This document shows positions 1-32,405 of a stretch of 32,405 nucleotides of DNA, piece after piece. This DNA is from an uncultured Bdellovibrionales bacterium (lineage in GTDB: Bacteria > Bdellovibrionota > Bdellovibrionia > Bdellovibrionales > UBA1609). Numbering within the stretch: position 1 is the first letter of the stretch; the number at the start of each line of letters is the position of its first letter. The notes beneath the pieces were generated by a model, which ran no database searches, was not told the DNA's origin, and saw only the letters and a list, made by a program, of their open reading frames with translations. Where the stretch lies: the NCBI GenBank assembly GCA_938001965.1, contig CALLBC010000210.1, forward strand, positions 1 through 32,405. Reading direction: 5' to 3'. The translations under genes and the position numbers were made by a program.

Positions 1-426
1 AGTACCACCAATAGGTGGGTCAACAGGACCACCGGGTTGTTTAATAGATAAAATAATAAACCTTTCTTGAGAACCTGTGTTATCGGTCACCACCACTTTG
101 AAGTTATCACCGAGAGCAACAGATGGAACTTGGTAGTATAAACCTGAAGCGATTTTGTTTCCATTTTTATAAATATCAACAGTGGCTTCACCATTTGAGG
201 AAAAAATCTCGGTGCTTATAAATACGGGTTGCCCAACTTCAACCTCTGAAGAGCTAGCTTGAGCAGTAAAATTGAGTGGAGCATTATCTCCTCCAGAGCC
301 TAGAGTTTTAGTATCAGTTAATAATGAAGGATCAAGTGGTGCGGCACAGTTTTGAAAGATTAAGCCCACAAAAAGTAGTGATACGATTGTTACTGCTATG
401 GCAATATTCTTATGTTTTTTAAACAT
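1..426 (-). CDS. Putative lipoprotein, C-terminus cut by window edge
   Basis: The reading frame is open from an ATG at 424-426 to the window edge (142 codons seen). The N-terminus is two or more lysines, a hydrophobic helix, then LIFQNCAAP, which looks like a lipoprotein signal with Cys at about residue 27. The F-Q-N-C ending departs from the classical lipobox, but I recall it as common in Bdellovibrio-type lipoproteins. After a low-complexity linker (about 30-50), residues about 50-130 have alternating beta-strand character (EVGQPVFISTEIFSSNGEAT...), suggesting an immunoglobulin-like or other beta-sandwich extracellular domain. A Pro/Gly-rich stretch (PGGPVDPPIGGT) follows at the edge. It diverges from the gene at 704. 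No enzymatic motif is visible and the function is unknown; the C-terminal part could change the call. Confidence 0.7.
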   Translation of the reverse strand, partial: MFKKHKNIAIAVTIVSLLFVGLIFQNCAAPLDPSLLTDTKTLGSGGDNAPLNFTAQASSSEVEVGQPVFISTEIFSSNGEATVDIYKNGNKIASGLYYQVPSVALGDNFKVVVTDNTGSQERFIILSIKQPGGPVDPPIGGT

Positions 427-703
427 TATAATTAGTCCCCTGTTTTAGTTCATATCCATATTGATACAAACAAGTAATAATTTATCCCATATTAATACTT
501 TCATCGGGTTTTTGGGCGACTTTCTTTAGCAAAAAAATGATTAAAGTCTCAAAAATAGTAAAAAAAATGACTAATTTGGTATGTAGTATTTTAGTTTGTT
601 ACAAGTTTTGTATCAAAGTGAGATGGTATTATCTGAACTGAGTCTATTTTGCTTTGTTTGGGCTGAATTGCCAAGCCCTCAGTAAGTGGTATAAAATTAA
701 AAA
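427..703. other. Divergent intergenic region
   Basis: This gap separates the divergent lipoprotein gene (start 426) and the DUF1402-type gene (start 704), so promoters for both should lie here. It is very AT-rich. I could not pick out a convincing -35/-10 pair, and the Shine-Dalgarno upstream of 704 is weak. I see no repeat or RNA gene. Confidence 0.5.
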
Positions 704-2122
704 ATGAGTATTGTTCAGCCCTTGGTGGCCCTATTAATTTTATTGACCCTATTTTTTTCTGAGCAAAAAATAAATAAACAAGTATTTACCTCTGCTTTAC
801 AGAGCAAGGTGTGTTCCTTTGATAAGCATTGCCATTTAATTTTTAACAAAGATAATAAGATTAAGGAAATCAAACCCGGTATTAAAACATTACTCTCTAT
901 ATTAAGTACTAATCTTAAAAAAATTGCTGATCAATACAATGTAGACCCGCGAGCATTAGCTGCCGTGATAGCCACAGAAAACACCTTAAATGTTTCCGTC
1001 GATGATGAAATACAAAACTTTTTAGCTAATTTTGGTGTGACTAGTGTTTTTGGTCAGAAATTTAGTTATGGCCTGGGGCAGGTGTTTCCAACAACGGCCA
1101 TGAAGGTTGACCATATTGTGGCAAAGCTTGATAAGCGTGAGGCTTATAACTATGAACAGGTGGCTGTGGCTTTAACAAGCCCAGTGGGAGCACTCAAATA
1201 CGCAGCTGCCATTTTAAAAGATGCACAGGATAAATATGAGTCAGTGGGGCTTAACATCTCCGGCGATGTGGGTGTTTTGGCGACACTTTATAATATTGGT
1301 ATCAATAAAGAGCGCTTAAATCACCTAACGAAAAACCATAAACCAAGAATTAATTATTTTGGTTTGTATGCAATTATGAACTTGAAAACCATAGAAGATG
1401 CAATTGGTTGGAGCCCAGAAAATGGAAACTATAAGCCTAAGTTTTTTTTAGCCTCAGAGATATTAAAAAATAGAAATTACTTAACTGAGTCAGTGAAGCT
1501 ATATCCAGCTCCCCAGCGTTGCCAGCTTCAAACCACTCGGGACAAAAGGGCTATTGATACAAATTACCCAGCTATTAAAAAAGTAAGCGGAGCTTTTAAG
1601 TTAATTAGGTCTACACTCAGTTGTGGTTTTTTGCGTTGGAGTTTAATTCGTTTATCTTCTGGAGAGTTGGGGTGGGTGCAAAATAAAATTTTAAAAAAGA
1701 AAAGTATAAATAAAAAAAATATTATCAATAATTTAAGTTCTGACAGTAATGGCTGTATGGTCAAAGATGCTTATGCTCTAAAAAGAACTGAGAGCAAAAA
1801 GTTTGATATTAGTAACTTTTTTAAGCGCAACTGCCATTTACCAGCAGTCACCGCAGACCATATTGGCGAGCAGCACCCCTGTAATATTCGCTTGGATGAA
1901 ACTATAAAAATGATTTCAGAAACCTTAAACTCAAATACTTGTTACAAAAAAGTTTTAGTGCCTAATAAATATTTGTACGAATACATATATAGTAAGTATA
2001 AACATCTTAGGCCATTTATTATATTTGATAACTTACAAGTAAACTCATTTACGTTTTATTCAAATTCCACAAGTAAAAGGGTCATTACTTTCTTACCGGA
2101 GTTAAATAAAGCTTTTAAATAA
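704..2122 (+). CDS. Secreted lysozyme/transglycosylase-like protein, DUF1402-type
   Basis: 472 aa. A hydrophobic N-terminal segment (residues 5-19) acts as a signal peptide or membrane anchor. Residues about 60-230 resemble DUF1402 and, more broadly, the lysozyme-like fold of lytic transglycosylases. The features are DPRALAAVIATENTLN with a candidate catalytic Glu, then FSYGLGQVFPTTAMKV, comparable to the G-L-x-Q-x-x-P-x-T-A signature, then GVLATLYNIG. A C-terminal part around residues 290-325 (GAFKLIRSTLSCG...GELGWVQ) looks like a small SH3-type module, a common wall-binding domain. The remaining tail has several cysteines and no recognised domain. The inferred role is cleavage or remodelling of peptidoglycan in the periplasm or outside the cell. 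The family name is from memory of the motif pattern, and catalytic activity is not proven. Confidence 0.6.
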   Translation: MSIVQPLVALLILLTLFFSEQKINKQVFTSALQSKVCSFDKHCHLIFNKDNKIKEIKPGIKTLLSILSTNLKKIADQYNVDPRALAAVIATENTLNVSVDDEIQNFLANFGVTSVFGQKFSYGLGQVFPTTAMKVDHIVAKLDKREAYNYEQVAVALTSPVGALKYAAAILKDAQDKYESVGLNISGDVGVLATLYNIGINKERLNHLTKNHKPRINYFGLYAIMNLKTIEDAIGWSPENGNYKPKFFLASEILKNRNYLTESVKLYPAPQRCQLQTTRDKRAIDTNYPAIKKVSGAFKLIRSTLSCGFLRWSLIRLSSGELGWVQNKILKKKSINKKNIINNLSSDSNGCMVKDAYALKRTESKKFDISNFFKRNCHLPAVTADHIGEQHPCNIRLDETIKMISETLNSNTCYKKVLVPNKYLYEYIYSKYKHLRPFIIFDNLQVNSFTFYSNSTSKRVITFLPELNKAFK

Positions 2123-2280
2123 ATCCACACTTTCACTAATAATAAAATTATCAGTGGTAGATATGCTTAAAATAGAATTAGTATTAGGGTAGTATCAATT
2201 ATAACAGTATATTCATCATTGGTTTGTCCTTCTAGAGCTGCGCTGCCTTTTTTTATATTGGTCTCCTTATCAATTAAAGT
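2123..2280. terminator. Convergent intergenic region with weak hairpin (2134-2156)
   Basis: CACTAATAAT and ATTATCAGTG (one mismatch) flank an AAA loop at 2134-2156, just after the stop of the upstream + strand gene. There is no clean T-tract directly after the stem, so this is only a possible terminator between two convergent genes. Confidence 0.3.
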
Positions 2281-3282
2281 TTAGTCAATGAACACAATAC
2301 CGTCAGGAGATGTAGAATTAGTTTTAATTTCATCGGTAATAAAGCCTTTATTTATATTTATAATACTAAGCGTGGAGCTTTTCATATTTGCTACATAGGC
2401 AAAGTTTCCATCTGTGGACATAGTAAGGCCAATTGGGAGTTTTCCCACTTTGATCTCTGTTATTAAGCTGAGGTCCGAGGTGGAGTAAATACTAAATGTG
2501 CCTTTGCCAGCATTATTTCCAATTAGTTTTTTTCCATCAGGTGTGATTAAGAGTCTTATGGGTGAAGTTCTTTTAGCAAGTTGGATAGTATGGACCACCT
2601 TATTTGTTGTTGTATCAACTTTGATAACTTTATGATCTTCTACCGTGGTTACGAACAAATAGCGTCCATCCGGAGATATGGTGATGCCTTCTAATCCTCT
2701 GCCCAGAGTGATCTGGCTACTTAATTTGTTTTGAATCAAATCAATAACACTTACAGTTCCAATCCAAAAATTTGTTACATAGGCTTTTGTATTCTGTGGG
2801 TTAACAGTGATCATATGTGAGCCTGCTTGATGTGTAGGAATAGCTTTGATAATACGGTTTGTAATTGTATCAATAACTAAGATTTCTTCTCTGGCTTCAC
2901 ATGTTACATAAAGTTTATGTGCATTTGTGGCTGTATATAAACCATGAGGAGCACAAATTTTTGGTCCGAGGCTTATTGTTTCGGTGAGAGTGTAATTTTT
3001 TAAATCAATCACTGATAGGCTATTACCTGGTTTATCTTTAATTGATTTACTTCTCACATGTTGTTTGCCGTAGTTTGAAACATAAGCATGAGTTTTTGAT
3101 GCTGTAATTTCATGTGGTAAAAAGCCAACAGAAACTACATTAATTGACCCATCACTTAAGTTAATAAAACTGGCTGTCCCATCTCCTTTGTTGGCAATGG
3201 CAATTGTTCCATTCGCAAAAACGCTTTGATTAATAAAAATCATGAAAAAAGTAAATATTAGTATTAATTTATTATAAGTCAT
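2281..3282 (-). CDS. Secreted YncE/YVTN-type beta-propeller protein
   Basis: 333 aa. The N-terminus has a clear signal peptide (MTYNKLILIFTFFMIFINQS then VFA-N), so the protein is periplasmic or secreted. The mature part is a chain of about seven 40-45-residue repeats typical of the YVTN/YncE beta-propeller: AYVSNYGK, LYVTCEAREEILVID, AYVTNFWIGTVSVIDL, LFVTTVEDHKVIKVD and AYVANMKSSTLSIINI mark successive blades, often followed by PDG or DG turns. The family folds as a seven-bladed wheel. Members have been linked to surface or periplasmic binding roles, but no single reaction is established. The length fits one complete propeller with no extra domain. It converges with the gene at 704 and diverges from mutL. 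The substrate cannot be deduced. Confidence 0.8.
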   Translation of the reverse strand: MTYNKLILIFTFFMIFINQSVFANGTIAIANKGDGTASFINLSDGSINVVSVGFLPHEITASKTHAYVSNYGKQHVRSKSIKDKPGNSLSVIDLKNYTLTETISLGPKICAPHGLYTATNAHKLYVTCEAREEILVIDTITNRIIKAIPTHQAGSHMITVNPQNTKAYVTNFWIGTVSVIDLIQNKLSSQITLGRGLEGITISPDGRYLFVTTVEDHKVIKVDTTTNKVVHTIQLAKRTSPIRLLITPDGKKLIGNNAGKGTFSIYSTSDLSLITEIKVGKLPIGLTMSTDGNFAYVANMKSSTLSIININKGFITDEIKTNSTSPDGIVFID

Positions 3283-3578
3283 TTGATCGCCTCCAATTGC
3301 TTTTGGAGCACTTATACAACAGAGAGGTGTGTTAAAAAAATAGATATAAAATAACTAATACATTCATAAAAGGTATGTTTAATCAGGGACTGTTGATAAT
3401 TTATCAAGGTTATTTGAGCAAAATCTTGATAAAAATGGGCTATTAATAACCTTGCAATGCAATAGATGGACCTCAGATCTAGTATAATTAACTTTAGGAA
3501 TCTTTAGGGTGCAATTTCCAAGGAATTCCGTTAATTTATACCCATATATTTTGTAACATAATACTTCCTGGTGGTCCC
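3283..3578. promoter_or_regulatory. mutL upstream region with clustered TTATCAA palindromes
   Basis: This is the divergent gap between the beta-propeller gene and mutL. A perfect 15-bp palindrome, TTGATAATTTATCAA, lies at 3393-3407. A further inverted copy of the half-site, CTTGATAA, lies at 3425-3432. Three half-sites within 40 bp look like an operator, but the regulator is unknown. No clear promoter hexamers were identified. Confidence 0.35.
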
Positions 3579-5411
3579 ATGAATATAGAAATATTACCAA
3601 AAGATTTAGTCAATCAAATAGCAGCTGGAGAGGTGGTTGAGCGACCGGCCCATATGGTTAAAGAGTTGGTAGAAAACTCGATTGATGCAGGGGCTACAGA
3701 GCTAGAAATTGATTTTGATCAAGGTGGAAAGTATTTAAAAATTACTGATAATGGGTCAGGTATTAAAAAAGAGCAAATCTCATTAGCTCTAGCTCGTCAT
3801 GCAACAAGTAAAATTAATAAAATTGATGATCTCTGGCAGTTAAAAAGCTTTGGCTTTCGTGGTGAGGCTTTAGCTAGTATCGCCGCTGTGAGTGATTTTA
3901 AAATAATATCAAAAGATGATAAGGCAAAAAGCGCGCACTTTGTGAAAAGTGAATTTGGAGAGCTTTCTGAAGTGGAAGCCTGTGGTGGTGCTACAGGAAC
4001 TACAATAATCATTAAAAATTTATTTCAAAATGTTCCAGCCCGACTAAAATTTTTAAAAACAGAAGCCACTGAGGCCACACAGATTAAGCAGGCCTTAAAA
4101 GCTATGGCCATGTCTCACCCCGAAGTAACTTTTAGGGTAAAAACTAAAAATGAACTTTTGTTTTATTGGCCAAAAACTAATGATCGTAGAAAAAGAGTGG
4201 AGAGTATTTTAGAACAAGAAGGTATGTTTTCTATCACAGGAGAATACGAAGGGTCTAAAATTGAAATTATATACTCAAGCCCTAATAAAACTGTACGTAG
4301 CAGAAGGCAGATTTGGAGTTTTGTTCAAAACCGTTGGGTGCAAGATAAAACTATATCTGCAGCAGTGGTTGATTCTTACAGAAGTTTACTTATGCATGGA
4401 GAGTATCCATTTGCTGTGGCCTATGTGGAAACAAATTCTGAAGACATAGATGTTAATATTCACCCCACTAAATCAGAAGTGAAATTTAAAAATTCGTCAG
4501 ATATATATAAATTAGTTTATCGCACTTTAAGACCAGAGCTTGAGAAGGCTCCTTGGTTAAAGCCATTGCTAGCGGGTGAGGAAAAGCCAAACTCTGGTTT
4601 TACTTTAAAGATGGACAGTATGGTTAGCCAGGCTCCAAAAGAAACTAACTTAAGCTTTGGTGATAATTCATTTAGTAAAACACAGTTTAAACAAAAGCAC
4701 TTTGCAAGTGCTAAAGCTAATACTGTGGTTGCAAATAACACTACTGAGCAATTGCAGAGTTTGTCAGTTGAAGAACCAGTAAAAGTAGGCTCAGAAACAA
4801 TGGCTAATAGTTCAACCACTAGTTCCAAGTGGTCGGGTTTGCAAGTGCTGGGACAGATGGACCTCACTTATATTGTCACTCAAAAAGCTGGATCTATGAT
4901 TTTGGTTGACCAGCATGCAGCCCATGAAAGAGTGATGTATGAAACTTTAATGCAAAACTTTGAACAGCAAAATTTTGAAATTCAAAATTTATTAATTCCT
5001 GAGATAATAAATTTAACAGAAGCTCAAGTGGATATTTTATTAAAACATCAGCCTGAAATAAGAGATATGGGGATCGAAGTGGATGCCATGGGTTCAGACA
5101 GTTTAGCCATTCGCTCACTACCCAGTGTAGTTAAAGAGAAGGCTATTAAAGCTGCTTTAGAAAAAATGGCTGATGAGTTAATTAACAAAGGTGGTAGCGT
5201 CGTATTAAAAAATATCATTGGTGATATTTTTGCCAGCATGGCTTGTCACTCTGTGGTTAGAGCTGGGCAGTCAATGAGTATGGAGGAAATGACTTCACTT
5301 TTAAAGCAAATGGATGAATTTCCATTATCTAGCTTTTGCCCTCATGGACGACCGGTCTTTGTAGAGTACTCCTTTGCAAAAATTGAAAAGGACTTTGGTA
5401 GAATTGTCTGA
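3579..5411 (+). CDS. mutL: DNA mismatch repair protein MutL, endonuclease-type
   Basis: 610 aa, normal for the family. The N-terminal GHKL ATPase is unmistakable: IAAGEVVERPAHMVKELVEN, DNGSGI, FGFRGEALASIAAV and the GTTIIIKNLFQNVPARLKF segment, followed by the transducer domain (NIHPTKSEVKF). A polar linker spans about residues 345-420. The C-terminal dimerisation domain contains DQHAAHERVMYE at about 444-455, which fits the DQHA(X)2E(X)4E metal-dependent nicking-endonuclease motif. It also carries ACHS (about 555) and CPHGRP (about 587), the metal-site motifs of nicking MutLs. So unlike E. coli MutL this protein probably nicks DNA itself, as expected for a bacterium without MutH. It recruits repair factors after MutS finds a mismatch. 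Its 3' end overlaps or touches miaA. The start is ATG at 3579. Confidence 0.97.
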   Translation: MNIEILPKDLVNQIAAGEVVERPAHMVKELVENSIDAGATELEIDFDQGGKYLKITDNGSGIKKEQISLALARHATSKINKIDDLWQLKSFGFRGEALASIAAVSDFKIISKDDKAKSAHFVKSEFGELSEVEACGGATGTTIIIKNLFQNVPARLKFLKTEATEATQIKQALKAMAMSHPEVTFRVKTKNELLFYWPKTNDRRKRVESILEQEGMFSITGEYEGSKIEIIYSSPNKTVRSRRQIWSFVQNRWVQDKTISAAVVDSYRSLLMHGEYPFAVAYVETNSEDIDVNIHPTKSEVKFKNSSDIYKLVYRTLRPELEKAPWLKPLLAGEEKPNSGFTLKMDSMVSQAPKETNLSFGDNSFSKTQFKQKHFASAKANTVVANNTTEQLQSLSVEEPVKVGSETMANSSTTSSKWSGLQVLGQMDLTYIVTQKAGSMILVDQHAAHERVMYETLMQNFEQQNFEIQNLLIPEIINLTEAQVDILLKHQPEIRDMGIEVDAMGSDSLAIRSLPSVVKEKAIKAALEKMADELINKGGSVVLKNIIGDIFASMACHSVVRAGQSMSMEEMTSLLKQMDEFPLSSFCPHGRPVFVEYSFAKIEKDFGRIV

Positions 5412-6327
5412 GAAAAAAGTAATTTTTATTGTGGGGCCAACGGCCTCTGGAAAATCAAGTTTATCCTATAAAATTACAGATCACTTTGGTGGCTGTGTTG
5501 TTAATTGTGACAGCTTGCAGGTTTATGAAGGCTTAAATATTGGCACGGCTAAACCAAGTGCTGAAGAGCTTTCTACTGTGCCCAATTATTTATTTAGTGA
5601 AGTAAAAAAAGGGGAGGAGTTTACTGCTGGTAAATTTAGAAAGCGCGCCCTTGAAATCATTGAGTCCACCGATCATAAACTTTATGTTTTTGTGGGCGGG
5701 AGTGGTTTTTATATTCAGGCCTTAGTAAAAGGTATGTTTGAGGAAACGCCAATTAAAGAGGAAGTAAAGGTCCAAGTAAAAAAATTAAGTACTGAGCTTG
5801 GAACCACGGGTTTATATAAGTTATTGCAAGAAAAAGACCCAGGCTATGCCTCTTCCATTCATGAGAATGACACCTATAGAGTTGGCAGAGCCCTGGAGTT
5901 AATACTGTCACTGAATAAATCCATGGCTCAAATTAGTGAGGAGTTTTCTAGCTCTAGAACGGAAATGCCATACCCCCATTTATATTTGGGTGCAAAAATA
6001 GATCGTGAATACTTGAGAAAAAAAGTGGCATTACGCTTAAAGTTAATGATGGGCGAGGGTTTTAGAGAAGAGGTGGAAGCTTTAATTGCTGATGGCTTTG
6101 CTGACTGGAAGCCTATGTCCTCGGTTGGGTATAAAGAAATGAAAGGCTTAATTACTGGGCAGTATAATGAAGAGCAATTTGAGGAAGAAGTTGTAAAAAA
6201 TACTATGCGCTTGGCAAAGAGGCAAATGACTTGGTTTAAAAGGAATAAAGACATTCATTGGCTAGAGGCAGACAATAATGAGCAACTGGACCAAGCTTTA
6301 AAAATATGTAAGGACTTTTTGCTCTAA
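5404..6327 (+). CDS. miaA: tRNA dimethylallyltransferase MiaA
   Basis: Transfers a dimethylallyl group from DMAPP to A37 of tRNAs reading UNN codons. The start was chosen at the TTG at 5404, giving MSEKKVIFIVGPTASGKSSL (307 aa) with AAAAGGAC 10 nt upstream. In-frame TTGs also exist at 5374, 5383 and 5395, but they give non-family N-terminal extensions inside mutL. Visible motifs are the P-loop GPTASGKSS, VNCDSLQVYEGLNIGTAKPS (substrate binding), FVGGSGFYIQALVKG, RVGRALELI and SVGYKEM. The gene overlaps the mutL stop by 8 nt, so the pair is probably translationally coupled. The mutL-miaA order is common in bacteria. Length and motif set are complete; only the exact start is uncertain. Confidence 0.95.
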   Translation: MSEKKVIFIVGPTASGKSSLSYKITDHFGGCVVNCDSLQVYEGLNIGTAKPSAEELSTVPNYLFSEVKKGEEFTAGKFRKRALEIIESTDHKLYVFVGGSGFYIQALVKGMFEETPIKEEVKVQVKKLSTELGTTGLYKLLQEKDPGYASSIHENDTYRVGRALELILSLNKSMAQISEEFSSSRTEMPYPHLYLGAKIDREYLRKKVALRLKLMMGEGFREEVEALIADGFADWKPMSSVGYKEMKGLITGQYNEEQFEEEVVKNTMRLAKRQMTWFKRNKDIHWLEADNNEQLDQALKICKDFLL

Positions 6328-6348
6328 GTGAGCAAGTGAGTGATAATA

Positions 6349-6526
6349 GGGTGTGTTGACGTTTCATCTAGTTAGTTAAGAGACTAGATTGGTTTAGATT
6401 TGAGTTGAGGTTAAAATTTTAACCGGAGCTGTGGCAAAGCCACTGTGAGGATTAAACTTTTAAACTCGACGAAGAAGATAAGCCTAGATAGGCTTTTAAA
6501 TGACTAGATGAAACGTCAACACACCC
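6349..6526. repeat. Nested hairpin element A (24-bp perfect terminal inverted repeat)
   Basis: The outer arms 6349-6372 and 6503-6526 are perfect reverse complements over 24 bp (GGGTGTGTTGACGTTTCATC... on the left). Inside are a 16-bp palindrome GGTTAAAATTTTAACC (6409-6424), a hairpin GTGGC-AAA-GCCAC (6431-6443) and a hairpin AAGCCTA-GA-TAGGCTT (6480-6495). The 6411-6424 strand can also pair imperfectly with about 6449-6463. The element fills the miaA-yicC gap and ends just upstream of the yicC ribosome binding site. There is no coding potential. It resembles a non-autonomous, MITE-like insertion or a structured leader, and a decayed relative lies at 8545-8623. Confidence 0.85.
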
Positions 6527-6547
6527 AAATTAAAAGGAAAACTAACT

Positions 6548-7432
6548 ATGTTAAGTATGACCGGATTCGGTGTAAATAAATCTAAATTAACTTCTGGTGA
6601 ACTGGTGGTTCAAGTGAAGTCTGTGAATTCGAGATTTTTAGATTTAAAAATTCATATCCCTCGTGAATACTCTCTATGGGAAAAAGAGGTGCGCGATATA
6701 GTCAAAAAAAATATTAGTCGTGGAACAGTTGAGGTCTATTGTGCCAGAAAATTTAAAAACAATACTTCAAGAACAACCATTAACTCTGATATTGAGTTAG
6801 GACGTAAGTGGCTTAAAGAGTATAAAAAACTAAGCAAGGGTTTAAAGTTAAATAACAGTGAAGATCCAAGTTTGATTGAAATACTTAAATCAGTGCCTGT
6901 TTTGTCCACTGGTGAGAATAAAGATGTAAATCCAGCAGAGAAAAAAGCATTTTTTAAAAGCTTAGATATGGCTATAAAAGGCTGTTTAGGTGAAAGAAAA
7001 CGAGAGGGAATGGCCTTAAAAAAGTCTTTCAATGGGGCTTTAATGTCCTTAAGTAAAGAGCTAAATAGTATTGAAAAAAATAGGAAAAAGGCGAATGATG
7101 AAATTTTAAAGCGTTGGAAGTCTAAACTAGATCGCTTTAAAAATGAAAAAAACTTGGATTCTGGAAGGCTGGCTCAAGAGGCTTCAGTTTTGATTGAAAA
7201 GTCTGATATTAATGAAGAGGTCATTCGTTTAAAAGAGCATATAAGTAATTGTAAAAAGTTATTATCTGCCAAAGGGCGTTTAGGTAAAAAACTAGAGTTT
7301 TATTCTCAAGAGTTGTTGCGCGAAATTAATACTATTGGTTCAAAGTCTCAAATTGTGGAGTTGACGAGCTCAGTGGTAAATGCAAAAACCATAATAGAAC
7401 AAATTAGAGAACAGGTGCAAAACATAGAATGA
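6548..7432 (+). CDS. yicC: YicC/YloC family endoribonuclease
   Basis: 294 aa, the usual size for this family. The N-terminus MLSMTGFG and the GELVVQVKSVNSRFLDLKIH segment are the hallmark of the YicC-like N-terminal domain. The C-terminal DUF1732 domain ends in QELLREINTIGSKSQ...SSVVNAKTIIEQIREQVQNIE, highly typical. Family members in E. coli and Bacillus have been reported as endoribonucleases acting on RNA; the natural targets here are unknown. AAAGGAAA at 6533-6540 is a good ribosome binding site for the ATG. The 3' end overlaps gmk through ATGA, so the two are coupled. Placement upstream of gmk and rpoZ is a widely conserved order. Its leader carries hairpin element A, which could affect transcript stability or termination; that is inference. 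Confidence 0.93.
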   Translation: MLSMTGFGVNKSKLTSGELVVQVKSVNSRFLDLKIHIPREYSLWEKEVRDIVKKNISRGTVEVYCARKFKNNTSRTTINSDIELGRKWLKEYKKLSKGLKLNNSEDPSLIEILKSVPVLSTGENKDVNPAEKKAFFKSLDMAIKGCLGERKREGMALKKSFNGALMSLSKELNSIEKNRKKANDEILKRWKSKLDRFKNEKNLDSGRLAQEASVLIEKSDINEEVIRLKEHISNCKKLLSAKGRLGKKLEFYSQELLREINTIGSKSQIVELTSSVVNAKTIIEQIREQVQNIE

Positions 7433-8004
7433 GTGCAGAACAAGTTATTATCATTGTGGTAGGGCCGAGTGGAGCAGGTAAGTCTAGCTTTGTGGACCGT
7501 ATTATTTCTGAGAATGACCAAATCTTAGACGCCATTACAAACACCACTAGGGCCATGCGTGCTGGTGAGTCACAAGGTCAGCCCTATGACTTTGTCTCTA
7601 TTGAAACCTTTAAACAAAGGGTTGAACAAGGTAAATTTGTTGAGTGGGCAGAGGTTCATGGCAATCTTTATGGCACCCCAAAATCAGAGATAGAACGAAT
7701 TACAGGATTGGGTAAGGCCACTATTATGGACATTGATATTCAAGGTGCACATAGCTTTAAAGAGGTTTACCCTGGAGTACATAGTATTTTTATTATGCCT
7801 CCATCCATTGACGCACTAAGGCAAAGAGTGCGAGAGCGAGATGGAACTACATTAAGTCCGGAGCAGCTGGAAGTGCGTATGAAAAATGCTGAAATTGAGA
7901 TTGCTGCTGCTGACCGCTTTGATAACCAAATTATTAATGATGATTTTGAAAGTTCTTACAAAGTCTTTAAAAATTTAGTTGAAGGCTACCTTAAAAGGTT
8001 ATAG
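7429..8004 (+). CDS. gmk: Guanylate kinase
   Basis: 191 aa, a normal length. It phosphorylates GMP to GDP with ATP in the cytoplasm, feeding GTP and dGTP pools. Motifs in order: P-loop GPSGAGKSS (about 12-20); the GMP-binding region NTTRAMRAGESQGQPYDFVS with the expected TTRxxRxGE...Y pattern; EWAEVHGNLYGTP; the DIDIQGA acidic strand; and RQRVRERDGT in the lid. The gene shares ATGA with the end of yicC and is followed 79 nt later by rpoZ. A kinase making GDP next to rpoZ and rel groups genes around guanine nucleotides and (p)ppGpp. Confidence 0.97.
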   Translation: MSAEQVIIIVVGPSGAGKSSFVDRIISENDQILDAITNTTRAMRAGESQGQPYDFVSIETFKQRVEQGKFVEWAEVHGNLYGTPKSEIERITGLGKATIMDIDIQGAHSFKEVYPGVHSIFIMPPSIDALRQRVRERDGTTLSPEQLEVRMKNAEIEIAAADRFDNQIINDDFESSYKVFKNLVEGYLKRL

Positions 8005-8083
8005 TAATATTAGCTTGTAACGCATCTGTCCTGATTGGACGGCGCAGTGCCAGTTAAAGTTCATTTTTAATTAGGAGAGTATT

Positions 8084-8305
8084 TTGGCAAGAGTAACGGT
8101 TGAAGATTGTTTAGAAAAAGTAGAAAACAGATTCATTTTAGTTCACTTAGTAACTAAAAGAGCAAAGCAACTGTTAAAAGGCGCTAACCCAACTATTGAG
8201 TTAAATAAAAAAAATAAGTATGTGGTTAACTCTTTAAGAGAAGTGGCTGCTGGAAAAGTATTCTTTGATCGTGAAGTTAATAAGCACCCTGATAGCTTAA
8301 TTTAA
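8084..8305 (+). CDS. rpoZ: RNA polymerase omega subunit
   Basis: 73 aa. Omega helps fold and hold the beta-prime subunit and, in proteobacteria, contributes to a ppGpp-binding site. [20 protein letters not shown] followed by [13 protein letters not shown] and [16 protein letters not shown] match the omega pattern (V-E-D-C...N-R-F-x-L-V...R-A-x-Q-L). The start is TTG at 8084 with AGGAG at 8073-8077, six bases upstream. The 79-nt gap after gmk holds small inverted repeats (GTCC-TGATT-GGAC) but no convincing terminator. A strong terminator follows the gene, separating it from rel. Confidence 0.95.
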
Positions 8306-8330
8306 GAAAAAACTAAAATTTGTTATTTAT

Positions 8331-8358
8331 AAAAGGAGCTCAAGAGGCTCCTTTTTTT
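8331..8358 (+). terminator. Rho-independent terminator after rpoZ
   Basis: AAAAGGAGC and GCTCCTTTT pair around a 7-base loop and run into a T-tract, 25 nt after the rpoZ stop. This ends the mutL-to-rpoZ transcription unit. Confidence 0.9.
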
Positions 8359-8424
8359 ATTTCTTTTTCTATGCCTTGCAATGTTGAAAGTCGTGAAGGC
8401 TCTATGTGGAGATCCTTCACTACG

Positions 8425-8533
8425 TTCAGGATGACGTAATGCTTTATTCAGGATGACCGTAAAGCTTTATTTAGGGTGACGTAATGTTGTGTTCTAGTTA
8501 CGTAAAGTTTTATTCGAGCTGAATTAATGTTGC
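8425..8533. repeat. Degenerate 21-23-bp tandem array, TTCAGGATGACGTA type
   Basis: Five consecutive units start at 8425, 8447, 8470, 8492 and 8513. The first two are TTCAGGATGACGTAATGCTT.. and TTCAGGATGACCGTAAAGCT.., and later ones drift (TTTAGGGTGACGTAATGT.., TTCTAGTTACGTAAAG..). The period of 21-23 bp is about two helical turns. The array is preceded by GATCCTTCACTACG, giving the GATCCTTCAC...TCAGGATGAC motif that I recall as a common dispersed repeat in many bacterial genomes. The same unit recurs at 28172-28292. Confidence 0.75.
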
Positions 8534-8544
8534 TTCCTTATGAT

Positions 8545-8623
8545 GGGGCCAAAAGTCTGGTTTGTCTGGCAAAGCTAATCATAGCTAGGCTTTTTAATGA
8601 CTGGGTGAAACTTCAACAGGCCC
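8545..8623. repeat. Decayed copy of hairpin element A
   Basis: 8582-8623 aligns without gaps to 6485-6526, the right arm of element A, with 35 of 42 bases identical by my hand count. The preceding TCTGGCAAAGC matches the central GTGGCAAAGCC hairpin of A. The left arm is reduced to about GGGGCC at 8545-8550, so the terminal inverted repeat is mostly lost. Confidence 0.75.
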
Positions 8624-8805
8624 TAAACTAATAAAGTATAGCTTTATTTAATCGCAAAATTAAATATTTCTTATGGCTGCAATAGAAAAAAATTACTTAA
8701 TAAAATTCATATTTTAGCTTAAGTTGACTACGATCCACGACGATAAGTTTTGGTAGTGGACTTTAATTTTTATGCCCATGGCATATTTTCAACAAAGGTA
8801 AGCAT

Positions 8806-11016
8806 TTGGCTGCAAGAAGCTTAGATAGAGAAGATGTAAAAAACATCGATGAATTTCTAGAAAAGTTGGCCCAGTCCTATTCTCAGGAAAATGTAGATTT
8901 AGTGCGTAAAGCCTATGTGTTTAGTGAAAAGGCCCATGAAGGGCAAATTCGCCGCAGTGGTGAGCCTTATATATCTCACCCTTTAGGTGTGGCTCATATA
9001 TTATTTCAACTCAATTTAGATGTGTCTTCAATCATTACGGGATTATTGCATGATACCGTGGAAGATACAGAAGTGACCATCGAGGATGTAACCCGCGAGT
9101 TTGGCGAAAGTGTGGCTCACTTGGTTGATGGTGTGACCAAAATTTCAAAAATTAAATACCGCCACTCCCATGAAAAACAAGGTGAAAATATTCGTAAAAT
9201 GATTGTGGCCATGGGGCGAGATGTAAGGGTTGTATTAGTAAAGCTTGCTGATCGTTTACATAATATGCGCACCTTAAAACATATGCCCTTTGAAAAACAA
9301 GAGCGTATTGCCGGTGAAACTTTAGCTATTTACGCACCACTTGCTAGTCGCTTAGGTATTAGTTCTGTAAAAGTTGAATTAGAAGACCTTAGCTTTAGGT
9401 ACTCACAGCCAGAGCGTTACTATGAGCTTGCACAAAAAGTGAGTAAGAAAAGAAAGGACCGAGATAAGTATATTGAAGAAGTAAAAGCCACTTTAAGTAG
9501 TGAGTTAACTAAAAGGTCAAATTTAAAATTTGAAGTGACGGGGCGTTCAAAACATCTTTATTCAATTTATAAAAAGATGGAGCATAGAAATGTTGATTAT
9601 GACCAAGTTTATGACATTCTTGCCTTTAGAGTTTGTGTTAATAGTATTCAAGAGTGTTATGAAGCTTTAGGTGTTGTGCATACCATTTGGAAACCAATTC
9701 CTGGCCGCTTTAAAGATTTTATCGCCATGGCTAAAAACAATAACTATCAAAGCTTGCACACAACTGTGATTGGGCCAGGGGCAGAGCGAATTGAAATCCA
9801 AATACGAACTTTTGAAATGCATGACATTGCTGAGTGGGGAATTGCTGCGCACTGGAAATATAAACAAGAAACCCGTGGTGATGGAGACACTGGTGCTGAT
9901 AAGTCTGCCATTGATAAGTTCAATTGGCTGCGCGAGCTAGTGTCGCTCCATCAACAAACTGGCAATGCAGATGAATTCCTTGAAAATGTAAAGACGGACT
10001 TAGCTGAATCTGAAGTTTATGTATTTACACCTAAAGGAGATGTTAAGGAGTTCCCTGATGGAGCCACTCCTATTGATTTTGCCTATAGCATACATACTGA
10101 TGTGGGCAGTAAGGTCGTGGCCGCTCGAGTAAATGGTAAAATGGTTTCCTTAAAGTATATTATGAAAAACGGTGATAATATCGATATCATCACTTCAAAT
10201 AATCAAACGCCATCTAAGGATTGGTTAAAATTTTGTGTCACTTCAAAAGCAAAATCAAAAATTAGAGCTTTTATTAAGTCTGAACAAAGAGAAAAAGCCT
10301 ATAACCTTGGAATAGAAATTCTTGAGAAATCACTTCGTAAAGAGGGTTACTCTGTCAACCGTGTAACGGCAATGCCTGAGTTTCAACAGTACTTGAAAGA
10401 TCAAGGCTGTAATAATATGGATGATTTTTATGTGCGAGTTGGCTACGGAAAGATCACCACTAAAAATATATTAAAGGCCGTCTTCCCTGACCTAAAAACC
10501 AAAGACAAAGAGTCCGATGAGGGCTTTATTCAAAAAGCACTTAAAAAAGTAGTTAGTAAAAATAAAAGTAAATCGCCAATACAGGTGGATGGCGTTACTG
10601 ATATGCTAGTTCGTTTCGGAAAATGCTGTAACCCAATTCCTGGGGATCCCATTATGGGCTTTATAACCATTGGCAGGGGAGTGACTGTTCACAAAGCTGA
10701 CTGTGATAGAGCTTTTGAGATGGATCCCGATCGCCAGTTAGATGTGGCTTGGACTCGAACTGAAATTGCTCATGGTGGGCATGTTAAACTTAAGGTGATA
10801 AGTCATGATATATCAGGTTTATTACGTTTAGTGTCTGAAACCTTTCTAGCCCAAGGAGTGAATATCCTTACTGCTGAAATTAAAACCACTCGCGATAAAA
10901 AAGCCATTTGTAACTTTGATATTGAAGTTAGAAACACCACCCATCTTTCTCACACTATTCAGGCCCTGCAAAAAATTAAGGGTGTTATCGGTGTAACAAG
11001 AGTAAAGAGCTCTTAA
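8806..11016 (+). CDS. rel: RelA/SpoT homologue, bifunctional (p)ppGpp synthetase/hydrolase
   Basis: 736 aa, the full length of a long RSH enzyme. An HD hydrolase domain covers about residues 35-190 and keeps the HDTVEDT motif (82-88), so (p)ppGpp hydrolysis should work. The synthetase domain (about 235-350) has GRSKHLYSIYKKM, YDQVYDILAFRV and NNYQSLHTTV. Then come a TGS domain (VYVFTPKGDVKEFPDGATP, about 405), a conserved cysteine region GKCCNPIPGDPI (about 605) and a C-terminal ACT domain (LKVISHDISGLLRLVSE, about 660-736). As the only RSH in view, with an intact HD site, it is likely the bifunctional type. The start is TTG at 8806 with AAAGG at 8794-8798. It is separated from rpoZ by a terminator and a repeat-rich gap, so it probably has its own promoter. 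Confidence 0.95.
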   Translation: MAARSLDREDVKNIDEFLEKLAQSYSQENVDLVRKAYVFSEKAHEGQIRRSGEPYISHPLGVAHILFQLNLDVSSIITGLLHDTVEDTEVTIEDVTREFGESVAHLVDGVTKISKIKYRHSHEKQGENIRKMIVAMGRDVRVVLVKLADRLHNMRTLKHMPFEKQERIAGETLAIYAPLASRLGISSVKVELEDLSFRYSQPERYYELAQKVSKKRKDRDKYIEEVKATLSSELTKRSNLKFEVTGRSKHLYSIYKKMEHRNVDYDQVYDILAFRVCVNSIQECYEALGVVHTIWKPIPGRFKDFIAMAKNNNYQSLHTTVIGPGAERIEIQIRTFEMHDIAEWGIAAHWKYKQETRGDGDTGADKSAIDKFNWLRELVSLHQQTGNADEFLENVKTDLAESEVYVFTPKGDVKEFPDGATPIDFAYSIHTDVGSKVVAARVNGKMVSLKYIMKNGDNIDIITSNNQTPSKDWLKFCVTSKAKSKIRAFIKSEQREKAYNLGIEILEKSLRKEGYSVNRVTAMPEFQQYLKDQGCNNMDDFYVRVGYGKITTKNILKAVFPDLKTKDKESDEGFIQKALKKVVSKNKSKSPIQVDGVTDMLVRFGKCCNPIPGDPIMGFITIGRGVTVHKADCDRAFEMDPDRQLDVAWTRTEIAHGGHVKLKVISHDISGLLRLVSETFLAQGVNILTAEIKTTRDKKAICNFDIEVRNTTHLSHTIQALQKIKGVIGVTRVKSS

Positions 11017-11184
11017 TGACTAAATTTGAACAACCATGAACTTATTTCACAAGCTTCAAACTTATAAGCCTTCAAAAAGCCTCTAGATGGACCAGGTTTG
11101 ATTTCGCCGTAATTGGAGCTTGGTATGTATCTTGTATTTATAGTGGATATAAAACCCACTGTACGTAGATAAGGATGGTTTGAA

Positions 11185-11505
11185 ATGAAAGTTATTATGG
11201 TTATTGCAGTATGTCTATTTTCAAGCTTAGCGATGGCTAAGAGCGTTTCAATTAATGAGCCAGTAAGTAGCTCTGTGCAAGAAACTTTAATTAATCTTGA
11301 TGGGCGCTGTGTGAGTATTTTAGGCGATAAAAATGATATTAATACTTTGTTAGCACAGGGTTGGTTAAAAGACATTGATGGTCTTTGCGTAAAGTCAGTG
11401 TTGGAAAACTCTAATGGCGATTGTGTTGAAAGTATAAACCAGGCTGATACGACAAGACTTCTTGAGCAAGGCTATGCAAAGTTGGATGTAAACTCTTGTA
11501 ATTAA
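11185..11505 (+). CDS. Small secreted protein with duplicated cysteine motif
   Basis: 106 aa. A clean signal peptide (MKVIMVIAVCLFSSLAMA-K) predicts export. The mature part of about 88 residues holds an internal repeat: GRCVSILGDKNDINTLLAQG...DGLC and GDCVESINQADTTRLLEQG...NSC. This gives four cysteines as two C-x(n)-C pairs that could form disulfides in the periplasm. AAGGATGG sits a few bases upstream of the ATG, and a strong bidirectional terminator follows. It stands alone between rel and the barrel-protein gene. I do not recognise the family and no catalytic motif is visible. Confidence 0.65.
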   Translation: MKVIMVIAVCLFSSLAMAKSVSINEPVSSSVQETLINLDGRCVSILGDKNDINTLLAQGWLKDIDGLCVKSVLENSNGDCVESINQADTTRLLEQGYAKLDVNSCN

Positions 11506-11525
11506 AAAAATAATAATTTTAGTAT

Positions 11526-11557
11526 AAAAAAAGGCTGTGAAATCACAGCCTTTTTTT
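11526..11557. terminator. Bidirectional terminator
   Basis: A-tract, GGCTGTGA, a two-base loop, TCACAGCC, then a T-tract. The symmetric design serves both the + strand small secreted protein gene and the convergent - strand barrel gene. Confidence 0.92.
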
Positions 11558-11579
11558 ATTTTAATTTTTTAATAAATTA

Positions 11580-12476
11580 TTAAAACTTATATGCGATACC
11601 AAATCTTGCAGCAATAAAGCTAGCTGATACTGTGTCTGATGCCGGGAAGTAGTTGTACTCAACAGCTACCGGTAACATCCAGTTTGGAGACATATGATAA
11701 TCAAAGCCGGCAGCACCCACAAAAGTGTTGGCAGTTTCAATGGAATCTTCTTTTAAAGCCGTTGAAGTAGAGCTAATAGGGAAGAGTAAGTTAATACCTC
11801 CACCAACCCATGGACGGAATGAGCTAAGCCCAAAAACATATCGCGCATGTAAATCAACAGTGGCATAACTAATTTCAACAATGCAAGACTTGGTAAAACC
11901 AGTGGTTTGAGTACCGCATTTTTTCGGCCCACTTGGGTCTTCAAGAGTTAAAGACTCCATACCAACCATGCCTCTAAACCAAACAGCATTAAAAAGTTTG
12001 TAGTCAATTAGGCCTTTAAAGTTAAAACCCATCCCTGAAAGTGATGCTTCATGGAAGCCCGGTGGATCTTGACCAATCTTGCTCACTGTCATGCTACCAC
12101 TATTAATACCACCAACAGCACCAACTGCTATGCTTTTAACAGCTGAGCGTGGGTCGTACTCGTCATCTTTTCTTTTACGCTTACGTTGCTTAGAAATCTT
12201 TCTAACACGCTTACGTAGAGTCCACCCTTTTTGAGCTTTACTTTTTTTGCTGATAATACCAATGGCCTTACTACCTTTAACAGCTCTAATTTTTACTAGG
12301 CCTCGTTTTTTTCCGTTTTCAGAAATGATATAAAAAACTTTACCAACTTCAAGGTCAGTCCCCTCAGCTTTGATTAAGATTTTACGTCCTTTTACTTTTG
12401 CTACTGATGCAGCATGTAGACTTTCTGAGAAAGCGAAACTAAATAGAATCACTGTTAATAGACTTATAAACTTCAT
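11580..12476 (-). CDS. Outer-membrane beta-barrel protein candidate with basic linker
   Basis: 298 aa from the ATG at 12476. That start is preferred over the in-frame ATG at 12488 because GGAG lies 8 nt upstream of it and the signal peptide then begins MKFISLLTVILFSFAFSESL. After cleavage near HAA-S, a small beta domain (about 25-85; KVKGRKILIKAEGTDLEVGK..YIISENGKK) reads like an SH3/OB-type fold. A very basic stretch follows (KRVRKISKQRKRKRKDDE, about 90-108). The rest (about 115-298) is glycine- and aromatic-rich alternating strands (VGAVGGINSGS, WVGGGINLLF, WMLPVAVEYNYF) and ends in FGIAYKF, a typical barrel-terminal Phe for BAM-dependent insertion. The size suits an 8-10-strand barrel. 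Function is unknown. One cysteine pair (KKCG...KSC) lies in a predicted loop. Confidence 0.7.
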   Translation of the reverse strand: MKFISLLTVILFSFAFSESLHAASVAKVKGRKILIKAEGTDLEVGKVFYIISENGKKRGLVKIRAVKGSKAIGIISKKSKAQKGWTLRKRVRKISKQRKRKRKDDEYDPRSAVKSIAVGAVGGINSGSMTVSKIGQDPPGFHEASLSGMGFNFKGLIDYKLFNAVWFRGMVGMESLTLEDPSGPKKCGTQTTGFTKSCIVEISYATVDLHARYVFGLSSFRPWVGGGINLLFPISSTSTALKEDSIETANTFVGAAGFDYHMSPNWMLPVAVEYNYFPASDTVSASFIAARFGIAYKF

Positions 12477-12616
12477 TGTAATCTCCATGATGTGGGCTCG
12501 TTTTCGACTCGCCGTATTCTTTATAAGATACTAATATTGTAAGTATATTTTTAAAATGGGGCAAACTGTTAAAAGTTTATACTTAAACTATAGCCGAAAG
12601 GCCAATAGGTTGTGCT

Positions 12617-13027
12617 CTAATCGCGTGCATCTAGTAAGGAGTGTAGTCCTTCATCAACAAGGAATTCGATATTTTCCATACTAAAGTCAGGTTTCTTTAA
12701 GTGAAATAAGCACGTATAGGTTAGGGCTTCATTTGTGTAATTCACTTTAGCCTTAGTTTCATTAGAGTTTTTATAAACATCAAAGTTTGTTTTCAGCTCG
12801 GGTTGGCTACCCTTGATGATATGTTTGTTTGTACTTACAAACTCTTTAAACTCAGGATTATTAGCTATACAGAAAGACTCCTCAAAACTATCTGTGGCGT
12901 TAATAACCACTTTGTTGTTTTCATACTTTCCTTTTGTTTGTATGAATTCATGGGCATCAGACTGGTAAGCTGTGCAAGCAAGGTTGGTTGACAAAATAAG
13001 TATGGATAAAGTTATAAGTGCTTTCAT
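12617..13027 (-). CDS. Small exported protein or lipoprotein, unknown function
   Basis: 136 aa. The N-terminus MKALITLSILILSTNLACTA is a signal sequence. Cys18 could be lipidated, although N-L-A-C is a poor lipobox. The mature domain of about 115 residues has two more cysteines (ESFCIANNP and YTCLFHLK) and mixed strand/helix character; no known domain is recognised. It is a single gene between the barrel-protein gene and the structured region ahead of ssb. The signal peptide and proper start support a real gene over a chance frame. Confidence 0.6.
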   Translation of the reverse strand: MKALITLSILILSTNLACTAYQSDAHEFIQTKGKYENNKVVINATDSFEESFCIANNPEFKEFVSTNKHIIKGSQPELKTNFDVYKNSNETKAKVNYTNEALTYTCLFHLKKPDFSMENIEFLVDEGLHSLLDARD

Positions 13028-13333
13028 GGTTTAATTGTACAACCTGGGGCTTCAAAAATTTAGATAAAATCAAAAACAAGGGCTTAAGGCTTGTCCTTTA
13101 TGCTAATACGCTGCGCAACCGGGCTGAGCTCTCACTTTGTATGTATTTGAATATACGTGATGCGGAACCCTCTTTAGCTTAAATATTAAGCAGCCGCAAG
13201 TGAATCATTTCAATCTCTTGATGACAGAGAAGAATAGGGTTTATATGTTATTTCATCAATTAACAGTAAAGTTTGCTTTACTATTTTACCGTTTGAGCCT
13301 TTAAGCATATCTCAAACTGGGAAGGAGAAGACT
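13028..13333 (+). other. Structured ssb leader / possible small RNA region
   Basis: No gene is seen in this gap. It is rich in local structure. ACAAG...CTTGT lies near 13077-13097. TCACTT (13132-13137) pairs with AAGTGA (13198-13203) and encloses two stems: GTAT...ATAC near 13139-13156, and TGCGG...CCGCA (13161-13198) capped by GCTTAA-ATA-TTAAGC (13177-13191). That set would form a three-way junction. Closer to ssb are AGTAAA-6-TTTACT (13265-13282) and GTTTGAG-13-CTCAAAC (13291-13317), the latter ending just before the ribosome binding site GGGAAGGAG. This could be a regulatory leader or a separate small RNA; no known RNA family was matched. Confidence 0.45.
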
Positions 13334-13747
13334 ATGTCACTAAATAAAGTAATGATCATTGGCCGTTTAGGTAACGATCCAGAATTAAAAACACTTACAT
13401 CAGGAAGTTCTGTTTGCAATTTCAATTTAGCTACTAGTGAGCGTTGGAATGATAAAGAAGGGCAAAAACAAGAGCGCACAGAGTGGCACAGAATTGTTGC
13501 TTGGGGAAAGCAAGCTGAACTATGTGGTAAATATTTATCAAAAGGTCGCCAAGTATATATTGAAGGAAAACTACAAACTCGTTCTTGGGAAGATCAACAA
13601 GGTCAAAAGAAGTATACAACTGAAATCATTGCTAACAGTGTTCAGTTCTTAGGTTCACAACAGCAGCAAGCGTCTCAACAAGCTCCTGCACCAATGGATT
13701 TCGGTCCTGAGCCATCTTTTGAAGCTTCAGAAGATATTCCGTTTTAA
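13334..13747 (+). CDS. ssb: Single-stranded DNA-binding protein
   Basis: 137 aa. It binds single-stranded DNA during replication, recombination and repair. The N-terminal OB fold (about 1-105) is complete: [19 protein letters not shown], the FNLATSERW strand, [20 protein letters not shown], and [16 protein letters not shown] short Gln/Pro-rich linker (about 107-125) leads to the acidic tip SEDIPF, the conserved hook that recruits partner proteins. It is slightly shorter than E. coli SSB because the linker is short. The strong ribosome binding site GGGAAGGAGAAG precedes ATG 13334, with a hairpin directly upstream that may modulate translation. Confidence 0.97.
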
Positions 13748-13767
13748 ATTGTTAACTTAATATTTTT

Positions 13768-13801
13768 AAAAAAAAGGAGCTTTAAAGCTCCTTTTTTTTT
13801 A
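13768..13801. terminator. Bidirectional terminator between ssb and gspN
   Basis: AAAAAAAAGGAGCTTTAAAGCTCC followed by nine T residues makes a symmetric stem with an A-tract on one side and a T-tract on the other. It serves ssb on the + strand. On the - strand it starts immediately at the gspN stop codon (13799-13801), ending the gsp operon. Confidence 0.93.
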
Positions 13802-14788
13802 GAAAGGTTGAGTGGACTTCATATTAGGCGGGGGGCCGAATCTTGAGCCACTCACTGCAAATAAAAACCTTGAACCCTTATTGGTGTTTTGTTTGTACTG
13901 ATCTAAAAAACTTAAGAAAAACAACTCTGAGGCTTTGGCTTTTGTGATGTTAAGTGAAATATCAAAGTTGTAGGCACCAAACACTGGAGCCACTTTTGCT
14001 CCAAAACGTTTAACTTTTATTGTCATCTTCCCGCGAACTTTTCCATTAATAGCATCACTAGTCTTGCCTAGTAAAACCTCTTCAATATTAAAACTAGATC
14101 CAGAAAGCTTTCCACGTAGCTTAACCTCTGAAAATTTAATTTCAGGTATATCAATGGGGCCCATGGCAGAGTTCACTGATCCTGCAGGCATAACAAAGTC
14201 TTTAATTTTCATTTCAGTGAGTCCATCGGGCTGAACCTTAAAGCTAGGGTCCACCTTGGCCTCTATTTCTCCAGAAGCTTTACCTTTAAGCTTTACTGGC
14301 AGAGGGTATAGCTTTTCTATTTCTGCTAAATCCACTTTTATAAAATCAGCTTCTATGTTTTGGTTGCGGAGTTTTTTATTGCCCTTTACGAGATCGCCTT
14401 CTTTATAAACTAAGTTTAAGTCGCCCTTTAATAGGCCTTCGGCTGATACAGCCACACCCATTTTAAAGGAAAGTAGGGCAGCAATGGACGGCGCAATGGA
14501 TAAAGAGCTCAGTTTTAAGTTTGATACTTGTGCAGTCTCTACCTGAACCTTTTCAAGATCTACAGAAGGGGTTGGTAAGAGCCCAATGCCCATATCATCA
14601 AATGATATAAACACCTGGTTGTTAGTCATTTTCGAAACTTGGGCAGTGGTGAAATCAGCGAGGTCAGAGTAAGGGAAAAGTAAAACTGTAAATAGTAGGG
14701 CTGAGGTAAAAACTAATAAAATTTTTAACTTGTGAAACTTAAAAATACTTTTAATAAACCCTAATACAGCTTGAATCACACCAGACAT
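13799..14788 (-). CDS. gspN: Type II secretion system protein GspN
   Basis: 329 aa. One transmembrane helix lies near the N-terminus (about 21-40; KILLVFTSALLFTVLLFPY), followed by a large periplasmic domain of beta-rich character (MGIGLLPTPSVDLEKVQVET..., EGLLKGDLNLVYKEGDL). This matches the longer GspN type seen in deltaproteobacterial clusters, distantly like AsmA-type proteins, rather than the classical Xanthomonas/Klebsiella form. GspN is an accessory factor of the inner-membrane side and is absent from many systems. It is the last gene of the gsp operon, 3 nt after gspM. The name rests on position, topology and remembered family features, so it is less certain than gspD-G. Confidence 0.75.
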   Translation of the reverse strand: MSGVIQAVLGFIKSIFKFHKLKILLVFTSALLFTVLLFPYSDLADFTTAQVSKMTNNQVFISFDDMGIGLLPTPSVDLEKVQVETAQVSNLKLSSLSIAPSIAALLSFKMGVAVSAEGLLKGDLNLVYKEGDLVKGNKKLRNQNIEADFIKVDLAEIEKLYPLPVKLKGKASGEIEAKVDPSFKVQPDGLTEMKIKDFVMPAGSVNSAMGPIDIPEIKFSEVKLRGKLSGSSFNIEEVLLGKTSDAINGKVRGKMTIKVKRFGAKVAPVFGAYNFDISLNITKAKASELFFLSFLDQYKQNTNKGSRFLFAVSGSRFGPPPNMKSTQPF

Positions 14789-14791
14789 AAA

Positions 14792-15478
14792 TTAACCTCT
14801 CTTCCCACGTTTTCTTTTTTTCTTTTTCTTTTTGCTGCTTTTGTCGATCTTTTCTTTTTTAACAGGATAGGCATAGCTTACAAGTCGATACTCTACGTTG
14901 AAGTATTGTGGTTTTTCGCCGTCTTCCTTAACTTCGGTTCCAATAAGTTTAATGTGGTTCCTGAATTGTTTAAAATGATAACCAATGTCCACAACTTGTT
15001 TTAAGTTAAGTTGTCTAAACTTTGCTTTGATAGCTGTTTGTAGAATTGGTTTTTTTGCTAAGGCCTTTCCTGTTTTTTCTAAGGGAAGTTCTTCAATAGT
15101 TACAATTTGATTTGGAAGTAAATCAAATCTACTCACAGAAGATCTTACTTGGCTAACAATTGAGCCAGAGTTGGAAGTGGTTGGCAAAGCGTTACGACTT
15201 TTAGGGACTTGGCCATATTTAAACATTTGGCGAATTAAACTTCTGTTATTGTTAAATTTGGTTATATTATCACTGGAAGAGCTTATGTATGAGTAAGGAA
15301 TGTAAACTAGAACTAAAACGACTAGTACTGCGCCAGCGATGGTTAATATTTTTTGTGTTTGTGCCGGTAGGGTTTCGTACTTTTCTTTAAGAGTGTTTAC
15401 ATGTGGGTTTTCAGCTAATTGTTCTTTTAGCTGAGCAAACTTCTCAATGGCTTGGTCTTTTATATCTTCTAAACCCAT
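14792..15478 (-). CDS. gspM: Type II secretion platform protein GspM (PilO-like)
   Basis: 228 aa from ATG 15478, chosen because it follows the gspL stop by one base and has AAAGGCGG 8 nt upstream; a GTG at 15487 would overlap gspL. It has a short cytoplasmic region (about 1-42), one membrane helix (ILTIAGAVLVVLVLVYIPYS) and a periplasmic domain with helix plus ferredoxin-like strands (IVSQVRSSVSRFDLLP, LKQVVDIGYHFKQF). The C-terminal tail is extremely basic (about 15 Lys/Arg at the end), which is unusual for a periplasmic tail. GspM dimerises and partners GspL in the inner-membrane platform. The assignment comes from topology and gene order L-M-N; sequence identity in this family is low. Confidence 0.75.
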   Translation of the reverse strand: MGLEDIKDQAIEKFAQLKEQLAENPHVNTLKEKYETLPAQTQKILTIAGAVLVVLVLVYIPYSYISSSSDNITKFNNNRSLIRQMFKYGQVPKSRNALPTTSNSGSIVSQVRSSVSRFDLLPNQIVTIEELPLEKTGKALAKKPILQTAIKAKFRQLNLKQVVDIGYHFKQFRNHIKLIGTEVKEDGEKPQYFNVEYRLVSYAYPVKKEKIDKSSKKKKKKRKRGKRG

Positions 15479-15479
15479 A

Positions 15480-17162
15480 TTAAGCACCGCCTTTAATGTT
15501 TAAACTAACTCTATAAGAAAATGGAATGCGGCCAGGGGTTTTCTTAAAAGTCGCTGTGGTCGACTTAACTTTGCCATCAGTTGAGATTCCTTTTAAGCTA
15601 GTTTCCACCTGTTTAAGTTGTGAGCGGGTGACCACTTCACCTTGAATTTGAAAGTAGCCATTAACAATATCAAGCGTTTTTACATTTAATTTAATGTTAT
15701 TTTTTCCAGGAATAGTAGTAGATATTTTCTTTAAAATATCTAGTGAAGATCCAATTCCTTGGATTTTATCAGCCATTTCATTGGCTTTAAGCTCACTCTT
15801 TTGATTTTTAATAAACTTTTTAATATTTCTTGAGTTAGCTTTAGACTTTGGTAGGCCAGCGATTTTTTGACCATGCTTCTTAAGTGCCTGTCTCGAAAGC
15901 TGCTGCATATTACTTGAGATACTGTCTCTAATAATTCCGTATGCTAACAAAATTACAAACATGGCAGCGGCATACTTTAATGTTGTTCCCCACTTATTCC
16001 AAAAATTTTGCCATTGCTCACTTTTTTGAGCAAACTCATCTTTTAAAACATTACTGGCAGGGTTGATTGGCTTTTTAAAAGCCTCCATGGCAAGGCCAAT
16101 TGCAGGTCCACCATTAACGCCAAACTTGGCGCCAGCCTCGAGCTCAACAAACGGGCTCATGCGAAACTCTTTAAGACGATTTACGGGGCGTTCTAATTTC
16201 TGAGTTAAGTAAGCTCCAATATTTTTTATTCGGCTTACGCCACCAACAATAAAAATATTATTTAGCTTTAACTTAAATTTTGACTCTGTTGCAATAACCA
16301 AAAGTTGTATTTGTTGGTGTAGTTCATCGATAGATGCTTTTAGTGTATCAGAGTAAATGGCTTGGTTTTTATTTCCATCTTCGTTGTTAAGGAGTATAAA
16401 TGACTTTGAGATAAGTTCTTTATTAGCTTCAGAAACTTGAATTTTATATTTTTCAGCTAAGGCATCACTTAAATGCTTGCCACCCCAATCGAGTGAGCGA
16501 GTATCAATCAGGCGGTTGCCATCTAAAAACAACACAATTGTTTGGCTGTGGCCTATATGTAATACCATATCAACATTTGTGGGTTCCCATACTTGCTCTT
16601 CTTCATCCTCTTCAAGTTCTTCATGAGGGTTATAGCTATCTTTAGCTTCTTGAGGAGCCTGTTGCCAGTTTTCAAATAAGTTGGCAAAGGCGAGGCCTTC
16701 AACACTTAATGAAGTTAAAGGAATACGACTGTCTTTTGCTAGCTGAAGACTTTTTTCTATTGCTTCTTTTGGCACGGCATAGGCTAGAACTTCAGTTGTG
16801 CTTTTGAAAAAACGAGTAATTTTTGCATCAAAAATGGCTAAGTCGCCAGTGAAGGGAACATCATCTTCTAGTTCAAAGGCAACGGACTTTAAAATTTTAT
16901 GTCTTTCTTTAAATGGAAAACTACAAATTCTAGAACTTACAAAGTTCTGGGGTAAGCCAAGTATAAATTTACTTTCACCATCATCATATTTTTCACCAAT
17001 TTGCCTTAGGATATCAATAATTTCAATTTCGTTGTCAGCACCTGGAGTAGGGTTTAGCAAAAATTCATGAAATTCTTCAAACCAATACTGTTTGTTTCGC
17101 TGATTAACAACGGCTACTTTTATACTAAAAGATCCAATGTCTATTCCAATCGCTCGACTCAA
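15480..17162 (-). CDS. gspL: Type II secretion platform protein GspL, PilM/actin-like domain fused to PilN-like part
   Basis: 560 aa. The cytoplasmic part (about 1-350) is PilM/actin-like: AIGIDIGSFSIKVAVV is the phosphate-1 strand, ELEDDVPF follows, DMVLHIGHSQTIVLFLDG is the second nucleotide loop, and NNIFIVGGVSRIKNI is the adenosine motif. A membrane helix (about 394-412, YAAAMFVILLAYGII) leads to a periplasmic ferredoxin-like domain (LKKISTTIPGKNNIKLNVKT...), like PilN. GspL docks the GspE ATPase to the platform. An acidic insert (ELEEDEEEQ, around 193) interrupts the actin fold. The start is TTG at 17162 with AAGG upstream; it sits 79 nt after gspK. The intact nucleotide loops suggest it may bind ATP, which classical GspL lost; that is inference. 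Confidence 0.85.
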   Translation of the reverse strand: MSRAIGIDIGSFSIKVAVVNQRNKQYWFEEFHEFLLNPTPGADNEIEIIDILRQIGEKYDDGESKFILGLPQNFVSSRICSFPFKERHKILKSVAFELEDDVPFTGDLAIFDAKITRFFKSTTEVLAYAVPKEAIEKSLQLAKDSRIPLTSLSVEGLAFANLFENWQQAPQEAKDSYNPHEELEEDEEEQVWEPTNVDMVLHIGHSQTIVLFLDGNRLIDTRSLDWGGKHLSDALAEKYKIQVSEANKELISKSFILLNNEDGNKNQAIYSDTLKASIDELHQQIQLLVIATESKFKLKLNNIFIVGGVSRIKNIGAYLTQKLERPVNRLKEFRMSPFVELEAGAKFGVNGGPAIGLAMEAFKKPINPASNVLKDEFAQKSEQWQNFWNKWGTTLKYAAAMFVILLAYGIIRDSISSNMQQLSRQALKKHGQKIAGLPKSKANSRNIKKFIKNQKSELKANEMADKIQGIGSSLDILKKISTTIPGKNNIKLNVKTLDIVNGYFQIQGEVVTRSQLKQVETSLKGISTDGKVKSTTATFKKTPGRIPFSYRVSLNIKGGA

Positions 17163-17241
17163 AATTTGACTACCTTGTTATTAGTGAATTAATAACCCTA
17201 ATAAATTAATATTACAGGTTTTTTTTACTTTCTATATACTA

Positions 17242-18516
17242 TCAATTCTCACGCCAGAAGACTATTGTAGGTCGACCTGATGGGGTTTTTTTCTTGGCCT
17301 TGGTCTGGGTTGTTTGGCTTTGTGTGCTGCCAGATCCAGTTCCGGTACCAGTTCCAGTCCCGCCTCCTGATTTTTCTTTGTCCTCTTCTTCTAGAAGGGT
17401 TACGTAACGGGCCTTTAGGCTTTCAAGATCAAAAGTAATGGCTGTTATTTCTTTTGTTACTCCGGCAAATGATCCTGTGCTTTTGATTACAAAGTTATGT
17501 TCAGATCCATAAAGTAAAGGAATACCATCTTCATTGAAGCTATCTGTGGAGAGGTTTTCTCCTTGTAAAAAGCCAACAAAGTCATCATTGTTTTTAAAAG
17601 GACCGCCCTTTTCTTTGTTTGCAATTCTCTCTAAAATTTTGTCAGCAATTTCATCAGTGATTTGGCTATCCAAAGACTTTAACACATCTTTTTCAGCGGA
17701 GTTTATATTAATTCCTTTTACTCCATAAATAGTAACACGAGTTTTTAGCATATTAAAAATTTCATCTGTCATTTCAGGAATCATATGAAGTTCTTCTATA
17801 GATTTAAAAGACTGATTAGGTGGCAAAAAATCAGCATTACTATTGCCAAAATTAGAAATTATATCCTGGTAGTTGCTTTTTTCGTCACCACCATTTTTAC
17901 TTTCTTTGTCCTCATCAACCCAGTCTTGTATGTTATTAACGAGTTTTTCAAATTCAAAAGAGCTGTACTTATCGTTAAAATCATCATTGTTTTCTAATTC
18001 AATTTCAAAAATTTTAAGAATTTGTTTACGAGTAGCCTCTCTAATTTTTTCAGAGCTAGACCCTAAATCATTAATATCAATTCGACCGGCTTCATCTTCA
18101 ATGGTAGTGACATATTGTCCTTCCATAATAGACTCTTCTTCAAGTTTGGCAATAAGCCCACGCTCCACCTTTGACATGTCTTCTGGTAAAAAAGCAGTGG
18201 GTGGCCAAGCAAAAGGAAACTGCCAAATAGGGTCGAGCATGGATTTTTGCTCTTCTAATTCTTTTGGTAAAACAGCTAAAGCTTTTTGGTAAATTAAAAC
18301 TCTAAGAAGTGAAAGCTCAGTTCCAGATTTAGCGGCATAGTAAGCGCGCAAGCGATTTACAGACTGGGAAGAGACACTATACTCAATTAATGTATCATAG
18401 GATACTGATGTGGCTAGGAAAGTCATCACCACCACAAAAAACAGAGCCATTAGCAAGGCAACCCCGTTTTGGCCTTTCTTAAAAATAATTTTATTAAAAG
18501 TAATAAAAGATTTCAT
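17242..18516 (-). CDS. gspK: Minor pseudopilin GspK
   Basis: 424 aa from ATG 18516, one base after the gspJ stop and with AGG 8 nt upstream; a longer in-frame start at 18597 lies inside gspJ and is rejected. The N-terminal prepilin-like segment KKGQNGVALLMALFFVVVMT has no Glu at position 5, as known for GspK. YYAAKSGTELSLLR continues the helix. The large globular part contains a helical insertion (EDEAGRIDINDLG, VNNIQDWVDEDKESKNG) with acidic residues typical of the GspK alpha domain, and NINSAEKDVLKSL. The C-terminus adds a Gly-Thr repeat (GGGTGTGTGTGSGS) and a basic tail, unusual for the family. GspK caps the pseudopilus with I and J. Confidence 0.9.
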   Translation of the reverse strand: MKSFITFNKIIFKKGQNGVALLMALFFVVVMTFLATSVSYDTLIEYSVSSQSVNRLRAYYAAKSGTELSLLRVLIYQKALAVLPKELEEQKSMLDPIWQFPFAWPPTAFLPEDMSKVERGLIAKLEEESIMEGQYVTTIEDEAGRIDINDLGSSSEKIREATRKQILKIFEIELENNDDFNDKYSSFEFEKLVNNIQDWVDEDKESKNGGDEKSNYQDIISNFGNSNADFLPPNQSFKSIEELHMIPEMTDEIFNMLKTRVTIYGVKGININSAEKDVLKSLDSQITDEIADKILERIANKEKGGPFKNNDDFVGFLQGENLSTDSFNEDGIPLLYGSEHNFVIKSTGSFAGVTKEITAITFDLESLKARYVTLLEEEDKEKSGGGTGTGTGTGSGSTQSQTTQTKAKKKTPSGRPTIVFWREN

Positions 18517-18517
18517 A

Positions 18518-19471
18518 CTAATTACCTGTAGGCGTGGTTGGGGTTGTTGGAGCTCCGGGAGTTTGTGTCCCAGCTTCTTTAGCTTTTGCAGCGGCAACTT
18601 CCTTGTCTTTTTTAATATTATTTGGAAAACGGATGGGTGCTACAACGGTCATAGCAAAGGTCTTTGCTTTTTTTCTTTTATCTACTTTTTGCTTAACACC
18701 TAAAGTGACCTCTACTGCAAGAGGGAAGGTGTCTTTAGTTATGTCGTCACCAGATTCATCAGTGACCCAGGCCTTTCTCCATTCACCCTCATCGAGACCC
18801 ACACCAATATAGCGTAAGTCAAACTTATCAACATTTTCTACTAAAACAGTTTTGGAGCCATCTTTTTTAACATCATCGTCAATATAGGCAATTGTTCGGC
18901 GCCATAAACATTTGCTCACACTCTTTCTAGTTTTTCTAGATTTACAACTATCAATATAGTAGCCAACCTCAGCGAGATTGCCCTCAGGAATATCAACTTG
19001 AGCCCGTATATTACTTGAGGAAGTGAAGTGTAGTGAGTCGCTCTCACCTAAGAAATGAGTTAAGCTAGTTTGCTTTTTTTCTTTAAACTTTGCTTTCATT
19101 TCTGTGCATGGGTTATTGGCTGCCCCTGTGGCCGCCGAACCTGTATTGGCGCCACCGCCTGTTGTTGAGCCGGGTGCTGTTGGAGTTTTTGGCTTGTTAT
19201 TCTTTTCGCAGTTAGCGATTCGTTCTTTTTGAGTTTCATTATAGAGCTCAGCATGGAAGTCATAATAGTTAAAGGCTCGCTCAATATCCCGTTTCATAAC
19301 TGATAGAGCATCACGCACAAGGGATTGTCGATCAATTTTATGTTGAATTTGTTTTTTTGAACGCATAGAACTTTGAATAGATTTGGAAGATGCCAAAGCT
19401 AAAATGGCCAATAGTGCTAAGGCAATAATTGTTTCTAATAATGTAAATCCATTATTGGTGTTTAATTTCAT
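18518..19471 (-). CDS. gspJ: Minor pseudopilin GspJ
   Basis: 317 aa, long for GspJ (often about 200). The prepilin peptidase site is NNG-FTLLETIIALALLAI, with Gly(-1), Phe1 and Glu5. The globular domain has AFNYYDFHAEL, YIDSCKSRK and VDKFDLRYIGVG..GEWRKAW, matching the GspJ pattern near the end. Extra length comes from low-complexity insertions: a Gly/Ala/Thr stretch (TAPGSTTGGGANTGSAATG, about 95-115) and a Pro/Thr tail (GAPTTPTTPTGN). The start codon shares one base with the gspI stop. With I and K it forms the pseudopilus tip. Five or so cysteines are present, so disulfides are plausible. Confidence 0.88.
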   Translation of the reverse strand: MKLNTNNGFTLLETIIALALLAILALASSKSIQSSMRSKKQIQHKIDRQSLVRDALSVMKRDIERAFNYYDFHAELYNETQKERIANCEKNNKPKTPTAPGSTTGGGANTGSAATGAANNPCTEMKAKFKEKKQTSLTHFLGESDSLHFTSSSNIRAQVDIPEGNLAEVGYYIDSCKSRKTRKSVSKCLWRRTIAYIDDDVKKDGSKTVLVENVDKFDLRYIGVGLDEGEWRKAWVTDESGDDITKDTFPLAVEVTLGVKQKVDKRKKAKTFAMTVVAPIRFPNNIKKDKEVAAAKAKEAGTQTPGAPTTPTTPTGN

Positions 19472-20013
19472 TAGTTACCACCAAGGCTTCCAGCCAATCC
19501 TGCTAGTGCTCCTAAGTCTAACTCTTTGTCGTAATCAACAAAATAAGTTGTTACTGCATATTTAACTTCTCTTTTTTTAAACTTAACATAGACTGCCACC
19601 TCAACCTCTTTTACCGATTTTGAGATATGCTCACCCATTTGTTTAATAATTGTAAGTAACATTTCATCAGCGCCGCCTTCTTGGCCAATAAGTACAGCAG
19701 ATAGGTCTGGCATTTCAAAGTCTTGGCTGCTCATGGTCCAACGATAATTTGGGAAGCCTTTAAATTTTCCACCATCTTCATCTTTTATTTCTTCGATGGG
19801 CTTATTTAAATACTGAATTTCAATTTCTGTGATTTTTTTTTGTAACAGCTCAGTTACGTTATGATTAATTTGTGCTTTGTTTAAACGAAAGTAGTTTCCG
19901 CTCCACGATGAGGTTAATGTAACAATACATCCGGTTAGGATGAGCATGGCTACCATAACTTCGATTAAGCTAAAGCCATCATTATTTTTAAAAGAATTCT
20001 TCCATAAATTCAT
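19471..20013 (-). CDS. gspI: Minor pseudopilin GspI
   Basis: 180 aa. The type IV prepilin-like leader NNDG-FSLIEVMVAMLILTG has Gly(-1) and Glu5. The following part (LNKAQINHNVTELLQKKITE, YRWTMSSQDFEMPDL, VEVAVYVKFKKREVKYAVTT) has the order expected for GspI, with the W near the middle and a strand pair near the end. GspI starts tip assembly with J and K. The ribosome binding site is poor. The gene is separated from gspH by 222 nt holding long hairpin element B, so translation or message level of I-J-K could differ from H. Confidence 0.87.
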   Translation of the reverse strand: MNLWKNSFKNNDGFSLIEVMVAMLILTGCIVTLTSSWSGNYFRLNKAQINHNVTELLQKKITEIEIQYLNKPIEEIKDEDGGKFKGFPNYRWTMSSQDFEMPDLSAVLIGQEGGADEMLLTIIKQMGEHISKSVKEVEVAVYVKFKKREVKYAVTTYFVDYDKELDLGALAGLAGSLGGN

Positions 20014-20087
20014 AAGCTAATTATGGCAAACAAAGGCAGTACTGTCATGATCATTTATTGTTAATTTTATGGCAGCTGAGAGTTAAG

Positions 20088-20231
20088 ACCCACTCCATTT
20101 CAATAATTCCCTAAATTTTAAGAAGCCCAAATTTTATAAAGCGCGCAGTTCTCGCCATAGGCGAGCTGTTCAGAGCACTTTGTGAAATTTGGGCTTCTTA
20201 AAATTTAGGGAAATATTGAAATGGAGTGGGT
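20088..20231. repeat. Long hairpin element B, gspH-gspI gap
   Basis: Arms 20088-20134 and 20185-20231 are reverse complements over 47 bp with a single mismatch (left arm begins ACCCACTCCATTTCAATAAT). The 50-bp centre continues the pairing imperfectly and ends in the apical hairpin CTCGCC-ATA-GGCGAG (20151-20165). The core reads GCGCGCAGTTCT, apical hairpin, AGCTGT, GAGCAC. The same core occurs in reverse orientation in element C, with different arms. The right arm ends 5 nt from the gspH stop, so the whole structure is in the gsp transcript. Confidence 0.93.
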
Positions 20232-20235
20232 ATCG

Positions 20236-20859
20236 CTAGTTTTCATCAAATTCGTCTAATGCTACGTATTCGGTATTAATAAATGAGCGGCCGGTGAGGG
20301 GGTGTATACTCACTGTCCACCTTAGCTTGTCATCATATTTTAAATGTATAGCGGCTTCATCAACAAAGCCTTCTGGACGAAAATGGATATAAACTATACC
20401 ACTTGAAATGGGTTCTCCAAGTTGTTTAACCTCAACATCTTCAAAGAATATACTGCCAGGGAGTTTCTTGGCCTTTTTGCCAAAGCGAGCATCAGGTGTA
20501 AAATCGCTGGTTTTTTCTTCTTTTCCCTTTTTGTCTTTTTTAAATGGTGAGGTGAGTGAACCCTTAGTGGCAATTCGACTTCCAGAAGCACTCTCAACCC
20601 AGTACTTGTGACTTTTGCGACTGGCCTCGCCCCCTTCCCCCATATCAATCACTAATCGAAAAGTGGAGTTAGTCAGTTTTGCACGACTATGCAGGTCTCT
20701 AGTTAAAACGCCAAACTGTCTCACGGCTTCTTTGATTTCAGAGTTGGTGTTTCTTACTTTTGAGAAAAATAATGTTGCACTTCCGCCAATAATTAACACA
20801 ACAATCATGATCTCCATAAGTGTCATACCAGAATTATTTTTTAATAAGTTTTTAGTCAT
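20236..20859 (-). CDS. gspH: Minor pseudopilin GspH
   Basis: 207 aa. The prepilin signal is NNSG-MTLMEIMIVVLIIGG, with Gly(-1), Met1 and Glu5. The next helix (VRQFGVLTRDLHSRAKLTNS) and the strand TFRLVIDMG fit GspH, which joins the major fibre to the I-J-K tip. A charged Lys/Gly segment (KKDKKGKEEK, about 108-120) and the SGIVYIHFRPEGFVDEAAIH strand pair follow. GGAG lies 10 nt before the ATG. The gene follows a terminator-like hairpin after gspG and is itself followed by hairpin element B. Confidence 0.87.
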   Translation of the reverse strand: MTKNLLKNNSGMTLMEIMIVVLIIGGSATLFFSKVRNTNSEIKEAVRQFGVLTRDLHSRAKLTNSTFRLVIDMGEGGEASRKSHKYWVESASGSRIATKGSLTSPFKKDKKGKEEKTSDFTPDARFGKKAKKLPGSIFFEDVEVKQLGEPISSGIVYIHFRPEGFVDEAAIHLKYDDKLRWTVSIHPLTGRSFINTEYVALDEFDEN

Positions 20860-20880
20860 TATTATTTATCTCCAAAGTAA

Positions 20881-20914
20881 AAAAAAAGCGAAGACCCTTG
20901 CCCTCGCTTTTTTT
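20881..20914 (-). terminator. Intra-operon terminator/attenuator after gspG
   Basis: AGCGA pairs with TCGCT around a 12-base loop, with an A/T tract of about seven on each side, 18 nt beyond the gspG stop in the - direction. It probably stops a fraction of transcripts, so major pseudopilin message exceeds that of H-N. Confidence 0.75.
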
Positions 20915-20932
20915 GTTATAAATTTTTTTCAT

Positions 20933-21379
20933 TTACTCGTCATCGCCATCTTCTTCAGGGAAAACAATATCTTTATCAAAGCCTTCTCCACCTTCACTTT
21001 TATCAGCACCCAGTGATGTTATTGTGTATGATCCACCACTAGCTTCATATTCGTAGTCTGATCCCCAAGGATCTTTTTTAAGTTTGTAGTAGGCAACCGG
21101 TCCCCAGTTGGAGCAGTTAGAAGGGGCTGTTTCAAGAGCTCCAATCTCAGTAGGGTAGCTGTTACAATCAGCATAATAAGTTTCTAATGCTTTGCCAATT
21201 TCAGCCATACTAATTTTAGCTTGGCTAATTTTTGATTTTTTAAAGTTATCCATAACTTTAGTTCCTAGAGTTGCCATTAAGCCACCTAAGATAACCATAA
21301 CGATCATGATCTCAATAAGTGTCATACCCTTGTTATTATTTAGCATTGGAATTTTGATTTTTAGTATTCTTTTCATCAT
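20933..21379 (-). CDS. gspG: Major pseudopilin GspG
   Basis: 148 aa, usual size. The leader and cleavage site are NNNKG-MTLIEIMIVMVILGG, with Gly(-1) and Glu5, followed by the long helix MATLGTKVMDNFKKSKISQA. The globular domain shows the GspG signature: ALETYYADCNSYPTEIGAL and DPWGSDYEYE, then ITSLGADKSEGGEGFDKDI, the calcium-binding loop region. GspG polymerises into the pseudopilus that pushes substrates through GspD. GGAGG lies 9 nt upstream of the first ATG. Two Cys (YADCN, PSNCSNW) could make a disulfide. A terminator directly after the gene fits its role as the most abundant component. Confidence 0.96.
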   Translation of the reverse strand: MMKRILKIKIPMLNNNKGMTLIEIMIVMVILGGLMATLGTKVMDNFKKSKISQAKISMAEIGKALETYYADCNSYPTEIGALETAPSNCSNWGPVAYYKLKKDPWGSDYEYEASGGSYTITSLGADKSEGGEGFDKDIVFPEEDGDDE

Positions 21380-21426
21380 TAATATTTGCCTCCATAAAAA
21401 TAATTAATTTTAAAAAATAAAATAAG

Positions 21427-22647
21427 TTAAGTACCCATATTCATCATATCGAATAATGGTACCATGATAGCCACAACTATGGATCCAATAACGCCACCCA
21501 TTACGACTATCATCACGGGTTCCATTAAAGCTGTTAACCCATCCACTTCAGTATTGACCTGGAAGTCATAGGCTTTACTGACCTGTTCAAGCATGCTTTC
21601 TAGTTCGCCTGTTTTTTCACCAATACTGATCATATGTATAACCATTGGTGGAAATTGACCTGACCTCTTCAAAGGTCCAGCAATAGATTCACCCTCACTG
21701 ATATTTTCTCTGGCATCATCAATAGCAACGGCTAAAACATCGTTGTTTACAACATTTCTTACAATGTCCATGGCAGCAAGCATTGGCACACCACCATTTA
21801 ACAAAGTAGATAGTGTTTGAGCAAAACGTGACACAGCAACGAGTCGAAGTAGTTTACCCATCACAGGTATTTTTAAAACAATTTTATCCCAAGTTTTTCG
21901 GCCATTAGGGGAGTTTTTCCAGTTTCTAAATATAAAAAAGAGAACAAAGGTGGCAATAATAATGACTGGCCAGTACTCAATGACAATGTCACTCAAGTCT
22001 ATAATTAAAAGAGTGAACCACGGCAAAATCAAATCTTCACTGGCTTCAAAGATTTCAACCATCTTTGGGACAACATAGGTGAATACAACACCTAGAATTG
22101 CAATGGTTACAACAATCATAATCAAAGGGTAAATCATGGCTGATTTAACTTTACTTTGAAGTTCGTTGGCTGACTCTGTGAATTCGGCCAATCGTATGAG
22201 GATTGTATCTAGCGTACCTGACATTTCTCCAGCTTCAGTCATTGATAAAAATATTATGTCAAAGGTTTTAGGGTACTTAGCCATTGATTTATAAAGAGGC
22301 TGACCTTCATTAACCATGTTTTTAATTTCAGCCATGGTTTCAGCTAAGGACTCATTTTCTACCTGTTCACTCACGGCGGCCAATGAATCTACTAGAGGAA
22401 TGTTGGCTTTTAAAAGTGTAGCTAACTGCCTTGTCATCATGGCAAGATCTTTCACATTTACTTTTCTAGAGGCATTTACTTTTTTATTTTTTTTGCCCTT
22501 GTTGCCTTTTGAACGATCTTTTAGGGCCTGTACATACACGCCCTGTTTTTTTAAACGGGTTTTTGCCGCGCGTACATTTTCGGCGTCAATTGTTCCTTTA
22601 ACATTAGAGCCTTTTTTATTAAGCCCTTTGTATTCAAACATTGGCAT
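21427..22647 (-). CDS. gspF: Type II secretion inner-membrane platform protein GspF
   Basis: 406 aa, exact family length. It starts MPMFEYKGLNKKGSNVKGTI, the typical PilC/GspF opening, so ATG 22647 is preferred over ATG 22641. Two T2SSF domains are visible: about 70-195 (MTRQLATLLKANIPLVDSL, FLSMTEAGEMSGTLD) and about 270-395 (FAQTLSTLLNGGVPMLAAM, MISIGEKTGELESMLEQVS). Membrane helices follow each domain (MIYPLIMIVVTIAILGVVFT; VIIIATFVLFFIF; MIVVMGGVIGSIVVAIMVPL). It converts GspE ATPase motion into pseudopilus growth. It starts 2 nt after the gspE stop, so the two are tightly coupled. Confidence 0.97.
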   Translation of the reverse strand: MPMFEYKGLNKKGSNVKGTIDAENVRAAKTRLKKQGVYVQALKDRSKGNKGKKNKKVNASRKVNVKDLAMMTRQLATLLKANIPLVDSLAAVSEQVENESLAETMAEIKNMVNEGQPLYKSMAKYPKTFDIIFLSMTEAGEMSGTLDTILIRLAEFTESANELQSKVKSAMIYPLIMIVVTIAILGVVFTYVVPKMVEIFEASEDLILPWFTLLIIDLSDIVIEYWPVIIIATFVLFFIFRNWKNSPNGRKTWDKIVLKIPVMGKLLRLVAVSRFAQTLSTLLNGGVPMLAAMDIVRNVVNNDVLAVAIDDARENISEGESIAGPLKRSGQFPPMVIHMISIGEKTGELESMLEQVSKAYDFQVNTEVDGLTALMEPVMIVVMGGVIGSIVVAIMVPLFDMMNMGT

Positions 22648-22649
22648 AA

Positions 22650-24341
22650 TTACTGATCCACTTGTGTATTAGATAAAACTTCTTCAATTGATGTTAAGCC
22701 ACTTAAAACTTTTTGTATTCCATGATCTCTGAATGGAACCATTCCTTCAAGCAGTGCTTGTTTTTTTATTTGCGAACCATCAGCTCGTTGCATAATTAAA
22801 GTTCTGATCGGCTCAGTAACAAGTAGTAGCTCTTGAATGATGGTTCGACCAGAGTAGCCCTTGTGATTGCATTCATTACAACCCACAGGCTTATGAATAT
22901 TGGTGCCCTTGATTTGATCAGCTGTTAGCTCAAGGCTGTTAAGCTCAATTTCTGTTGGAACATGTGGTTCTTTACAGTGTGGGCATAATAAACGTATAAG
23001 TCTTTGTGCCACAATACCTAAAAGTGAGGTGGCAATTAAAAATGGCTCACACCCCATATCAATAAGTCTTGGGAATACACCAGAGGAGTCATTGGTATGC
23101 AGTGTAGACAACACTAAGTGACCAGTTAGAGAGGCGTTAATGGCAATCTCTGCAGTTTCTAAATCACGAATCTCCCCAAGCATAATAACATTGGGATCTT
23201 GACGTAGTATTGCTTTTAAACCTTTGGCAAATGTTAAGCCAATTTTTGCATTGGCTTGGATTTGTCCAACGCCGTGAATTCTTTGTTCCACCGGGTCTTC
23301 AACAGTAATAATATTTTTATCAATAGTATTAATTTTAGAAATTGATGAATACAAAGTAGTGGACTTACCACTACCTGTTGGGCCGGTAACAAGAAAGATT
23401 CCATATGTTTTTGTTAATATATCATCAATTTGAGCTAAGCTTTTTGCAGAGAAACCCAATTGATTTAAATCTAAGATTACATTTGATCTATCCTGTAAAC
23501 GCATAACAATACGCTCACCGTGAGAAGTGGGAACAGTACTTAAACGAACATCAATATCTTTGCCAGCAAGTTTTAAAGGAATACGACCATCTTGAGGTAA
23601 ACGTTTTTCAGCAATATTTAAATTGGCCATAACTTTAATACGAGAGGTGATTGCGTTTTGAAGCTTTTTAGGTGGTTTGAAAACATCAAATAAAATACCA
23701 TCAGTTCTAAAGCGCACAACCATGTCTTTTTCATAGGGCTCAATATGTATATCAGAGGCCTTTTCTTTTACGGCTCTAAACAATAGACGGTTTACTAGCT
23801 TGATTACTGGTGCATCATCATCACCAGCTTCAAGTAAATCAATAACTGGATCATCAAGGTCCATGTCATCTTCTTCGATATCATCTAAGCCTTCAAGGGC
23901 AGCAGTGCTTTTTTCGTAAACCTTATTTATGGCTTCATGCATACGAATACTTGTTGTGATTAAACTCTTAACAGGCTTGCCAAATAAAACTCTTAAGTCA
24001 TCTAAGGCTTTGTGATTTAGCGGGTTACTGGTTAACACAAGCATATGGTCTTTTTCTTCTTTAAAGGGTAAAACTTCATGGTTTTTTGAGTAGTTAATTG
24101 GAATGTTGCGAACTAAGTCAGCTAATATATCATTTGATGGAATATCTTTAATAAAGTCCACATTCATTAACTCACAAAGATCATTTAAGGCGTCATCAAT
24201 GCTGCTAAAACTTTTTTCTGTTAAGAGCTCTCTAAATTTTTCACCCTCTTCAGTTTTTAAGTCTAAGATAGAACTGAGCTGTTCTTTGTTGAGCTTAGTT
24301 CCTTTGACGATGAGAGTTTCAAATGTAGTCTTACTTGCCAT
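22650..24341 (-). CDS. gspE: Type II secretion assembly ATPase GspE
   Basis: 563 aa. An N-terminal MshEN/GspE-N region (about 1-160; LPFKEEKDHMLVLTSNPLN is typical) precedes the catalytic domain. That domain has FRTDGILFDVF, GPTGSGKSTT (Walker A, from about 320), an Asp box near ITVEDPVEQRI, GEIRDLETAEIA (Walker B region) and LVLSTLHTND (His box). A tetracysteine zinc motif sits at CPHC (about 451) and CNEC (about 487), usual for GspE/PilB. ATP hydrolysis powers pseudopilus assembly from the cytoplasm. The ATG at 24341 has only a weak ribosome binding site. It leads the E-to-N unit, and its promoter must lie between it and the gspD terminator, where hairpin element C also sits. Confidence 0.97.
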   Translation of the reverse strand: MASKTTFETLIVKGTKLNKEQLSSILDLKTEEGEKFRELLTEKSFSSIDDALNDLCELMNVDFIKDIPSNDILADLVRNIPINYSKNHEVLPFKEEKDHMLVLTSNPLNHKALDDLRVLFGKPVKSLITTSIRMHEAINKVYEKSTAALEGLDDIEEDDMDLDDPVIDLLEAGDDDAPVIKLVNRLLFRAVKEKASDIHIEPYEKDMVVRFRTDGILFDVFKPPKKLQNAITSRIKVMANLNIAEKRLPQDGRIPLKLAGKDIDVRLSTVPTSHGERIVMRLQDRSNVILDLNQLGFSAKSLAQIDDILTKTYGIFLVTGPTGSGKSTTLYSSISKINTIDKNIITVEDPVEQRIHGVGQIQANAKIGLTFAKGLKAILRQDPNVIMLGEIRDLETAEIAINASLTGHLVLSTLHTNDSSGVFPRLIDMGCEPFLIATSLLGIVAQRLIRLLCPHCKEPHVPTEIELNSLELTADQIKGTNIHKPVGCNECNHKGYSGRTIIQELLLVTEPIRTLIMQRADGSQIKKQALLEGMVPFRDHGIQKVLSGLTSIEEVLSNTQVDQ

Positions 24342-24420
24342 AACTAATATGTTAAGGGCTAAGAGTAGAAAAAGCTAGGGTTTTTAAGTCATTTATAGGT
24401 AAGTAATTGGTCAAAAATGC

Positions 24421-24537
24421 AACTAATAAACTCTTGCCCGGGACTCAGTTTTATTGCCCGTGCTCAGACAGCTGCCCTTGTCGGGCAGAACTGCGCGCGG
24501 ACAATAAAACTGAGTCCCGGGCAAGAGTTTATTAGTT
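24421..24537. repeat. Long hairpin element C, gspD-gspE gap
   Basis: Arms 24421-24456 and 24502-24537 are perfect reverse complements over 36 bp (left arm begins AACTAATAAACTCTTGCCCG). The 45-bp centre folds further to the apical hairpin CTGCCC-TTGTC-GGGCAG (24472-24488). Read on the - strand, the core is GCGCGCAGTTCT, apical stem, AGCTGT, GAGCAC, the same as element B. The arms share no evident sequence with those of B. Confidence 0.94.
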
Positions 24538-24651
24538 ATAAGTATTAGAATTTTTTAAGACTATAGTGAATTTCATAAGGGCAGGGGATGAGTTGCGTAA
24601 ATATATGATTGAGTTATTTTTACTTTCAGTATGCTATTGCTTTGCAAAAAG

Positions 24652-24693
24652 CAAAAAAAAGCCCCCTTCAGTAAAACACTGAAGGGGGCTTTC
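24652..24693 (-). terminator. Strong terminator after gspD
   Basis: On the - strand, AAAGCCCCCTTCAGT and ACTGAAGGGGGCTTT pair perfectly around a 5-base loop, followed by a run of eight T. It lies 12 nt after the gspD stop and closes the gspC-gspD unit. Confidence 0.95.
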
Positions 24694-24704
24694 ACGATTA
24701 AGCT

Positions 24705-26936
24705 TTAAAATGATTCAACGGCTGGCTCTTCAACCTCTGGATTAAAGTCCTGCTCCAGTGCGTCTTCAATATCTAGATCAACTTCTGGTTTAGAGCTTCG
24801 TCTTGAAGCTTTTCTCGGTAGGCTATCAATGTTGTAACCATGGGGATCTTTACCGTTCATGTAGCTTTGAATAAAATCAATTCTTTCATTAATTTTGTTA
24901 TTAACAATATCAGCGCCGTCATCAGCATTCCTTAATATTTTAGGGGTGATAAACATAACAAGGTTTAGTTTAGATTTTGATGACTTAGTGCTTTTAAATA
25001 GCCATCCTAATATTGGAATGTCGCCAAGGATGGGAACTTTTGTCATAGACTCCTCTTCCGTATCCTGCATAAGACCACCAATAACGGCAGTGTCACCGCT
25101 ATCCACAGATATTCTTGTTTTAACATTTCGATCATTAGTTGTGGCCGTTGCACCTTGCTGTGAGTTTAGTACTTGTGTGCTTGCAAGTTGTTTAATTTTT
25201 TGTTCGATCTCCATTTGTACTTGATCTGTGTCTGGGCTGATTTGTGGTTTAATAGTTAAGTCAATAGTGGCCTCTTTAAAAATAGGAGCAGATGTTGTTC
25301 CTGTTGTGCTAACAGTGTTTGATGAACCAACGGGGATTGTTTGTCCCACAGCTATATTTGCTTCTTCATTGTCCATAACAGTGATTTGTGGGCTGGATAA
25401 AATATTTCCATTATTATTAGTTTTAATAAAGTTAACTAAACCAGTGAGGCTTTTAACTTCAATATTGTCGCCTCCAGCCGGGTTAGGGATTGAAACACTT
25501 TTACCAGCTCCAAAGCCTAATATTGCTCCAGCACCACCAAGAGGGCTTAAAAGACTGGTGATGTTTTCCAGTCCGCCAAAGCCAATTCTGCCAAGTCCGC
25601 CAGTTCCTTCTTTAAATTTATAGTAACTAATACCCCAGTTATTTTGTTTCTCAGCTCTCATTTCCATAATGATTGCTTTTACAAAAACTTGATCTCTTGG
25701 GATGTCAATTTTAGCTAGTAAGCCTTTCATTACTTCATAGTCTTGGCGACTGGCTGTAACGATTAAGCTATTAGTTGTTTCATCAGCTGTTACTTTTACT
25801 TCGCCGCCAAAAAGGGAGGTGCCGCCAGCTGATTTTGCGGCAGATGAAGTGCTGCCTGATTTTGGCCTTGGGGTTACGCCACTGCCACCAGTTTTTGCGT
25901 CATTTGCTTTTTTAGAGTCAGTGGCCACGCCATTAATTACGTTGGCAATCTTTTCAGCTACGCCGTGGCGGACATAGTAAACATAAACACCGCCAGCATC
26001 TTCTGGGTTTAAGGGAAAATCTAACTTTTTAACTAGAGCTTTAATACGCTTAATACCAGCTTTGTTTCCCATAACCACAATTGAGTTAGTTCTTTCATCA
26101 CTAACAACTAAAGAGTATGACTCAGCACCAGTTTTGCTAGAACCAGATTTTTTTCTTCTAAATCTTGGGACGTTACGTGAGTTTTTACTTTCTCCTTTGT
26201 TAATGATCTGATCAACAAGGGTTTGAATTTCCTTGGCTTTGGCATTGTAAATTCTAATCACAGAGAGCTGTTCTTCGTAACCAGGAACATCTAGTTGGGC
26301 TAAAATTCGGGAGATTCTTTCAATGTTTGAACCAAAGTCAGTAATAATTAAAGAGTTAGTTGGGCCATAGGCCTCTAAGATACCTTGCCTCGATTTTAAA
26401 TACTTTATCTTGCTTGATAAATCTTCAGCTGAAATATATTTTAATTTCACAATACGTGTGATCACTTGGTCAGTATTAGGAAAGTAATCGGTGTAAGTTT
26501 CAATGCTGTCATTTTGGGCGGTGGTCACCTGTCTGATTTTTAAAAAATTACCTGAGGGTACAACAGTTAGATTATTAATTGCTAAAGCCGATAGGAAGGC
26601 TTTATAGGCTTCAGCCACAGTAATTTGCGACGGAGCAATAATTGTGATTTTTCCTCGGCTGGCAGCAGGGTCAACAATAAAGTTTTTACCAGTTAATTTA
26701 CTAATGGCTTTAACAACCTCAGAAATATCGGCATTGGGGTAGTCAAAACTATCAATTAGGTCCGGGAAGTTTTCATTGGTGATATCTTCAGGTTGTGCTT
26801 TTGCAAACTTTTTTCTTGTGGCCTCGTCAATTGGGCTGTCGTTTTGCTCTTGCTGTGCAAAGCTTGAAGAGGCAAAGCAAATAAGCATTACTGCAATAAG
26901 TGACTTTGTTAACCCACAAATTAATTTTTTAGACAT
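24705..26936 (-). CDS. gspD: Type II secretion secretin GspD
   Basis: 743 aa. It has a signal peptide (KSLIAVMLICFASSSFA-Q). The N0 domain is visible at about 58-125 (LIDSFDYPNADISEVVKAIS, GKNFIVDPAASRGKITI). N1-N3 domains follow, with SLVVSDERTNSIVVMGN and ADETTNSLIVTASRQDYEVM marking N2 and N3. The secretin domain (about 420-670) contains GNILSSPQITVMDNEEANI, VGQTIPVGSS, GDTAVIGGLMQD and VPILGDIPILGWLFKSTKS, the strongest family signature. A Ser/Gly-rich linker lies before N3. A charged C-terminal tail (about 680-743) may bind a pilotin; no pilotin gene is adjacent. It forms the outer-membrane channel. AAGGAG sits 7 nt before the ATG; the gene follows gspC by 21 nt. Confidence 0.98.
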   Translation of the reverse strand: MSKKLICGLTKSLIAVMLICFASSSFAQQEQNDSPIDEATRKKFAKAQPEDITNENFPDLIDSFDYPNADISEVVKAISKLTGKNFIVDPAASRGKITIIAPSQITVAEAYKAFLSALAINNLTVVPSGNFLKIRQVTTAQNDSIETYTDYFPNTDQVITRIVKLKYISAEDLSSKIKYLKSRQGILEAYGPTNSLIITDFGSNIERISRILAQLDVPGYEEQLSVIRIYNAKAKEIQTLVDQIINKGESKNSRNVPRFRRKKSGSSKTGAESYSLVVSDERTNSIVVMGNKAGIKRIKALVKKLDFPLNPEDAGGVYVYYVRHGVAEKIANVINGVATDSKKANDAKTGGSGVTPRPKSGSTSSAAKSAGGTSLFGGEVKVTADETTNSLIVTASRQDYEVMKGLLAKIDIPRDQVFVKAIIMEMRAEKQNNWGISYYKFKEGTGGLGRIGFGGLENITSLLSPLGGAGAILGFGAGKSVSIPNPAGGDNIEVKSLTGLVNFIKTNNNGNILSSPQITVMDNEEANIAVGQTIPVGSSNTVSTTGTTSAPIFKEATIDLTIKPQISPDTDQVQMEIEQKIKQLASTQVLNSQQGATATTNDRNVKTRISVDSGDTAVIGGLMQDTEEESMTKVPILGDIPILGWLFKSTKSSKSKLNLVMFITPKILRNADDGADIVNNKINERIDFIQSYMNGKDPHGYNIDSLPRKASRRSSKPEVDLDIEDALEQDFNPEVEEPAVESF

Positions 26937-26957
26937 AGTCAGACTCCTTGATGTCTC

Positions 26958-27920
26958 TTATTCAATTACATAATTAAAGCTATTATCTTTTCCGCCACTA
27001 TTGATGTCGATATTCACACTACTAGCATCAGATTTTAATACATTATAAAGTTCCATGGCTTTAGCGGCACTATTTACAGGCTCGCCGTTAACTCCTTTAA
27101 TGATGTCGCCATTTTTAAAGCCAAGCTTTTCGAAGATACTTCCGGGCTTTATACTTAAAAATTTAAAGCCTTGAATAGAACCATCAGGTCCTTTGTTAGG
27201 AGCCATACTAGCTTGTCGCAAAATTTCGCCCATACGTTTAGTTTGATTAAGAAAGTCAGACCTTTTGATTACACGTGAGTTGCCACGAACTTGAACCAGA
27301 TCATTTCCTTGAGCCGCCTTTGGTGGAGCTGAGGATGTCTTTGAACCAAAGTTAATTTTTAACTCCTCAGGTATTTCAATGTATTCTTTTTTATTATTGT
27401 TGAGGTTTCGAATAATAACTTTACGTCTTTGCACTTCAATAACCTTTGCCACACGCTCCATATCTTCCTCTGGTTTATAAGAGCTGGTTTTATTTTGGCT
27501 AGTTAATTGAACGGTTGCTATTGATTTAGATGGATCACGGTGAACAATAGTGCCAAGTAGTTTAATTGGGAGTCTTGATAAGGTTGCTGGCCCATCATCA
27601 GGATTATCGCTTTCTTCGCCAGCCTCTTTTTTGGCAAGAGAGGCTAATGTATCAGGTATTTTACCTTCAGAGTTAAAAATATTTCTTGTGGCGATAGGGG
27701 AGTAAACTCCTTTTGAGCCAGGTTTTTTAAACATTCTTTTTTGTGGCTTTTTAGGGGGTGCTTCTTTAGGTAACATGTAGGGCCGAATGTACAGTGTCCC
27801 AAGGTCAGCAATAATAAAGCCCAGTAATAGCACTAAAACATATGGTAAAATAAATTCAAAGGCCGGTTTGCCATCACCTTTATTGCCACGTTTGCTGAAT
27901 AATTTTTGTAGTAAACTCAT
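26958..27920 (-). CDS. gspC: Type II secretion protein GspC with PDZ domain
   Basis: 320 aa. One membrane helix near the N-terminus (about 24-45; FILPYVLVLLLGFIIADLG) is followed by a periplasmic homology region (about 70-180). There, IATRNIFNSEGKIP and LPIKLLGTIVHRDPSKSIAT are typical of GspC and contact GspD N0. A C-terminal PDZ domain (about 230-320) includes GFKFLSIKPGSIFEKLGFKN and GDIIKGVNGEPVNSA. GspC links the platform to the secretin and helps select substrates. It is the first gene of the gspC-D unit. AGGGG lies right against the ATG at 27920, an unusually short spacing. The next upstream gene is on the other side of a 393-nt gap. Confidence 0.95.
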   Translation of the reverse strand: MSLLQKLFSKRGNKGDGKPAFEFILPYVLVLLLGFIIADLGTLYIRPYMLPKEAPPKKPQKRMFKKPGSKGVYSPIATRNIFNSEGKIPDTLASLAKKEAGEESDNPDDGPATLSRLPIKLLGTIVHRDPSKSIATVQLTSQNKTSSYKPEEDMERVAKVIEVQRRKVIIRNLNNNKKEYIEIPEELKINFGSKTSSAPPKAAQGNDLVQVRGNSRVIKRSDFLNQTKRMGEILRQASMAPNKGPDGSIQGFKFLSIKPGSIFEKLGFKNGDIIKGVNGEPVNSAAKAMELYNVLKSDASSVNIDINSGGKDNSFNYVIE

Positions 27921-28313
27921 CCCCTAGATTTTAGCAAAAACTGGAGTGTAATCACTTGAATTTATTAAAAAAATGAAGAACCTAGACTTTAGCCGTTTCT
28001 AAGGTGAATATTTGACCAAATAGGTTTGTTGAAGGTGAAGTTTAATAAGAATAAATAACTTAAAAATTACTAAAAGTTGTCTTGCATAATTATGGGCTAA
28101 AGGCTGGTTATCATTGGTTCCAGGCTCCTGAATATAGTGTAGGTCTTAGAATAAAGTTTCTGTCATCCATATGAGGATGACGTACTTAGTTCAGGATGAC
28201 GTACTCAGTTCAGGATGATGTACATTGAATTTGAAGTGACGTATTCTTAGTTAAGAATAATGTGCGCCGCATTCAGATAACGTAAAAATAAGCCTTCTTT
28301 ATGTTGGCTTTTC
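27921..28313. other. Intergenic region upstream of gspC with tandem repeat array
   Basis: The promoter for gspC should be in the first 100 or so bases (read on the - strand), but I could not fix hexamers. About 28010-28140 shows nothing I recognise. From 28162 a hairpin GTCATCC-6-GGATGAC (28162-28181) leads into the tandem array that runs to 28292, ending 21 nt before the stop codon of the - strand gene at 28314. Confidence 0.55.
28172..28292. repeat. Degenerate 19-23-bp tandem array, TTCAGGATGACGTA type
   Basis: Units start at about 28172, 28190, 28209, 28228, 28251 and 28272. The best are TTCAGGATGACGTACTCAG and TTCAGGATGATGTACATTG; later units decay to TTCAGATAACGTAAA. The first is part of an inverted pair with GTCATCC at 28162. 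It uses the same unit and the same orientation as the array at 8425-8533. Confidence 0.75.
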
Positions 28314-29015
28314 TTAATTTGCTAAATCAAGCTCAGCATTTTGGTTTTTAACATAGGGCCAAAACCAACTTAGCATTGGATCCATGTCAATAGACTCCAA
28401 GATTTGAACATCATAAAGTGAATGATCAAATGTTTTGGCTTTTGCCCAGCCACTTCCAGGGCCAATATCAATAATTTGTTTTACATGGTGATCTTCAATA
28501 AGCTCTTTCACTAATAAGCCTAGCTCATTTTTAGCTTCACCAGCTTCTATAAAGTCCTCGTCACCCATTTTAAATAACTGATTTAAACTCATTGTAACAC
28601 CAGATAATAATGGCTCATTAACAATATTAAGTGATGGCTGTATTTCTGTGCCATCTTTTTGGAATAAAGATTGAAAAGTCTTTCTGCCAATTACTATATT
28701 TAGTGGAGACACACCATTAATGTTGCCCAGTAAATATTTGGGCTGGCCAAATTTACTAACATAACGATCGTAAAGACCTAACTGTATAATACAATTAAGT
28801 ACAGACTTGAGTTTAATGTTTTTACTGTAGGTGGCATTGTCTGATGCCAGAGTTGTGAAGAAGTCTTCTTTAAAGCAGGCATTTTCGCCAAGCTTATTTG
28901 AAGCTTCGCTAGCTTCTTTAATTTTATTAATAACCTCAGGTATTCTAATTACATTATGTCTGATATCTGAAAAGTCTAACGAATGTAGACCAGAAAAAAT
29001 AATTGATTTATTCAT
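28314..29015 (-). CDS. Degenerate malonyltransferase (FabD)-like protein
   Basis: 233 aa, shorter than FabD (about 310). Three segments are placed as in acyltransferases of the FabD type: an N-terminal FSGLHSLDFSDIRHNVIRIP reminiscent of FPGQGSQ..GM; a central KYLLGNINGVSPLNIVIGRK where FabD has the GHSLGE nucleophile elbow; and a C-terminal IIDIGPGSGWAKAKTF like FIEIGPGxxL. The catalytic Ser position appears to be Ile (G-N-I-N-G) and the usual active-site His could not be located. If the family call is right, this is a non-catalytic or altered member. The neighbours give no fatty-acid context. The family resemblance is my inference from pattern, not a search; a wholly different fold remains possible. 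Confidence 0.4.
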   Translation of the reverse strand: MNKSIIFSGLHSLDFSDIRHNVIRIPEVINKIKEASEASNKLGENACFKEDFFTTLASDNATYSKNIKLKSVLNCIIQLGLYDRYVSKFGQPKYLLGNINGVSPLNIVIGRKTFQSLFQKDGTEIQPSLNIVNEPLLSGVTMSLNQLFKMGDEDFIEAGEAKNELGLLVKELIEDHHVKQIIDIGPGSGWAKAKTFDHSLYDVQILESIDMDPMLSWFWPYVKNQNAELDLAN

Positions 29016-29258
29016 GGCATTCCCCCAAATGTGTTTCCCCTGTATTCACGAACATTTCGTGCATACGCTGATTTATAAAGCAATTACTGTGCCTATAAAT
29101 ACAACTCTCAGAGTGAAGCTAAAGGGAGCTAAGCCTAAAAAAAATTAAACGAAGTGTTGTTTTTACATGGCAATAGGTAGATTTTTTAAAATGAAAAAGG
29201 TTAACGCTATCAGTCATTTAGTGAGTTTCTCAATCTAAAAACCGGTTAATTATAAGGC

Positions 29259-30374
29259 TTAAAATAAGAATGGAGTGTCAAAGTCTGGCGGGTCTTTATA
29301 AGGTGAGGGCTTTAAAAAACTGGGGACTTGATCCTCAGGTGACAGCATACAATAAAGACCGTATTGAACTTTTGAGCTCATAAAGTCTTTAGGCGCCAAT
29401 GAATTTAAATGCCCTTCAAAGTGATTAAAGATGAGTAAATCTTTTTTTTGCACATTTTCGTAACAATGGAGTAGCAAACTATAAAATATATCAGGGTTGT
29501 CAGCATTAAAATGGGTTAGGTAGGTGATGGGGAGTACTTCTCCCTCTTTTGGTAGCGGGTGAGCCATTCCAAGCCATGATAATACCTTGAGTGATTGTTC
29601 TGCTGAACGAGCGAGGTTGTTACTATATTTTTTAATACGGATTTCCAGTGCCGGATTGGACCATGGCGCCACACAGCCCACAATTCTATTTTGATAATCA
29701 AGGGCTAAAACAAAATCTTCAAAGCCTAAATAAGGCCAGTTATAAATTCGCTCTTGAACTTCTGTGCTAGAGTCAATAAAGCGAATGGGCATTTTTGAGT
29801 TATTAGCGTACAGGTATGAGTGTAGTTTGTCCCGGTCTGAATACTCTGCATTTCTAAAAGTGAGAGAGGGTAGCTTTTTATCGGCTAAAGGTAAGAGGCC
29901 GTGAATACAAGTGAGTTGATATCTGCGATATAAAAAATATCGAGGCATAGGTATTGTAGTTTTTCTGGGTCTAATAAAAGCGTTGTAAGCTTTAGTTTGT
30001 TTTTTTGATACAAATGTAAATATAAAATTACAATTTCGTTTCTTTTTTTCCTCGTTAAGTGTGGGTAAAAAGAATTTTGTCCAGTTAACAATGGCCTTTC
30101 TGTTTTTTGAAACGAGTAAATCCGTGGCTAGGCCAATAACTTGTTGTTCACCTTCAAGCCAAGCCATTTTAAACAAGAGTGTGGCCATGGCTTGAATTTT
30201 GTTATCTTCGTCAATCAACAAGTAAGTGACATGGTCATCTGACTGCATGTCGTAGTGCTTAAAAAAATCATTTTTACGAATAAGCTCTAAATCAGTTTGA
30301 GCTGAATAAATATTACTTCTGTAAAACTCAATCAAGCGTTCGTTATAAGATTTATCGGCCTTAAATAATTTCAT
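29259..30374 (-). CDS. GNAT-like acetyltransferase family protein, unknown substrate
   Basis: 371 aa. The N-terminal half (about 1-150) looks like a GNAT N-acyltransferase: LIEFYRSNIYSAQTDLELIR, then VTYLLIDEDNKIQAMATLLF and VIGLATDLLVSKNRKAIVNW in the place of strands beta4-beta5 and the acetyl-CoA loop. A second half (about 165-371) repeats the theme (LTFRNAEYSDRDKLHSYLYA, FVLALDYQNRIVGCVAPWS), suggesting a tandem-GNAT layout. The loop is not the canonical R/Q-x-x-G-x-G/A, so activity is uncertain. It overlaps the upstream adenosyltransferase gene by ATGA and is probably co-translated with it. A link to cobalamin metabolism is not otherwise supported. Confidence 0.5.
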   Translation of the reverse strand: MKLFKADKSYNERLIEFYRSNIYSAQTDLELIRKNDFFKHYDMQSDDHVTYLLIDEDNKIQAMATLLFKMAWLEGEQQVIGLATDLLVSKNRKAIVNWTKFFLPTLNEEKKKRNCNFIFTFVSKKQTKAYNAFIRPRKTTIPMPRYFLYRRYQLTCIHGLLPLADKKLPSLTFRNAEYSDRDKLHSYLYANNSKMPIRFIDSSTEVQERIYNWPYLGFEDFVLALDYQNRIVGCVAPWSNPALEIRIKKYSNNLARSAEQSLKVLSWLGMAHPLPKEGEVLPITYLTHFNADNPDIFYSLLLHCYENVQKKDLLIFNHFEGHLNSLAPKDFMSSKVQYGLYCMLSPEDQVPSFLKPSPYKDPPDFDTPFLF

Positions 30375-30943
30375 AGATTATTTTTATTCCATAAAATGTC
30401 ATCAATGTTTTGGCTGTAGTTAGCAAACCTTGCCAGGCAAAACAAATAATCACTGAGTCGATTTAAAAAAGGAATAATATTTGTTTGCAAGTCTTGACTT
30501 TCTGGTAATTCGCAACAGCGCCTTTCAGCTCTCCTGCAAAAGCTTCGAGCCACGTGAATTTGGCTGGCAAGCAGCCCGCCGCCAGGTATAATAAAGTTTT
30601 TTAAAGGTGGAGTTTGCTCATTCATGCTATCCATTTCATTTTCAAGTTTTGGAATAATGGCATTGCTGAGTTCAGGAAGATTTTTTTTGATACTTTCATC
30701 ATCACAAGCTAAATAGCTGCCCACATTAAAAAGGTAATGTTGGATTGTTTTTAAAGTTTTAAAATAACTATTTAACTTTGAGTTTTCTTCGCTTTTAAGG
30801 GGAGAGGTGAAGATTAGGCTAATCAATGAATTTAACTCATCGATAGTTCCGTAGGCTTCAATTCTTGCATCTTGTTTGGGGACTCTTTTGCCGCTAAGCA
30901 ACGAAGTCTCTCCCTTGTCGCCAGTTTTTGTATATATCTTCAT
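30371..30943 (-). CDS. Cob(I)alamin adenosyltransferase, PduO type
   Basis: 190 aa from ATG 30943, chosen because MKIYTKTGDKGETSLLSGKR is the family N-terminus and GGGG lies 6 nt upstream; a longer frame to 31003 adds a non-conserved extension. It transfers the adenosyl group of ATP to cobalamin, giving adenosylcobalamin. Motifs: TKTGDKGETSL (ATP-binding start), RIEAYGTIDELNSLIS, FIIPGG (FILPGG-like), HVARSFCRRAERRC (R-R-x-E-R, ATP contact) and NRLSDYLFCLARF. All expected segments are present. The gene is coupled to the downstream GNAT-like gene. No cobalamin synthesis genes are nearby, so the cell may salvage B12; the client enzyme is not in view. Confidence 0.93.
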   Translation of the reverse strand: MKIYTKTGDKGETSLLSGKRVPKQDARIEAYGTIDELNSLISLIFTSPLKSEENSKLNSYFKTLKTIQHYLFNVGSYLACDDESIKKNLPELSNAIIPKLENEMDSMNEQTPPLKNFIIPGGGLLASQIHVARSFCRRAERRCCELPESQDLQTNIIPFLNRLSDYLFCLARFANYSQNIDDILWNKNNL

Positions 30944-31053
30944 ATTAGCCCCTAGTGCGTTAATAATTAAGTTTATTATGAACTTGTAAAATAAGAAAAG
31001 CAATTTTTGTATTATCTCGTTGCTATAAGCTCATTTATTGATAAATTTGTTGA

Positions 31054-31848
31054 ATGAAACCATTTTTTGTAACTGTCCCTCATTCTGGAGAAGAGATTCC
31101 ATCTACTGTAACCTGGCTTTCAAGTCATGAAGAGCCAGTTTTAATGGCAGATGTGGATCGCTATGTGGATCAATTCTACGAAGCTAAATGTAATGATTTA
31201 TCTATTCCATTTATTAAAACCAACTGGCACAGGTATGTGGTCGATCTTAATCGCTTCCCAGAAGATATTGATGAGGATTCTGTTCAAGGCAGTGCTAATA
31301 AATCAGGCACGCATTCAGATGGTTTTCATTGGGTTAAAACTAAAAACGGTTTAAGGCTTATGGAATCGCCCATGACTATGGAGTTACACAATGAGCTCAC
31401 AGAAGTTTGCTTTAAACCATTCCATCAAAAAGTGGTAAACCAGTATAAAGATTTATTGCAGAACCACCAAAAGGTTTATCAGCTAGATGGTCATAGTATG
31501 CCCTCAATGGGAACCAATGCTCATCGTGACCCTGGTGAAGCCCGTGCACAAGTTGTTATTAGTGACCAGGATGGAAAGTCATGCTCTTCATCTTTTGCAG
31601 AGCTGGTGGTTGAAAGCTATAAATCAGTGGGGTTTGAAGTAAAAATGAACTGGCCTTATAAGGGTGGGCGAATCACACAAACATATGGCAAGCCTGAATT
31701 AGGGCAGCATTGCATACAAGTGGAGCTAAATAGAAGTTTATATATGGATGAGGCCAGCAAACATCCAGTTAAAGTTAAATTTGAAGACACGAAGGCTAAG
31801 GTGACTTTAGCTTTAAAAAAAATATATGAGGGAGTCGATTCTTTATGA
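31054..31848 (+). CDS. N-formylglutamate amidohydrolase family protein
   Basis: 264 aa. The motifs follow the N-formylglutamate deformylase family (HutG type): VTVPHSGEEIP, ADVDRYVDQFYE, NWHRYVVDLNRFPEDIDE, QLDGHSMPSMG, WPYKGGRITQTYGKPELG and QVELNRSLYMDE. His and Asp/Glu in these blocks are the likely metal ligands. In histidine catabolism the enzyme releases formate from N-formylglutamate, but no hut genes are near. A broader amidohydrolase role is equally possible. It begins 110 nt after the divergent adenosyltransferase gene, and its stop overlaps the next start (ATGA). Pairing with a TolC-like gene is curious and may be only a shared promoter. Confidence 0.85.
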   Translation: MKPFFVTVPHSGEEIPSTVTWLSSHEEPVLMADVDRYVDQFYEAKCNDLSIPFIKTNWHRYVVDLNRFPEDIDEDSVQGSANKSGTHSDGFHWVKTKNGLRLMESPMTMELHNELTEVCFKPFHQKVVNQYKDLLQNHQKVYQLDGHSMPSMGTNAHRDPGEARAQVVISDQDGKSCSSSFAELVVESYKSVGFEVKMNWPYKGGRITQTYGKPELGQHCIQVELNRSLYMDEASKHPVKVKFEDTKAKVTLALKKIYEGVDSL

Positions 31849-32405
31849 AGTTTTTAATTTTGAGTTTACTATTGTTTTCATATCAGGCTCAGGCATTAAG
31901 CTTGAAGCAGTTCATAACCTCTTTTCAAAAAAATAGTCCGAAACTTTTGCAGCTAAAAGCAGAGGTGGACAACGCTCAGCAGGATTATGAATTGGCATGG
32001 TCACCACTGTATCCACAAGTTAGTTTGAATGCTGGATACTTAGATACTAAATCTCCAGCAGCTAGCTTGGCATTCCCGGTTCCAGGTCTAACAGAACTTG
32101 AACAGAAAACATACAGGGCATCTTTAAATGTGGATCAGGTACTTTATGCTGGTGGTAAAATTTTTAATAATATAAAGTTGCAAAAAAGTAGGGCGGCCAT
32201 ATCTAGTTTAAATTATCAGGCGCAAACGCAGTTTTTAACAAAAAATGCTTTGTTAAGTGTGATTCGCTGGAAGTTTATGCAGGAGAGTATTTCTGTTTTA
32301 AATGAAAGTTTAAAGTTACAAAAACGTTTTTTAGGCCTTGTAAATAAAAGAGTTCGCAGTGGGCTAGCAAAAAACTTTGAGTATGACCAAGCTGTATCAG
32401 AAAAA
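31845..32405 (+). CDS. TolC-type outer membrane efflux protein, 3' end cut by window
   Basis: 187 codons are seen and the frame is open to the edge. A signal peptide (MKFLILSLLLFSYQAQA-L) leads into a TolC-like N-terminal repeat: QFITSFQKNSPKLLQLKAEV (periplasmic helix), YPQVSLNAGY (first barrel strand), YRASLNVDQVLYAGGKIFNN with the family Y/F-x-GG, and a second helix LQKRFLGLVNKRVRSGLAKN FEYDQA. These mark the OEP family, which forms trimeric exit ducts for type I secretion or drug efflux. The ATG at 31845 overlaps the upstream stop by 4 nt, so the pair is translationally coupled. The transporter partner, if adjacent, lies beyond the window. Confidence 0.9.
   Translation, partial: MKFLILSLLLFSYQAQALSLKQFITSFQKNSPKLLQLKAEVDNAQQDYELAWSPLYPQVSLNAGYLDTKSPAASLAFPVPGLTELEQKTYRASLNVDQVLYAGGKIFNNIKLQKSRAAISSLNYQAQTQFLTKNALLSVIRWKFMQESISVLNESLKLQKRFLGLVNKRVRSGLAKNFEYDQAVSEK

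Follow-up and report, generated by a model that had tools for sequence, protein, structure and literature searches.

ERIC, NEMIS and YPAL elements are palindromic, non-coding repeats of 100-200 bp whose arm sequences are conserved from copy to copy; they can fold as RNA and influence the genes beside them. REP/BIME sequences and the RAYT-mobilised REPINs are multi-copy intergenic palindromes, often arranged as inverted pairs and sometimes placed in operons, that are built on hairpins and for which roles in mRNA stability have been proposed (PMC3733652, PMC2817692). The REPs that carry a CGTC tag occur mostly as dimers and have no known dedicated transposase, and the MITE group of small mobile hairpin elements is covered in the same work (PMC3733652). 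In the mitochondrial DNA of Nematomorpha, coding palindromes have perfectly complementary arms that turn over together, which has been attributed to active maintenance, for example by template switching (PMC6649704). The homogenisation of inverted-repeat arms by template switching is documented in PMC8604942 and discussed in PMC6649704.

Here we describe a family of hairpin repeats that resembles REP/BIME in being intergenic and, in the Coriobacteriia, in forming inverted pairs. However, REP/BIME units measure 20-40 bp, have conserved stems and bear a GTAG or CGTC tag, whereas the arms of the present family are about 20-90 bp long and diverge between copies, their between-copy identity being only about 0.34-0.40 in the larger sets; here it is the apex that is conserved. 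Among the copies listed there is no constant GTAG or CGTC foot, and in some Coriobacteriia arms CGTC is paired inside the arm. Nor did we find the RAYT association of REP/BIME, since no RAYT gene adjoins an element. Divergent arms also set the family apart from ERIC, NEMIS and YPAL, a sequence relation to which was judged only by the absence of Rfam matches. The Nematomorpha palindromes lie in mitochondrial coding sequence and, unlike the present family, are not dispersed copies with a shared core. Like the CGTC-tagged REPs, the present family has no dedicated transposase that we could find, but those REP families have short conserved stems, and the survey of them does not mention Collinsella, Atopobium, Olsenella, Eggerthella or Bdellovibrio (PMC3733652). 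The family appears to be new, being absent from Rfam and from the open-access literature searched. It enlarges the short list of palindromic repeats known in bacteria by an intergenic hairpin family, one that is present in common gut Coriobacteriia (Collinsella, Olsenella), inside the leucine operon.

Two hairpins in a type II secretion cluster

The window, the whole stretch of DNA that was analysed, comprises 32,405 nucleotides from an uncultured Bdellovibrionales bacterium. Two long hairpins, B and C, occupy gaps in its type II secretion (gsp) cluster (Table 1). B is flanked by gspH and a gspI-like minor pilin gene (19471-20013), and C by gspE (22650-24341) and gspD (24705-26936), all on the minus strand; relative to transcription of the cluster, the core strand of C is sense and that of B antisense. 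The arm pairs that are not Watson-Crick are two G.T and one other in B and a single G.T in C. The predicted RNA folds have energies of -99.1 (B) and -93.1 kcal/mol (C), with z = -16.0 and -16.8 against dinucleotide shuffles, none of 200 of which folded as well as either. No T run directly follows either hairpin on either strand, so that the sequence reads as no intrinsic terminator at B or C.

Table 1. Parts of elements B and C, with positions in the window; E-values, from covariance model R1 (25 pairs), are rough
Feature	Position	Strand	Remarks
Element B, 5' arm of core strand	20088..20141	+	Complementary to 20178-20231, 51/54 Watson-Crick; homologous to arms of ~20 other genome copies
Element B, conserved core CGCGCAGTTCTCGCCATAGGCGAGCTGTTCAGAGCA	20142..20177	+	R1 match 20128-20191, E = 1.6e-14; 32 exact-pattern copies in genome
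Element B, 3' arm	20178..20231	+	End 4 bp from gspH stop codon (gspH 20236-20859, - strand)
Element C, 5' arm of core strand	24498..24537	-	Complementary to 24421-24460, 39/40 Watson-Crick
Element C, conserved core CGCGCAGTTCTGCCCGACAAGGGCAGCTGTCTGAGCA	24461..24497	-	R1 match 24447-24511, - strand, E = 1.3e-15
Element C, 3' arm of core strand	24421..24460	-	Pairs with 24498-24537

In opposite orientations, both hairpins contain the core CGCGCAGTTCT-stem-AGCTGT-N2-3-GAGCA, a pattern found twice in the window against 0.00 expected from shuffled windows. The apical stem differs on both sides at once, CTCGCC/GGCGAG in B against CTGCCC/GGGCAG in C. The two hairpins, their shared core and this paired change were thus all found where a preliminary description of the locus had placed them. 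That description had also called the arms private. Between B and C they are indeed unrelated, the local score of 6.0 being no higher than that of shuffled sequences (6.5 +/- 1.4). For B, however, the term goes too far: of 35 other copies in the genome, its arm matches 20 at z > 5. The C arm matches one other copy, weakly (z = 4.8). Judged by arm sequence, B is a member of a conserved-arm subfamily and the arms of C are nearly unique.

A third long hairpin was seen at 6349-6526, ending about 20 bp upstream of an ORF at 6548. It has perfect outer arms of 24 bp around an internally structured interior of 130 nt, and the fold of 6340-6535 reaches -90.8 kcal/mol (z = -14.5). It does not have the B/C core, and its apical motif occurred in 0 of 411 loci.

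Spread, core and placement of the family

B and C belong to a multi-copy family of intergenic hairpin repeats that extends across at least three phyla. In the genome carrying the window (G000), where the reversed control of the exact core pattern gave no match, the R1 model finds 58 copies; it finds 40 in G001 and 20 in G003, both of the same genus, none in the same-genus G002, and 24 in G021. The family occurs in 46 of 149 Coriobacteriia genomes (E <= 1e-6), in a single genome of Omnitrophota (G062, four copies) and, rarely, in Bdellovibrionota (a stricter scan detected it in 3 of 192 genomes). Isolate genomes carry it too, for example Olsenella An188 and Thermophilibacter mediterraneus. Several of the genomes are MAGs, and their contigs frequently break off in these hairpins; the copy numbers are therefore minimum values, and an arm standing alone at a contig end is taken as an assembly effect. 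The covariance-model search of the core that had been proposed in the preliminary description thus returned many further copies, in G000 and elsewhere, with a covarying core and variable, self-complementary arms; neither a lack of further copies nor homology of all arms, the two outcomes it had named as fatal to its variable-arm idea, was found.

A search of Rfam with the window and 12 related loci gave no match at curated thresholds; what scored at all were generic miRNA-hairpin models, well under the gathering score, and a known RNA family was rejected for this reason. Many matches in a pattern scan of genome contigs were due to chance and, having no complementary arms, were dropped; matches in viral contigs likewise lacked such arms and resemble coding sequence. 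No match indicating carriage of B by a plasmid or phage was found. At two G000 loci (L011 and L012, both 1460-1680), the core and the 3' arm are separated by about 110 extra nucleotides with further small hairpins; the two loci share this insert and, with the flanking arms counted in, are 84% identical over 221 nt.

Read along the core strand, the 5' arm is followed by a C.A mismatch, two G-C pairs and an asymmetric loop ending in GA, and then by a CAG/CTG helix, a TT bulge and CT/AG with the variable apical stem. The C.A mismatch is invariant across the model alignment. In that alignment 95.8% of pair cells are standard and 268 cells have changed on both sides, giving a covariation score of 0.754, compared with 0.162 for shuffled and at most 0.175 for slid controls; the slid control is somewhat favourable because the structure was drawn from the same sequences, yet the difference is wide. 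Next to the mismatch, most G003 copies have A-T in place of the G-C pair, again with both sides changed. A T.G (U.G) pair at arm position 5, near the core, recurs in two phyla, and the core strand may therefore still be the strand that is recognised.

Copies in G000 are single, and in Coriobacteriia -/+ pairs occur 60-130 bp apart and wider, including in the leu operon, with the right arms facing outward to the genes. In 20 of 28 G000 copies, with ORFs called mechanically, the gene lying to the right, as read on the core strand, is directed towards the element, usually ending within about 30 bp of it. Gene orientation relative to the elements varies. From the operon positions a role in mRNA is plausible, and the whole family could be an RNA-level element, a hairpin that acts in mRNA on stability, processing or translation and whose covariation arises solely from compensatory mutations under selection for RNA pairing. 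The strong covariation, the stable predicted folds, the conserved U.G pair and the intercistronic positions in the leu and gsp operons, near gene 5' and 3' ends, all point this way; the occurrence of both orientations to transcription, as in B and C, argues against it.

As candidate mobilisers we considered transposases of the RAYT/IS200 type. Genes with the PF01797 domain (IS200/RAYT-type, Y1_Tnp) are absent from the element-bearing genomes G061, G044, G064 and G068 and elsewhere do not lie beside elements, and this candidate was rejected for the missing adjacency and its absence from several carriers. A shared mobilising gene next to the elements was likewise rejected: an all-against-all comparison of neighbours across genomes yielded no recurring gene family, and no transposase was among the neighbours.

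Divergence and pairing of the arms

Beyond arm position 10, 94.3% of 3,266 pairs in 151 copies are Watson-Crick within copies. Between copies, arms are strongly diverged in G000, G021, G003 and a Coriobacteriia/Omnitrophota set, the sets to which the range of about 0.34-0.40 applies; in G001 identity is 0.64, from four copies only. Median arm length is 22-53 bp by genome set, with a range of 18-89.

This divergence is not uniform along the arm. In the main G000 subfamily, between-copy identity is 94% in the core, 93% in the inner 12 positions and 71% at positions 23-34. Positions 13-22 fall to 56% (shuffled 51%), and 98.5% of their pairs are Watson-Crick within copies. In G021, where arms of 29-89 bp have highly diverged middles of about 30-35 bp, class (i) copies are 92% identical in the core, 84% in the outer 38 bp and 61% in the middle (shuffled 55%). 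The arms are thus not simply private; they form a conserved-variable-conserved series in which the variable block is still self-complementary. Drift with correction after insertion alone was rejected as the cause, since the outer part and the core stay similar while the middle saturates; divergence therefore accumulates along propagating lineages or by replacement. In a further G021 hairpin (L359, on C158), arms of about 140 bp share the outer unit GGGACTGACACTTATTCCAGTCC and the core is different; the same unit also occurs as single copies elsewhere in that genome.

Selection on RNA pairing should leave G.U mismatches in excess of A.C. Mismatches beyond position 10 comprise 66 G.T, 53 A.C and 66 others (G.T versus A.C, p = 0.27), counts that are indicative, the copies being related. 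Tolerance of RNA wobble therefore does not explain the pairing, and this missing wobble preference, on either strand, tells against a purely RNA-level element. G003 alone has an excess of G.T in the arms (9:1, p = 0.02), a pattern compatible with selection acting on a single strand and one that counts against the reading favoured below.

Outer ends are conserved inside subfamilies, TTATACCAATT... in G000/G001 and GGTGCCTGACAC... in G021, and not across genomes. Such subfamilies are what might be expected of an ordinary MITE, a remnant of a DNA transposon with terminal inverted repeats that is moved in trans by a DDE transposase, and the elements are small, multi-copy and polymorphic in insertion. 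However, it is the centre, not the ends, that is most conserved and that is common to the phyla, and the neighbour comparison revealed neither a parental transposon nor a consistent flanking gene. We therefore regard an ordinary MITE as very improbable. The variable, self-complementary arms across copies bear out the original view that a simple MITE with uniformly conserved arms does not describe the family.

Same-site comparisons and the origin of the arms

Sites with and without elements were compared in the leu operon of Collinsella. In G065, G066, G067, G131 and G379, which form one clade in the leuC tree (support 0.97; G068 was left out of the tree), an inverted hairpin pair occupies the gap between leuA and leuC; this gap measures only 10 bp in G377, G378 and G068, and 93 bp, with no hairpin, in G115. 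Between leuC and leuD a pair is present in G065, G066 and G067, and the gap is 12-13 bp in G131 and G379. No arm sequence is present in these element-free gaps of 10-13 bp, and the arms therefore arrived, or left, with the element. B is absent from G002 and G003 and C from G002; no arm was seen at the B site of the two former or at the C site of one same-genus genome, although these sites have diverged and are weaker evidence than the leu sites. Insertion polymorphism at the genus level and between Collinsella species shows both gain and loss.

These comparisons bear on the proposal, made in the preliminary description, that the arms arise by snap-back copying, in which insertion of the core copies the adjacent target into an inverted duplicate and one arm is the old flank. 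Arms that are nearly unrelated between copies and complementary within them would be its natural product, and the long G021 arms with their diverged middles would suit it. Yet the element-free sites of close relatives argue against it, as do the armless B and C sites of the relatives. Moreover, the arms of B are homologous to those of about 20 other copies, and therefore travel with the element, and the similar outer 38 bp of class (i) in G021 speak against copying from each new flank. The proposal is consequently not supported, and we consider such a birth of the arms highly unlikely.

Once in place, the hairpins are constrained in situ: between G131 and G379 they show 0 differences in 165 positions, against 9 in 97 in the rest of the gap (Fisher p = 1e-4). 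Among G065, G066 and G067, whose leuC genes are about 96% identical, one hairpin has undergone a concerted change of 6-7 bp in both arms, in blocks and not pair by pair in G067; two have been replaced whole, and one combines a new 5' arm with the old 3' arm. In other Coriobacteriia, too, leuC and leuD are preceded by elements, among which there are additional arm families as well as single changes that have been compensated. A hairpin pair at leuC-leuD is also present in a genome that is more distant. The constraint in situ is what an RNA-level element would predict, but changing both arms in blocks is not, and taking all the evidence together we judge that an explanation by RNA pairing alone is rather unlikely.

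On balance we think it probable, though far from certain, that this is an intergenic hairpin repeat of the REP/BIME/ERIC kind in which the fold and a small core are selected and the arms, held complementary, change together, likely through template switching. Such an element would spread between sites and between distant bacteria as those repeats do. Fold and core would be what is recognised or selected, the arms needing only to be complementary, and selection against broken hairpins would keep them nearly fixed at a given site. Arm sequence would then change mainly by events that strike both arms together, most likely template switching within the hairpin during replication (quasipalindrome correction) and exchange for another copy. 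From the patterns described, we infer that template switching accounts most economically for the concerted arms; strong selection together with ectopic recombination could give the same picture. From its intercistronic position the hairpin might influence mRNA stability or processing, and its mobility may be based on structure. More tentatively, the family may be a selfish or domesticated element that inherits its fold and not its sequence: a conserved apical core would carry arms that template switching, within a copy or from one copy to another, rewrites in blocks on the two sides together, and the element would have reached at least three phyla with no transposase of its own; we would put this forward as a possibility, not as an expectation. 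The leu sites offer a natural experiment on palindrome evolution: at one and the same site, close species have hairpins that are intact, hairpins changed in concerted blocks, and an intermediate in which half has changed, and with such a series template switching and compensatory selection can be tested against each other directly.

Three further sites were noted. Upstream of leuD in Thermophilibacter provencensis (L115), the 3' arm alone is left and the 5' arm and core are gone, probably as a deletion derivative. Where other Collinsella have the two hairpins between leuC and leuD, G378 and G377 (L387 and L389) have another short repeat, CCATTTGGGGACGTGTTCGTTTTAACCCAT. In G003 (L184; C29, 83200-87900), the gap that corresponds to the site of element C is about 4.2 kb long and holds four ORFs, which resemble an ABC transporter ATPase, two permease-like proteins and one further protein.

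Follow-up and report, generated by a model that had tools for sequence, protein, structure and literature searches.

A putative FabD-type acyltransferase fold without its catalytic residues, conserved beside the type II secretion genes of Bdellovibrionia

Acyltransferase (AT) enzymes have their acyl pocket between an alpha/beta core and a ferredoxin-like subdomain, and in FabD (malonyl-CoA:ACP transacylase, MCAT; PF00698, TIGR00128) an arginine that follows the nucleophile elbow holds malonate. The fold also occurs outside catalysis. Trans-AT polyketide synthases keep degenerate acyltransferase pieces without catalysis, the AT-docking remnants, for which our literature search, confined to open-licence PMC, found no paper. 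Human MCAT, an enzyme of this fold, is described in an excerpt of a Nature 2022 report as an assembly factor of the small subunit of the mitoribosome (PMC9892005), and secretion in Bdellovibrio relatives is called largely unexplored in an excerpt of another report (PMC12622784).

We here describe a protein, T, encoded next to type II secretion genes in a genome of an uncultured Bdellovibrionales bacterium (GCA_938001965.1); the whole stretch of DNA analysed, 32,405 nucleotides, is referred to as the window, and its features are collected in Table 1. Judging from sequence comparison and structural models, we put a probability of about 0.8 on T being a catalytically dead descendant of the FabD-type enzymes (PF00698 clan) that now serves as a partner-binding scaffold or adaptor. 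Like FabD, T appears to have the alpha/beta core, the order of elements and the GPG loop; unlike FabD, it has no GxSxG serine, catalytic histidine, ferredoxin-like insert or Pfam match, and its RIPEV and DPxLxWFW segments are new. With the AT-docking remnants it would share a degenerate AT kept without catalysis, but those are parts of megasynthases whereas T is a stand-alone protein. It would likewise resemble human MCAT as an AT-fold protein that acts by binding, but, as far as the excerpt goes, MCAT is a full-length enzyme that binds rRNA, and nothing ties T to ribosomes (PMC9892005). The same literature search of open-licence PMC found no relevant paper on the T family. New here are an intermediate enzyme family, a stepwise reduction, a mini form, the synteny with a secretion locus and a C-terminal motif.

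Table 1 Features of the window discussed in the text (window coordinates)
Feature	Position	Strand	Basis or remark
T, putative FabD-fold pseudo-acyltransferase, 233 aa	28314..29015	-	ORF, orthologues, AF2 model and fold search
RIPEV, T residues 24-28, hallmark helix start of the family	28932..28946	-	R24, P26 and V28 invariant in 30/30
GNING, T residues 97-101, at the GxSxG nucleophile elbow site	28713..28727	-	Sequence and column tally
IDIGPG, T residues 182-187, FabD-like GPG loop	28455..28472	-	G185 and P186 at >=90% of 30
DPMLSWFW, T residues 212-219, C-terminal hallmark	28359..28382	-	D212, L215 and W217 invariant in 30/30
Leu-Ala-Asn C-terminus of T, A-[QN] end	28317..28325	-	End-motif counts
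c5, 371 aa, no Pfam/NCBIfam family	29259..30374	-	Conserved neighbour; GNAT-like by eye only
gspC, type II secretion	26958..27920	-	T2SSC 9.4e-06, 26.0 bits vs cut-off 27; PDZ match; cluster c1
gspD secretin	24705..26936	-	TIGR02517 over cut-off at G000:C210:24906-26747
gspE, F, G, H, I, J, K, L, M, N	13799..24341	-	ORFs; names from reading translations, no search

T is a real gene, kept across the class Bdellovibrionia. By the ORF list and its translation the frame opens with ATG and yields 233 aa, and the start methionine is one of eight columns that are invariant in the alignment of 30 T orthologues (M1, R24, P26, V28, R84, D212, L215 and W217), a conservation that rules out a start-codon artefact. 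Within the class, 111 of 143 genomes match the T profile at E<=0.001, some of them via longer homologues only, and 38 of the 47 genomes of the host's family have a match at E<=1. Phylum-wide, 117 of 368 genomes are matched, six of them outside Bdellovibrionia; the five of these six that were listed all fall in frames of 310-357 aa, that is, in the full-length form, and the T family itself appears restricted to Bdellovibrionia. Relatives that carry names are metagenome-assembled genomes of Bdellovibrionales and Bdellovibrionaceae. Single-sequence scans of the genome and viral collections returned no relative, and a single-protein scan of T matched no Pfam or NCBIfam family. The genome's own FabD is normal, with 317 aa and a GHSVG elbow; hence, T is an additional protein and not the host's FabD.

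The original prediction, made from the letters of the window, read T as a possible malonyltransferase pseudoenzyme about 80 residues short, with GNING in place of GxSxG and an IDIGPG segment near the C-terminus. These landmarks hold up: the two motifs lie at residues 97-101 and 182-187, and T is 84 residues shorter than the genome's own FabD. Among 52 distinct relatives of T's own form, on which all residue tallies are based, the nucleophile column contains serine in 14, isoleucine in 11, valine in 7, alanine in 5, threonine in 4, lysine in 3, leucine and tyrosine in 2 each, phenylalanine and aspartate in 1 each and a gap in 2, and 12 of the 14 serine-bearing proteins have a complete GxSxG. 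The elbow serine predicted to be missing is therefore missing from T and from most relatives, but not universally. From these sequences its loss appears to be lineage-specific within the family, and since 12 of the 52 keep GxSxG, a reactive serine could persist in some members. No column of the same alignment contains histidine in more than 30% of the proteins, and the ferredoxin-like small subdomain is missing from these relatives and from T, in the latter as judged from its length and from a low-confidence linker at residues 126-139. Conserved in place of the catalytic parts are RIPEV (R and P in 52/52), GPG and DPxLxWFW, and often also an A-[QN] C-terminus. An NGDS segment is also frequent (N in 32, G in 33, D in 36 and S in 39 of the 52 proteins), which, together with the invariance of R24, R84 and D212 in 30/30, would suit an enzyme whose active site has been rebuilt from conserved arginines, an aspartate and this segment; however, the NGDS segment is missing from the mini form described below and no histidine column is conserved, and we regard a rebuilt enzyme as very unlikely.

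The profile search proposed with the original prediction fails when T and FabD are compared directly (hhalign probability 1.8%, score 22.5, with 100 shuffles reaching 26.6). PF00698 is matched by none of 30 T members at E<=1, and phmmer and profile searches against PDB sequences gave no significant match for T; in the match to the human FAS MAT domain, not significant at E 0.46, its GHSLGE aligns with the GNINGD consensus of T. The search succeeds in two steps, through a family of proteins, about 302-333 aa long, that occurs in Bdellovibrio and its relatives and whose elbow reads GCSLGD, with a later PxHS, in 14 of 15 members, and SCSLGD in the fifteenth. T matches this GCSLGD family with an hhalign probability of 99.74% (E 4.9e-27, score 186; 50 column shuffles <=23.5), a score not independent of the choice of the full-length set, which was made via a T-profile match, whereas the match of the family to FabD is independent of that choice (99.37%, E 4e-21, score 153; 50 shuffles <=23.2). 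All seven GCSLGD proteins scanned match PF00698 at E<=3e-4, five of them over the cut-off. As the direct comparison is not significant, the homology of T to the AT superfamily rests on this intermediate family and on predicted structure; through the former, the sequence link is significant.

By profile, the GCSLGD family is the closest homologue of T, with the PEV segment and the core in common. It differs in that it retains the serine (GCSLGD), the histidine (PxHS) and the insert and, in several loci, lies next to Coq4-like or ferritin-like genes instead of gspC. In the alignment it is without the arginine that follows the elbow in FabD, which makes malonyl transfer an unlikely activity for it. 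Its loci are L144-L155 and L160-L162 (for example, L150:3735-4682, minus strand), where the neighbours include ferritin/DUF455-like proteins and a Coq4-like protein (PF05019 in both of the two scanned), and this neighbourhood possibly represents an unnamed lipid or quinone pathway. A second FabD-like family, with PGRG...GNSMG, occurs in ten loci (L064-L073) and matches FabD at an hhalign probability of 97%; the one member scanned matched no Pfam family. It was rejected as a closer parent of T, because its match to T (11.7%, score 29.8 vs shuffles <=23.0) is far weaker than that of the GCSLGD family. Other homologues depart from T in length. At L143:3475-5345 a T-like protein of 235 aa stands in tandem with a 303-aa relative of FabD-like length without GxSxG, and L156-L159 encode homologues, 302-366 aa in length, in which a long linker rich in Ala, Pro and Ser takes the place expected for the ferredoxin-like insert; most of them have a GSSNG or GNSNG elbow.

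The AF2 model of T, built from a 30-row alignment, has a pLDDT of 87.0 and a pTM of 0.85, with the linker at 126-139 disordered. Against PDB, Foldseek places FabD and AT chains at a probability of 1.00, at modest E values (best 2.3e-3), and the best 50 rows are AT-type in 49 cases. VIA-align has nothing but AT-containing chains in its best 50 rows (Z 10.6-12.9, 169-199 of 233 residues), and E. coli FabD (1mla) aligns with Z 12.1 and rmsd 3.7 over 180 residues. The predicted fold of T is that of FabD, the AT alpha/beta hydrolase-like fold. The acyltransferase scaffold of the original prediction is borne out at the level of the model; a fold unrelated to FabD was looked for and not found.

A shorter, mini form of 157-190 aa is found in Bdellovibrio and relatives and matches T with an hhalign probability of 99.41% (E 1.3e-21); in the mini set, 5 of 35 loci yielded no mini in the script filter. 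It has neither the elbow segment nor the NGDS segment and retains RIPEV, GPG and DPxLxWFW. Foldseek with the mini model (pLDDT 84) gave nothing significant. In VIA-align, rows 1-35 for this model, at Z 6.5-10.4, are AT, FAS, PKS or mitoribosome-assembly chains, the last-named including 8csp and 7pua, after which Z drops to 5.0; hence, the mini form is predicted still to have the AT fold.

An AT core of this kind could be a ligand sensor that binds, but does not turn over, acyl-CoA, acyl-ACP or some other small molecule and reports on lipid or metabolic state. Retention of the AT core and the GPG loop would fit such a role, as would the fact that in 16 of 59 loci T lies next to the conserved c5. 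We nevertheless find a sensor improbable: the ferredoxin-like subdomain, one wall of the acyl pocket, is gone from T; the elbow, part of the same pocket, is variable in T and gone in the mini form; and c5 stands beside gspC in 6 of 24 checked genomes that have no T. The target of such a report could be, for example, the secretion locus or c5.

Ratios of dN/dS are 0.02-0.13 in eight of ten pairs, comprising seven mini pairs (0.02-0.13) and one T pair (0.09); the other two pairs, both T and including the window's own closest pair, are saturated (dS). The mini form is under purifying selection. A decaying FabD duplicate, or pseudogene, would account for the loss of the catalytic parts and for T being shorter than FabD, but the frame is open in 30/30 aligned loci, dN/dS is far below 1, the hallmark motifs are invariant and T is present in families across the class; conservation refutes this reading, to which we attach next to no probability. 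The conservation and the low dN/dS, the window's own pair being saturated, instead support the earlier suggestion of a scaffold turned to another use.

In a tree made with a quick method from 103 rows and 177 columns, with many long branches, the full-length family is on one side (95) and T and the mini form are on the other; 30 minis group in a single clade (99) that lies within T, and the serine label requires eight changes. When the full-length family serves as the root, several members with GxSxG diverge near the base of T. An order of losses with the histidine and the insert first and the serine later is plausible on this long-branched tree, in which the direction of change depends on outgroup rooting. 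An ancestral full-length enzyme would first have lost the ferredoxin-like subdomain and the catalytic histidine. The nucleophile serine would have followed in T's lineage, and the entire elbow region in Bdellovibrio. The resulting series runs from full-length proteins with serine and histidine, through GxSxG without histidine and forms without serine, to forms without an elbow. As living relatives span the range from an active-looking acyltransferase to a core of 157-190 aa, it becomes possible to ask which surface survives lost catalysis. In T there would remain the alpha/beta core, a conserved surface (RIPEV, R84, GPG and DPxLxWFW) and a C-terminal tail, and we infer that T binds a partner through this surface and tail, with no chemistry.

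The tail comprises the 10-15 residues that trail the WFW motif in T proteins. It ends in A[QN] in 27 of the 52 proteins of this form; in the synteny set, 24 of 61 T-cluster proteins have this end, as does 1 of the 318 proteins from nine neighbouring families, and [AS][QN] ends 35 of 2233 background frames. C-terminal ends vary by clade, with LI or LHS in minis. That the end is conserved while the linker before it varies points to a peptide for docking or recognition. The first strand of T starts at residue 2 and leaves no room for a signal peptide, so T is probably cytoplasmic. The PDZ domain of GspC, which should lie in the periplasm, was set aside as a reader of the tail, given that T is without an export signal.

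T is found between gspC-gspD-gspE and c5-c4, in which c5 is an unnamed protein of 370-390 aa and c4 is the cobalamin adenosyltransferase; c5 occurs in 32 loci and adjoins both the adenosyltransferase and the secretion operon. The synteny set holds 63 loci, of which L097, L112, L113 and L179 are without T after overlap filtering and three of the remaining 59 are repeats. In these 59 loci gspC is present in 53 and adjacent to T in 39; among the 56 distinct ones it is in the locus in 50 and adjacent in 37 (35 divergent, 2 on the same strand), the adjacency count being a lower bound because of spurious small frames between T and gspC. Only the window and L182 have both genes on the same strand among the 37, and T seems to be inverted in the window's lineage. 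Presence patterns say nothing on a functional link between T and the secretion system, since the gspD secretin is near-universal (over the cut-off in 130 of the 143 genomes of the class).

The adjacency may also be inherited gene order, with T active in some process that has nothing to do with secretion, for example lipid or envelope homeostasis or the assembly of another complex. Conservation extends to the entire block c4-c5-T-gspC-gspD-gspE, and T persists beside c5 without adjacent gspC in at least three loci (L177, L178 and L180). In none of the 24 genomes without a T match was T found upstream of gspC; in the six mentioned above, c5 lies directly upstream of gspC on the same strand, and T looks inserted between the two, or lost there. 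Against mere inheritance stands the divergent arrangement of T and gspC around a short shared upstream region in 35 of the 56 distinct loci, in several families. We give inherited order slightly better than even odds; it bears on the link to secretion alone, and T could be a dead acyltransferase either way.

That T serves the secretion system, as the synteny suggests, is tentative and somewhat below even odds. In the most speculative step of our proposal, the partner of the dead acyltransferase would be in, or would regulate, the type II secretion system encoded alongside, and the C-terminal tail would act as a docking peptide. The full version, in which the family is an unnamed cytoplasmic accessory or regulator of type II secretion in predatory bacteria, read via its C-terminal dipeptide and derived from an enzyme dismantled stepwise at one locus, seems doubtful to us on present sequence data. 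The analysis also puts a name to a conserved protein whose gene adjoins the type II secretion operon in relatives of Bdellovibrio.

A scan for sigma-70 promoters and terminators between T and gspC was at chance. The gap between the two genes contains 2.6 copies of a short repeat, AGGATGACGTACTCAGTTC (window 28171-28224), and two looser copies are in another intergenic stretch (window 8425-8485). The repeat has five matches in the window vs 0.07 expected, and genome-wide there is a single exact occurrence of its 14-base core. The operon also encodes a GspL-like protein (window 15480-17162), whose position suggests that it may correspond to bd1585 of B. bacteriovorus HD100, called pilM in an excerpt of an earlier report (PMC3818213).
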